Shown here: in pieces, positions 1-42,259 of the stretch
Layout of the letters: the number at the start of each line of letters is the position of its first letter
How positions within the stretch are numbered: the first letter of the stretch is position 1
Virus record (IMG/VR): IMGVR_UViG_3300020180_000042
Location: 1 to 42,259 of that record
DNA: 42,259 nucleotides
Strand: one strand, 5' to 3'
DNA from: a virus
Notes under the pieces: generated by a model
What the model was told of the DNA's origin: nothing
Seen by the model: only the letters and a program-made list of their open reading frames with translations
Database searches by the model: none
Position numbers and translations under genes: made by a program

Positions 1-160
1 GATTCATCTAGTGGCTTTTTAGGCTCGTGTCGGTCTGGAGATAATCCATGCTCCGCCTGGAACTGTTGAGATCCCTGTACTACTCTTGCGTCGGGTTGTC
101 GGTATCCGGCCTTCTGTGGTGATGGGAGAAGCTCCGCTCCTGCTCGCTGTTGTTGCTGGA
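1..160. repeat. Terminal direct repeat, left copy
   Basis: Positions 1-160 match 42100-42259 base for base except position 34 (t) against 42133 (a). The overlap shows that the contig closes on itself, giving 42,099 unique bases. It may be an assembly overlap of a circular or permuted genome or a true terminal redundancy; sequence alone cannot say. It lies inside the polyvalent-protein gene, and the mismatch changes one codon (Asp against Val), so it may reflect strain variation. Confidence 0.95.
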
Positions 161-2639
161 TGGCGCGGAGTTCGGCTTGGAGTTTAGGGTTTGCTGGCCC
201 TTGAGAGGCTCGGATTGCTTCTGGGTTAAATTGCTGAACCGTTCCCTGAGCGCCTTGGCCTGGACTTTTGATACTGGATATATTTCGTGTGTGTTCTCGG
301 ACGACATTTTTATAATCTCCTTTATCTAAGTAATCGGCGAAACCAACTACCTTGTTATACTTTACGCCTGAATCTTTACTTAACTTATTTATATTATCCC
401 TTAATTCCCCACCAAAGTCAATGATCTCCACTTTGCCTTTGCTTGCGGTTGCTCCGTCTATCCCATGCTTTTTAAGTTGATTGACCAGAGCTTGAGGGTT
501 GTCTGTTTTGAATTCGTATTTTGCATCTTTCCCTCGCCCCTTAGAGAATACTATCATACCGTCTTGGTTGTACTTCTCGCCTATCTCGGCTGCGTAGGCT
601 TTGGTCGAAACCCTGTTGCCCCTTACGGTAGCTTTATAACTTGGCTCTACGCTACCCTGCCAGACTCCGCCAGTTTTTTCCATACCTTCAACTTTTATCT
701 TGTACTTGGGTGCATTGTTATTAACTAAGTTCTCATAACTTTTGGCCCGGGTAGACTCGTAGTATTTGTTGACTGCCGCTAGGGAGTTACCAGGTTTACC
801 CCTGAAGGGAGTTCCGCTCACTTCCCGAGGAAGTGGGATACTCCTAGCATTTGTGCTCTCTCTGACGAGGATCTGGTTCTTAAGTGGCACATCAAGGGTT
901 TTATTAAATGGAGTCTTAATTCTTTCAGCACTACCCATATCTATACGGTTAGCCACGTTGCGCGATTGAGATTCGCCTCCGAGTTTGTAATACCCACTAA
1001 GCCCGGCTTTTTGGGTTTTCCCCCTATTTCCCACAAGGCTGCCAGGTGATCCGCCAGCCGACAGTTTTTCTTTGTCTTGGATGTAGTGTTGGAGTTCGTG
1101 CATTAGAGTTTTCTTGGCCTCAACCCGGTTAGGAGCTAAGACAGAGTGAGTAGTTATCCCATTGGTGGTGGTGGTCTGCCCTCCAGATAAACCCTTACCG
1201 ATCCTTATATTAAGTTCATTGTTCTTGATTTCTGGGTAGTGTCTATATAGTTTGTCGTGCTTTAATACGCCGCCAACAGTTGTTAGGTTTTCTCCGGGGC
1301 GTAGTTTCCCGCCAGGTAGAGCTTTAGGATCTATCTTAATTCTAGCTCCCTTATCGCTGACCTCGATTATTGACTTGCCACTCTTGTCTAGGAAGGACTT
1401 ACCAACACCATCCTTACCAGCGACACCTGGGAGTGTAACATAACCCCCTGGCTTAGACTTTAAGTCTTTTACAACATTACCCTTAATCTTACTGATATCT
1501 TGTTTAGTATAGGGTTTGGTTCCACCACCCATCAAACCAAACAGTGCACCTTGCCAAGGCTCAAAGCCAGTAAGGGGAGCTGTCAGCGCTCCTAAGCCTG
1601 ACCCAGCAAAGGCTCGAGGTAGTGCTTTAACGAAGGGTATCTTGCCGGCGTTAGGGATCAGTGGGAGGACTCCACCTGATATGCCCCCAGCTAGTCCCCA
1701 TCCACCAGCAGATTTTAGCGTATCGGCTACACTCTGACCTTGCATAGCAGAGCTTAACCCACCAAAGGTGGCTCCAGCTCCAGCCCCCGTAGCAGTATTA
1801 GTAGCGATCTTAGCAGCTAGGGGAGCCTTAAAAGCCCCACCCGCGAGCGACCCAGCGGTCTTTCCAGTCCAACTGGCTCCCTTCATAAGTAGAGCTTGTT
1901 CGGCTATCTGGCCTTGGATGCTACCAGCAGTTCGAGATAATTTCTGTATATCATTGTAATCTTCAACCCGGGTAGGCGATAAAGAGTTAGCCTTACCAGC
2001 CTCGGGCGCTATAGCTTCTTTGATGTTTCTTGTTCCCTCATCAATTCTTTTGTATGTTTGTCCGCCATCCAGGTAGTTCTGAGCTATAGCCCCAGGGTTA
2101 ATCTTGGCTCCAAAAGCTAATAGGTTCGAGGCATTTCTCAAGCGTCCACCCATGAATGTTTGATTCGATGGTTCGGCTATCTGTTTGGCTACGGCGTTCT
2201 GGGCTTTGACTAGATAATGCTCAGGGTTCTGGGCTTCAACCGCAGCGAGTGCTGTCGGGCCCGGAAGTGCTGCTGCTAAAAGCGCGTTGTTCTTAGCAAC
2301 CTTAATGGTGTCAATATCTCTTAAGAGTTTTCTGCCTTGATCACTTTGAGCTAGCCCCGCTCTTTGTTCAGGGGTTAGCCTGGAGGAAATATCGGATAGA
2401 GTATTGATTTCCTGGATGGGTTCAATCAAATTCCGTTGGACAAGGTTGATTCCGTTGTTGGCTACTCGGTTGAACCCGCCTATTGCTTGGTTCACAAAGT
2501 TGGGTTGGGGTCGTTGGACAGGAGTGGGGGCTTGGGGTCGGTTGACTACATTATTATAAGTAGCCCCATTATCCCAGGGGTTGACTTGAGCAACAACGCC
2601 TTCAGCCTGTTTCTTAAACCAGTTTAAAAGGGATGCCAT
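1..2639 (-). CDS. Large polyvalent protein, N-terminal part (gene continues across the contig junction)
   Basis: This frame is open from an ATG at 2639 to the left edge with no stop. Through the 160-bp overlap it joins in frame to the gene ending at 37050, giving a protein of 2,562 residues; this part holds residues 1-879. An Ala/Gly-rich, possibly membrane-active stretch lies near residues 260-370. A zincin-like HELQH motif sits at residues 514-518, followed by YIQDKEKLSAGGSPG. That pattern recurs in phage polyvalent proteins, where it is read as a metallopeptidase. Such proteins are thought to enter the cell with the DNA and to disarm host defences. The gene starts 7 bp after the stop of 2647-3678. 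Enzyme activity is inferred from the motif only. Confidence 0.9.
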   Translation of the reverse strand, partial: MASLLNWFKKQAEGVVAQVNPWDNGATYNNVVNRPQAPTPVQRPQPNFVNQAIGGFNRVANNGINLVQRNLIEPIQEINTLSDISSRLTPEQRAGLAQSDQGRKLLRDIDTIKVAKNNALLAAALPGPTALAAVEAQNPEHYLVKAQNAVAKQIAEPSNQTFMGGRLRNASNLLAFGAKINPGAIAQNYLDGGQTYKRIDEGTRNIKEAIAPEAGKANSLSPTRVEDYNDIQKLSRTAGSIQGQIAEQALLMKGASWTGKTAGSLAGGAFKAPLAAKIATNTATGAGAGATFGGLSSAMQGQSVADTLKSAGGWGLAGGISGGVLPLIPNAGKIPFVKALPRAFAGSGLGALTAPLTGFEPWQGALFGLMGGGTKPYTKQDISKIKGNVVKDLKSKPGGYVTLPGVAGKDGVGKSFLDKSGKSIIEVSDKGARIKIDPKALPGGKLRPGENLTTVGGVLKHDKLYRHYPEIKNNELNIRIGKGLSGGQTTTTNGITTHSVLAPNRVEAKKTLMHELQHYIQDKEKLSAGGSPGSLVGNRGKTQKAGLSGYYKLGGESQSRNVANRIDMGSAERIKTPFNKTLDVPLKNQILVRESTNARSIPLPREVSGTPFRGKPGNSLAAVNKYYESTRAKSYENLVNNNAPKYKIKVEGMEKTGGVWQGSVEPSYKATVRGNRVSTKAYAAEIGEKYNQDGMIVFSKGRGKDAKYEFKTDNPQALVNQLKKHGIDGATASKGKVEIIDFGGELRDNINKLSKDSGVKYNKVVGFADYLDKGDYKNVVREHTRNISSIKSPGQGAQGTVQQFNPEAIRASQGPANPKLQAELRAIQQQQRAGAELLPSPQKAGYRQPDARVVQGSQQFQAEHGLSPDRHEPKKPLDE

Positions 2640-2646
2640 TTTGGGG

Positions 2647-3678
2647 CTATCCTGTCTTGTTAGTTTGTTTCTTGCCTAGTAAAGCTGCAAGGTAGGGTGA
2701 AAAGTAATCGGTATTTGATTTCTGCCCTTGGTAGGTTGGCGCAGCGTTAGGATTGGTCGTGTAAGATGATAGGCTTGGGGCTTTATACGCTTCAACTGAG
2801 TAGTTGATTGGGCTTGTGGTGTAGTTCGCGGTTCTGTCTAATATGGAGTTAGCCTGATCAAGATATGGTTGAGAAGCACCTGTTCCGTTACCACCAGCCA
2901 CCTGATCTCGCTGTCCCGCTAACTGGGCAAGGCTTTGGAGTAATGAGGCTCGGTTGTTGTCGATCTGTCGCTGTAGTTCAGATTTTTGTTGATCTCTCTG
3001 GTGTCCAGCACCACTTACTTGATTATTATACCCTTGCATGAAGTCTCCCCAGCTTTGATCAAGACCCTTTATGTTAGCCCCGAAAGTGTTGGATAGATCA
3101 TTGCGCTGTAGTGTGGCTTGGCGCGAGACAGCTTGTGGCCCAGCTACTTCGTAGGCGCTACTCCCACCAGCTCCTCTAGCTCCCATCAATCTTTGAAGGC
3201 TGTTTAACGTTGACCCAGCGTTAGCGCCAACCGTATTCTTACCTGCGATATAGTTAGTTCGAGTTGTTTTAACATTCTCATCATAATTGCGCTCGCCCTG
3301 GTTCTTGCCACCTAGTAGTTGATTGATAGCATTTTGGTAGGATGAATCGATCCCGGAGTAACCAGAGTTGAGTTGAGATCCTAAGCGATCGATAGCACTC
3401 TGGGTATTATTGATGGACTGGTCAAAACTTCTAAGAGCGTTGGAGTCAACAACACCACCACCACCAGTAGTAGCGCGCCCAGTATTAGCACCGTTAGCAA
3501 AGGTTCCCTGAAGTTCTTGAAATGAAACTCCAAATGGATTGTCTGAGTATTGCTGTGCTAGAGCGTTGACATCGTTGGGCCCGTACCGGCCAGCCAATGA
3601 TCCTATTGTTTGATAGAACGCGTCTCTATTAGCTGCTGTGTTCTGGGGTACAATTCTGCCTTCTGTATATGGTGTCAT
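2647..3678 (-). CDS. Helical internal-virion-like protein of unknown function
   Basis: A 343-residue protein rich in Gln, Asn, Ala, Ser and Gly, with long helical stretches (about residues 80-130 and 200-255) and a poly-Gly hinge near residue 75. I chose the ATG at 3678 because GGAG lies 8 nt upstream; a longer reading from a TTG at 3693 would begin inside that site. It sits directly upstream of the polyvalent protein gene in the late operon. In short-tailed phages this place often holds small internal or ejection proteins, so an ejected or internal head role is a reasonable guess. I do not recognise a named family. Confidence 0.85.
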   Translation of the reverse strand: MTPYTEGRIVPQNTAANRDAFYQTIGSLAGRYGPNDVNALAQQYSDNPFGVSFQELQGTFANGANTGRATTGGGGVVDSNALRSFDQSINNTQSAIDRLGSQLNSGYSGIDSSYQNAINQLLGGKNQGERNYDENVKTTRTNYIAGKNTVGANAGSTLNSLQRLMGARGAGGSSAYEVAGPQAVSRQATLQRNDLSNTFGANIKGLDQSWGDFMQGYNNQVSGAGHQRDQQKSELQRQIDNNRASLLQSLAQLAGQRDQVAGGNGTGASQPYLDQANSILDRTANYTTSPINYSVEAYKAPSLSSYTTNPNAAPTYQGQKSNTDYFSPYLAALLGKKQTNKTG

Positions 3679-3800
3679 GTTTTTTTTCTCCAAGATTAAA
3701 TATGATAATCCTCAGAGGCTTGGTATCGCTCTTTGAAGCGTAGCTGGTGTTTTGTATTCACCTTTGCCAATCCCTTTAATTGTAGGCTTACTATCGATGT

Positions 3801-5900
3801 TTAGTCAACCAAGGCGAGATCGATGGTTGGTGGTTGGGTAATGCTTATATCATCAGATTGAGTTTGTATTATTATCTCATCGGCAATCGTGGCTGATCCT
3901 GACACAGTCGAGTCGGTATCTATAATTACGATTGAATCAAATAGTTTTTTTACCGTGATTTCAGTTGCCAAAGCTTGTTGGGTAAATATTTGATCAACCC
4001 TCTTAATGGCTAAGATATCATCGGCTACACCTCGTATCTCTTGGCTTGGGCTAGGACTAATACTCGCACTCGCACTCGATGATGGACTCACACTGGCTGA
4101 TGCCGATGCTGAGGGACTGCGTGATGCCGAGGGACTAGTCGATGCCGAGGGACTAGTCGATGCCGAGGGTGATGCGCTCGAACTAGGACTAATACTCGCA
4201 CTCGCACTCGATGATGGACTCACACTGGCTGATGCCGATGCTGAGGGTGATAGCGATGCGCTTGGCGATGTTGAAGCTGATGCTGAGGAACTAGGAGAAG
4301 CACTACCACTCGGTGAAGTTGATGCCGAGGCCGAGCTTGATGGCGATTGACTACTACTAGGTGATGCACTAGCTGAGATCGATGAACTAGGACTTACGCT
4401 TGCACTAACAGATGCCGATGGACTTACACTGGCTGATGCCGATGCTGAGGGACTGCGTGATGCCGAGGGTGATACACTGGCGCTTGGTGATGTTGAAGCT
4501 GAAATGCTCGAACTAGGACTGCGTGATGCCGAGGGACTAGTCGATGCCGAGGGACTGCGTGATGCCGAGGGTGATGAACCTTCAATATAAGTTACAAAAC
4601 TCACATTATAATTGAAGGCCGGGGGCGAACCAGTAGGAGTGCCTAGAGAAGATACAGTCTGTCCTGTTGTGACTGTTACTGTATTTGTTGTGTCGCTTTT
4701 TATTCCAAGTTCATTGTTCCAGACGATCAAAGGGTTTCCGGCCACTGCGTTTACTGATGTTTGTATTTGGTAAGACTTAGCAGCACCTTGCAAGATTCCG
4801 GTATAACCGTATAATTTTCTGATCACACAAGCTGTGACAAGTGTGCTTACTGCTGATTCAGTGGCACTTATCGAATCCCCATTAGGGCCAAAGTACACAA
4901 GGCCAGACGAACTTATTGTCTGAGGCTCTTGTATTTGAACCGACTCACCATTTATATAAGGATCAAACTCAACACCTAGGGTTATCACTGTAAGATTATT
5001 CGCAGCGAGACAGTCCCAATATAAAGTATCTCCTGCCGATACCTCTAGGCGCGTTTCATCTGTTGTGTTGCTACCTGTTTGGCTACCATCAGCTATAGTT
5101 ACGATTGCGCTAGATGCTACGCCGTTAAGCACCAAGCCTATTCGCATCGAGCCACCAGATTGAGCTGTACCACAATAGGCATAAATATTCTTAATTGTGC
5201 CGTTGGTTGGTATATGTATTGCATGACCTGTACCTGTCACACTTGAACCATGTAGGGCCATTTGGGTGCTGAAAAACATCGAGGCGGTAGATGTTCCTGT
5301 GATCATGCTCACGTTGTTGGCATCGGAGGTTACGATGGCTGTTGCTCGGAACACGGTGCTGCTAGTTGGGGAACCTGTTACTGTATTCCTAAACTGGAGT
5401 ATGTCTCCGGCTACAAAACTAACTGTGTTACTTGTATCATTGCCTGTTGTTGAGCCGGCGTTAATAGTAACCACCATCGAGGTTGCGACACCATTTTTCA
5501 TCACTGTTACTGTGCGAGCTGTACCTGCTCCAGTTGGATTACCTATTTCGATGTATAAATTCTTAAGTGTACCGGTTATAGGCATTACCGACTGTCTGTT
5601 GGCTGCCGCAACACTCCAAGTATGACCCGTTGTACATTGTAATGGAGTGTACAGAGTTGAGGTGGTCATGGAACCGCCACTACACATCATCAATACTGTG
5701 TCCATCGATCCAGCGGATATGCTAGGCGATGGTGATCTTGACGAAGACGAACTTGGTGAGCGCGATGGCGAAGATGATCTTGACGAAGACGAACTAGGTG
5801 AGCGCGATGCGCTAGGTGAGCGCGACGCCGATGGTGAGCGCGACGCCGATGGTGAGCGCGACGCCGATGGTGAACGTGATGCGCTTGGTGAGTCAGCCAT
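3801..5900 (-). CDS. Virion surface protein with Ser/Pro-rich tracts at both ends
   Basis: A 699-residue protein. Residues 4-60 and about 442-620 are SPSASxSPS-type repeats. Between them, residues 65-440 form a Thr/Ser/Gly-rich beta region with about three related units, each with a pattern like GTxKNxYxxxG followed by GDTLxF. Residues 620-699 form a separate acidic tail with alternating Ile and Asp. It lies 20 bp downstream of the stop-to-start gap after the glycosyltransferase at 5921-7570, in the same operon. The composition fits an exposed fibre or decoration protein whose Ser tracts could be O-glycosylated. The function is inferred; only the architecture is seen. SD AGGAG lies 10 nt before the ATG. 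Confidence 0.9.
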   Translation of the reverse strand: MADSPSASRSPSASRSPSASRSPSASRSPSASRSPSSSSSRSSSPSRSPSSSSSRSPSPSISAGSMDTVLMMCSGGSMTTSTLYTPLQCTTGHTWSVAAANRQSVMPITGTLKNLYIEIGNPTGAGTARTVTVMKNGVATSMVVTINAGSTTGNDTSNTVSFVAGDILQFRNTVTGSPTSSTVFRATAIVTSDANNVSMITGTSTASMFFSTQMALHGSSVTGTGHAIHIPTNGTIKNIYAYCGTAQSGGSMRIGLVLNGVASSAIVTIADGSQTGSNTTDETRLEVSAGDTLYWDCLAANNLTVITLGVEFDPYINGESVQIQEPQTISSSGLVYFGPNGDSISATESAVSTLVTACVIRKLYGYTGILQGAAKSYQIQTSVNAVAGNPLIVWNNELGIKSDTTNTVTVTTGQTVSSLGTPTGSPPAFNYNVSFVTYIEGSSPSASRSPSASTSPSASRSPSSSISASTSPSASVSPSASRSPSASASASVSPSASVSASVSPSSSISASASPSSSQSPSSSASASTSPSGSASPSSSASASTSPSASLSPSASASASVSPSSSASASISPSSSASPSASTSPSASTSPSASRSPSASASASVSPSSSASASISPSPSQEIRGVADDILAIKRVDQIFTQQALATEITVKKLFDSIVIIDTDSTVSGSATIADEIIIQTQSDDISITQPPTIDLALVD
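4042..4575 (-). repeat. Coding Ser/Pro repeat tract, C-terminal in the 699-residue protein
   Basis: Low-complexity coding repeats built from 6- to 15-bp units for SPSAS, SPSSS and ASAS. A 65-bp block at 4051-4115 is repeated exactly at 4183-4247, 132 bp away, and a partial copy lies near 4413-4460. All periods are multiples of three, so gain or loss of units would keep the frame. Confidence 0.9.
5721..5891 (-). repeat. Coding Ser/Pro repeat tract, N-terminal in the 699-residue protein
   Basis: Tandem SPSASR units (18-bp period, five in a row and almost identical in DNA) begin at the fourth codon, then change to SPSSSSSR units. The near identity of the DNA repeats points to recent expansion. 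Confidence 0.9.
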
Positions 5901-5920
5901 TTTTTAGACTCCTTTTAGTT

Positions 5921-7570
5921 TTATGGCTTTATTATACCTTCAAAGTCTTCATCGCTCCAACCAGGGATATTCTTAACTCTAGTTGTTTCCAGATTGGTTG
6001 CTGTGCTCTTATCTCGAAAATCTTTAAGGCTCCACTTGTCTCCAGTCAAGTTGTTATCATGCCTGATGTCTATGTAGGGGACTGAGGCTTTCCATGCAAC
6101 AGAACCGCGCCGACTCATAGGCTCAAAGCTACGCTTAAATGTGGCTTCATTGTAACTGGCTACTCGCTCTTTGTAGTGTTCAATTAAAATGTCTCTGTAA
6201 GCACACAGACCCGAGACTTGATCGGCGTCCCAGTGAATCGCAAGACCATCCGGACGAACCTTCCACCAGTTCTGATCATAATAAAACTTGGTTCGATCAG
6301 GAGGCGTGAAGTTAAAATGTTCAGGCGGGTATAGTACATCGTGTTCACAGAAGAATATGATGCTTGCTGTAGATGCTTCGAGTGCCGATAGGATCTGTTT
6401 AAACATAGTTAGATATCCGCGCTTCTCTTTAATATGTATATTAGTTCCCATATTATCCATTGGCTTAAGTGAGGCACTAACAATCGCCATTCCTTTAGCT
6501 CTGCTTATCTCCCTGATTCGCTTTTGAACCGGGCGGGCTATTCTTAGCTTTAACTGGTTATCGGTAAAGTAGATCATCCCCTTAGTAGGTGAGATGGTCT
6601 CCTGTAATGGTACTAACTTAAGAGCTTCAAGTTGCTCTTTAGTCCACCCCTGCACAGGCCAGAACTTCTCTATCAGCCAAGATAACGGGTATTTCTGTAG
6701 AGGCCAGGCGTTTTCGAAGAATAATGTCCGAGCTTTAGACTTAGCCTCCTCGACTTTGCTTTGCTGCTGCTGGTAGGGGAAGCTAAAATCCCCACCTTGA
6801 GTACGAAACATGTGTGCATACCAGGTAGTCTGCAATACCATGACTTCACCACCACTGAGCCAAGTCTTAACGGCTACCTCAATTCCTTGCGATCCCCAAC
6901 TACCAAAACTCTCGTCACAAATGCTTAGTTCCCAGTATTTCTCCCGGGTAAGCATGAAGAAGCTACCTTGCAAGCTCATGGTAGGAGTGATGTCCCCTTG
7001 GCCTTCTGGGCGCTTGTTCCACTCTTTAAAGTATTGAAAATGTGGTTCACTATCAAAGCAATAGCTCTTAGACTGAGGTGAAGGCTTGGCGTACCACAAG
7101 ATCTTACGCTTAAAGTTGAGTTTTCCACAGTCTTCACACTTATCGATTCCGTTGCGTGTACCTGGCGTTGGACCCTGGTAATATTTCTTCCCACAATCCA
7201 TACACTTCCAGTCAAAAGCGTGTAGGTTGCGCATAGTAGGTACAATAGTCCAGTTATCGTGTCCTTTCATAGCCTCCATGAGCTTGACATCAAACCCCTC
7301 ATCAAATGAGCAGTGGGCGTCGGTTTTAGCAAGGTATCTGGCCTTAGACAGTCGAGCCAGCCTGTTAGTCATAGCGCGTTGGCCGATAGACTCCGACACA
7401 TAGACTATCTTTACGTCGGGGTGGTCGGTGATGCCAGGATCAGCCCAGGCTCCATCAAGCCCGACAATTACCTCGGTTTTACCACGCCGATGCTCTAAAA
7501 TGTCTTCGACCGTTTTTGCCAAGAACATCTCGCTGCGTGCTGGTATTAGTATGCTGAGGTCGTATTTCAT
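5921..7570 (-). CDS. Two-domain glycosyltransferase with GalNAc-transferase-like motifs and an inserted zinc ribbon
   Basis: A 549-residue protein. The N-terminal GT-A domain (about 1-300) has the family-2 start DLSILIPARSE, a metal/sugar-nucleotide motif TDAHC (Asp84-Ala-His86) and SFGSWGSQGIEVAVKTWLSGG at 221-241 followed by His253. That order of DxHC, WGxxxxE, WxxGG and H is the signature of mucin-type polypeptide GalNAc-transferases. A four-Cys zinc ribbon (C123, C126, C145, C148) is inserted in this domain, which is unusual. A second GT-like domain (about 330-549) has CEHDVLYPPEHF and resembles the neighbouring 224-residue protein. The gene overlaps 7567-8241 by 4 bp. Role inferred: a sugar transferase acting on phage or host glycans, perhaps on Ser-rich virion tracts. 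Confidence 0.85.
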   Translation of the reverse strand: MKYDLSILIPARSEMFLAKTVEDILEHRRGKTEVIVGLDGAWADPGITDHPDVKIVYVSESIGQRAMTNRLARLSKARYLAKTDAHCSFDEGFDVKLMEAMKGHDNWTIVPTMRNLHAFDWKCMDCGKKYYQGPTPGTRNGIDKCEDCGKLNFKRKILWYAKPSPQSKSYCFDSEPHFQYFKEWNKRPEGQGDITPTMSLQGSFFMLTREKYWELSICDESFGSWGSQGIEVAVKTWLSGGEVMVLQTTWYAHMFRTQGGDFSFPYQQQQSKVEEAKSKARTLFFENAWPLQKYPLSWLIEKFWPVQGWTKEQLEALKLVPLQETISPTKGMIYFTDNQLKLRIARPVQKRIREISRAKGMAIVSASLKPMDNMGTNIHIKEKRGYLTMFKQILSALEASTASIIFFCEHDVLYPPEHFNFTPPDRTKFYYDQNWWKVRPDGLAIHWDADQVSGLCAYRDILIEHYKERVASYNEATFKRSFEPMSRRGSVAWKASVPYIDIRHDNNLTGDKWSLKDFRDKSTATNLETTRVKNIPGWSDEDFEGIIKP

Positions 7571-8241
7571 CTGTATAGCTCGATTATACCAGAGGCCGAG
7601 CCCCAGTGGGGAATAGTAATAGCCCTGAACTCTCCGAGGCGCTTGCGTGTCCCTAGCCCCGAGAATGACAGCTCGGTCTGGTGTGAGAATATTATGTTAG
7701 GGGGGTTGGTGTAGAAAACCTCACTCTCTCTAACTGTTACGCCTAGTTGTCGCTCATACTTGGATGGCTCCGCCCATAGACCAGCATCAGCTTCGTCATT
7801 AGGGTATCTCGTGAAGCGCTCCTCCATAGCCTCTATAAAAAGCTTCCTGTCACATATTAAGGAGTTTAGGTTCTTTCTGACTGTTCCTTTATGACTAAAC
7901 ATCGGATCTCCCCAAGTATAGATCGACCATGCTCCGAGGTTGTAGGCAAACTTTCTTCCTTTAGGTCGGTACTTGAAATGCTCAGGGCTATATAAAACAT
8001 CATCTTCGCATAGCGCGATGTATTTTGTAGTAGCTTCCTTGGCCCCGATCAGTGCTTGCCGATAGATATTGAAATGACTAGGTTCAAAGTCGACTGTTAT
8101 GTTATGCCCAAAGTGCATCGGCTGTTGAGAGACTGTGATTAGGGGAATCTCGCCAATGGCTTCTAAGAGGTGTCTTTGGGTGTTCTCAGCAAAATGATCG
8201 CTGATTCGATTGGCGGTATAGTAGATTGCGGAGATATCCAT
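7567..8241 (-). CDS. GT-A fold glycosyltransferase-like protein
   Basis: A 224-residue protein with ALCEDDVLYSPEHF at residues 76-89. The acidic cluster CEDDV sits where GT-A enzymes place the metal-binding DxD. The same block, CEHDVLYPPEHF, occurs in the C-terminal half of the next gene, so the two are paralogous and the fused domain probably arose by duplication. The upstream neighbour 8247-8888 ends 5 bp before its ATG, and its own stop overlaps the 549-residue gene by 4 bp, so translation is probably coupled. The donor and acceptor cannot be told from sequence. Confidence 0.75.
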   Translation of the reverse strand: MDISAIYYTANRISDHFAENTQRHLLEAIGEIPLITVSQQPMHFGHNITVDFEPSHFNIYRQALIGAKEATTKYIALCEDDVLYSPEHFKYRPKGRKFAYNLGAWSIYTWGDPMFSHKGTVRKNLNSLICDRKLFIEAMEERFTRYPNDEADAGLWAEPSKYERQLGVTVRESEVFYTNPPNIIFSHQTELSFSGLGTRKRLGEFRAITIPHWGSASGIIELYR

Positions 8242-8246
8242 TTTTT

Positions 8247-8888
8247 TTACTTCTTATTCCTTACATATTCGAGATACTTACACTTTGTGTAGTCCTCCTC
8301 TATTACATTGTAAGTGGCTCCGGAGTGTTCGATTGCTGATGGGAGCGATAGCTGATCAATAGAGTGATACAGCGAAGTCTGTAACCACCAGATAGTCAGA
8401 GCATCGCGAGCTGGTGTATCGTTCTTGTAAATAAAAGCAGTTGACGCGAACAGTTGAGCCATCGGATCAATTACGGCGAGCTGGTCATCGATGCGCTCAT
8501 TCTCGTAGCGCGGTGTGATGTACGGACATTTCTTAGCCAGGCGCTCTTTGAGGTAGTCAGCTTCGGCTTGTACAGTCTTGCGTTGCGGGTGCTTAAACAC
8601 TGCTATGTCCTCATCGCCTAGCTGTTCTAAAAACCATTTAACTGAGTCCTTGTGGGATAGTCTGCATGAGCTATCCACCCACAGGTAGTTTTCATAACCA
8701 GGATTCATTTGCCATGACATCATTTTAGGTATGCGAGCCTGTAGCCGGGGAGTCATAGAATTCATCCGGGGTAGGAAGTTAGCATCTGTATATAACTGGA
8801 AGTCACACTTCATCGATTGTTTGGCATGATGGACTGGTTTATCAAAACCTCCCAGGTTAGCAGATACTACTAGCGTATGAACATCCAA
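8247..8888 (-). CDS. DUF616/TOD1-like putative glycosyltransferase
   Basis: A 213-residue protein. Motifs include NYLWVDSS (68-74), FKHPQR (98-103) with a following EA pair, and a later run of polar residues before a Trp-Trp. This order resembles the DUF616 (TOD1/MUCI70) glycosyltransferase-like family, from memory. The start is TTG at 8888, with GAGGGG 8 nt upstream; no ATG or GTG is available near the site. It overlaps the methyltransferase gene by 19 bp. It is part of the sugar cassette. Substrate unknown. Confidence 0.7.
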   Translation of the reverse strand: MDVHTLVVSANLGGFDKPVHHAKQSMKCDFQLYTDANFLPRMNSMTPRLQARIPKMMSWQMNPGYENYLWVDSSCRLSHKDSVKWFLEQLGDEDIAVFKHPQRKTVQAEADYLKERLAKKCPYITPRYENERIDDQLAVIDPMAQLFASTAFIYKNDTPARDALTIWWLQTSLYHSIDQLSLPSAIEHSGATYNVIEEDYTKCKYLEYVRNKK

Positions 8889-9505
8889 GACCTTGACCCC
8901 TCTCTAACTTCGCCAGGAACGACTGCGTCTGATCCCAATACAAACCAAGGATCGATGTTATTATCTCGGGTGTACTTTTGGATAGCATCTTTAACCGCCC
9001 ACTCCACTCGCTTGACTCGAACATAATCATGCCCAGCTACAATGCCCCCCTTGCGTACCTTGGGAGCCCAAGTGTTGATGTCTTGTGTAACCCAAGGGTC
9101 TTGGTGGTTGGCGTCTATGTAGACAAAATCTAGCGATCCATCGGGGATGTCTTTGGCTGCGTCTTCGGTGAACTTTCTTATAACCTCAAACCTACCTCGC
9201 TTGACGTACTCGGCCATGCGACGCTCGACTTCTTCGTGCATCGTGTTAAATGTGCTTTCTTTGGTGTAATCTGTATATCCTTTGTAGGGAGCCCAGGCAT
9301 CTACTCCGATGAGCTTGAGTTGAGGGTTAATCTCACAGATAGTTTTTGAGAACTCGGCTTGGGCCACCCCCAGCTCGGCTCCTATCTGGAAGTTTAACTC
9401 TCTAAACCAGCGTACCAGATCCATTCGGCCCACGTTGGGTATCTGGACTGGTAGCCCTTCGTTAATCCTATTAAACTTATTCTCAATAAATGCTAGTGTG
9501 TCCAT
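8870..9505 (-). CDS. Class I SAM-dependent methyltransferase (Methyltransf_24-like)
   Basis: A 211-residue protein with the SAM-binding loop IGAELGVAQAEF (residues 41-52), an acidic end of strand 2 (LIGVDAW, 65-71) and motif DFVYIDANH (126-134), followed by GGIVAGHDY. This is the pattern of the Methyltransf_24 group often found in sugar and surface-polymer clusters. I chose the ATG at 9505 because AAGGGGA stands just upstream; longer readings run into the previous gene. It probably caps or modifies a sugar by O-methylation, which is an inference from its place among glycosyltransferases. Confidence 0.85.
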   Translation of the reverse strand: MDTLAFIENKFNRINEGLPVQIPNVGRMDLVRWFRELNFQIGAELGVAQAEFSKTICEINPQLKLIGVDAWAPYKGYTDYTKESTFNTMHEEVERRMAEYVKRGRFEVIRKFTEDAAKDIPDGSLDFVYIDANHQDPWVTQDINTWAPKVRKGGIVAGHDYVRVKRVEWAVKDAIQKYTRDNNIDPWFVLGSDAVVPGEVREGSRSWMFIR

Positions 9506-9561
9506 AGTCCCCTTCTCTTTATTAGTATTTGAGCCAGTTTCAGGTCGTGGCTCAGGACGTT

Positions 9562-10062
9562 CTACAGTTTTCCCTCGATTATCTCTCGCACAATCTCTTT
9601 CACCTTGAGCCGACGGCCTGGGATGTTGAGTTCGCACGACCATTCAGGAATCAGGCCAATCCAGTACAGAAACTCGGCTTCATCCACCACATAGCGGTAA
9701 ACATCCTGAATATCGAACTTCCCTCCGGCGTTGATCTTTGCCCTTAAGAAGTTGATGATGGTATGTGGATTATTGCCGAAGCTGATGTTGCCGATCCGTA
9801 CGATTGTGTAGCTCGGGAAGCTACGCTTGATCGTATCCTCCATAGCCCGCTTATGATGCACATAGGGGGTGTCCCCATAGAGCACTGCCAGCGAACTGAA
9901 GTACACGAGGTGTAGGCTTGTGTCCTGCGACGCGAGCAGTTCTATTTCGCGTATGTATTCCGACTCCCGGGTTTCGCCGGAGTTACTGACACCCGATGCG
10001 AAGAAACAGAAACCTTCACGATCCTTTAATACGCTTGCGATATCGCCATGTCCAACAATCAT
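9562..10062 (-). CDS. Short NAD(P)-dependent sugar epimerase/dehydratase-like protein (extended SDR)
   Basis: A 166-residue protein with SDR-like features: FASGVSNS (21-28), the Ser-bearing strand YFSSLAVLYG (54-63), and the catalytic pair Tyr67/Lys71 in YVHHK, followed by the usual VRIGNISFG strand. Normal family members have about 250-330 residues. Here the N-terminal dinucleotide-binding half is reduced to MIVGHGDIA, so the protein is minimal or depends on a partner. It overlaps the next gene by 4 bp. Probably supplies or modifies a nucleotide sugar for the cassette. Confidence 0.75.
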   Translation of the reverse strand: MIVGHGDIASVLKDREGFCFFASGVSNSGETRESEYIREIELLASQDTSLHLVYFSSLAVLYGDTPYVHHKRAMEDTIKRSFPSYTIVRIGNISFGNNPHTIINFLRAKINAGGKFDIQDVYRYVVDEAEFLYWIGLIPEWSCELNIPGRRLKVKEIVREIIEGKL

Positions 10063-11027
10063 TTCTCGACTCCTTTCCTCATATTAGATAGCCAGTAGTC
10101 ATCCTTGTAGCCTAGAACCGAGTAGTCTTTCTCTCGATCCACTTCGACCTGCTCCTTCCAGTTCTCCGGCCAGCCAGGAACCGGCCAGAACTTTTTAAGC
10201 AACCAGTCAAAGTCGTATTTATACTCTTGAGTGTTCAGCCACTTCTCGATGCAATATAGTCTGCCTTTTTCGTTCCATTCGGCGTGTTTCTTATATTGTT
10301 CAGTTGAGAATCCGTAGCCTTTGCCCTTAGAGCCTTTGTGGAAGTGGGCGTACCAAGTATTCTTGTTGACCACCACCCGCCCGCCAGAGAGCCAGCAAGT
10401 GTTGGTGATTTCTTGTGCCTCTTGAGTAAATGGCCCGTACTCATTCGAGTCAAGCCCATTAGGGAATAACTCATACCAGTAGTCTCGTTTCAGAAAATAA
10501 CAACTACCCTGACAGGTCATCACATCATCAATCTTAACATCTTTACAATCCCTACCACGCTGACGGTCTTCAGCTCCGTGTAAGCCTTGAGTCTTATCGT
10601 AGGGCTTGGCGTAGGGGTAATCGATGTACATGTAATCTATGTCTGGACGCCCATCCTCCACCAGCGACCAGTTCTCGGCATCTAAGCGCTTGCGTCGAGG
10701 TATTACTACCCAATTATCCTCCGTATTGGCTAATAGCTTGAGATCCCATCCCTGATCGACCATGCAATGTTCGTCAATCTGGAATATGTACTCCCCTCGA
10801 GCGATATCTACACCAAGGTTAATACTCGGGCGCATTCCATAGTTATTGTGAACTTCCCCATGATGTATAACAGTTACCCTTTTGTCATCTTTCAAGACAG
10901 GTTCGGGCCAGTACCCATCAAGAACAACAATAACCTCCACCTCACCTTCAGCCTTGTCCATGACATCATCAACTGTCTTTTGGAGGTACTGATCAACTCT
11001 TGAGCTAATTACTATACTTACCATCAT
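10059..11027 (-). CDS. GT2 glycosyltransferase with GalNAc-transferase-like DxHC motif
   Basis: A 322-residue protein. It begins VSIVISSR and continues VIVVLDGYW, as in GT-A family 2 enzymes. The metal/sugar motif is IDEHC (Asp85-Glu-His87), then a GSCYFLKRDYWYEL strand, GPFTQEAQEITNTCWLSGG, and AHFHKG. The C-terminal signature WLLKKFWPVPGW matches WLIEKFWPVQGW in the 549-residue enzyme, so the two are paralogues. The start overlaps the preceding gene by 23 bp, with AAGG 7 nt upstream of the ATG. The motif order is like mucin-type GalNAc-transferases, though many bacterial GT2 enzymes also have DxH, so the sugar is uncertain. Confidence 0.85.
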   Translation of the reverse strand: MMVSIVISSRVDQYLQKTVDDVMDKAEGEVEVIVVLDGYWPEPVLKDDKRVTVIHHGEVHNNYGMRPSINLGVDIARGEYIFQIDEHCMVDQGWDLKLLANTEDNWVVIPRRKRLDAENWSLVEDGRPDIDYMYIDYPYAKPYDKTQGLHGAEDRQRGRDCKDVKIDDVMTCQGSCYFLKRDYWYELFPNGLDSNEYGPFTQEAQEITNTCWLSGGRVVVNKNTWYAHFHKGSKGKGYGFSTEQYKKHAEWNEKGRLYCIEKWLNTQEYKYDFDWLLKKFWPVPGWPENWKEQVEVDREKDYSVLGYKDDYWLSNMRKGVEK

Positions 11028-11784
11028 GGATTAACCTTGTATTATAATTCAGCATACTGTTTGTTAGTATTGGATCAAACCCGCAACTCTCAGCCCATGA
11101 TGCCCAACCAAAAACATCTTTCGGAATACACTTCGAGTTTGCCCCGCGATCGTTTGGATAAACAAAGCTAAACCATAAATCAAACCTGGGGTCGTCTCCA
11201 TAGACTGCCTGTCGAACATTGTAATAATCCACTCCACCAGCTTCACATGCGTCGTATAGTTCCTGACATTGTGCGACCTTGAACATTATGGCTCTATTCT
11301 CAGTCAACTTCACAACTTCTGCCTCTAGGTTAGTGAGTTGACGGATGTTCACGTTAGCATTGTAAACTTGTTGATAAACTTCAATTGCCTTACGCCTGTT
11401 CTCGGCTTCTCCGCCAATAATCATAAATGGGCGAGCCCCCTGGTCTGATAGGGGATGGGCTGTGGTCTCACCGAGGTACTCCGGCTGAAACACAATATGC
11501 TTTTCGTACTTGTCTTCTAAGTGGTCACAAGTCCCTGGCATTATGGTCGAGCGAATAATAATTAGATCTTCCTTGGCTTCTTTAACCACCCCCTCAAGGA
11601 TTGAAGTATCAAGTGAGCCATCTTGCTTATTGGGGGTAGGTACACAAACAAAAGCAACATCACACTTTGCCTTATTCATGAAACCCTGTTCAGGATCATG
11701 GACTACTGCATGAGGAAACAGGCTTTGCATCGCTTTGCCAACCCAACCCAACCCGTAAATTTTGATTGTAGACTTCACCACCAT
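11005..11784 (-). CDS. UDP-glucose/GDP-mannose dehydrogenase family protein lacking the C-terminal domain
   Basis: A 259-residue protein with NAD-binding GLGWVG (11-16), CVPTPNKQDGSLDTS (47-61), IRSTIMPGT (78-86), the central helix region TNLEAEVVKLTEN, and the catalytic-Cys block SKCIPKD (Cys219). Usual members have about 400-450 residues with a C-terminal UDP-binding domain, which is absent here. I chose the ATG at 11784, preceded by AGGG; the longer reading from 11865 lacks a site. It would oxidise a nucleotide sugar to a uronic acid, if active in this short form, feeding the glycosyltransferases downstream. Confidence 0.85.
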   Translation of the reverse strand: MVVKSTIKIYGLGWVGKAMQSLFPHAVVHDPEQGFMNKAKCDVAFVCVPTPNKQDGSLDTSILEGVVKEAKEDLIIIRSTIMPGTCDHLEDKYEKHIVFQPEYLGETTAHPLSDQGARPFMIIGGEAENRRKAIEVYQQVYNANVNIRQLTNLEAEVVKLTENRAIMFKVAQCQELYDACEAGGVDYYNVRQAVYGDDPRFDLWFSFVYPNDRGANSKCIPKDVFGWASWAESCGFDPILTNSMLNYNTRLIHDGKYSN

Positions 11785-11809
11785 AATATTCCCTATTTTA
11801 TCACATTTC

Positions 11810-12139
11810 TTAAGTGCGGGTAATATCACTTTGCACGATGAACTTGCCTCGGTAGCTAGAAACATAACCGCCCGAGGTATCTATAAACTCCGCATCATAC
11901 CAGTAGGTCCCAGAATCAATGTTTGTGTCTGTGTGCGTAAGTGTAAAAGTATGTTTTCCTGTCGAGGGGCTTGTAAAGTTAGTAGCAGTCTTTTGAAATT
12001 TCAAGTTTGCCACATCGTTTGTCGGATCGGAGCTACTCTGAACAGTAAAATATACAGTACCTCCGGCTAGGTTGATGGGAGTTGATCCATCTGAGGCTAA
12101 GAACGTTAGGTTCACAGTTCGGGTGTCCCCTCTTATCAC
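11810..12139 (-). CDS. BppU-like N-terminal domain protein (baseplate/fibre Ig-like domain)
   Basis: 109 residues from the GTG at 12139. The sequence IRGDTRTVNLTFLASDGSTPINLAGGTVYFTV and the end GTYWYDAEFIDTSGGYV resemble the N-terminal beta domain of phage baseplate upper proteins (BppU) and similar fibre or head-fibre proteins. No SD precedes the GTG, but a perfect AGGAGG (12175-12180) stands 5 nt before an in-frame ATC at 12169, so translation may begin ten codons earlier. It lies between a Ser/Pro-tail virion protein and the sugar cassette. Likely a small virion attachment or decoration domain. Confidence 0.75.
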   Translation of the reverse strand: MIRGDTRTVNLTFLASDGSTPINLAGGTVYFTVQSSSDPTNDVANLKFQKTATNFTSPSTGKHTFTLTHTDTNIDSGTYWYDAEFIDTSGGYVSSYRGKFIVQSDITRT

Positions 12140-12174
12140 ATTGTTGATGGTTTTTCCTAATTTAGCGATGATAT

Positions 12175-12180
12175 CCTCCT
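12175..12180 (-). promoter_or_regulatory. Perfect Shine-Dalgarno site without a standard start codon
   Basis: AGGAGG on the minus strand is followed by ATATC and then in-frame ATC GCT AAA, leading into the BppU-like gene. The first ATG/GTG/TTG in that frame is the GTG 36 nt further on. This suggests ATC initiation or an uncommon arrangement. Confidence 0.5.
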
Positions 12181-12844
12181 ATAAGAAATCTGGCGATGGT
12201 GAAGCACTCGAGCTACTAGATGCGCTAGGTGATAGCGATGCGCTAGGTGAGCGCGATGCGCTAGGGCTTACAGAAGCCGAAGTTGAACTTGATGGACTTA
12301 ATGATGAGCTTGGGCTTATAGAAGCACTAGGTGAAATTGAGGTTGATGAGCTAGGTGAAATTGAAGCTGAGGGTGATAGTGATGCTGACGTACTCACGTC
12401 TGCGTAGTTTGAAGATACCCCGCCATCATTGCTGATTGGCCTCCATAAAACTGTAAACTTGATTGTCCCAGATGCTACTGGAGCAGTTGCAATAGTTAAA
12501 ATAATGTCATCGGTTACTATTTTCTCCGCTACTACGGTTGAGACTTCCACGCTAGCGTCAGGTGTGGCATCGTGCCATATTTCATTTAAGCCTATGGCTG
12601 TACCTGTGGTCTGTGCGATAAGTCCAGCTGTAGTCTTTGCTGTGCCTACTTCTAGTGTGGCTGAGGCTCCGGCTAGGTTTACCTCACAAACTGCAATAAT
12701 TTTTACAGCTACTATACCTGTTACATTAAATAATGTATATGCACCAGCAGTTCCAGCTACGTTGCCTGTTCCAAACTTAATCTTGGCGTGATCTTCTATC
12801 CCGTGTCCTGCGATTATATCGTATGTGTTTGAACGACTAGTCAT
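12179..12844 (-). CDS. Virion decoration-like protein with C-terminal Ser/Pro tail
   Basis: A 221-residue protein. Residues 1-150 are Ala/Thr/Val-rich with alternating strands (VKIIAVCEVNLAGASATLEVGT, then a C-terminal strand FTVLWRPIS), as in head decoration or beta-sandwich proteins. Residues about 151-217 are SPSAS/SPSSS repeats like those in the 699- and 820-residue proteins. The tract ends five residues before the C terminus, so it would hang free from the folded domain. It lies downstream of the major capsid gene and just upstream of the sugar cassette. A capsid surface role is inferred from position and composition. Confidence 0.85.
   Translation of the reverse strand: MTSRSNTYDIIAGHGIEDHAKIKFGTGNVAGTAGAYTLFNVTGIVAVKIIAVCEVNLAGASATLEVGTAKTTAGLIAQTTGTAIGLNEIWHDATPDASVEVSTVVAEKIVTDDIILTIATAPVASGTIKFTVLWRPISNDGGVSSNYADVSTSASLSPSASISPSSSTSISPSASISPSSSLSPSSSTSASVSPSASRSPSASLSPSASSSSSASPSPDFL
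12185..12390 (-). repeat. Coding Ser/Pro repeat tract, C-terminal in the 221-residue protein
   Basis: SPSAS, SPSSS and SISPS units in tandem, the same type as at 4042-4575, 5721-5891 and 35588-36016. The DNA units differ in codon choice more than those at 5721-5891, so this copy looks older. Confidence 0.88.
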
Positions 12845-12889
12845 TTTTGTGTTCCTTTTACTTGATTATATCAATCATATCCCTGTTAT

Positions 12890-12918
12890 AGCAACCCCTC
12901 CCGTTTGGAAGGGGTGCT
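12890..12918 (-). promoter_or_regulatory. Strong intergenic hairpin in the head operon
   Basis: On the minus strand an arm AGCACCCCTTCC pairs with GGGAGGGGTTGCT around a 4-nt loop, with one bulge and one mismatch. No T run follows, so it is not a standard intrinsic terminator. It lies between the 142-residue head protein and the Ser/Pro-tail protein and may protect the 3' end of an upstream message or lower read-through. Confidence 0.5.
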
Positions 12919-12936
12919 ATTCCTAGGGGGTTGGGA

Positions 12937-13365
12937 TTAGGCTTCTCGAGCCCAAACACCCTTCATACCAATTAGGTACGGGCCGTTAGTCGCGGCTGTG
13001 CTTTGAATAGTAACTTCGTCACCAATCTTAGCAGTAGTGGCGGTGTTGTTCAGTTGCTTCCCATCGGCGCTGGTTCCGTCAGCGACATTTAAGCCGATGA
13101 TGGTATCTGAGCCGTTAGGGTCAACAGAAATCAAGTTTCCATCATCACCTGTACCTGCTGCACCATTTGTCTGTGGGACTCCGCCATTACGGATTGTCCA
13201 CACACCCGATACAGCCGTAGCTGGGAGGGTAATTACAGCATTAGTGTAGATTACATTTTGTACATAACCTACATCGGCTGCGACAAGTGTCTTAACTTCT
13301 GTTACATCCACCCATAGCCTTCCATCGTTTCCGACATAAGCTGTTGTATTTGCTGGATTTGCCAT
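12937..13365 (-). CDS. Putative head decoration protein
   Basis: A 142-residue, Thr/Val/Ala/Gly-rich protein with beta-strand spacing (WTIRNGG, SDTIIGLNV, GDEVTIQS, YLIGMKGVW). It stands two genes downstream of the major capsid gene. Its ribosome-binding leader, AAAGGAAATAAAAAATGGC, is the same as that of the major capsid gene, which points to similarly high expression. The size, composition and place fit a decoration or cement protein; I do not recognise a named family. Confidence 0.8.
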   Translation of the reverse strand: MANPANTTAYVGNDGRLWVDVTEVKTLVAADVGYVQNVIYTNAVITLPATAVSGVWTIRNGGVPQTNGAAGTGDDGNLISVDPNGSDTIIGLNVADGTSADGKQLNNTATTAKIGDEVTIQSTAATNGPYLIGMKGVWAREA

Positions 13366-13382
13366 TTTTTATTTCCTTTCTT

Positions 13383-13667
13383 TTATTTACTTGGAACTGT
13401 TTCTTTCTTCTCAATCTTGGCATCTTTTAGTTCTTGAGCCTGACGCAATTCAAGCTGTTCAAGCCGAGTTGGAACATTGCCAACTCGCTCCCACCCATCC
13501 TTCCAGACAGGTGATTTGAGGGCATCCGCCTGAACCACCCCAGCATCACCTTCAGAAGTGGTGAACTTTGCGCCAGACTCTTTATGAACATAAATACCAG
13601 GCAAATTCTCAGTGCCACCTTCGGTGCGTTCGCCTGATTGACTCTTTGGTATTGTGCTTGCATCCAT
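13383..13667 (-). CDS. Small head-region protein of unknown function
   Basis: A 94-residue protein with a Thr/Gly-rich start, a middle segment GIYVHKESGAKFTTSEGDAGVVQADAL and a charged helical C terminus (RLEQLELRQAQELKDAKIEKK). It stands between the major capsid and decoration genes, with AAGGAG 9 nt before the ATG. A second frame at 13427-13663 overlaps it but lacks a ribosome site. Probably a structural or head-completion accessory; no motif decides. Confidence 0.7.
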   Translation of the reverse strand: MDASTIPKSQSGERTEGGTENLPGIYVHKESGAKFTTSEGDAGVVQADALKSPVWKDGWERVGNVPTRLEQLELRQAQELKDAKIEKKETVPSK

Positions 13668-13700
13668 TTTAAGACTCCTTTAACTTTAAGATTTTATATT

Positions 13701-14537
13701 CTATGCCGATAGGTGATAACGAATGCCCACAGCCTTGTTGGTTGGGACAAACACATCGTAATATCGGCGACCTTCTGCAACCGCACCATCAATACCTTGA
13801 ACATCCGTGAGGACTCGAGTGCTATTGAATTTCATGGGGCGGATCAAAGCCTCTTCCCAGATGAACAAGAAGACTTCGTTGGTTGGTAGGTAGGTACTAG
13901 GTATTTTTACCAAAGTAACGCCATCGACATTTCCGATGATACCCTTTTTAAGGTCAGCCATCGTAGTATCACATGAACGCATAAAAGTTGTGTCTTGTTT
14001 GAGCATGCTGTAAGTAGCTGGTGACATGAAGCAAAATCGTCCAGTCTCCGGGACTTTAGCTTCAGTCATAGCATCGTTTTGTGCTAGGAACTTCTGGTAA
14101 GCGTTAGAGCTAGTTACCGCAGCGGTGGCTCCTTGACTGGCTGTTAGTGCGGTAGCGTGAGCTTGTGCCAGTGTATAGATATCTGTATTCGGTACAGATA
14201 CTTCACTAACTTGTCGCTTAACTGCTTTGTGAACCTCTTGCACCATCATCGAATCTTCCAAGTTTCCTCGGTCAACGCTGAAGGTAAATGATTTGTCTTG
14301 ACTTAGCGTGAAAGTCTGTTGCCCTGTCCCAAGTTCGTTCAGTGTCCCGAAGCGGTTTGAGCCAGATCGTACATAGTTGTTCTCAGAAACAACATTCACA
14401 GTGTAAATAGTTACACTATTTTTGCCGTTGAAGTCTAAGCGGATTCCGCCCTTATTAACTATCCCGGCGGTTTTTGTGGCTAGGTGTAATCGCTCGTCAA
14501 TTTGATCGAGTGTTGCACTTGCATAATTTTGTGCCAT
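13701..14537 (-). CDS. Major capsid protein (HK97-fold type)
   Basis: A 278-residue protein. Seen: an N-terminal helix (YASATLDQIDERLHLATKT), an extended beta region with QTFTLSQDKSFTFSVDRGN, a helical spine with EVHKAVKRQV, the stretch GRFCFMSPATYSMLKQD, and a C-terminal YYDVFVPTNKAVGIRYHL. This order fits capsid proteins of the HK97 fold, and the gene follows portal and scaffold genes. It has a strong AAAGGAAAT ribosome site shared with 12937-13365. No protease gene or cleaved delta domain is evident, so assembly probably relies on the separate scaffold protein. Confidence 0.88.
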   Translation of the reverse strand: MAQNYASATLDQIDERLHLATKTAGIVNKGGIRLDFNGKNSVTIYTVNVVSENNYVRSGSNRFGTLNELGTGQQTFTLSQDKSFTFSVDRGNLEDSMMVQEVHKAVKRQVSEVSVPNTDIYTLAQAHATALTASQGATAAVTSSNAYQKFLAQNDAMTEAKVPETGRFCFMSPATYSMLKQDTTFMRSCDTTMADLKKGIIGNVDGVTLVKIPSTYLPTNEVFLFIWEEALIRPMKFNSTRVLTDVQGIDGAVAEGRRYYDVFVPTNKAVGIRYHLSA

Positions 14538-14570
14538 TTTTTATTTCCTTTCTTTTTATTCTTTTTTTTT

Positions 14571-15377
14571 CTAAAGTTCTTCGCTCCATAGTTCCGTTAA
14601 GGGATCAACTTTAGGTTTAGCAGAAGTCGTAGTTGAGGAGTTATCGGCATTAGCCAACATCTTCTCTGTAGCTTCTTGGCCCTTTATTTGTCCTTTAGTG
14701 GTACTAATACTTGAAGCCTTGTTCAGTGTTTTGTATATCTTATATGGTGACACGTTGGAGCCAATTACTTGTCCCGAGTTAGGATCTAATATTAGATTAG
14801 CTTGCAAAAACTCAGCGGCTTCATCAGCTAATTCTTTATTATAGTTCGGGCTCTCAGAGTTCGCCCACTCAAAGTCGCTTAGGACTCGTTGTGATTCACT
14901 ACTGATACTTAGTTGGGCTTCAGCGACTTTGTCGTTGTAATCTTTCATTTCAATCGACTGTCGTAATGCTTCAATCTTAGCATCGGTGGCTTCGTACCCC
15001 TGATCAATCAACTCATCTTCAGTTGCGGGCTGATAAACTTCGGAGTTGGCTTTTGTTACCTCATCTCGAAGTTGGTTACGCTGTGAGACTAGATCCCTAA
15101 TCTCTGTGTTAAGTTGATCCTTACGCTCCTCTGCACCGCGTGGCTTGTTTGTCTCTGTTTCATCGGCATCTGCTTCGGCATCTGCTTCGGCTTCACCCTC
15201 TGTTTCTGTTTCTTCTGATTCGTCTTTAGACTCCTCAACCTCCACTTCAGGTTCTTTGGTTTCAGCTTTCGCTTCTTCCTTTACTGTTGACGACTCAGCC
15301 TTGGGGTCATCCTGCTCATCCCCATTAAACTCGTTAGGTGTTATTTCCTTGAGTTCTACGTCTTCTTTTTCCACCAT
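14571..15377 (-). CDS. Capsid scaffolding protein
   Basis: A 268-residue, very acidic protein. Residues about 10-80 are Glu/Asp/Ala-rich; residues about 80-150 form a coiled coil (REDQ/ELRDEVTKANSE type); the C terminus is ELWSEEL. This composition and the place just before the major capsid gene are typical of scaffolds, which fill the procapsid and leave before DNA entry. The start at 15377 has a GGAAC site upstream. Confidence 0.85.
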   Translation of the reverse strand: MVEKEDVELKEITPNEFNGDEQDDPKAESSTVKEEAKAETKEPEVEVEESKDESEETETEGEAEADAEADADETETNKPRGAEERKDQLNTEIRDLVSQRNQLRDEVTKANSEVYQPATEDELIDQGYEATDAKIEALRQSIEMKDYNDKVAEAQLSISSESQRVLSDFEWANSESPNYNKELADEAAEFLQANLILDPNSGQVIGSNVSPYKIYKTLNKASSISTTKGQIKGQEATEKMLANADNSSTTTSAKPKVDPLTELWSEEL

Positions 15378-15418
15378 TTTTCTTGTTCCTTCCTTTTAAC
15401 GTCTTATGCGTGACGACT

Positions 15419-15486
15419 CGGGAGTTTTAAGTTACTCCGATCTGCCCGTCTTTTTGACCTGGTGGTAGGTTTTTTGGACGGACAGA
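15419..15486 (-). promoter_or_regulatory. Two tandem hairpins in the portal-scaffold gap
   Basis: Arms TCTGTCCGTC (15477-15486) and GACGGGCAGA (15441-15450) form a 10-bp stem with one G-T pair, enclosing an inner ACCT/AGGT hairpin with A-rich flanks. A second hairpin (15434-15439 with 15419-15425, one bulge) follows at once. The 124-nt gap has no T-run terminator. It could set message stability or the scaffold-to-portal ratio. Confidence 0.5.
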
Positions 15487-15501
15487 GCGCAACAACCTAA
15501 G

Positions 15502-15813
15502 TCATAAGCCCTTCGCGTGGGTTTCTAACAAACTTTCAATATACTCCTTCTCTGCTATCAGATTAGCCCGGGTTAGTTCATTGGCATTATGCCAGTTCAT
15601 AAACTTCGTCGGGCTTGTCTTAACTTCATCGGGCATAGCCTCGATCGAACCGTAGAACTGAATCCGCTCATCTAGTCTCTTAAGTAGATCTTTTAAGACT
15701 GGGAGTGCTTGAAGGGTATTGGCCTTCTCTTTAGTTCGGGCTACTTTTTGTTTTGTGGGTTCAGTGCCATTAAAATAGTTTCCTGTGTTAGGTACTAAAT
15801 TTTCTTCTTCCAT
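15502..15813 (-). CDS. Small helical protein next to the portal
   Basis: A 103-residue protein, mostly helical, with a basic patch KQKVARTKEK and a central LKDLLKRLDERIQFYGSIEAM. The portal stop and this start overlap in TAATG, so translation is coupled. Its place between portal and scaffold fits a head-assembly chaperone or connector accessory; I do not recognise the family. Confidence 0.75.
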   Translation of the reverse strand: MEEENLVPNTGNYFNGTEPTKQKVARTKEKANTLQALPVLKDLLKRLDERIQFYGSIEAMPDEVKTSPTKFMNWHNANELTRANLIAEKEYIESLLETHAKGL

Positions 15814-17903
15814 TATTGTCCCCCTCTCATTACTTGCTGTATCATCTGCATTACTTCTTCGATTGGTGTCCCATTACGGATCAAGGCTAAAGCTTGCCCG
15901 ATTATATCGTCAGGCACTCCCATTTGTTTTAGTTGTGCTATGATCTGCTGATCTTCAGGCCCGCCACTTGTGGGCGGTGTTGGTAGCTGAGACTTATCCA
16001 TCTCTTGTTGGTGAGCTTGTTGATCGGCTTTCATCATTAGCTCCGGTGTGACTTGAGGTTGTTGTTGCTTCTCCTGTATGTCCATAGCGCGTTCAACTGG
16101 TGAAGTTGCTTGTGATGGTTGAAGCCCTACTTTTTGTTCAACTTGACGTTTGCCATCTTCGGGGAGGTCTTTGTAATTAACATTTATGTATTCTCTGGTG
16201 TCATCCTGGGGCTGGGCTAGGCGCTCTATTGCTTCTTTTTTGTCCTTGTCGGTCAGGATCAAATCTTTAGGATCGCCAACTCCAGAGGTGCTCACAATAG
16301 CGTTCCATAGCTCCATTTGCTTCTCGGGTGGGACAAGGGCTTTTAAGAAGTCAGTCTTAGCGAGCAAGGAGGTCAGTCCTTGGAGTGATTCTAGTTTCTT
16401 GATATCATCCTCAACCTTGGAGGTTGAAGCATCCACCTCGAATTTTAGCTTCTCAGTAGCGCTTGAGTAGTCAATCATCACTTTATTGTCTTCACTAAGT
16501 AAGCTGGGGTCGAACTTCCCATCTTCAATTAGCTTCCTTAACTTACGAGCTGTTTGCTCATCAAGCTGGAGTTCTTCCACTCCTTCACGCTCGGCAAAGA
16601 AGGTGTTTATAGCAGTTTCGCTCCAGCGCTCAAACCAAGTCTCAAACTGTTTACGAGTATAATTATCATCGACTGAAAGGTTAGCTCTACTGGCTTCCAC
16701 GCCCTGCGGTGTTTTAGAAAACCCAGGGTTTCCGACATCGGAACTAATACTTGTGTCGGGGGAAGCCAACAGATTAAGCATTTGCGATTTCATTAACCCG
16801 TAGTTATTAGGGAAGTTAGCTAATGCGGTAGTATCAACGACAAGTGGCTCGACAGTCGCGTTAGGATCACTACCAACATCAATGATAATGTTCGGTACAA
16901 ACTTAATTTTGTTCTTGGAGAAGTTGCCTCTCTTGATTAGAGGAGGGTTAAGTTGGAGGGCCCGGTTATACTGGTACATCTGCATTTCGCTATCCATCAA
17001 ATTCTGTAACCCACCAACTAACTCGATGATTGAGCGCCCCATCGGGTTAGATCCATCAATATCCCCATAGGCAAATGATACAGGCAACTCGCCCCGGGGA
17101 TCTTTGTTGTCTTTGGTTCGACAAACTGTCCCCTCATAGTCAGGCTTGGAGGCCGAGCCAGCGTTGTTCATGTGGAAGGTATAGAATTTTGCACCAACAC
17201 CACGTTGGAACCCAGTAATCAACTCCACACCACCAGCTTCGTCAACCTTCTGCATCCGCTCTGCCGGAGTTTTGGACTTCTCATCTTTACTAACCACAAT
17301 ATCTTTAATCTTTTTGAGCGCATCCACATCCCAAGTGCGATTCTTGGCTTCGATCTTTTCTTGTGTGTAGATTAGAGCGTCAATATCAGCAGTCTGCCAC
17401 CAGGAGCGTATGAAAATATATTTCGAGTCACTATCACTAAGTTTACCCGGCTGAAGGAACACATCTCCCCAGTATATTAAGCGGAGATCCGAGCAAAAGT
17501 ACCCATTATGCTCCACGAACGGGGCGTAAGTTGGGCAAAACCCAAAAGTCATGAAGCGCTCCACCACACTCCAGCACTTCTGCAAGAGGGCATAATCCTC
17601 ATTGGCATTGGGGATGATCTTATTATAATAAATAAACTCAGCTATTACGGCTAACCAATCTTCAGTAGCCGACTTAACCTTCCCGGTAGGAAGTTGCTGG
17701 ATGATTCGATGGGGGGTCTTACGAATAATTGAGGCTGTTGTGCCGTCAGTAGTCTTGGGGTATTCCTTGGGAATAGAGCTATGGGGTTTATTACTAGCGA
17801 TCCGTTCGTACTCAGGGAATCTGTCAGTTAATCCTTCGGTGTATTTCTTACTCGTCCGAAAGGTCTCTACAAGTGTTTCTGGTTTTAAAAACTGATAAGC
17901 CAT
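15813..17903 (-). CDS. Portal protein
   Basis: A 696-residue protein, a normal length for portals of short-tailed phages. Seen: a mixed alpha/beta body with FGFCPTYAPFVEHNGY and a wing-like region RSIIELVGGLQNLMDSEMQMYQYNRALQLNPPL, the usual portal core ending in a conserved Pro-Pro. A helical crown region follows (about 560-696), very rich in Gln and Met and ending EEVMQMIQQVMRGGQ. It lies downstream of the large terminase, as expected. The Gln-rich barrel tail may line the DNA channel inside the head. Confidence 0.88.
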   Translation of the reverse strand: MAYQFLKPETLVETFRTSKKYTEGLTDRFPEYERIASNKPHSSIPKEYPKTTDGTTASIIRKTPHRIIQQLPTGKVKSATEDWLAVIAEFIYYNKIIPNANEDYALLQKCWSVVERFMTFGFCPTYAPFVEHNGYFCSDLRLIYWGDVFLQPGKLSDSDSKYIFIRSWWQTADIDALIYTQEKIEAKNRTWDVDALKKIKDIVVSKDEKSKTPAERMQKVDEAGGVELITGFQRGVGAKFYTFHMNNAGSASKPDYEGTVCRTKDNKDPRGELPVSFAYGDIDGSNPMGRSIIELVGGLQNLMDSEMQMYQYNRALQLNPPLIKRGNFSKNKIKFVPNIIIDVGSDPNATVEPLVVDTTALANFPNNYGLMKSQMLNLLASPDTSISSDVGNPGFSKTPQGVEASRANLSVDDNYTRKQFETWFERWSETAINTFFAEREGVEELQLDEQTARKLRKLIEDGKFDPSLLSEDNKVMIDYSSATEKLKFEVDASTSKVEDDIKKLESLQGLTSLLAKTDFLKALVPPEKQMELWNAIVSTSGVGDPKDLILTDKDKKEAIERLAQPQDDTREYINVNYKDLPEDGKRQVEQKVGLQPSQATSPVERAMDIQEKQQQPQVTPELMMKADQQAHQQEMDKSQLPTPPTSGGPEDQQIIAQLKQMGVPDDIIGQALALIRNGTPIEEVMQMIQQVMRGGQ

Positions 17904-17952
17904 ATCTCCTTTTTCTGAGATCCTCTGGTATTGGTAACTCGTTTACGCTTTA

Positions 17953-18234
17953 TTATACAACAATGCAATAGTTTTTGATAATGAAATAACTGCCATCAAT
18001 GTTCTTTTTAGGGTACTTTATTATAAAAGCTGGTTCATAAGTTTGGTCATCCTCTATTATTAGACGACCTTCTTCCTTGAACTTTGTGATCTCCTGTGTG
18101 AAGCGGATATACTCTGTCATTTCTTCTTGAGCGTTCCGAACCTTAATCCTGATCCTGTAGTGTTTGGTAGTTTTGACTATCTTGGAATCAAAATAAGTTG
18201 TGAGAATAGAACGTTCAGTACCAAACTGCATCAT
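17953..18234 (-). CDS. Small protein of unknown function between terminase and portal
   Basis: A 93-residue beta-rich basic protein (KTTKHYRIRIKVRNAQEEM, then YFIIKNYCIVV at the C terminus). Its start overlaps the stop of the previous gene (ATGA). Not recognised; its position suggests an accessory to packaging or head assembly. Confidence 0.7.
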   Translation of the reverse strand: MMQFGTERSILTTYFDSKIVKTTKHYRIRIKVRNAQEEMTEYIRFTQEITKFKEEGRLIIEDDQTYEPAFIIKYPKKNIDGSYFIIKNYCIVV

Positions 18235-18434
18235 TCCTTGTCCTCCACAAATACTTCGCCAGGTCTATACATATAGACTTGTTGAGCCCAAACTTTGCCC
18301 TTGTGTTTGCGCATTATTTTGAGTTGGGTTCCATCGGGTTTGGGTTCTCCAAAAAATAACACCTCCCCAACATTCATTCTTTTTCTACCCTCCTTAGATA
18401 ACTCCGGTGTTAAGTCAATCCATTTCATGCCCAT
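18231..18434 (-). CDS. Small protein of unknown function after the large terminase
   Basis: A 67-residue basic protein with an SH3-like or small beta-barrel pattern (GEVLFFGEPKPDGTQLKIMRKHKGKVWAQQVYMY, seen in two parts). It overlaps the terminase end by 10 bp and the next start by 4 bp. Family not recognised. Confidence 0.7.
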   Translation of the reverse strand: MGMKWIDLTPELSKEGRKRMNVGEVLFFGEPKPDGTQLKIMRKHKGKVWAQQVYMYRPGEVFVEDKE

Positions 18435-19621
18435 AACCCCACAATGTTGCCACTCTTATATATTTTCTTTTCATCCTTGCTTGGGCGCATCGACTCCAAG
18501 CCATAACGGATAGCGTCCATTGCATCAGAGAAATCGTGATCGGGGGTGTCAATTACGAACCCTTCGCGATCAGTTTTCCACATGTAGTTCCTATAACTCT
18601 TTATAACATTTGTGGAACGCTTAGTAACACTCATGCGCTGTTCTTGTACCCATTGGATTCCCTGGTTACGACTACCTGCTCCCTTCTGAGCTCCAATAAT
18701 CTGCACTCCATACTCAAGCATCTCCGCGATGGACTTTGGCTCGGCGGAGTCTGCTATCACTAGAACACTGGTCAGCGCTGAGGAGTTGATGTAATCCGCC
18801 ACCTTACGGTTACTCATGTGGGTGCGATGGATCAACTCATCCACGACATACCCCCCATTATACGAATAGAGCGCTACTAAGGCGACTGGATCGTTGGCAT
18901 AACCAAAGTCTAGCCCGAGGCGTTCTAGTCTGGCTTCATGCGGCACTTTATCAATGATAGCCCAATCCTTATAAATTTTACCTTCCACTTCGCCGAGTTG
19001 CCCGAGCCCATAGACCTTCCACCAGCTCTTGTTGTGTTTGCGGGCTTCGATTGCTTTCACGATTTTCTCATCTAGAGCCTCATTATCCTTATAAGTTAGG
19101 GTGATGAAGTCGAGATCTTCAGCCCGGAACGGTAAAACTTCCGAGTAGAACCAAAACTCGTTGGTTGGATTCCAATCTAGCCAGATCTCTTGCTTGGTGC
19201 GAACTTCTAACTGATCAAAGGAATGATACGGACAGTTATTAGCCTCATTCATAAATAGGATATCACGCCGGGGCCCGCGTACCTTGTCGGGCGAGTCCAC
19301 CCCAAAGAACTCCATTTTCACATTAGGCCCGAAGTTGTAGCTAAAATCAGTCCTATTATACTGAAACTCCTTAAAGTATCCATGTCCCTCCATGATATTT
19401 ATAAAATCTCGCATCGCACCACGTTTAAGGTGAGGCAATGATTCTGACACAACTGAAACTAGCAACTGTTCATTCTTGTTAGCTGCTATCTGGCACTTGT
19501 CTATTAGAATTAAAAGAATCGAAATTGTTTTCGAGGCCGAGGTTCCGCCGGCTACGGCTTTGATTCGCTTCTTTAGTGCTAAAAGTTTATTTGTTCCTGT
19601 TACAGCTTTGTACTCACCCAC
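18425..19621 (-). CDS. terL: Terminase large subunit (ATPase and nuclease)
   Basis: A 398-residue protein read from the GTG at 19621 (AAGGAG 6 nt upstream); a TTG one codon earlier is possible. Walker A is AGGTSASKT (24-32). Walker B is DILFMNEAN (120-128), with Asn-Glu in place of Asp-Glu. The RNase H-like nuclease follows: LDFGYANDP (Asp238), VLVIADSAEPKS (Asp291) and DHDFSDAMDAIRYGL near 361-375. It cuts and pumps DNA into the procapsid at the portal. It is short compared with most large terminases but has every core motif. The promoter at 19642-19664 lies directly upstream. Confidence 0.95.
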   Translation of the reverse strand: MGEYKAVTGTNKLLALKKRIKAVAGGTSASKTISILLILIDKCQIAANKNEQLLVSVVSESLPHLKRGAMRDFINIMEGHGYFKEFQYNRTDFSYNFGPNVKMEFFGVDSPDKVRGPRRDILFMNEANNCPYHSFDQLEVRTKQEIWLDWNPTNEFWFYSEVLPFRAEDLDFITLTYKDNEALDEKIVKAIEARKHNKSWWKVYGLGQLGEVEGKIYKDWAIIDKVPHEARLERLGLDFGYANDPVALVALYSYNGGYVVDELIHRTHMSNRKVADYINSSALTSVLVIADSAEPKSIAEMLEYGVQIIGAQKGAGSRNQGIQWVQEQRMSVTKRSTNVIKSYRNYMWKTDREGFVIDTPDHDFSDAMDAIRYGLESMRPSKDEKKIYKSGNIVGLWA

Positions 19622-19641
19622 CAAGGACTCCTTTTGTTTCT

Positions 19642-19664
19642 ATTATACCATTACCTAATCGTGT
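19642..19664 (-). promoter_or_regulatory. Extended -10 promoter for the large terminase
   Basis: Minus strand TGGTATAAT (TATAAT at 19642-19647) with no good -35 box. AATGGTATAATAGAAACAAA here matches AATGGTATAATAGATACAAA at the small terminase, with one difference in 20. The 18-bp repeats directly upstream could be activator or repressor sites. Confidence 0.6.
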
Positions 19665-19704
19665 AGCGATAACTAATCGTGTAGCGATAACTAATCGTGT
19701 ATAA
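19655..19704. repeat. Tandem 18-bp iterons
   Basis: CTAATCGTGTAGCGATAA occurs at 19655-19672 and 19673-19690, then a third partial copy begins at 19691. They sit directly upstream of the terminase -10 box and may bind a regulator or an initiator. Confidence 0.8.
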
Positions 19705-20022
19705 CTACACGCGCGTAACATTATATTTTACAGGGTGTATGCCCTCTCGGTGTGCTATCGATACAATGGGTACTTTTGTCAATAGCCAACAGGTTAGATC
19801 GTACAATTAGCCTGTAATACCATACCTATAATTGGTATAACCCCCTGTTTTCTGGCACTTTCTCGGTTAGCGTGTGTTAGTTATTACGTTATATCTAGCC
19901 ATTACCTTACGGAATAGGGTTAAGACGGGGATATCTATAGTGGGGGGGACAGGGCAAGCTACACCTTATATGAAGACATCCTAGAGACTCCTTATTGGGA
20001 TTCAAAGGGGGGGTGGGTATAT

Positions 20023-20055
20023 CTGTTGGATCTGGTAGCCGGAGCTACCCAACAG
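20023..20055. repeat. Strong hairpin or cruciform
   Basis: Inner arms GGTAGC (20034-20039) and GCTACC (20044-20049) around CGGA; outer arms CTGTTG (20023-20028) and CAACAG (20050-20055), with a 5-nt bulge GATCT on one side. Without a T run on either strand it is not a clear terminator. Confidence 0.65.
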
Positions 20056-20116
20056 GTATGTATAGAAGAGATGGGGTCTTAATACCCTGATCATAGGCTC
20101 CCCTAACCTGTTAACT

Positions 20117-20144
20117 ATGTCGCACAATATACAATGTGCGACAT
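20117..20144. promoter_or_regulatory. Palindromic operator-like site
   Basis: ATGTCGCACA and TGTGCGACAT form perfect 10-bp arms around an 8-nt spacer. One half with flank, CTATGTCGCACAATATAC (20115-20132), recurs exactly at 27790-27807, upstream of an early promoter. A shared DNA-binding protein is the simplest reading. Confidence 0.65.
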
Positions 20145-20175
20145 GCTACACGCGTTATGTGGTTGTATGGTTAAA

Positions 20176-20268
20176 CGATTGTAAGAGGTCATAAGGGATT
20201 GTAAGAGATTGTAAGAGGTTATAAACGATAGTAAGTGAGTTGTAAGTGAGGTTATAAGGGGTTATAGG
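20176..20268. repeat. Iteron-like repeats around TGTAAGAG and GGTTATAAG
   Basis: Five TGTAAG(A/T)G-like units and four GGT(T/C)ATA(A/G) units alternate. The irregular spacing and A+T richness resemble origin iterons. Confidence 0.6.
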
Positions 20269-20293
20269 GAGTTAGGGGTATCAGTTATATATT

Positions 20294-20755
20294 CTATTGC
20301 TTATCTACTACTTCAGCCTTAATTGAACTACCACCGAGTATTGGTTGAACTATATTTACTGTTGTACCTGCCTTATTACCTTTAAGACCTAGTATCTCTG
20401 ATAATATCTCGTAGGCTTTGAGATTAGTATCTGCCGGTGATCGGCTATCTATATCCTTATTTGTTGCTAGTTGATAAATGCCCTGTTTAATATGTTCTGT
20501 GTCTAAATTAAGCCGGTCAATGTATTCCGATAGCCAATGGGGTGCTAAATGAGTGATATTAGCGCTGTATGACTTAGAGAAGCCGGCTTTTAGTCCACTT
20601 CTATAGGCATTTCCAAAGGTTTCTGATGTCGGAGTGAGCCAGAACTCCATCATCGCTCGTTGGCGTTTGTTGCCTTTCCATAATGCTACAGCTTGTTGTT
20701 TCTCCGTGTCGGTTAAGGCTTCTTTGCCCACCTTCAAGAGTTTGTTTGTTGCCAT
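20294..20755 (-). CDS. terS: Terminase small subunit
   Basis: A 153-residue protein. The N-terminal half has a helix-turn-helix pattern (SETFGNAYRSGLKAGFSKSY then HLAPHWLSEYI), as in small terminases that recognise phage DNA and load the large subunit. A middle helical oligomerisation region and a flexible C-terminal tail (VQPILGGSSIKAEVVDKQ) follow. It is the first gene of the late operon, behind a promoter with phased upstream repeats, and is parted from terL by the non-coding region. Confidence 0.85.
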   Translation of the reverse strand: MATNKLLKVGKEALTDTEKQQAVALWKGNKRQRAMMEFWLTPTSETFGNAYRSGLKAGFSKSYSANITHLAPHWLSEYIDRLNLDTEHIKQGIYQLATNKDIDSRSPADTNLKAYEILSEILGLKGNKAGTTVNIVQPILGGSSIKAEVVDKQ

Positions 20756-20773
20756 CCTTAGTCCTTTGTATCT

Positions 20774-20838
20774 ATTATACCATTGAATACCCTTAATTAC
20801 CCCTTAAATTACCCCTTAATTTACCCTTAAATACCTTG
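20774..20838 (-). promoter_or_regulatory. Late-operon promoter with helically phased upstream repeats
   Basis: An extended -10 TGGTATAAT (TATAAT at 20774-20779) lacks a -35 consensus. Upstream on the minus strand, TTAAGGGGTAA-type units recur with centres near 20792, 20803, 20815 and 20826, plus a weaker one near 20835, at steps of 9-12 bp. One helical turn apart, they would put a bound factor on one face of the DNA. Confidence 0.6.
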
Positions 20839-20851
20839 AATTCTGCTCCCC
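20835..20851. repeat. Inverted repeat, left arm, beside the ParB-like gene
   Basis: CTTGAATTCTGCTCCCC; its exact reverse complement is at 21621-21637. The two 17-bp arms bracket the ParB-like gene. Confidence 0.85.
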
Positions 20852-20856
20852 AGTTA

Positions 20857-21594
20857 TTACATTACCTTAGTTGAGAAATATATTTGTTTGTTACTTAAAC
20901 AGTTGTAGTTGTAGATCTCCTCGATAGCTCTTAAGTACGCGCCCTTGCTGTCGAATGGTAACAAGGTTTGCTTGGCAAATGGTGTCTCTAGCCGAGTTAG
21001 AAACCACTTCCAATCAAATTTGGGGGTATTCAAAGCTACTAGGATAGCTTCAGCGAAGCCTTTGCGCTTATAGTCCACATAATATTCTTGACACTCCATT
21101 AGTCTTCCGAGGTTCTTCTCGGCGTCTTTTAGATCACCTACCCTAAATAGCCCGTTACGGAACATTGTGACGGTTGGAAAGACTCCAGATCCGGCTAGGT
21201 AAGCTACTATAATGTTGTGTCCGAATGGATAATTCTCCACAACATTTAGGTAAACCTTATAGTCCGTACTGCCGTTCTCGGCGTACGAATGAGCGTAGTC
21301 CTTGGGTGTCCAGGTTTTAACTAATGAGTTAAGTTTCTGGGCATCCTCGAGCTTTAGCCCGGTATGTTCGATGAAGTAGACTGGTAGTTCGAGGATCTTG
21401 AGCGCTTCTAAGCGATGTTGACCGTCGATTACTTGCCAATCCTCATTTACTAAAATTGGATTGTATTTGATTGCTTCAGTGTTCTCTTTGTATGCCCCTA
21501 CGAGTCGATTGATATGAGCTTTATTGATGTCTCTGTTGCCTCTGATTGTCTTGAACTTTGAATAGTCCACTGACGATTGTATAGCTGTTGACAT
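20857..21594 (-). CDS. ParB/Srx-like domain protein
   Basis: A 245-residue protein. An N-terminal ParB-like nuclease/NTP-binding domain shows NPILVNEDWQVIDGQHRLEALKIL (45-68), where IDGQHRLEA matches the conserved core of the ParB/sulfiredoxin superfamily. The rest is helical. I chose the ATG at 21594 (AAGGAG upstream) rather than the reading from 21636, which would start inside the inverted repeat. Such proteins in phages act in DNA binding, nicking or regulation. It is the last gene before the late operon and has its own promoter at 21654-21682. Confidence 0.85.
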   Translation of the reverse strand: MSTAIQSSVDYSKFKTIRGNRDINKAHINRLVGAYKENTEAIKYNPILVNEDWQVIDGQHRLEALKILELPVYFIEHTGLKLEDAQKLNSLVKTWTPKDYAHSYAENGSTDYKVYLNVVENYPFGHNIIVAYLAGSGVFPTVTMFRNGLFRVGDLKDAEKNLGRLMECQEYYVDYKRKGFAEAILVALNTPKFDWKWFLTRLETPFAKQTLLPFDSKGAYLRAIEEIYNYNCLSNKQIYFSTKVM

Positions 21595-21620
21595 TATAAT
21601 TGTCTCCTTTTTCTTTAGTA

Positions 21621-21637
21621 GGGGAGCAGAATTCAAG
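21621..21637. repeat. Inverted repeat, right arm, beside the ParB-like gene
   Basis: GGGGAGCAGAATTCAAG, the reverse complement of 20835-20851. It lies in the 5' leader of the gene, so in RNA the two arms could pair across the whole coding region. Confidence 0.85.
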
Positions 21638-21653
21638 TTGTTAAGGTAGTTCT

Positions 21654-21682
21654 ATTATACACTGTACGCTCTGTTCAGTCTA
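21654..21682 (-). promoter_or_regulatory. Promoter for the ParB-like gene
   Basis: TAGACT (21677-21682), 17-nt spacer, TATAAT (21654-21659) on the minus strand. It overlaps the 3' end of the zinc-finger gene. Confidence 0.6.
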
Positions 21683-22271
21683 GCTTCTTTTTGTTGGCCG
21701 GTGATAACTCTCGGGCCCAAGCCCATTGCTTCTTGAGCCGGGCAATAGTCTGCTCTGAGCGCTGGTAGTTGTGGCTCTCCCCGGGCTTGAACCAGTGTTT
21801 CTGACCATTCTTAAGGTTCTCGATTGTGCCATTATCTCTAGTGTGTTCAGCCATATTCTCCCGGTCATCCGGCATTAGTTGGCCGCGTTTAACATCTAGC
21901 CCAAACTCTATTCGGTACTCCCGGGCTGTCATAGCGTGCGAGTTGAATACATGTCTCCCGACCCGGCGGAAGCGCTTGCCACAGATCTCGCACTTGATTC
22001 CGACTCCACCGTGATCCTTGTACCACCGGTGTTTTTGCCAACAGGCGCTGGAACAAAAATCCTTCTTCTTGTTGACTCTATTGGTAGGTTCACCACACTC
22101 AACGCAAGAACTTCCGGACTGTTCATATTCTGGCTCCCCACAAAAGTAGGCACAGGCTAGGGGTAGTCCAAGCTCCTTAGCTTCGGCTTCCAGCTTTTTA
22201 GTAACTCGCCTATCACAATCTGGTTTATGTTCGGTACTTGCACAAAATGTTATGTCTTTGTAACAAAGCAT
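21675..22271 (-). CDS. Multi-zinc-finger protein with a Ros/MucR-like finger
   Basis: A 198-residue protein. Residues 94-125 (C94, C97, H107, H112, then MTAREYRIEFGL) match the Ros/MucR zinc-finger pattern, which ends in a conserved EYR..FGL. Before it, C56/C59 with C73/C77 form a second treble-clef-like finger, and an N-terminal Cys/His cluster (C3, C10, C19) precedes that. The tail is basic, with KHWFKPGESHNY. Ros/MucR proteins bind DNA and regulate; this could be an early regulator or an HNH-like accessory. It overlaps its upstream neighbour by one base (TAATG). Confidence 0.75.
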   Translation of the reverse strand: MLCYKDITFCASTEHKPDCDRRVTKKLEAEAKELGLPLACAYFCGEPEYEQSGSSCVECGEPTNRVNKKKDFCSSACWQKHRWYKDHGGVGIKCEICGKRFRRVGRHVFNSHAMTAREYRIEFGLDVKRGQLMPDDRENMAEHTRDNGTIENLKNGQKHWFKPGESHNYQRSEQTIARLKKQWAWARELSPANKKKLD

Positions 22272-22672
22272 TATTTTACTTCCTCCTTTTTCTTTATAGC
22301 TGCGGGTTGATAGGTTAAGACAGGAACAAAACCATCAGCCCAAAAGTCAGAAAGTTCGGGGTCAAAGCCTGAACTACCATTGTAGTAAACTCTAGCACCA
22401 AAAATGTTTTCTTCTGTGTAAGCTTTTAAGTCCGTTATGCCGTGACATTCAATAGGTATCTCTACTTTAGTGATGTTGTGACGGAGTTTGAACTGCCAAC
22501 GCCCTTCATCATCCTGTAAATGTAGGTTTATAATCTCAATATCTTTATACCCCTCATTTAGCAAAGGTTTGTAGAACCACTTATAGACATTGATACGAGC
22601 CTGTTCTTCTGTATTTTCCCACGCTTCACCTGTGGCAATACCACCACTACCAGGGTTTATTAAAAATCCCAT
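22271..22672 (-). CDS. Unknown protein
   Basis: A 133-residue protein with Trp/Tyr-rich alternating strands (INVYKWFYKPLL, RWQFKLRHNITKVEIPIE) and a Lys/Glu-rich tail. It starts 2 bp after the exonuclease gene and ends overlapping the zinc-finger gene, so it is cotranslated with both. Family not recognised. Confidence 0.75.
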   Translation of the reverse strand: MGFLINPGSGGIATGEAWENTEEQARINVYKWFYKPLLNEGYKDIEIINLHLQDDEGRWQFKLRHNITKVEIPIECHGITDLKAYTEENIFGARVYYNGSSGFDPELSDFWADGFVPVLTYQPAAIKKKEEVK

Positions 22673-22673
22673 C

Positions 22674-23510
22674 TTATTTATCCTCCTCGATTAGCTTATT
22701 TATGCCACAATCCACATAGCCCTTTTTGTACGCTTCTGCAATCAGTTCTTCTATAGCTTTGGTGGCTTCGTTAAAGCCAGCCTTATATCCTTTTCGGTGG
22801 GGTATGTGGCACTGGCAAGTTTCTTTCAACTGGAAAGGATTGCGGCACGCCGATATAGCTTTTAGTGCGTCCGCTCTGCCATCAAAATGTTCGTCTCTCA
22901 TAGCACATTTGTCACAGCACTCACCGCTCTGGCTGGCTGTCCAGCCACTATCAAAGTTAACATTAGTTATCTCCCCTATAGTCTTATTAGCTTGGGGTTT
23001 GGGCGAGTTTTTCTGTTGCTTTGCTAACGCCAGTATCTTTTCAAAGGCCTCGACGTTGCCCATAGCGTCATTGACTGGATTGTGGTCATGAACAGTTTTA
23101 CGCCATCGCTTCCATTCTTGGGTATTGCTGAAATTGTTGACAACTCCTGCATAGAAGTCGCTAATACGACGTCCAGAGTGTCCGAATGGGTTTTGTAGCC
23201 CCGCTCGGTCAAACATACCTGAAATCCATTGCCAGTCGTAGGCTACATTATCACTAACAAATATTGGTCGACTCTTACCCCCAACGCCTTCAAGCCACGC
23301 TAGGAACTTCTGTGCTACTTCAAGGTCATCTGCTACTCTTTCGCCAACAATACTAATAGCAGGGTTCTCTGGGTCTGGGGTGGCTTCAAACAAACGCCCA
23401 TAAAACGTCTCTTTGGTGTCGTACTTAACTGCACAAAATTCGGTCATTACACCATTCACAGGACTAGTACCTCTTGCTTCACAGTCTACAAATATGTAAT
23501 TACTCATCAT
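22674..23510 (-). CDS. DnaQ-like (DEDDh) 3'-5' exonuclease fused to a Cys-rich tail
   Basis: A 278-residue protein. Exo I is VDCEARG (Asp9, Glu11), Exo II is SDNVAYDWQW (86-95), and Exo III is HDHNPVNDA (His143, Asp148), so all catalytic positions of the DEDDh family appear present. Residues about 170-278 are an added module with TIGEI, CCDKC, CQCH and IEELIAEA. Pieces of this module recur in the small genes at 23510-23818, 24301-24597 and 24934-25110. It may act on DNA ends or RNA in phage replication or host nucleic-acid breakdown. The tail could be a zinc-binding docking domain. Confidence 0.85.
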   Translation of the reverse strand: MMSNYIFVDCEARGTSPVNGVMTEFCAVKYDTKETFYGRLFEATPDPENPAISIVGERVADDLEVAQKFLAWLEGVGGKSRPIFVSDNVAYDWQWISGMFDRAGLQNPFGHSGRRISDFYAGVVNNFSNTQEWKRWRKTVHDHNPVNDAMGNVEAFEKILALAKQQKNSPKPQANKTIGEITNVNFDSGWTASQSGECCDKCAMRDEHFDGRADALKAISACRNPFQLKETCQCHIPHRKGYKAGFNEATKAIEELIAEAYKKGYVDCGINKLIEEDK

Positions 23511-23818
23511 TATTCTCCCTTTAGTTTAATAGCTGTTGGTTTGTCTAGTGAGGTGAGGTATCTTTCAACTGCCTTTGGTTCTTCAGCGTAAACATCAGAG
23601 TCTACATAACTATACTCAATAAGAAAGTCTGTATAATCTACTACCACCCTCTCACGTTCTTCTGCTATTGCTTCTGCAATCAGGGCTTCTATAGCTTGCT
23701 CAGTTTCTTCGATTATTTTCATTTGTTCACTATTCAAATAGTCAGCACCACTACGACCATTAACGTCGTCTATCATGCTTCTAACTAGTTCCTGTATCTC
23801 CCCTATAGTCTTACTCAT
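23510..23818 (-). CDS. Small acidic protein of a shuffled module family
   Basis: 102 residues beginning SKTIGEIQELV, with IEALIAEAIAEERERVVVDY in the middle and LDKPTAIKL near the end. The SKTIGEI, LIAEA and LDKP pieces recur in neighbours. It overlaps both flanking genes. The DNA for the LIAEA region (23660-23683) is identical over 24 nt to 25033-25056. Function unknown. Confidence 0.75.
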   Translation of the reverse strand: MSKTIGEIQELVRSMIDDVNGRSGADYLNSEQMKIIEETEQAIEALIAEAIAEERERVVVDYTDFLIEYSYVDSDVYAEEPKAVERYLTSLDKPTAIKLKGE

Positions 23819-24000
23819 CTTTTGCTTCCCTTCTTGGCGTAATTATTAAGCGGGTGTAAATCCAAGCTCATTATCTGTCGTTTATGGTGTCTCCAATCTA
23901 GCTCAATAGCCAATATAGACCTATCCATTGATGTCATCTCATATATCCAATAAAGTTGTTCTGTACTGAAACTACTGACCATTCTTCTTTCCTTACTCAT
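23815..24000 (-). CDS. Small basic protein of unknown function
   Basis: 61 residues, helical, with a central WIYEMTSMDRSILAIELDWRHHKRQI and the tail KKGSKR. The tail is encoded by the repeated junction that supplies the next gene's ribosome site. Not recognised. Confidence 0.7.
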   Translation of the reverse strand: MSKERRMVSSFSTEQLYWIYEMTSMDRSILAIELDWRHHKRQIMSLDLHPLNNYAKKGSKR

Positions 24001-24304
24001 CTTTTACTTCCTCCTCGATTTCGTAACTCCAACCTTTTACCTCTAGCCAGGCTTCTTTCAAGCTATCAAATTCGTATAGTCCTTGATGTCCAAACAAGTA
24101 TGAGTACACTTCACATTTTACTTCTGGTTTGTCTTCTAAGTAATCCTCTGACTCGAACCAGTTAGGATACCAGATAGTAACACCTATATACCCTTCATTA
24201 GACTTATGATGTCCATCTCTGTTTGGGTCATTTGCCCATTTTGTATGCAAGCTATTGAGATGTTCTCTAATCTCCGTTAATAGTTCTTGTTCTTCTTTAG
24301 TCAT
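23993..24304 (-). CDS. Small protein of unknown function
   Basis: 103 residues: an N-terminal helix (KEEQELLTEIREHLNSLHTKW), then aromatic-rich strands (GVTIWYPNWFE, EVYSYLFGHQGLYEF) and an acidic end EIEEEVKDE, encoded by the repeated junction. It overlaps both neighbours. Not recognised. Confidence 0.72.
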   Translation of the reverse strand: MTKEEQELLTEIREHLNSLHTKWANDPNRDGHHKSNEGYIGVTIWYPNWFESEDYLEDKPEVKCEVYSYLFGHQGLYEFDSLKEAWLEVKGWSYEIEEEVKDE

Positions 24305-24597
24305 CTTTTACTTCCCTTCTTGATTAATTTATCTGTTAATGGTTTGTCTAGGGCGGAGAGGATGTCGTCTAGGGCTTGGTTGTAGCCTTTTTCATATAAG
24401 GCAAATTGTGGGTGAGTTATTTCTTTCCTTAAATTACCCGCCTTTTCCACCACCCTCGCCTTTTCTTCTGCTAGGGCTTGTGCGATTGCTTTATGACACG
24501 GACATTCTTCACATTGAAATATAGTAAATACAATTCCATTTTCAATATCGTGATAACATTTGTCGCAACATTTCTTTTCTGTGTAGTCCTTACTCAT
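24301..24597 (-). CDS. Small Cys-rich zinc-binding-like protein
   Basis: 98 residues. CCDKC near the start and CEECPCH further on suggest a zinc ribbon; CCDKC also occurs in the tail of the DnaQ-like enzyme. A helical second half ends LDKPLTDKLIKKGSKR, like other members of the array. Function unknown; perhaps a nucleic-acid or protein adaptor. Confidence 0.75.
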   Translation of the reverse strand: MSKDYTEKKCCDKCYHDIENGIVFTIFQCEECPCHKAIAQALAEEKARVVEKAGNLRKEITHPQFALYEKGYNQALDDILSALDKPLTDKLIKKGSKR

Positions 24598-24634
24598 CTT
24601 TTACTTCCTCCTCGATTAGCTTGGGGTTTGGGGG

Positions 24635-24937
24635 TCATGACATCAACCATATCTTAATCCGTTGCCATCGGGTAAGTGGAGGTATAAAATCTTCCCTCAT
24701 TCTTATTGTTGGTTGGATACTATACGCACTTGCGTCTTGTGCATATTTGAAGTATGTTTTCTTTTCTTTTTCTAGTGAGCGTATAAGGGCTATAGCTGTT
24801 TGCAGGTCGCTCATACCTGACTTTTGTTGCATATGTAGATGGGCGTAGATAGTGGCATCATTTATCGCTAAATCACTAACACCATTGTATAGTCCATCAT
24901 CTAGTGTATCAGCTCGGGGTTTGGTGGCGTTACTCAT
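24635..24937 (-). CDS. Small protein of unknown function
   Basis: 100 residues: an acidic, polar N-terminal region, a helix (GMSDLQTAIALIRSLEKEKKTYFKYA) and an amphipathic basic C terminus (RWQRIKIWLMS) that could touch a membrane. It begins inside the stop of the 58-residue gene (ATGA overlap). Not recognised. Confidence 0.7.
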   Translation of the reverse strand: MSNATKPRADTLDDGLYNGVSDLAINDATIYAHLHMQQKSGMSDLQTAIALIRSLEKEKKTYFKYAQDASAYSIQPTIRMREDFIPPLTRWQRIKIWLMS

Positions 24938-25110
24938 CTTTTACTTTCCTCCTTTAGCCTGCTTAGTCCGCAATTTTTACAGGTTGACGTACCATTATTC
25001 TGTACGCAATTAACTATGTAAGGCTCAATATATTCTGCTATTGCTTCTGCAATCAGTTCTTCTATGTCTTTAGATGGAATCGTGTAACCATCAGCTACAG
25101 TCTTGCTCAT
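24934..25110 (-). CDS. Small CxxC protein of the shuffled module family
   Basis: 58 residues, found by reading the gap. It starts SKTVADGY, continues KDIEELIAEAIAEYIEPYIVNC, has CKNCG near the end, and finishes KEESKR. The ATG at 25110 follows GGAGGAAGTAAGAT, and its stop overlaps the next ATG. The LIAEAIAE block matches 23510-23818 in both protein and DNA, so it is a real member of the array. Function unknown. Confidence 0.75.
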   Translation of the reverse strand: MSKTVADGYTIPSKDIEELIAEAIAEYIEPYIVNCVQNNGTSTCKNCGLSRLKEESKR

Positions 25111-25294
25111 ATCTTACTTCCTCCTTTTTATATTTATTAAATTGATTCTTACGACTACCTATTGCTATATGCGACCAATTATTCGTTATATTAGAAATAG
25201 TTTGGATATTACTATTAAATATTTTCGCTATTTCTAGCCGACCCATACCAGTTCTATATAGCTCACGAACCTTAGCTGCCTGATAGATGTTCAT
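25091..25294 (-). CDS. Small helix-turn-helix protein
   Basis: 67 residues. VRELYRTGMGRLEIAKIFNSNIQTISNI has the form of a helix-turn-helix of the resolvase/HNH-accessory type, in which a short linker joins to a basic tail (GSRKNQFNKYKKEEV). It overlaps the previous gene by 4 bp and the next by 20 bp. It could be an early transcription regulator, perhaps one that binds the operator-like sites at 20117 or 27790; that link is a guess. Confidence 0.7.
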   Translation of the reverse strand: MNIYQAAKVRELYRTGMGRLEIAKIFNSNIQTISNITNNWSHIAIGSRKNQFNKYKKEEVRYEQDCS

Positions 25295-25563
25295 GCTAAG
25301 AACCTGTCTAACTCTTTACGGGGCTTTTTAACATTATCCAGGTAATCCAATAAACTTTCAGTAGGCTCTTGATTATTAGAACACTTTGAGTGAACCCTAT
25401 AAAACCAAGAGCGTAAATCGTCTGCCCTAATGCTTATTGTTTTTGTAGTACCATATACTAAGGGTTCATCACAAACTAGACAAACAACACCCATTGGGTC
25501 ATATTTTGGTTCTTGCGAAGACTTATCAAAATATCCATAGTTTCCTATATCAAACTTACTCAT
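25291..25563 (-). CDS. Small protein with a possible zinc site
   Basis: 90 residues with VCLVCDEPLVYGTTKTISIRADDL and VHSKC: two Cys followed at a distance by His and Cys, a likely zinc knuckle. The RADDLRSWFYRVHSKC phrase is like small phage proteins that carry a HxxC pair. Function unknown. It overlaps both neighbours by 4 bp. Confidence 0.72.
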   Translation of the reverse strand: MSKFDIGNYGYFDKSSQEPKYDPMGVVCLVCDEPLVYGTTKTISIRADDLRSWFYRVHSKCSNNQEPTESLLDYLDNVKKPRKELDRFLA

Positions 25564-26042
25564 CTTTTACTTCCCTCTTTAAGTACATAAACAGCACCAT
25601 CAATAGTAATTTCTTTAGGGTTACTGGTCTGCTCTTTTGGTGGAAGTATTAGCTTGCCATCCAAGCAGATTGGCTCTTGGTGGTCAGTTCGTCGTGGGGT
25701 TATTGACGCACACTTAATATAATTATATGAAAGACAAAGTGCTTGGTAGCTAATGTCGTCAGCAACGATGTCGTTAGCAACGATGTCATTAGCGTTGATG
25801 TCGCTAGCAAAGATGTCGTTAGCGTTGATGTCGTAAGCGTTGATGTTGCGAGCAAAGATGTCGTTAGCGTTGATGTCGTAAGCGTTGATGTTGCGAGCCT
25901 TGATGTCGTGAGCTCTGATGTCGTAAGCGGCGATGTCGGCATCTATTGATATTGAACATTCAAACGTAACGCTATCCTTAATGCTTAGTACACCATCTGT
26001 TATGTCTTTCTCTACTTCTGCTTGTGTCTTGTATATTTTCAT
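25560..26042 (-). CDS. Pentapeptide-repeat protein
   Basis: A 160-residue protein. Residues about 33-95 are a run of five-residue units of the form A-x-(D/N)-I-x, about twelve in number (for example ANDIF ARNIN AYDIN). This fits the A(D/N)Lxx rule of pentapeptide-repeat proteins, which fold as a right-handed square beta helix. Some relatives mimic DNA and bind gyrase (MfpA and Qnr type). A short N-terminal cap and a C-terminal domain with ITIDGAVYVLKEGSKR flank it. The array is short, so any DNA mimicry would need a dimer. It ends in the repeated GSKR junction. Confidence 0.8.
   Translation of the reverse strand: MKIYKTQAEVEKDITDGVLSIKDSVTFECSISIDADIAAYDIRAHDIKARNINAYDINANDIFARNINAYDINANDIFASDINANDIVANDIVADDISYQALCLSYNYIKCASITPRRTDHQEPICLDGKLILPPKEQTSNPKEITIDGAVYVLKEGSKR
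25757..25936. repeat. 15-bp tandem coding repeats
   Basis: Units such as GTCGTTAGCGTTGAT (plus strand) repeat about twelve times at a 15-bp period, with a larger 60-bp unit repeated near 25802-25906. They encode the pentapeptide array. There are no unique spacers, so it is not a CRISPR. Confidence 0.88.
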
Positions 26043-26236
26043 TTAACCTCCCCACACCATATGGGTGCTTCAATTGCGTTAATACATTCTGTGTACTTAG
26101 CCAAGTCGTTGATATTGTAAATAACTACAATTATCATTGCTGTCGCTAAGAATATTAAAACGATTAAAACCCAGTTTAGTATTTTATTTGATCGCTCGCC
26201 CTGTGTGTAATCCTCGTTATATTTATTCATCTTCAT
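26039..26236 (-). CDS. Small single-pass membrane protein
   Basis: 65 residues with one strong membrane helix (WVLIVLIFLATAMIIVVIY, about residues 23-41), a charged N-terminal side and a short outer part with two Cys. The start could be the ATG at 26236 or at 26230. It overlaps neighbours on both sides. Function unknown; possibly a superinfection or early membrane factor. Confidence 0.7.
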   Translation of the reverse strand: MKMNKYNEDYTQGERSNKILNWVLIVLIFLATAMIIVVIYNINDLAKYTECINAIEAPIWCGEVK

Positions 26237-26387
26237 CACCTGCTACCGCCCAGCTCTTAGGCCATTCGCCCTCTGTCACCCTATGAACTGCTCCGCAATT
26301 ATCGCACCGGGCGTATAACACTCCATCTATCCATTCTTTTAAGTAGTGTTTGTGTGTACAATTCACCGGATTGAGTGGTTCACTCAT
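26223..26387 (-). CDS. Small zinc-ribbon-like protein
   Basis: 54 residues found by reading the gap: starts MSEPLNPVNCTHKHYLKEW, then ARCDNCGAVH, and ends in an acidic AGDEDE. The Cys-His and CxxC pairs suggest a zinc ribbon. Its ATG at 26387 is 3 bp from the stop of the upstream gene, and its stop overlaps the next gene. Function unknown. Confidence 0.7.
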   Translation of the reverse strand: MSEPLNPVNCTHKHYLKEWIDGVLYARCDNCGAVHRVTEGEWPKSWAVAGDEDE

Positions 26388-26390
26388 TTC

Positions 26391-26594
26391 TTATACTTTT
26401 TTAGGCTTTGCCTTGCTAACATCACTTGAGTTACGCGACTGTACCTTAGATCTAGCACTCTTGGCAAATTCTGGGTCACTAAAAGGGTATCTACGACCCG
26501 GCTTGTGACCTTTCTTGGCGATTTTCGAGAAGTAATCTTTCCCATACCTTTCGAGAAGTGTTTGAGTACGTTTATCTTCATGTTTTCCTTTCAT
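26391..26594 (-). CDS. Small basic KGG-like protein, copy A
   Basis: 67 residues: TLLERYGKDYFSKIAKKGHKPGRRYPF, then a Ser/Lys-rich basic tail. It resembles the 73-residue protein at 29512-29733 (TVKKRYGEDWYRGIGAAGG), and both follow the same promoter sequence. The family, small phage proteins with RYGxDxY and Gly/Lys stretches, probably binds nucleic acid. SD AGGAG lies 9 nt upstream of the ATG. Confidence 0.72.
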   Translation of the reverse strand: MKGKHEDKRTQTLLERYGKDYFSKIAKKGHKPGRRYPFSDPEFAKSARSKVQSRNSSDVSKAKPKKV

Positions 26595-26629
26595 TTTCTT
26601 TATCTCCTGCTTTTTTTATTGTTTCTACC

Positions 26630-26658
26630 ATTATAACATTACGCTGTGTCTTGTTCAA
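26630..26658 (-). promoter_or_regulatory. Strong promoter, copy A
   Basis: TTGAAC (26653-26658), 17-nt spacer, TATAAT (26630-26635) on the minus strand. The same 34-nt sequence, including the whole spacer, recurs at 29761-29789. It drives the 67-residue KGG-like gene. Confidence 0.85.
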
Positions 26659-26693
26659 GAGATTTTGTTTTTACTAGATCGCCAAGCTTTTAG

Positions 26694-26993
26694 TTATGCC
26701 GTGAATATTACTTTTCTTGTTGTCAGATCGTACACTCTATTACTTTTTAGATCTATAGCATACGCTTCGTTCGGTTTAGAGCTTACTATCTCAAAGTTAT
26801 TATCATACTTATTACTATAACAACCATCTAGCCCCCAGCTAAAACCGCCTTGCCAGCTATTTTTGCCGTTATACACATCTAGCGTAAACTCATAAAAATC
26901 TGCTCCCGGCGTGTTCAATGAGTGTATATCACTATCCCAACCATCTATATATTTCAGAACCGGTTTTATTGTCGTTCTGTTCAGTTTTCTCAT
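26694..26993 (-). CDS. Unknown protein
   Basis: 99 residues, aromatic and beta-rich (DFYEFTLDVYNG, WQGGFSWGLDGCY) with a KVIFTA end. SD AAGGAG lies 9 nt before the ATG, in the leader TAATAAGGAGTAA shared by the three genes upstream. Not recognised. Confidence 0.72.
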   Translation of the reverse strand: MRKLNRTTIKPVLKYIDGWDSDIHSLNTPGADFYEFTLDVYNGKNSWQGGFSWGLDGCYSNKYDNNFEIVSSKPNEAYAIDLKSNRVYDLTTRKVIFTA

Positions 26994-27015
26994 GTTTCTT
27001 ACTCCTTATTAGTTA

Positions 27016-27255
27016 TTATTTATTATTACGTAGCTTCTGAGCTAACTCGGCAAGCTCAACAAAGTTTTTAACTAGCTCGTGTTGTCGTTGCTCACATTTT
27101 TTAATGTAGGCAATCGATCCAAACATAGCCAACAAATCGCTTGCCCAAAATCCGTATTCTATACACCTATTGCCCGCTTGTGTCCAATCATTATTGGTAA
27201 TACTCTCAACGATCTCCTCAAATTGCTCTACTGTTCGGTATTCTTGATAATTCAT
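27016..27255 (-). CDS. Small protein, paralogue B
   Basis: 79 residues: YRTVEQFEEIVESITNNDWTQAG, then IEYGFWASDLL, then LAELAQKLRNNK. It is clearly paralogous to 27439-27675 (YRTIEQFEEIVESMTNGNWTQAG); the two bracket a 47-residue gene. Mostly helical. Not a recognised family; the duplication suggests dosage or divergence in a host-takeover role. Confidence 0.78.
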   Translation of the reverse strand: MNYQEYRTVEQFEEIVESITNNDWTQAGNRCIEYGFWASDLLAMFGSIAYIKKCEQRQHELVKNFVELAELAQKLRNNK

Positions 27256-27280
27256 CTTATTACTCCTTTATTAAATTTAT

Positions 27281-27424
27281 TTAATACTGGTTTTTTAGAT
27301 CTTCGTAAAATATTAGCCCTGTGATATCTTCATCTAGCAACTGTATTGCCATCTCTTCATCACCTGTAAGGTCTACAGGATCAATATTTATCTGTTTAGC
27401 CCATTGCCTTAGTGTTATGCTCAT
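27281..27424 (-). CDS. Very small acidic protein
   Basis: 47 residues found by reading the gap: MSITLRQWAKQINIDPVDL, then GDEEMAIQLLDEDITGLIFYEDL. AAGGAG stands 8 nt before the ATG at 27424, in the same leader as its neighbours. Acidic and helical. Function unknown. Confidence 0.65.
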   Translation of the reverse strand: MSITLRQWAKQINIDPVDLTGDEEMAIQLLDEDITGLIFYEDLKNQY

Positions 27425-27438
27425 TTTATTACTCCTTA

Positions 27439-27675
27439 TTAGTTATTACGTAGCTTCTGAGCTAACTCGGCAAGGGTTACAAAGTCTTTGACTAACTCGC
27501 ACCACCGTTGTCCGCACTCTTCAATGTAGTCAACCGCTTCAAGTGCCTTCAGCAAATCGCTTGCCCAAAATCCGTATTCTATACACTCCTCGCCAGCTTG
27601 AGTCCAGTTTCCGTTTGTCATACTTTCAACAATCTCTTCAAACTGTTCTATTGTTCTATATTCTTTTTTATCCAT
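27439..27675 (-). CDS. Small protein, paralogue A
   Basis: 78 residues, paralogous to 27016-27255 along its full length, including YGFWASDLL and the end TLAELAQKLRNN. This is the first gene after the strong promoter at 27702-27731, so it is likely made early and in quantity. Function unknown. Confidence 0.78.
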   Translation of the reverse strand: MDKKEYRTIEQFEEIVESMTNGNWTQAGEECIEYGFWASDLLKALEAVDYIEECGQRWCELVKDFVTLAELAQKLRNN

Positions 27676-27701
27676 TGTTATTTACTCCTTATTACACAGA
27701 G

Positions 27702-27731
27702 AGTGTAGCACAGTACGCTACGCTTTGTCAA
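27702..27731 (-). promoter_or_regulatory. Strong early promoter
   Basis: TTGACA (27726-27731), 18-nt spacer ending in TGC, then TACACT (27702-27707): a consensus -35 with an extended -10. Transcription would start near 27695 and read the long small-gene array. Confidence 0.85.
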
Positions 27732-27749
27732 TACTTATGTTCAACAACA

Positions 27750-27773
27750 AAAATAAGCGGTATAAACTACCAC
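27750..27773. promoter_or_regulatory. Inverted repeat upstream of the early promoter
   Basis: Minus strand AAGTGGTA-GTTTA-TACCGCTT: 8-bp arms with one G-T position. It lies about 20 bp upstream of the -35 box and may be a regulator site. Confidence 0.45.
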
Positions 27774-27789
27774 TTTCTACTTATAATGC

Positions 27790-27807
27790 CTATGTCGCAC
27801 AATATAC
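27790..27807. promoter_or_regulatory. Operator half-site shared with 20115-20132
   Basis: CTATGTCGCACAATATAC, identical to half of the palindrome at 20117-20144 with its flank. It lies 59 bp upstream of the -35 box of the early promoter, beyond the stop of the 137-residue gene. One protein could link early transcription with the terminase-side region. Confidence 0.6.
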
Positions 27808-27808
27808 T

Positions 27809-28222
27809 TTATCCCTGGTTAATCTCACCCTTTATAAGGCTGATCCTAGTCCGGAGGGCATCTATCATGCTTTGTGTGTCGGTATGTTTTATTCTAAAAA
27901 GTTCTTTACTATAGGCTAGTTTGTTGTATCCTTTCTGCATCTCCTCGGTCTCAATGACTTTCTTAGCGTCGGCTTTAGTAGCAGTCATCCCACTGTCCAC
28001 ATAGCTAAGTTTTAATTTCTCTCGCATTATCTTTAACTCTCCATCAGCTTGACGCTCCTGGTCGGAGGCATAAGCTACCCAGTAACCTAAGCCAAGTTTT
28101 AAACTGGCAAGATCCATCAACATCTTGCTCAACCCTTCAGGACTCTCCCATTCTTGGTAAGATTGTCTAATCAGGTTGTCTATCCCTACAATTATATCCT
28201 CGGCTGTTTTCTTTGGTTCCAT
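27809..28222 (-). CDS. Helical protein of the recombination cluster
   Basis: A 137-residue, mostly helical protein (KMLMDLASLKLGLGYWVAYA, then coiled stretches ERQADGELKIMREKLKLSYVD and ETEEMQKGYNKLAY). It starts right after the SSB-like gene. Proteins of this type beside SSB and a RecB-like exonuclease often act in recombination, but I do not recognise a family. Confidence 0.75.
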   Translation of the reverse strand: MEPKKTAEDIIVGIDNLIRQSYQEWESPEGLSKMLMDLASLKLGLGYWVAYASDQERQADGELKIMREKLKLSYVDSGMTATKADAKKVIETEEMQKGYNKLAYSKELFRIKHTDTQSMIDALRTRISLIKGEINQG

Positions 28223-28549
28223 CTAAAATGGTATTATTTCTTCTTCGGACTGTTGTGGCTCAACATACTTTAGAATCTTGTCCAATTTATCGTTGATTTC
28301 TTGGAGCTGTTCTTCCTTTTTCTCCTCTTGGACTACCGCTTCCATCTTCTTCCCGGTCATAACCTTAGCGCTGTAGCTCTTATATTGCTCGTTGTATTCT
28401 AGTTCCACAGGATCGCCAATCTGGGCTGGGGCAAATACTGTAGCTTGTTTGCCCGTGTTGGTGGTTATCTTCATTAAGCTCCAGGGTTGTCCTTTTTTTC
28501 CAGTACCACTCCTAAAGTTATCGTCAACTATTTGCTCGATGTTTTCCAT
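28223..28549 (-). CDS. SSB-like single-strand DNA-binding protein
   Basis: A 108-residue protein from the ATG at 28549 (AAAGG 8 nt upstream). Residues 1-70 have an OB-like alternation (WSLMKITTNTGKQATVFAP, GDPVELEYNEQYKSY). A Glu-rich coiled segment follows, and the end is SEEEIIPF, close to the acidic Pro-Phe tip by which bacterial SSB proteins recruit partners. It lies between the PD-(D/E)XK exonuclease and a helical protein, a common recombination layout. The OB fold is inferred; the tail is seen directly. Confidence 0.78.
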   Translation of the reverse strand: MENIEQIVDDNFRSGTGKKGQPWSLMKITTNTGKQATVFAPAQIGDPVELEYNEQYKSYSAKVMTGKKMEAVVQEEKKEEQLQEINDKLDKILKYVEPQQSEEEIIPF

Positions 28550-29301
28550 TTTTTTAACCTTTCTGCGCATTGCGGGTATAAATTTTCTAACTTACTCATG
28601 GCTTCGGTTGGACTTAGTGTCATCCAGTCAGGATAGCCCGAGTATTGGGAATTCTCTTGCCAAGGCTCAATAGATTTCCACTCGGGGAGTTCATGGCTTT
28701 CTAGCTGATCGTAGGTTTCTTTGATAGCGTGCTCAATCATCCCCTGAACTTCACCAGTTTCAATTACATGAGGTAGTAATTGGAGATCATCAGCACTGGC
28801 ATAAATAATCACAAAGCTAGGCTTGTTTAGGGCTAAGGCATACAACCCACCCTGTAAAGCATGGCCACGCTTGACACCATTGTAAACTTTGCTCATCTTG
28901 CCATCAGCTCCCTTGCGGGTTTTGGGATTGTTGGGGTCGAGGTATTGCACCTGGGAGTTTTTAACTGACTTAACTTCATAAATCACCCCACCCTTCATAG
29001 CGTCAATATAACCAATGGTATTCTGATACTCTACCCTAACTTGAGTTTCGTCTGGTTCTAGTAAATGTAACATATCTGTTTCCACCATATCACCACGCCT
29101 AAACAATCCTAACGTGTAATCATCGTGTGGCTTGCCTGGAACTCCAATAATATGTAGAACGCGCTCCAAAAGCGGTTTCCCGAGCAACCCAGCGGATAGT
29201 TTGCCTGATGGCTCATGTAAAAGGTTCTTTTTCTCATATTCTTTGCGGATTTGTCTTTTAATGTGTGTGTCAATAGCCGGTTCGAGTTTAGAGTTGATCA
29301 T
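28528..29301 (-). CDS. PD-(D/E)XK exonuclease (RecB/Cas4/YqaJ-like)
   Basis: A 257-residue protein. The catalytic core is GYIDAMKGGVIYEVKSVK (Asp100, Glu109, Lys111), and the following HALQGGLYALAL holds the QxxxY motif (Gln149, Tyr153) of RecB-family nucleases. Only one late Cys is present, so there is no iron-sulfur cluster of the Cas4 kind. It should chew DNA ends to make single strands for the neighbouring SSB-like protein. It overlaps both neighbouring genes. Confidence 0.85.
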   Translation of the reverse strand: MINSKLEPAIDTHIKRQIRKEYEKKNLLHEPSGKLSAGLLGKPLLERVLHIIGVPGKPHDDYTLGLFRRGDMVETDMLHLLEPDETQVRVEYQNTIGYIDAMKGGVIYEVKSVKNSQVQYLDPNNPKTRKGADGKMSKVYNGVKRGHALQGGLYALALNKPSFVIIYASADDLQLLPHVIETGEVQGMIEHAIKETYDQLESHELPEWKSIEPWQENSQYSGYPDWMTLSPTEAMSKLENLYPQCAERLKKWKTSSK

Positions 29302-29515
29302 TCTTCATATCCTCCACTATGGCATCAGCGTCAGGCTCGGCATCTCTCCATTGATCCTCTAATAATTGAGCTACCTGTTCTTCTGCTAGGGCGATAGACT
29401 TAGTGATAATCTCTGGATCATAGTCGGTAGCCTTAAAAGCCACCACATCATTAACTTTAGCGATTAACTCATAACGTACTTCTTGATCTGGGGCCCAGTC
29501 ATCAAAGCCAGTCAT
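29288..29515 (-). CDS. Small acidic protein
   Basis: 75 residues, Asp/Glu-rich and helical (IITKSIALAEEQVAQLLEDQW, then DAEPDADAIVEDM). It overlaps the KGG-like gene by 4 bp and the exonuclease by 14 bp. Not recognised; it may be a partner or inhibitor of the exonuclease, judged only by position. Confidence 0.72.
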   Translation of the reverse strand: MTGFDDWAPDQEVRYELIAKVNDVVAFKATDYDPEIITKSIALAEEQVAQLLEDQWRDAEPDADAIVEDMKNDQL

Positions 29516-29733
29516 TCTTTTGCTTCTCCTCTCTTACTATTTCTTCCTCCCTTAGACCCAGCGTGGCGGGGGTGTCGAGGGTCTTCAGGTGTGTATTCTT
29601 CATTAGCCCAAGCAAAGCCACCGCCCCGGGATTTCTCCCCTCCAGCCGCTCCTATACCCCTGTACCAGTCCTCGCCATATCTTTTTTTAACAGTTTTGGA
29701 GGCTTTCAATCCCCCTTCGCGTGTACCGGCCAT
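29512..29733 (-). CDS. Small basic KGG-like protein, copy B
   Basis: 73 residues, Gly/Lys/Arg-rich: KTVKKRYGEDWYRGIGAAGGEKS and a tail HAGSKGGRNSKRGEAKE. It resembles the 67-residue protein at 26391-26594. SD AGGAGG precedes the ATG, and the promoter at 29761-29789 lies directly upstream. Gly-Gly/Lys motifs of this kind occur in stress-type KGG proteins; nucleic-acid binding is likely but inferred. Confidence 0.75.
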   Translation of the reverse strand: MAGTREGGLKASKTVKKRYGEDWYRGIGAAGGEKSRGGGFAWANEEYTPEDPRHPRHAGSKGGRNSKRGEAKE

Positions 29734-29760
29734 AGTCCTCCTTTTTTTCTTACTGTAACT

Positions 29761-29789
29761 AGTATAACATTACGCTGTGTCTTGTTCAA
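29761..29789 (-). promoter_or_regulatory. Strong promoter, copy B
   Basis: TTGAAC (29784-29789), 17-nt spacer, TATACT (29761-29766). The -35 and the spacer are identical to 26630-26658; only the fifth base of the -10 hexamer differs. It lies inside the 3' end of the HNH gene. Confidence 0.82.
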
Positions 29790-30144
29790 GAGATTTGAGT
29801 AGGGCTTTTGACTTTATAAATTCCATTTTGCGATCCTTTTTATGATATGTGTGAGATAGCAATATTATGGCGTTGACCTTGGCTTGCCCTTTTCTTTTGA
29901 CTTGCCACAAGTAGTGCTCCGCCGGATAAGAGGTGAAGTATTGATGGCAACCGAAACAAAGGCTGTCACAGTTATCTGGGTAAAATCTTGTTGCCTCTTT
30001 CCCTCGCCCCTGGAAGTGACTACAATGCAAGGCTGCGGTTGGTGGGGCATACGTTTTATGACATTTCTGGCATTGCCACTTATCCCTAGTTCTTATGTAT
30101 AGGCTGAAGGCTTTGTCGGCCTTATCTATCTTAATCGTGCTCAT
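29770..30144 (-). CDS. NinG/Rap-like HNH endonuclease
   Basis: A 124-residue protein. It begins KADKAFSLYIRTRDKWQCQKCHK and continues LHCSHFQGRGKEATRFYPDN and CFGCHQY, so C25/C28 and C63/C66 bind zinc around an HNH-like core (His40/His43). This order matches lambda NinG (Rap) recombination endonucleases. It heads the recombination cluster. TATAAT sits only 7-8 nt before the ATG, so the message may be almost leaderless, unless it is read from further upstream. Confidence 0.82.
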   Translation of the reverse strand: MSTIKIDKADKAFSLYIRTRDKWQCQKCHKTYAPPTAALHCSHFQGRGKEATRFYPDNCDSLCFGCHQYFTSYPAEHYLWQVKRKGQAKVNAIILLSHTYHKKDRKMEFIKSKALLKSLEQDTA

Positions 30145-30179
30145 ACTTTTATTATAACCCTCCGGAGGGGCTATTTAGT

Positions 30180-30208
30180 TTTACTCATTTTAATAAGTGG
30201 AGTATAAT
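30180..30208 (+). promoter_or_regulatory. Plus-strand promoter for the candidate RNA
   Basis: TTTACT, 17-nt spacer, TATAAT (30203-30208). The -35 box is weak; the -10 box is perfect. It faces away from the HNH gene. Confidence 0.55.
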
Positions 30209-30214
30209 TCCAAT

Positions 30215-30545
30215 TAACTTCTAATTTATAAGTTTTACCAGGAGCATCACTTAGTAGATGTTACAGGGGTATCAAAAGAGCCTGTAAGGATTACTAGCCC
30301 GACAACTTAATACGGATACCTCAGTCTGAAGCAAATCATAGTTAGTACTAGAAAGATAACTACCAGTATAGTAAAAGAAAGCTAACTGCTTAGACAAGGA
30401 AACGGCTTAAGAGGAGGGGAAGCAGACAAATAGAACAAAAGTGCATACGCAGCCCGAAGGGCTAGACATGTTAAAAAAACTATGATAATATAAATATATA
30501 AACTAATAAGAACAGCCTTCTCCTGGGGGCTGTTTTCTTTTATAT
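30215..30545 (+). ncRNA. Candidate structured non-coding RNA of about 330 nt
   Basis: No long frame is present. Pairings by eye: TTACAGG (30261-30267) with CCTGTAA (30281-30287); its loop GGTATC (30268-30273) with GATACC (30315-30320), a pseudoknot; GTCT-g-AAGC (30324-30332) with GCTTAGAC (30388-30395), one bulge; TAGTTA (30339-30344) with TAACTA (30357-30362); loop TACTA (30346-30350) with TAGTA (30369-30373), a second possible pseudoknot; AGCCC-gaa-GGGCT (30451-30463). CTGCTT/AAGCAG (30386-30391 with 30420-30425) competes with the bulged stem. An A/T-rich linker leads to an intrinsic terminator (30511-30540). No match to tRNA, tmRNA, RNase P, hammerhead or group I/II cores was recognised. 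Confidence 0.5.
30511..30542 (+). terminator. Intrinsic terminator of the candidate RNA
   Basis: AACAGCC (30511-30517) pairs with GGCTGTT (30528-30534), followed by TTCTTTTAT. Confidence 0.8.
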
Positions 30546-30706
30546 ACAAAATAATCTTCGAAGATTTTACGTTTTCAAGCGATTAGAAACCCTGCTGGGT
30601 ATTTTATTACCCTCATAAAGGCAAAGGGCACATTATGAATAATATAAGCGTCGAAGACAAAGCCACCCTTTATAAGGAGTGAAGTAGAAAAAATGCCATT
30701 ACAGGG

Positions 30707-30735
30707 TTGACATATGCCTTACCCTCAAGTAAGAT
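30707..30735 (+). promoter_or_regulatory. Second plus-strand promoter
   Basis: TTGACA (30707-30712), 17-nt spacer, TAAGAT (30730-30735). The start would be near 30742, only about 12 nt before the terminator hairpin at 30754. Confidence 0.6.
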
Positions 30736-30753
30736 AAACGTATATAGATTTTG

Positions 30754-30780
30754 ACAGCCCCTTGTGGGCTGTTTTGCATT
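30754..30780 (+). terminator. Intrinsic terminator
   Basis: ACAGCCC (30754-30760) pairs with GGGCTGT (30766-30772), followed by TTTGCATTT. With the promoter just upstream it would give an RNA of about 35 nt. Confidence 0.75.
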
Positions 30781-30861
30781 TAGGTGGGTTATCAGCGCGG
30801 AGTTATATTTAGCTCGGCATTTTTTGATGATGAACCGATAGACGAAGACTTCTTAGATAAA

Positions 30862-30894
30862 AGGTAAAACCCCCGATTACTCAGGGGCTTGTAC
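30862..30894 (-). terminator. Intrinsic terminator after the tiny-gene cluster
   Basis: On the minus strand GCCCCTGAGTAATCGGGGG forms a short stem, followed by TTTTACCTTTT. It lies 2 bp past the stop of the 57-residue gene. Confidence 0.75.
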
Positions 30895-30895
30895 C

Positions 30896-31069
30896 TTATA
30901 GGGGCAACTGTCCGATTGCTCGGATCTTACAGTCGAGGGTGAACCTCTCATGCTCCAGCTCAACGATACGGTCACTGACCGTCTTGTGCTGTTGCCTGAG
31001 GATTTGAAGCTCAACTTCCATACCGTGTAATTCACGCACCAGGAGTTCCACTGGGATCTCGGACTCCAC
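30896..31069 (-). CDS. Small coiled-coil protein
   Basis: 57 residues from a GTG at 31069 with GGAGGAGG just upstream: VESEIPVELLVREL, then MEVELQILRQQHKTVSDRIV and ELEHERFTLDCKI. Heptad spacing of Leu/Ile/Val is clear. It overlaps the 78-residue gene by 38 bp. The reading in another frame at 30877-31071 lacks such a pattern. Function unknown. Confidence 0.65.
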   Translation of the reverse strand: MESEIPVELLVRELHGMEVELQILRQQHKTVSDRIVELEHERFTLDCKIRAIGQLPL

Positions 31070-31268
31070 AACGCACCTCCTCCTTTTCTAGTTGCTGAAC
31101 TAGCTTTGACCTTTCACGCTGGATTCGGTTGATCTTCTGACCGATTTGAGCGTTGTAGCGGTATAGCTTCGCAAGGCTCTTGTCGATCCTCGCCAGGCGT
31201 TCTCGCATCTTGTAGACATCTTGGAATGGCAACGATCTCTCCCATTGTGTTTGACCAGAGAATCCCAT
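31032..31268 (-). CDS. Small basic coiled-coil protein
   Basis: 78 residues: MRERLARIDKSLAKLYRYN and QIGQKINRIQRERSKLVQQLE, with Lys/Arg-rich heptads. The first ATG is at 31268; the internal Met codon at 31208 is also possible, as no strong ribosome site is seen. Overlaps both neighbours in other frames. Function unknown. Confidence 0.55.
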   Translation of the reverse strand: MGFSGQTQWERSLPFQDVYKMRERLARIDKSLAKLYRYNAQIGQKINRIQRERSKLVQQLEKEEVRCGVRDPSGTPGA

Positions 31269-31386
31269 TGGTGTACCACCACGAGTCCGTAACTGAGCAG
31301 TGATGACAGTATAGCCAATAAAACATCGAGACGATTATCTGATCCGTGCGGTGGCATATCGGGCACTCAACCTTTCTTTTTCGCAT
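31114..31386 (-). CDS. Small zinc-ribbon-like protein
   Basis: Up to 90 residues: CPICHR near the start and CHHC about 18 residues later suggest a zinc ribbon, followed by WWYTN. The second half overlaps the coiled-coil gene in another frame and looks less protein-like, so the real product may depend mainly on its first 50 residues. Confidence 0.5.
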   Translation of the reverse strand: MRKRKVECPICHRTDQIIVSMFYWLYCHHCSVTDSWWYTNGILWSNTMGEIVAIPRCLQDARTPGEDRQEPCEAIPLQRSNRSEDQPNPA

Positions 31387-31456
31387 AGACGATCCTCTTT
31401 TTCCTTGATCGAGGCTTCTTGGTAGGTGGCGGTGTAGATTTCTGGACTGTAGCCAT
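31367..31456 (-). CDS. Tiny basic peptide
   Basis: 29 residues: MATVQKSTPPPTKKPRSRKK and RIVYAKKKG. A GGGGGG run stands 2-3 nt before the ATG at 31456, and it overlaps the next gene by 20 bp. TATAAT (31484-31489) lies upstream without a -35 box. Very basic, so nucleic-acid contact is possible. Confidence 0.5.
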   Translation of the reverse strand: MATVQKSTPPPTKKPRSRKKRIVYAKKKG

Positions 31457-31529
31457 ATCCCCCCTATAAAGGTACTAACTATAATTATACTCCTTCTATT
31501 TTTTAGTAGCGTGGGATATTAGCATATAG

Positions 31530-31568
31530 AATAAAACCAAAAGCCCCACCTCAATATATAGGTGGGAC
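31530..31568 (-). terminator. Intrinsic terminator at the end of the late operon
   Basis: Minus strand CCCACCT-(ATATATTG)-AGGTGGG, followed by GCTTTTGGTTTTATT. It lies 26 bp past the holin stop and closes the late transcript. Confidence 0.88.
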
Positions 31569-31593
31569 ATATTTGGTGGATCGATACCTAGAA

Positions 31594-31833
31594 TTACTTG
31601 CCCGGTTCAGTAAATATTTGCTTTACACCTACGGCTGCGGTATTAAGACCTGCTACCACACTAGCTATTACTAAGGCTGTGAGGGCTTTCTTGTCAAAAG
31701 ATGCACCGTTGTTTAGAAAGTTGGTTAAGCCTAGTGCTAGACCACCCACAAAGCCTGATATGAACGAATAAGCTAAGGCTCTAGTTACCTTTTTCCATTG
31801 GGCTGTGTCTAATGGGGTTGGTTCTAGTTGCAT
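31594..31833 (-). CDS. Holin
   Basis: A 79-residue protein from the ATG at 31833 (AGGAGG 6 nt upstream; a longer reading from 31860 would run across that site). Two membrane helices, SFISGFVGGLALGLTNFL and ALTALVIASVVAGLNTAAVGV, are joined by a short polar turn, and the N terminus has QLEPTPLDTAQWKKVTRAL. Size and layout fit two-helix holins of the r1t type. It follows the endolysin gene by 10 bp, so the two form a lysis pair: the holin opens the membrane for the amidase. Confidence 0.85.
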   Translation of the reverse strand: MQLEPTPLDTAQWKKVTRALAYSFISGFVGGLALGLTNFLNNGASFDKKALTALVIASVVAGLNTAAVGVKQIFTEPGK

Positions 31834-31843
31834 ACCATTCCTC

Positions 31844-32578
31844 CTATTTAAAAATACCACTAACTTTAGCCCATATTTGTTTTACGATGTTATTTGTTTC
31901 AGCTACTTGGTTAGCTGTTTCACTACTCACACCGCCACCCTGCTTCTCTAGCTCGGTAATACGTTTATTCAACACCTTAACCTGGTCGGATAGTTGTTTA
32001 CGCTGGGCGGTAATCTCGCCAGTAGCATCATTTATCCACTGGTAAGCACCTCGTTGTCCTAGTTGAGCACCTGGCTCTGGTTCTCTACCTAATATGTTTA
32101 CATATAAAGCCCGTTCTTGTTCTGGTGTCATATTCTCGTTCCCTTTCAATTTATTAGTTACCATATTATTCAGCTTATTCAGGTCTAAAGTACCTGGACA
32201 GGCTGTCGCTATAAAATCTCGATGCGGCCGGAGTGGAAACTGTCTACCGTATCTTCGGCAAATATCTGCTATTAAGTTGGCTGAGGTTTCGTAAGTGGCT
32301 TCGCTAATTGGAATACTCGGACCACCACGATGCTCAATGCCAATACTCTTTTGGTTGATATCGAAGTTGCCAGCGTGCCAAGCGGTATTACCTTCTTGCA
32401 CATATTGATGCACCACTCCATTACCTACCGCATAATGGGCTGATGTCTGGCTAGTAGCTTTAGTAAAAACTGCATCAGCAGCAGCTACTTCGCCAACTAT
32501 CCAATGGCATACTATCATTTCAATACCCTTACCACCTCGCCCTATACTATAATTTGGTGAGCCAATCCATTCTGCCAT
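31844..32578 (-). CDS. Endolysin, N-acetylmuramoyl-L-alanine amidase (Amidase_2/PGRP type)
   Basis: A 244-residue protein. Zinc ligands fit His25 (IVCHWIV), His118 (HRDFIATACPG) and Cys126, with HYAVG, AWHAGN and SIGIEHRG between, the usual order of type-2 amidases. It cuts the bond between muramic acid and L-Ala in peptidoglycan. The C-terminal part (about 150-244) has a linker region with TPEQERALYVNILGREPEPGA and a coiled coil QRKQLSDQVKVLNKRITELE, perhaps for binding the wall or for oligomerising. AAGGAGG stands 4 nt before the ATG at 32578, overlapping the previous stop. Confidence 0.92.
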   Translation of the reverse strand: MAEWIGSPNYSIGRGGKGIEMIVCHWIVGEVAAADAVFTKATSQTSAHYAVGNGVVHQYVQEGNTAWHAGNFDINQKSIGIEHRGGPSIPISEATYETSANLIADICRRYGRQFPLRPHRDFIATACPGTLDLNKLNNMVTNKLKGNENMTPEQERALYVNILGREPEPGAQLGQRGAYQWINDATGEITAQRKQLSDQVKVLNKRITELEKQGGGVSSETANQVAETNNIVKQIWAKVSGIFK

Positions 32579-32928
32579 CATACCTCCTTAGTTTTAACTA
32601 ATTGCCCAGAACCGTGAGATTCTTGAGAACGTATAACTGCTGACTCTTCAAGGGTCTTAAGTATGTTTTTGTTAGTTGCTTCAATATTCTTTAATGACTT
32701 AGCAGTTTCTGCTAGTGGTATAGAACGAACCAAGTTTAGTTCAGCTTGTACCACAGCAATATCCTTGCCGTGCTGTACACCCAGTGCTGTGCAAGCCTTG
32801 TTATCGTCTTCTAACTGTTTAATGCGTTCCTTGTAAGCCCTAATAACATTCCATAAAGTACCCGAAACCACCAGCGACCCTACGCCAATAATTAGCACTG
32901 CCCAGCTACCTGTTTGCGATATGTCCAT
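32578..32928 (-). CDS. Lysis-cassette membrane protein with coiled coil
   Basis: A 116-residue protein with one N-terminal membrane helix (WAVLIIGVGSLVVSGTLW, about 8-25), then a long charged coil (ERIKQLEDDNKACTALGVQH and beyond). This N-in or N-out anchor plus coil suggests an accessory holin, a spanin-like part or an anti-holin. It overlaps the amidase start, so it belongs to the same unit. An 11-codon frame at 32934-32969 directly upstream (TAATG overlap) may couple its translation. Confidence 0.75.
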   Translation of the reverse strand: MDISQTGSWAVLIIGVGSLVVSGTLWNVIRAYKERIKQLEDDNKACTALGVQHGKDIAVVQAELNLVRSIPLAETAKSLKNIEATNKNILKTLEESAVIRSQESHGSGQLVKTKEV

Positions 32929-32975
32929 TACGCTTTTACCCTCGAGAAGTCTTTAGTAGTCATTACAATTACCTA

Positions 32976-33818
32976 TTAAGCAGTTCGTTTCCACATATAC
33001 ACAACAATATATGGTTGTAAGTTGTTATGAGCGCCACCGCCACCAGTAGTGTCAGTTACCGCACCACCAAATGCGCCATCATCGCCGATAGGGTTTAGCC
33101 CTGAACCAGTAAAGTTTAAATTAACTTGCTTCTTTAAGCCATGAGTATGAGCTGGCATTTCAGCGGTTAAAAGTGTATGAGTTTTTGCACCACCAGTTTC
33201 TTCGACCGTGTCAAATTCTGCTTGCCCCGAATCTAATCCGACTAGAGTTCGACCACTTGCAAAAGCAGTCCATGTTCCAAAGCTAAATAACGTGTTAGGG
33301 TTTGTGCTAACCACCGAAGTGTAGATACTCCCTATGGGGTAAACTGCGGATAGCCATGCCCCGGCGGCAATAGTAGGTGTGCCCCCGAGAGTATAAGTTC
33401 CAGTTACAGTTCCACTAAATGCTGGCGAAGCATAAGTAGCCCCCGATTTGTGTGTACCAGCCCGATCGTGCGCCACCAGTAAGCCATCGGAGAGGTCTTG
33501 TCCCCACCCTGCTGTGGGTAGCATCTCAACATAATCACCAACAGAGTTTCCGCCATCAGTACCATCAACAATCGATAGGTTGGTTATACTACTACCAGAA
33601 ACTATCCCATAACAATCTAGTTGGGTGTTGGCCACTACAGTTTTGCTCGAATTAAGTTGGTAAGTTACAAAATGCACCTTAGAGGCTGTAGGCCAGCCAG
33701 TTAAACTCTGACATGCTAGTGTCGTACCCGCCGCGCTCCGTAAGCTTGTGACTGTTGTTGTTACTGGACGAGCGGAGTTCCTTGTGTCTGTTATCTTATC
33801 ATTTACACTTGCTGGCAT
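32976..33818 (-). CDS. Tail fibre/collar protein with gp10-like C-terminal domain
   Basis: A 280-residue protein. The C-terminal part holds YPIGSIYTSVVSTNPNTLF, then FGTWTAFASGRTLVG, GGAKTHTLLTAEMPAHTHG and GGGGAHNNLQPYIVVYMWKRT. This is the conserved pattern of the phage baseplate/short-fibre C-terminal domain (T4 gp10/gp12-like collar proteins), in which the His-rich loop binds metal. The N-terminal 90 residues look like an attachment region; GDYVEMLPTAGW recurs in other tail proteins. It probably meets the host surface. Confidence 0.87.
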   Translation of the reverse strand: MPASVNDKITDTRNSARPVTTTVTSLRSAAGTTLACQSLTGWPTASKVHFVTYQLNSSKTVVANTQLDCYGIVSGSSITNLSIVDGTDGGNSVGDYVEMLPTAGWGQDLSDGLLVAHDRAGTHKSGATYASPAFSGTVTGTYTLGGTPTIAAGAWLSAVYPIGSIYTSVVSTNPNTLFSFGTWTAFASGRTLVGLDSGQAEFDTVEETGGAKTHTLLTAEMPAHTHGLKKQVNLNFTGSGLNPIGDDGAFGGAVTDTTGGGGAHNNLQPYIVVYMWKRTA

Positions 33819-33844
33819 TTATTTTCCCTTTCTTTTTATTATAC

Positions 33845-36307
33845 TCATTGTAAGTCCTTAATTCCAGTCTCGATATACTCAAATATAATATCCGAGATGG
33901 CATAATCCACCCCTGCGGTATTAGAGTTCCACCCAACAGAAGCCCACTGAATCTCCTCATCAACCTCTACAATAAGTTCTTGAGTCGATGCGCCTATAGT
34001 TTCGGGGATTATTCCAACTGTGCTCCAGCCGTTACGTCCCCAGCCAACCATCTTGGTATTTATCTCACCCCATCCTATGACTTCAGATCCATCCTCGGCA
34101 ATGAATGTAGTTGGCTCACCTAAGATTTGAACATTCTCGTCTTCAGTTCTGCCTGTAACCAACCAACTTAGATGCCCTTGAGGGTTAGCAATGACAACTA
34201 CCACCTGTAATAGTTGAACCCACATCCGCTTGTCCTCGCTAAAGTAAACTTGCCCAGTCTGTCCATTAGTTGTAAATGCCACCCCATCATCGGCGGTTTT
34301 AACTGAGTAACTTAAAGCATAGATTACGTTGTTGGATAGGATCATTTGATGGGTGTCACCAGAGTTGTCATTATAAAGCCACATATAATCAGCGGATATG
34401 TTCCAGGGCTGCATCCAAGCCCCTTTGCGCTGGAGATCAAGCACCCATATTTGATTATTTGTATTGGAGTTCACCGGGAGCGCCCAGTAGATACGCCCCT
34501 CAAACCCTAGCCCAACAGAACCGCCCATAGCATCATTATTTATGTTCTCAATGTCGGGGGTGATGGTGTTGGAGATTCGGTTAGTCGAGAGTATGTTTTG
34601 TAGTTGCGGTTTAGTCCCGGTACTCTTGAACCCGTCTCTTGAGGGGTATAGCAGCGAGTCATTATAAGACACCACCGCATCCGGGGAGTCCGTACCTTCG
34701 TTACCGCTATCTTCAGTAACACTATAAAAAGTAATTGTTGTCGAGCCTATCGTTACTGAGTCGGGTGACAACAGGAAGCGCTTACCTTGTCCATTAGTCC
34801 CCTGGCAAAGAACTGTAACTTGTGCGTTTCCCTTCCCATCCCTGAACGACTTAACTACTATTGGCAAGTCTTTTGAACCATTACCAACTACTAAGTAACC
34901 ACCACCATTAGCCGGGGAGAAGTCGAGTTCATAACTAAAGTCCCCTCCGTACCAAACTTTATAAGCGTTGTCAATATCTGCCACCAACCAGGCGCGACCG
35001 CCAATATTAGCTCCTCTTGAAACTCTTGGGCCAGCCGTAGAGTTGACTGTCGGGAATAATTGCGTCGTGTCTTGGGCAAATGTTCCATCATCTGTAAATG
35101 CTAAACCATTAACCCCCGAAGCTATAAGGTACTCAAAGCCTGATACAGTGCCACAATATACGTTATAAGAAACTGCACCTGTTACTGCTGTCCAGGCAAT
35201 GATCACGTTGTCTGTTCCACCGGCCGAAGGTGGTTTCCACAGGTCTCGCTCAGTATCTACTTCAACTGCTAGGGCCGAAGACGCAGCAGTTTGGCCAACT
35301 GTTGAGTTAGCCGTTACCCGGTAGTAGACACTATATCCAGAACCCCCAACATTGTCAGTTGTTAAGGTGGGGGCGGAGGGATCACTCAGCAAGGCGTAGG
35401 GTGTGATTGCTGAACTGGCAATGTCCAGGTAACTCAGGTTGTCAACCCCATTCATAATTACAACCTTTCCGCCTATCTGGAAGAAGTGAGCGGGGGCATC
35501 ATCATCGTAGTATTTACCAGTACAAGCAGTCCAAACAGTATCTTCACCTCGAGCAATGAATATCTGAGCATAGGCGATGCTCGGAGCCGAGGGGCTGGCT
35601 GAAGATGAGCTAGAGGGTGATATGCTGGCTGAAGGTGAAATTGATGTTGACGCTGAAGGGCTCAGTGAGCTGGAGGGACTACGCGATGCCGATGGACTAG
35701 TCGATGCGCTTGCTGAGGCTGAAGGTGAGATGCTAGATGAAACCGACACTGACGAACTAGGTGAGCGCGATGCCGACACAGATGAACTCGGGCTATATGA
35801 AGCACTAACTGAACTACTAGGGGATATTGATACAGAAACCGATGCACTCGGGGATGCGGAAGCTGACACACTTTTACTAGCGCTGGAGCTTGGTGAGCGT
35901 GACGAACTTGGTGAGCGTGATGCCGAGGGTGATAACGAAGCCGAGGGGCTTGTACTAGCGCTAGGGCTACTTGACGTTGATGAGCTTGGTGAGCGCGATG
36001 CCGAGGGTGAACGTGATACCCCATAACTTTGCATGCAAATCATCCAATTCTCTGTCGTTAAGCCAGTAACCTTTTTGAACTCAAATACTTCTCCCAGGAC
36101 TTTCCCTGCGGGTTGAGGGCCATAGCGTATAAGTGATGGGCGAGGGCGAACAGTCCCATCTTCGGTAAGGTAAACATTACCCGAAGCCTTTAACCCTCTT
36201 AGGGGAACGCGGGTATCTGATTGAGCAGTAACAACACCTTTCTCCCAATCACGAACCGAAAGGCGCTTGATTGGTGGTGTAGCTGGGGCTGTCTTAGGCT
36301 GGAACAT
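33845..36307 (-). CDS. Tail nozzle-like protein with inserted Ser/Pro tract
   Basis: An 820-residue protein. Its start has VPLRGLKASGNVYLTEDGTVRPRPSLIRYG, as in nozzle (T7 gp12-like) proteins. The body is beta-propeller-like, with repeated short strands and a fibronectin-like part (about 305-410: DPSAPTLTTDN, YYRVTANSTVGQT, ITWTAVTGAVSYNVY type). Residues 98-240 are SPSAS-type repeats placed between WMICMQSYG and YAQIFIARGEDTVW, a spot where relatives would have a short hairpin loop. The tract would then stick out from the tail. The gene follows the 236-residue adaptor-like gene by 3 bp. Confidence 0.82.
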   Translation of the reverse strand: MFQPKTAPATPPIKRLSVRDWEKGVVTAQSDTRVPLRGLKASGNVYLTEDGTVRPRPSLIRYGPQPAGKVLGEVFEFKKVTGLTTENWMICMQSYGVSRSPSASRSPSSSTSSSPSASTSPSASLSPSASRSPSSSRSPSSSASKSVSASASPSASVSVSISPSSSVSASYSPSSSVSASRSPSSSVSVSSSISPSASASASTSPSASRSPSSSLSPSASTSISPSASISPSSSSSASPSAPSIAYAQIFIARGEDTVWTACTGKYYDDDAPAHFFQIGGKVVIMNGVDNLSYLDIASSAITPYALLSDPSAPTLTTDNVGGSGYSVYYRVTANSTVGQTAASSALAVEVDTERDLWKPPSAGGTDNVIIAWTAVTGAVSYNVYCGTVSGFEYLIASGVNGLAFTDDGTFAQDTTQLFPTVNSTAGPRVSRGANIGGRAWLVADIDNAYKVWYGGDFSYELDFSPANGGGYLVVGNGSKDLPIVVKSFRDGKGNAQVTVLCQGTNGQGKRFLLSPDSVTIGSTTITFYSVTEDSGNEGTDSPDAVVSYNDSLLYPSRDGFKSTGTKPQLQNILSTNRISNTITPDIENINNDAMGGSVGLGFEGRIYWALPVNSNTNNQIWVLDLQRKGAWMQPWNISADYMWLYNDNSGDTHQMILSNNVIYALSYSVKTADDGVAFTTNGQTGQVYFSEDKRMWVQLLQVVVVIANPQGHLSWLVTGRTEDENVQILGEPTTFIAEDGSEVIGWGEINTKMVGWGRNGWSTVGIIPETIGASTQELIVEVDEEIQWASVGWNSNTAGVDYAISDIIFEYIETGIKDLQ
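35588..36016 (-). repeat. Coding Ser/Pro repeat tract inside the tail nozzle-like protein
   Basis: About 143 residues of SPSAS, SPSSS and SVSAS units, the same type as in the two other virion proteins. The units differ more in codon choice than those at 5721-5891. Confidence 0.9.
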
Positions 36308-36310
36308 CCA

Positions 36311-37021
36311 TTAACTCCAAACACTTTCTGTTCCAGTACCGGGGCTCCAGGGAGTATTAACTCTTGTTATTTGGGTGTTGTCGTTATCATCTTTCATGCG
36401 AGCCATCAGCGCATTGGCTTCATTCAATAAGTTAGGGAATTGACCCTGTCTAGTAATATCGGTTCGCACATACTCTGCCGCACTCATTGTGACTAACCAG
36501 TTAGGATCATCAACCTGAACCTCATTGTCACTAGTGCTAGTGGAGGTAATCTCATCGGTGTGAGTATAGCATGGAATAAATATTTCCCCTCCATATTCGT
36601 TGTCAGTAGATATAAATTCGTGGTTAAAAACTAATTGATCTCCCATGCGAGCACAAAAGTGTCCGCTTGGACTCTCTTTATCTACACCCCCATAGTAGTC
36701 TTTTAAACTGTCAGCTGGGACTATTGAGTAGTCAGTGTAACCTTTTTTATTAGCCCAAACAATTCTTACTACATCTCCTTCGCGATCGGACAGTTTGCGA
36801 ATAGAAGTTGTATCTATATCGAAGCTATCGGTAGCAGTTACTGTACCGATTGATAACATCGGATCGTAGAGTGAACTCCAATCAATCCCATTCTCGTTGG
36901 CCCAAGCACTTTGATAATAATTTAATAAGCCAACTATTTTGTTTATTTTAGTAGCGCTGGGGGTTGTTGTCTTCCCTGTTGCCCGAAGGTATGTTGTTGT
37001 GATTGCTGATGCTATTGTCAT
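36311..37021 (-). CDS. Head-tail adaptor-like protein
   Basis: A 236-residue protein. An N-terminal helical part (YLRATGKTTTPSATKINKIVGLLNYYQSAWANENG) is followed by a beta domain (GDQLVFNHEF, YGGEIFIPCY) and a helical end with EYVRTDITRQGQFPNLLNEANALMARMKD, as in adaptor or gatekeeper proteins of short-tailed phages (T7 gp11 position). It lies between the polyvalent protein and the nozzle-like gene. The role is inferred from position and shape. Confidence 0.72.
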   Translation of the reverse strand: MTIASAITTTYLRATGKTTTPSATKINKIVGLLNYYQSAWANENGIDWSSLYDPMLSIGTVTATDSFDIDTTSIRKLSDREGDVVRIVWANKKGYTDYSIVPADSLKDYYGGVDKESPSGHFCARMGDQLVFNHEFISTDNEYGGEIFIPCYTHTDEITSTSTSDNEVQVDDPNWLVTMSAAEYVRTDITRQGQFPNLLNEANALMARMKDDNDNTQITRVNTPWSPGTGTESVWS

Positions 37022-37049
37022 TTTGTTTTCCCTCTCTTTATTTTACCAC

Positions 37050-40000
37050 TCATGCGAGACTCCTGCTTGATAACTTGGGGAGTTTACTGACGGCTAGTCT
37101 CTTAGCCCTACCTTTGTAGCTAGGCTTGCGTACACTGATCCCCTTGGGTGTTCGGATTTTGGATGCCGATGCCGTCTTGAAACCGGTCGTCACAAAGCTG
37201 CCTGAGCCCTTTCGCCCTCGGCCACCACCGCTTCCTGCTCGGCCAGATCGAACATTCCCATACTTGTCATGGAACTTAGAACCACCAAGCTCGGCGTCTA
37301 GGGCTATGACGTTGTTAAGCAAGTCTTGTCCATCCTGAACACTCTCCACATAGTCTAGGATGTCGTTCTTACTCAGGCTGTATAGATCGACCACATCTTT
37401 CTTGTAGTTAGACTTAGTGTGGAGTGTTGCGATTTGCTTGCGCTGGCGGATGTCTTCGATTCCAGATATCTCCCCGGCTTTTTTCATGTCGTTGTAGCGG
37501 GACAAAGCATCCTCATAAGCGGTTTTGGGATCTACATCCTCACTCCCACTAGCAGTCTGAACTTTGCCTAGATAGTCGGTACTAGCCCCTCTTAATACAC
37601 GCCTCTCACCACGTTCAAGGCTTTTTCTGGCATCTTTCTCATTCAGGAAGCCACCTTGCACACCAGTCTCAAACTTGCGAGCGCCTCGGATATCTTGTGC
37701 TACTTGATCGAGTGCCTTCTTTTTCTGCTCAGGTGTTAGGTTCTGATACCCTGGGCTTGCGATTATCTTCTCCCAAGCAGATTTTATTTCAGGCTGTATC
37801 TTAGCGGTTATCTCGTAAATCTGTTTCTCAGTTAGTGGCTCTTTATCATTACCATAGAAACTCTTTGATATCTCCGAGGGTATAGTGGCGGTACTCTTAT
37901 CGTTGTCGTATAGACTGCGAAGCTCGCTTGTCAGTGGGTCAGATTTTGCGGGGCTACTGCGGAAGGGATCGACTATTGCACCTGCACCAAACTGCGGATT
38001 AGTTGTAGGTTCCCCGAATGGCGTGAGCTGGGGGTTAAGTTTTTGACGTAAGCCGGGGATTCGACTCATAACCGACTCGCCAGCACTCATGATTTCCCTT
38101 TTATATGGATCTGTGGCGTTGGCTATATCGGCTGAGATAGTTGGGATCGTTGATCCTGATAGTTGTTCAACGTAACGTTCAGCGTAGCGATCGGGATAAG
38201 AGACAACATCTAATGCGCTTTGAACTCCCTTAAGTGGCGAACTCTCAAGCACTGATTTTATTACCCCACCTATAGTCCCCACTGTAGAGGCTACTGGGTC
38301 TTTGCCGCTCTTTATCTGTTGGGCAAATGTTCCACCCGCGCCCAGTAATGTAAGGACTGGCCCGGTATAGTTAAGCGATCGCCACTCGCCAAAAACTTTG
38401 ATTGACCAAGGTTGTTTGCCCTCTAATTTCCATAATGCTTTCTCTCTTGCATCTGAAGGCGACCCAAGCGTTAGAATCCCATCATTGTAGAGTTTTGCAC
38501 CAAGCACAACCACTCCTGTTCCGGTTAGCCCTTTGCCCATTGCCTCGGCTAGGTCGCGCTGACCAGCTTGAGTATAGGTTCCCCTACTAGCAGATCTTAT
38601 AGCTTTGTAAACTTCAACCGCTGGAGCTGCTGGTGAGTATTTGTAAGCCTTGAAAGCTACTGATGAAGGAACACCAGTAAAAGGTGCAATGATATTTCCG
38701 ATTGCATCCCCCACAGGGCCTTTCTTACCTAGACCTTTTTTTAATCCTGATAGTGCCATCCCTATTGCATTCTTGTCTTGGAATACTGCATCCAAAGCTT
38801 CGTTGGTTGCCCGAGTAAGCATCTCGTCGGGGGGGTTCTTAATAGTGTAGTTTACAAACTTGGCGCGTTCAGCCCCTCGTAAGCCTTTGTTCTTAGCCTC
38901 AGTTATAGCCAAGTCATATAAGCTATTTCTCATCGCGGACATTTTAAATGGTTTATCCGCAGCGGAGTAGAAACCAAACACTGTGTCAGTATAGGCTTGA
39001 GCAGACCTACCTAAAAAACTTTTGCTGAAGTAGACTTTCTTGTAGTCTAGCTTGGTGGTTAGTTCTTCAGCCCCAGTCCCAAGTTTCATAGCCCTGTATC
39101 CCATCTTAGTTCCATCAACACCCCCCGAAGCTATACCTTTAAGGGTAAGAGACTTACTACGGAAGCCAGAAACTTTTGAAAGTGCTGCGTCAAATGCTAC
39201 TGCTGGAACATCAGATAGCTTCTTTATAACGGCGTTGGAGGTGTTACCAACTGCGTTACCGGAGACAGCTCCCTTGAACCCAGTTAGTAGTCCACCTTTC
39301 CAGAGCGTTACTGCCTTACTGATCATTGGAGTTGGAACCAATCGCCCGATTTCGTCAAGCATTTCTTTTTGAGCTACAATCTTCTCGTCACCCTGTAACC
39401 CTCTAAGGTCGAAAGCCATTTTTTTAAGCATCTTTGACTGTTCTGTGGAGATGCGGAGGTTGGCATACTTTTGAGGATCTTGTTGCTTGGCTTTGGTTAT
39501 ACCTCTTTGAGCAAAGGTTAGGATTCCTTCAGGGGTTAGGGCATCGTACGCTGCTAGGATTTGTGAGGCTTGACCTGTTTTTGTTCCGCGTTCTGCCATT
39601 TTCTCAACAATGTCTACAGCTTCTTGATCCCGACTTTTACTCTGAAGGATTGACACTAACTTAACTGACTTAGCTTGAGTCATGGTTCCTACATCATTGG
39701 AGAACCTAGCAACCTCAACTTCTTTATTAAACTTTTTCATATCTAGGATGTTGCCTTTTTGGTCAGCTCCCACTGCCTTGCTTGCCTCATCAAGGGTTTG
39801 CTGGTTATTGAGCTTTGTGTATTTACTATCAACGTTTTTAGCCACGCCTGGTGAAGTCATCGGAGACTCTTTTACGGTAGTAATAAAGCCACGTTCCTTA
39901 GTGCCAGCCTCAACAGGACTGTAGATGTTGTGTCCTGGATCGAGTAGCTTACGCATCTTATATTGGCTTTTTTCAGTCACTATTTTGGTAGCAAAGTCTG

Positions 40001-42259
40001 GATTTTTCTGAATCTTAGTAGCCAGTTGCTCAAAGAGAGTATTGCGGCCACCAATGCTGGCGTTGGCCTTATTAGCTTCATTCACGATCTTTGAAACTGC
40101 TGTTTCGTTTTGAGCCGTAGCTAGTTTATAAGCCATGCCTTTTAGTGAGGTTAATTGATAGGTTTCATCTCCGTACTTAGCCTTGAAATGATCCTCTGCT
40201 ACACCAAACCACTTATCGCGAGTGCGTGTTGCCATTGCTTGGTATAGCTGGCTTTTAGGATTCTTTATATCAGTTAAGAACTCGGGGCGACGACTCACCG
40301 GGATAGCGTTGAGCATTCTGGTTTGATCCTTGGTGGTAAGCTCTGGCTTGCTCAATATCTGTTGTTTAGCAAATGGGATGATGGGTTTGGCAAACTCTTT
40401 CCCACTACGATCTATAAAGCGGATTTCTAGGTTGTGATTCTGGGCATCAAAGATAGTGTTTTTATCAGCCTTTGAAGAAAGTGTTATAACACCTCTGACT
40501 TTCTCGCCGGGATGCGCCTGTTGGTATTGAGCTACGACTTCTGAGTGATATTGAACCGGCCGATCTTGCAAGACTTTTTCCTTACCGCGAACCTTGGCTT
40601 GTATAACAAGAGTCTCGTTGCCTTTTTTAGCAATAACATCTTTCCCATAATCCTTGACACCTTTATCAAGTCCAGTCTGTTCAACTTTGTAGCCTTGTTT
40701 GCGGTAGTAATCGCCACTTATAACCTCGTACTTGTCGCCAACCTTCTTGACACCGGTGGTTTCTACCAGCTTACCTTCTGGACTGACTATCTTACCTTTA
40801 GGTATCGGGATCGATAGCTCAGGTTCAGGGGTTGGGGTGACTAGTGCCTTAGCCGCCTGATACTCTGTACGGAGTTGGGATAATTGGCTTTCTCCTGAAA
40901 CATCTGCCTTTATAGTTCTTTGTCCATTGGCTATTGCTTGGTCTAATCTGTGTCTACCGTCAATCAAATTATGCTTTCCGTCTTGGAAGTAAACTTCTAT
41001 TTTACTATCTATGTTCCTTCCCGCTGATGGTTTTTGTGCTAGCGGTCTTTCTACTAGTTTTATATCGCTAATAGACATTTCCTTTTGAGAAATTCTAGGT
41101 CTGTCTCCCCACAACTTTTGAGCCATTTTTACTTGGTCAATCGGGGAAATCTTACCACCAGAACCAACAGGGGGTTTATCTCCGATAAAAAACTTTTGCG
41201 TATCTGCTTTGTTCAACTTCTCCATATCCCGAATAAAACCATCAAAATCAGAATACTTTTTAGGGTCAATATACTTGATACCGTTGGTTGTTTTAACCTG
41301 CCCCTTCACATACTGCTCCTCTGTGAGACCGTCTTTGACGGCTTGTTTAGCAGGACTTACAGAGGGTTTAGGTTTATCAAAAGCCATCAAGTCCTTGTTT
41401 GTCATGGTTGGTTTGCCGGCTTGGATGGCCTCAATCTGACGATCAGTCTTGGCAATAGCTCCAGTCTTAGTGTTTTGTAAGTAGCCTTCCTTAGTAACCT
41501 TGTAGCCCTTGGGGGCTGGGATGTTGTACTGCGAGTAATCACTAAACTCATCGGGTAGTAGATCGACTTTCTGTTTAGCGAATGGGCGTTGGGCGGGCGG
41601 TATATTTAAAGGTTTACCGTGAGCGTCATAGTTTTGTTTGCCGAAGTTGACCCAAGAGTTCTGACCGCGAGTTTCAGTTGTTAAGGCTTTCTGAGCTTCC
41701 TTGCTAAACATTTGAGAGTGAGCAAACCAGGCTCGTTCTTCACCAGAGGCCGAGAAGGTGCTCCCGGAGCCGTGTCCATAATAATCGTGTATAGCCCGAA
41801 ACATCTCATTATATGAGTGCCCAGTTTTGGGCGAAACCTTGCCTAAAAATGGATGGGGTTCTCCACCCTTGAAGAAGTATAGGTGGCCCTTGGCAATATC
41901 TGAGGCCATCTCTGCGGAGTCCTTATAGGGCTGCCCGGCTTTGTTCCAAGGCTCAAATTTAACACCAAGTTTTTTAGTTGCATACTCCCACTGTTTTTCT
42001 ACATCCTTCTGTAGAGCAGTATAAGCCCGGTGGACTTTAGGGTCTCGGGAGTTATCGGGTTTTAGTTTGTCATAAGCGTCAGCAATCCGCCTGGATAGTG
42101 ATTCATCTAGTGGCTTTTTAGGCTCGTGTCGGACTGGAGATAATCCATGCTCCGCCTGGAACTGTTGAGATCCCTGTACTACTCTTGCGTCGGGTTGTCG
42201 GTATCCGGCCTTCTGTGGTGATGGGAGAAGCTCCGCTCCTGCTCGCTGTTGTTGCTGGA
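37050..42259 (-). CDS. Large polyvalent protein, C-terminal part (continues from 1-2639)
   Basis: The frame is open from the right edge to the stop at 37050; reading from an internal ATG at 41909 gives 1,619 residues, but the true start is at 2639 across the junction. Full-length numbering: HDYYGH (984-989) and TETRGQNSWVNFG (1021-1033), a block common in phage polyvalent proteins; a ParB-like domain about 1213-1288 with LIDGRHRLDQAI; a PD-(D/E)XK nuclease-like domain about 1330-1435 with DVIAKKGNETLVIQAK; then a long helical region with AADKPFK (near 1927) and hydrophobic stretches; and a basic tail rich in Arg/Lys. Several effector domains on one ejected chain fit anti-defence use. Activities are inferred. 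Confidence 0.9.
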   Translation of the reverse strand, partial: QQQQRAGAELLPSPQKAGYRQPDARVVQGSQQFQAEHGLSPVRHEPKKPLDESLSRRIADAYDKLKPDNSRDPKVHRAYTALQKDVEKQWEYATKKLGVKFEPWNKAGQPYKDSAEMASDIAKGHLYFFKGGEPHPFLGKVSPKTGHSYNEMFRAIHDYYGHGSGSTFSASGEERAWFAHSQMFSKEAQKALTTETRGQNSWVNFGKQNYDAHGKPLNIPPAQRPFAKQKVDLLPDEFSDYSQYNIPAPKGYKVTKEGYLQNTKTGAIAKTDRQIEAIQAGKPTMTNKDLMAFDKPKPSVSPAKQAVKDGLTEEQYVKGQVKTTNGIKYIDPKKYSDFDGFIRDMEKLNKADTQKFFIGDKPPVGSGGKISPIDQVKMAQKLWGDRPRISQKEMSISDIKLVERPLAQKPSAGRNIDSKIEVYFQDGKHNLIDGRHRLDQAIANGQRTIKADVSGESQLSQLRTEYQAAKALVTPTPEPELSIPIPKGKIVSPEGKLVETTGVKKVGDKYEVISGDYYRKQGYKVEQTGLDKGVKDYGKDVIAKKGNETLVIQAKVRGKEKVLQDRPVQYHSEVVAQYQQAHPGEKVRGVITLSSKADKNTIFDAQNHNLEIRFIDRSGKEFAKPIIPFAKQQILSKPELTTKDQTRMLNAIPVSRRPEFLTDIKNPKSQLYQAMATRTRDKWFGVAEDHFKAKYGDETYQLTSLKGMAYKLATAQNETAVSKIVNEANKANASIGGRNTLFEQLATKIQKNPDFATKIVTEKSQYKMRKLLDPGHNIYSPVEAGTKERGFITTVKESPMTSPGVAKNVDSKYTKLNNQQTLDEASKAVGADQKGNILDMKKFNKEVEVARFSNDVGTMTQAKSVKLVSILQSKSRDQEAVDIVEKMAERGTKTGQASQILAAYDALTPEGILTFAQRGITKAKQQDPQKYANLRISTEQSKMLKKMAFDLRGLQGDEKIVAQKEMLDEIGRLVPTPMISKAVTLWKGGLLTGFKGAVSGNAVGNTSNAVIKKLSDVPAVAFDAALSKVSGFRSKSLTLKGIASGGVDGTKMGYRAMKLGTGAEELTTKLDYKKVYFSKSFLGRSAQAYTDTVFGFYSAADKPFKMSAMRNSLYDLAITEAKNKGLRGAERAKFVNYTIKNPPDEMLTRATNEALDAVFQDKNAIGMALSGLKKGLGKKGPVGDAIGNIIAPFTGVPSSVAFKAYKYSPAAPAVEVYKAIRSASRGTYTQAGQRDLAEAMGKGLTGTGVVVLGAKLYNDGILTLGSPSDAREKALWKLEGKQPWSIKVFGEWRSLNYTGPVLTLLGAGGTFAQQIKSGKDPVASTVGTIGGVIKSVLESSPLKGVQSALDVVSYPDRYAERYVEQLSGSTIPTISADIANATDPYKREIMSAGESVMSRIPGLRQKLNPQLTPFGEPTTNPQFGAGAIVDPFRSSPAKSDPLTSELRSLYDNDKSTATIPSEISKSFYGNDKEPLTEKQIYEITAKIQPEIKSAWEKIIASPGYQNLTPEQKKKALDQVAQDIRGARKFETGVQGGFLNEKDARKSLERGERRVLRGASTDYLGKVQTASGSEDVDPKTAYEDALSRYNDMKKAGEISGIEDIRQRKQIATLHTKSNYKKDVVDLYSLSKNDILDYVESVQDGQDLLNNVIALDAELGGSKFHDKYGNVRSGRAGSGGGRGRKGSGSFVTTGFKTASASKIRTPKGISVRKPSYKGRAKRLAVSKLPKLSSRSLA
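42100..42259. repeat. Terminal direct repeat, right copy
   Basis: Same as 1-160, with a at 42133 in place of t at 34. Both copies read in the same frame of the polyvalent-protein gene (Val here, Asp in the left copy), which shows that joining the ends restores one gene. Confidence 0.95.

Follow-up and report, generated by a model that had tools for sequence, protein, structure and literature searches.

A cassette with GT27-like glycosyltransferases and its serine-rich tract partners in phages and Patescibacteria

Known glycosylation systems and the present locus

Mucin-type O-glycosylation by family GT27 is generally regarded as eukaryotic and mainly animal, and the family acts on polypeptides, not on lipids. 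Serine-rich repeat adhesins are O-glycosylated in the cytosol by GtfA/GtfB, which are GT4-type enzymes, and leave the cell by accessory Sec export. The locus described here lies in the 42,259-bp record of an uncultured phage that was analysed at full length (hereafter, the window). As in GT27 systems, its enzymes combine a predicted GT-A fold with a DxH and distant His site and with WG...E and W..GG motifs, and their partners are Ser/Pro-rich tracts. Unlike GT27, the cassette enzymes lack a ricin lectin domain and a membrane anchor, and carry a Cys4 insert and an extra C-terminal domain. They also occur in bacteria and phages rather than eukaryotes, the tracts contain Ser almost without Thr, and donor and acceptor are putative. 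Long serine-rich tracts encoded beside transferase genes, together with the cytosolic action proposed below, recall the GtfA/GtfB adhesins, but GT27-like enzymes and nearby tat genes are found here, whereas GT4-type enzymes and accessory Sec operate there.

In phages, virion glycosylation is established in the mycobacteriophages Che8, Corndog and Myrna (Freeman 2023, cited in PMC12619734, PMC12363180). According to the passages on these phages, the glycosyltransferases are phage-encoded, as in the window, and the targets are capsid and tail proteins, which are the proposed targets here. The hosts differ, the glycans are proven there and predicted here, and those passages report neither S-x tracts nor GT27-like enzymes. 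Nucleotide-sugar genes have also been described in Patescibacteria phages, where they were read as changing the host surface (PMC12911398, PMC10980836). The window shares such genes and probably the same kind of host, whereas the parts of both papers that treat these genes do not mention tract substrates or GT27-like enzymes. Searches of open-licence papers gave no earlier description of SPSAS tracts with DxHC enzymes, of GT27 in phages, or of Patescibacteria surface glycosylation of this kind.

The sugar cassette and the serine tracts

A PHROG search placed terminase, major capsid, endolysin and tail-fibre genes in the window (Table 1). No tRNA genes were found in it, and positions 1-8000 had no related DNA among named phages and plasmids. 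We infer a Patescibacteria host for this phage. The terminase was not used for the host call, because its two matches among 380 Patescibacteria genomes are too thin (one at 55%, partial and at a contig end, the other 25% identical). Elsewhere in the window, a 1,619-aa protein (37050-41909) has only a short match to PHROG 3170 and may sit inside the virion or be injected. A 160-aa protein at 25560-26042 is made of 45-bp repeats, INANDIFARNINAYD-like, and resembles pentapeptide-repeat proteins. Short tandem repeats of 10-30 bp (19655-19701, 20177-20260 and 20790-20835) lie near a ParB-like gene (20857-21636) and could be iterons or partition sites.

Table 1. Features of the window, with positions and supporting matches
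Feature	Position	Strand	Remarks
IMGVR_UViG_3300020180_000042	whole record, 42,259 bp		IMG/VR virus record; genes on minus strand
TRACT1, 699 aa	3801..5900	-	two S-x tracts; begins 21 bases past the GT549 reading frame
Tract 1b, 182 aa	4038..4583	-	TRACT1 aa 440-621; 98 Ser
Tract 1a, 65 aa	5706..5900	-	TRACT1 aa 1-65; SPSASR repeats; 36 Ser
GT549, GT-A enzyme, 549 aa	5921..7570	-	DxHC + H253; Pfam GT2 4.6e-5
p224, probable glycosyltransferase, 224 aa	7567..8241	-	homologous to GT549 C-terminal domain; GT-like at E 0.024 only
TOD1/MUCI70-like glycosyltransferase, 213 aa	8247..8888	-	TTG start; PF04765 2.3e-5
Methyltransferase, 211 aa	8870..9505	-	from likely internal start 9505; PF13578 2.4e-14
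Short SDR-type nucleotide-sugar enzyme, 166 aa	9562..10062	-	weak PF13460 0.0035, below cut-off
GT322, second DxHC GT-A enzyme, 322 aa	10059..11027	-	PF00535 2.8e-11
UDP-sugar dehydrogenase, 259 aa	11005..11784	-	PF03721 + PF00984; TIGR03026 7e-30
TRACT2, 221 aa	12179..12844	-	beta domain + C-terminal tract aa 153-221 (12182-12388)
Major capsid protein (context)	13701..14537	-	phrog_422 2.9e-48
Terminase large subunit (context)	18425..19624	-	phrog_5653 + phrog_2, about 1e-30
TRACT3, 820 aa	33845..36307	-	tract aa 97-249 (35561-36019) inserted; beside tail-fibre + lysis genes

The sugar genes form a compact cassette (5921-11784) in the order UDP-sugar dehydrogenase, GT322, short SDR, methyltransferase, MUCI70-like glycosyltransferase, p224 and GT549, with TRACT1 following about 20 bases later. 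A preliminary description made from the sequence had read these seven genes as a dehydrogenase, an SDR, a methyltransferase and four glycosyltransferase-like proteins. That reading holds, with a weak match for the SDR and p224 at the score listed. The dehydrogenase keeps the catalytic-Cys motif SKCIPKD and lacks the C-terminal domain; its relatives in phages and Patescibacteria match across the same short length. The short SDR has relatives 55-64% identical in phage and Patescibacteria cassettes, and the methyltransferase start was chosen by ribosome-binding site and overlap. Transmembrane segments are absent from GT549 and GT322 (maximum KD19 1.23), and the cassette enzymes in general have no strong hydrophobic segment. 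Searches of the cassette with Pfam and NCBIfam gave no match to a GT4-type GtfA/GtfB pair.

Around this cassette, three proteins carry four S-x tracts that total 469 aa and 256 Ser. In one register 94-98% of positions are serine, in the other 10-18%; the alternate positions hold Pro, Ala and other residues, and Thr is almost absent. Chance is ruled out as their origin, since a phage of 42 kb would come nowhere near a run of 10 or more S-x pairs at random. Simple DNA slippage is ruled out as well, because the longest tract mixes both serine codon boxes (42 AGY, 56 TCN) and TRF detects short arrays only in the tract regions. Terminase and capsid genes share the window with the phage glycosyltransferases, and the adjacent tract proteins are structural candidates whose role as targets is presumed.

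TRACT1, TRACT2 and TRACT3 have no Pfam or PHROG family match. The TRACT2 gene directly follows the capsid genes, and its N-terminal domain was modelled at pLDDT 75.6. Capsid or cement proteins of Pam1, KHP30 and KHP40 are among the top six PDB matches of this model. Resemblance to trimeric capsid cement proteins is treated as a lead only, because the E-values are weak (2.5e-3 to 7e-3). TRACT3 is a conserved protein, and two relatives share the insertion site of its tract; a PDB search found no relative for it. A P22 gp10/nozzle-type kinship with a protein of MW202692 was considered for TRACT3; the gene position fits, but BLASTP gives E 0.099, so the kinship is not claimed. We infer that the tract proteins are located on the virion. 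The preliminary description had gone further in calling all three virion proteins and in placing SPSAS/SPSSS tracts at both ends of TRACT1: the tracts exist, but tract 1b stops short of the extreme C terminus, where a 78-aa tail follows.

Enzyme family and genomic distribution

Profiles built from 18 rows per enzyme were searched against all PDB sequences. The best match was GalNAc-T1 for GT549 (E 4.5e-12) and GalNAc-T4 for GT322 (E 6.8e-11), and in both searches every GT2 enzyme ranked lower. With the AlphaFold model of GT549 (pLDDT 89.1), Foldseek returned GT27 structures at ranks 1-39 and chondroitin polymerase as the first non-GT27 enzyme at rank 40, at GT549-GT27 TM-scores of only about 0.4, a value probably due in part to the extra domains. 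GT27 is thus the nearest solved family to both enzymes by profile and to GT549 by fold, which places neither among lipid- or polysaccharide-acting GT2 enzymes.

The motifs agree with this placement in part. The sequence does contain TDAHC, IDEHC, SFGSWGSQGIEVAVKTWLSGG and the histidine of WYAH, as first described. In the 18-row GT549 alignment, D84, H86 and H253, the predicted metal site, are invariant, and the Gal/GalNAc-T motif WGGENxE keeps WG and the last Glu but not the first (WGxQGxE). No Pfam lectin match of the C-terminal ricin type was obtained for GT549 or GT322, and neither has a hydrophobic segment that could serve as the type II membrane anchor of GT27. GT549 bears a zinc-ribbon-like Cys4 insert (CxxC...CxxC, aa 123-148) within its GT-A domain (6593-7570), conserved in the family with the second Cys replaced by His in some members, and, from about aa 330 to 549, a C-terminal domain that is a homologue of p224. 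Both elements are new relative to GT27. Because of the insert, the added domain and the absent ricin lectin domain, we describe both enzymes as GT27-like without assigning them to GT27. GT549 has no relatives among named phages and plasmids, and GT322 none among named phages.

Co-occurrence was followed in virus records from several starting points. A tract-first scan used the tract DNA pattern as query without reference to enzymes and gave 120 loci; tracts were present in 74, and enzymes in 23 of these 74 against 0/46 of the others. At the level of whole records, an enzyme accompanied a tract of at least 60 aa in 36/54 cases versus 0/46 without a tract (Fisher 8e-14, for counts that are not independent events, since phages and hosts share ancestry). 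The proportion was 18/19 in records that reach 35 kb and have a tract of 150 aa or more, and 1/18 where tracts were shorter. Records without tracts are not extreme in GC (37/46 below 0.55).

The enzyme-first scans gave the same picture. GT322 detected at least 315 viral loci, and among the 80 kept for counting, tracts occurred in 16/16 of those that reach 20 kb and in 34/37 of those that reach 15 kb, with 101/101 tracts on the enzyme's strand. GT549 led to tracts in 16/17 viral loci, the one exception ending 2 kb past the enzyme; a tract ORF lies near the GT549-type gene in 31 of 32 viral loci, on the same strand in 30 and downstream in 25. Close relatives of the capsid protein whose sequence reaches far enough have both TRACT2 and the cassette, whereas L041 and L021, the two distant relatives whose sequence extends beyond the capsid gene, have neither. 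Four data sets, which overlap in a few records (e.g., L020 and L141), agree that tracts and DxHC enzymes are not independent. The preliminary description had named two outcomes that would speak against it, independence of tracts and cassette and a firm place for both enzymes among lipid- or polysaccharide-acting GT2 enzymes, and neither was obtained. Terminase is found in 31/50 virus records with the enzyme and/or tracts, so most of these are real phages.

The remaining 18 of the 54 records have a tract of at least 60 aa and no enzyme; many are fragments, as is G075, and several have other sugar genes. Long S-x tracts stand with methyltransferases and an epimerase in G079 (L163-L164), with an epimerase and radical SAM in G070 (L170), and with GT2 and radical SAM/B12 in G081 (L172), in each case with no DxHC enzyme. 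Such cassettes could be other systems that modify tracts of this type. In G051, no other sugar-type genes were seen by eye.

The pair is not confined to phages. A scan for GT549 relatives in 84,980 bacterial and archaeal genomes yielded 43 cellular loci. The titles of at least 37 place them in Patescibacteria groups (Saccharibacteria, Woesebacteria, WWE3, Levybacteria and others), four are bins without a name and two belong to other phyla. They include one 916-kb chromosome and contigs of 240-744 kb. At L191 and L216, DxHC enzymes occur in contigs that were binned with Planctomycetota and Myxococcales; genuine spread, phage contigs and misbinning are all conceivable explanations. Such loci are uncommon, occurring in 6/380 sampled Patescibacteria genomes.

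In Patescibacteria, the cassette precedes a giant tract protein. A tract ORF is on the enzyme's strand in 27/40 usable cellular loci and downstream in 26; nine of the 13 loci without one end less than 2 kb past the enzyme, and several contigs end within a tract. Of 31 genomes with tatC, 18 have it on the enzyme's contig, about 5-15 kb away, and the Saccharibacteria order is tatC, tatA, small protein, cassette. In L175, L182, L195, L207, L210 and other Patescibacteria loci, tatC is within about 15 kb of tract protein and cassette, as is tatA in Saccharibacteria. The cellular tract proteins inspected have no obvious signal peptide. The Saccharimonadales contig L175 repeats the window's gene order (dehydrogenase, GT322, SDR, MUCI70-like glycosyltransferase, p224, GT549), with methyltransferases and one RGP-type glycosyltransferase interleaved; after GT549, a glycine-rich protein runs into an SPSSS tract at the contig end. 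In the GT549 tree, in which several forks are weakly supported, the window groups with rows from phages and with two from Saccharibacteria. Phage and cellular rows are interspersed, a pattern consistent with repeated exchange between phages and cells. The proposal of a phage-encoded mucin-like system is therefore upheld in its tract-enzyme link and its nearness to GT27, but not as something specific to phages, as Patescibacteria chromosomes carry the cassette and the giant tract protein.

Proposed function, alternatives and implications

With moderate confidence, we read the cassette as a cytosolic O-glycosylation unit for Ser/Pro tracts, which would act on a presumed surface protein in Patescibacteria and on virion proteins in phages. 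The dehydrogenase, SDR and methyltransferase would supply or decorate sugars; a uronic-acid-type sugar from the dehydrogenase and a capping group from the methyltransferase are guesses. GT549 and GT322, through their GT27-like DxH...H metal site, would start and extend O-glycans on tract serines, which p224 and the MUCI70-like protein may lengthen. Lacking any strong hydrophobic segment, the cassette enzymes would work in the cytosol on freshly made tract proteins, before assembly in the phage or export in the cell. In cells, the substrate would be the giant tract protein, which probably resides on the surface and whose gene adjoins the unit, often near tatC. Phages would carry the unit with tracts grafted onto structural proteins, namely a probable capsid cement protein, a tail-adjacent protein and TRACT1. 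The virion would then exit in a mucin-like coat, with a capsid and tail that look like the tract glycoprotein of the host; its particle is probably clothed in a copy of the host's sugar coat. Such a coat may aid docking, conceal the particle from surface defences or stabilise it, and the evidence favours none of these. Mucus binding, raised in the preliminary description, found no support. A coat that mimics the host surface or interacts with it is a likelier guess, since the same cassette and a giant tract protein are present in Patescibacteria chromosomes.

An unlikely alternative is that the cassette alters the host surface (a lipid-linked glycan, an O-antigen-like polymer or a host tract protein), aiding host attachment or blocking other phages, while the phage tracts are flexible linkers only. 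Patescibacteria own tract proteins that a phage enzyme could modify, and nucleotide-sugar genes of their phages have been read in this way in the parts of PMC12911398 and PMC10980836 that treat them. This would leave unexplained why the tract gene usually lies right beside the enzyme on the same strand and why tracts and cassette are gained or lost together among capsid-protein relatives; GT27-like enzymes would moreover be expected, from what is known of the family, to use polypeptides, not lipids.

Less probable by some distance is that both enzymes, as GT-A synthases, make polysaccharides or lipid-linked oligosaccharides and only resemble GT27, their linkage to tracts arising because both are common in the phages of one host group. 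GT27 stands above all other families in profile searches and, for GT549, in the fold search, transmembrane segments are absent, and tract and enzyme are tightly adjacent; on the other side, Pfam assigns both enzymes to GT2 only, chondroitin polymerase appears at fold rank 40, and host-linked confounding remains in the counts. Sugar hypermodification of phage DNA by these enzymes, an activity known for other phage glycosyltransferases (Pyle 2024, as cited in a passage of PMC12619734), is scarcely credible given the GT27-like fold of GT549 and a cassette that adjoins a tract protein and tat genes in bacterial chromosomes.

The reading as a cytosolic O-glycosylation unit has a wider form, on which our judgement is evenly divided. 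Patescibacteria would have a mucin-like O-glycosylation system, linked to tat, whose GT27-like enzymes modify giant Ser/Pro surface proteins, and their phages would have acquired it repeatedly to coat their virions in the same glycan as a disguise or docking device, the module moving between unrelated phages and hosts. If true, GT27-like mucin-type O-glycosylation would extend to ultra-small bacteria and their phages, and the many sugar genes of Patescibacteria phages would gain a substrate logic. It would also hint at how these phages find hosts whose life is spent attached to other cells, or stay hidden on them. A DxHC enzyme beside an S-x tract is a signature that may flag Patescibacteria and their phages in metagenomes.

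Follow-up and report, generated by a model that had tools for sequence, protein, structure and literature searches.

A candidate counter-strand non-coding transcript between the late and early genes of an uncultured tailed phage

In phage lambda, the OOP RNA is a counter-strand small RNA of the early region, 77 nt in length and antisense to the end of cII. The pRNA of phi29 is likewise a phage non-coding RNA, of a few hundred bases. GOLLD and ROOL are large non-coding RNAs that are partly phage-associated, and their structures have been described (PMC12286853). The locus considered here lies at positions 30215-30545 of IMGVR_UViG_3300020180_000042, the 42,259-nt stretch of DNA analyzed as a whole and referred to as the window. 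It is tentatively read, with a probability of about 45%, as a small non-coding phage RNA gene for a regulatory counter-transcript or small RNA that is OOP-like in layout. As with OOP, a short transcript that has a promoter and terminator of its own would run against the surrounding genes at an early-region control site, although here these features are predicted from the sequence. In contrast to OOP, which overlaps the end of cII, the unit is wholly intergenic and antisense to no target gene, a possible overlap with the NinG 5' leader aside; it is also longer (~330 nt) and has no sequence relation to OOP. The likeness to phi29 pRNA ends at size and non-coding nature, as phi29 replaces the two-subunit terminase with a pRNA-dependent ATPase, whereas packaging here falls to a Terminase_3-type TerL with a small-terminase-like gene upstream, and the unit has no Rfam match. 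Unlike GOLLD and ROOL, it folds no better than shuffled sequence.

The window (~42 kb) is a tailed-phage genome with circular overlap, as judged from its first 160 bases, which recur at its end with 99.4% identity; a circular or terminally redundant molecule would be expected from this repeat. Every convincing gene reads on the minus strand, as originally predicted (Table 1). The gap at 30145-30876 is, with 732 bases, the longest gene-free stretch in its surroundings, and it is bounded by the terminator of the late operon on one edge and the start of the NinG-like gene on the other. The predicted unit, which overlaps no ORF, begins some 70 bases away from where NinG starts and is on the other strand.

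Table 1. Features of the locus and landmark genes of the window.
Feature	Coordinates	Strand	Basis or remarks
TerL, Terminase_3 type	18425-19624	minus	profile match
Small-terminase-like gene, upstream of TerL	20294-20755		position and synteny only
ParB-like protein	20857-21636	minus	profile match
NinG/HNH-like, first early gene	29770-30144	minus	phrog_5034, E 1.1e-19; Pfam NinG, E 7.5e-7
Perfect palindrome CCCTCCGGAGGG, candidate operator	30158-30169		between plus promoter and minus early gene; one of eight perfect palindromes of at least 12 bp in the genome
Sigma-70-type promoter, TTTACT-17 nt-TATAAT	30180-30208	plus	10/12 consensus matches; PWM 11.3
Predicted non-coding transcript, ~330 nt	30215-30545	plus	promoter in register with terminator; no ORF >14 codons; top purine content
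Hairpin, arms 30252-30267 and 30281-30296	30252-30296	plus	inverted repeat, 75% complementary; present in both MFE and centroid folds
Possible pairing of loop with downstream sequence	30266-30273 with 30315-30322	plus	8 pairs, one G-U; crossing-helix test not significant
Arm GUCUGAAGC with GCUUAGAC; alternative GUCUG with CAGAC	30324-30332 with 30388-30395; alternative with 30423-30427	plus	sequence, MFE fold
AGGAGG, Shine-Dalgarno-like	30412-30417	plus	no ORF starts 5-12 nt downstream
Intrinsic terminator	30509-30545	plus	12-pair stem, U-rich tail; strict genome scan; z -3.75
Perfect 14-bp palindrome AATCTTCGAAGATT, candidate operator	30553-30566		directly past terminator; one of the two 14-bp perfect palindromes of the genome
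Remaining gap, non-coding	30546-30866		z -3.40 plus, -1.72 minus; folds better than unit on plus strand
Terminator of late minus-strand operon	30867-30890	minus	terminator scan
Amidase endolysin	31844-32581	minus	profile match

The plus-strand -10 box on which the original prediction drew is real, and it has a -35 partner that had gone unmentioned, TTTACT at 30180. In scoring against an approximate E. coli sigma-70 matrix, this promoter ranks sixth among the plus-strand sites of the genome, and RNA synthesis is predicted to start near 30215. Of the twelve top-scoring promoter-like sites on the plus strand, three fall inside the gap, which is 1.7% of the sequence (binomial probability ~0.001 by our own estimate). 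Elsewhere on the plus strand, promoter-like sites with 10-11/12 matches also occur within genes. The terminator (stem at 30509-30536) had been called good and ranks first among plus-strand terminators genome-wide; strict criteria yield just one other, which sits within a gene, and the segment 30490-30545 accounts for the z value relative to shuffles given in Table 1. The stretch preceding it, 30470-30508, is AT-rich. The absence of a long frame was also borne out: the longest plus-strand ORFs in the unit run to 9 and 14 codons, and both lack a Shine-Dalgarno sequence and start in suitable positions. Small ORFs and recoded frames could be dismissed, as no ORF emerged in the unit even when TAG and TGA were treated as sense codons, and a decayed gene was rejected since no trace of one was detected. 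Plus-strand purine content reaches its genome-wide maximum at 30223-30512 (0.628, the highest of any 290-base window), while the plus strand is purine-poor elsewhere because the mRNAs are on the minus strand. This maximum fits plus-strand transcription, with the caveat that the low G+C of the sequence inflates both promoter-like and purine signals. Since promoter, terminator, lack of an ORF, and purine peak agree, a short non-coding plus-strand transcript from 30215-30545 is credible. The view that it would be the only clear plus-strand transcript needs qualifying, as the same gap contains a second plus-strand promoter-like site at 30707-30735, which has the best plus-strand score genome-wide under the approximate E. 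coli matrix, and a hairpin at 30753-30773.

Two of the eight perfect palindromes listed in Table 1 flank the unit, and the gap is likely a control region marked by them. Because an origin or packaging site is better placed elsewhere and the palindromes mark a control region, a regulatory counter-transcript is the most economical reading. We infer both the transcription of the unit and its regulatory role. The RNA would be transcribed from the control region separating the late terminator from the early operon, starting near 30215, ending at the intrinsic terminator near 30545, and running against all protein genes. Either the act of transcription, or the RNA itself through base pairing or protein binding, would help to separate late and early minus-strand transcription or would adjust an mRNA of phage or host. 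Among the phage's own mRNAs, the longest antisense matches are 13 nt, A/T-rich or in a U-tract, with E values of 0.17 or worse, which is chance level. If transcribed, the unit would add a counter-strand non-coding RNA to an uncultured phage group with unstudied gene regulation, and it would mark the early/late control region of that group. On its own it does not establish a new class of RNA, since structure and conservation are unproven; it is best read as lineage-specific.

Rfam 15, including GOLLD, ROOL, group I and II introns, and tmRNA, has no match in the window at a covariance-model score at or above the gathering threshold, in line with the original finding of no known RNA family. The identity with GOLLD, ROOL, or an intron that had been considered is not supported, as none matches at any useful score. 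The best sub-threshold matches in 29700-31000, L20_leader (25.7 vs. 58.7) and ctRNA_p42d (24.8 vs. 50), arise because the terminator hairpin carries them. ARAGORN found no tRNA or tmRNA in the window. A blastn search of 50,697 phage records returned AT-rich and terminator matches only. Relatives in IMG/VR were collected through NinG (3 loci), TerL (80 loci), the endolysin (1), and a tail protein (2), and the unit was found in none of these loci by blastn or nhmmer; the nhmmer matches in L029 and L030 (E 0.1) were set aside for large composition bias, the L030 match lying over a coding region. The Cas4-like early protein had no relative in the searches. The DNA seeds CGGCTTAAGAGGAGGGG and GTTTTCAAGCGATTAGAAAC gave 0 matches, and the 11 matches of AGGAGGGGAAGCAGAC lie mostly within coding frames (several being a helicase-like KGGEADN motif), none reaching into the RNA. 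In 379 genomes from the phylum of a TerL-bearing MAG, four matches were obtained, 36-51 bases long; no two fell on the same part of the query, and they were taken as chance. The search for TerL relatives in IMG/VR gave 443 candidates (best 84% identity). The near-complete sister phages G006 (45.8 kb, TerL 79%) and G007 (44.8 kb, TerL 76%) have late genes syntenic with those of the window and early genes opposite in direction to the late ones; neither carries the unit or a like-sized lysis/early gap with similar sequence. In L099, whose endolysin is 73% identical over the first 149 residues, early and late genes share one strand as in the window, and its late/early junction (11140-11345, minus) holds a counter-strand non-coding stretch downstream of a holin-like gene, multibranched, terminator-ended, and with z -4.2. 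This stretch has no sequence similarity to the unit. In the early region of G007 (L011, 7480-7830, minus), about 350 nt of largely non-coding sequence adopt a very stable two-arm fold (z -4.2), with no match in Rfam or the phage records. Both stretches are leads, not homologues. No description of such a locus was found in the literature.

The complementary arms first noticed in the unit are present at the bases given in Table 1, as seen in the sequence and by repeat search, yet they are not telling, because a sequence of 330 nt is expected to contain short complementary segments. The whole unit folds with z -1.25, 9 of 100 shuffles being as good; without the terminator z is -1.17, and for the core (30245-30470) -1.97. 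In a genome-wide scan of 300-nt windows, 30201-30500 has z -1.08, the plus-strand average being -0.12 (sd 1.18). When the best crossing helix is added to the MFE fold, 13.5 to 17.5% of shuffles do equally well. With a stability close to that of shuffles, no significant crossing helix, and no homologue found that could show covariation, the proposed pseudoknotted structure is not borne out; the competing stems do exist, in that 30324-30332 can pair with either downstream segment, but their action as a switch is unsupported. It is thus quite improbable that the unit acts as a structured RNA (a regulatory switch or host-targeting RNA), possibly including 30546-30866, even though the arms exist, the core z is about -2, the purine-rich AGGAGG stretch is unpaired in the predicted fold, and the downstream segment reaches z -3.4, a depth below -3 that 2% of plus-strand and 4% of minus-strand windows also attain genome-wide. 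In that part of the gap the minus strand sometimes folds better, and the window 30601-30900 gives z -4.2 on the minus strand. At 30571-30590, GTTTTCAAGCGATTAGAAAC resembles a CRISPR repeat in style and has no exact copy in IMG/VR. More doubtful still is the proposal that 30215-30866 as a whole would form one two-module non-coding RNA locus with a well-folded downstream module, acting on the host or on the late/early switch, and that structured RNAs unrelated in sequence recur at this junction in the phage group, the L099 and G007 stretches being the points of comparison.

The ordinary fold and the empty homologue searches are what would be expected if the unit were unconstrained or fast-decaying intergenic filler, its promoter-like site fortuitous, as the similar sites inside genes allow, and its hairpin serving something else. 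This account is somewhat unlikely yet a serious contender, and it has to set aside the coincidence at one place of a promoter, the best plus-strand terminator, and the top purine window. The main mechanistic alternative, an unlikely one, is that the RNA acts as a cis-antisense to the leader at the 5' end of the minus-strand early mRNA (the NinG operon) and controls its elongation or translation. The short distance from the NinG start fits such control, and minus-strand promoter-like sites beyond the unit (30660-30632, score 9.3, and 30578-30551, which overlaps the 14-bp palindrome) would yield a complementary leader; however, these sites score well under the evident minus promoters of the phage (13-14), and the leader itself is hypothetical. 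A packaging or virion RNA, which had also been suggested, or a replication primer RNA would be consistent with the AT-rich stretch before the terminator and with the fact that no replication initiator was recognized among the early genes scanned. The TerL is an ordinary one, the two sister phages lack the unit, and the iteron arrays that lie between the terminase genes make a better candidate for an origin or packaging site, leaving this role very improbable.

These arrays lie in the 669 bases that separate TerL from the small-terminase-like gene, with tandem repeats at 19648-19708 and 20172-20231 that have an 18-bp period (TAATCGTGTAGCGATAAC-like) and a 10-bp period (GATTGTAAGA-like); the sequence at 19.65-20.23 kb is likely an origin or packaging site. 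The genome scan reaches its lowest folding z, -5.9, at 12801-13100 (minus), around the gap that separates two late genes. On the minus strand, a 160-aa protein (25560-26042) contains pentapeptide-like repeats (AYDIN, ANDIF, etc.), two small genes at 27016-27255 and 27439-27675 are tandem paralogs (EYRT.EQFEEIVES.TN...), and a small early protein (28223-28570) without a confident family match ends in an acidic SSB-like tail (EEEIIPF). An 891-codon frame at 1-2675 (minus) is open to the start of the record and may join the 1619-aa frame at 37050-42259 (minus) across the circular overlap, forming one very large virion protein gene.
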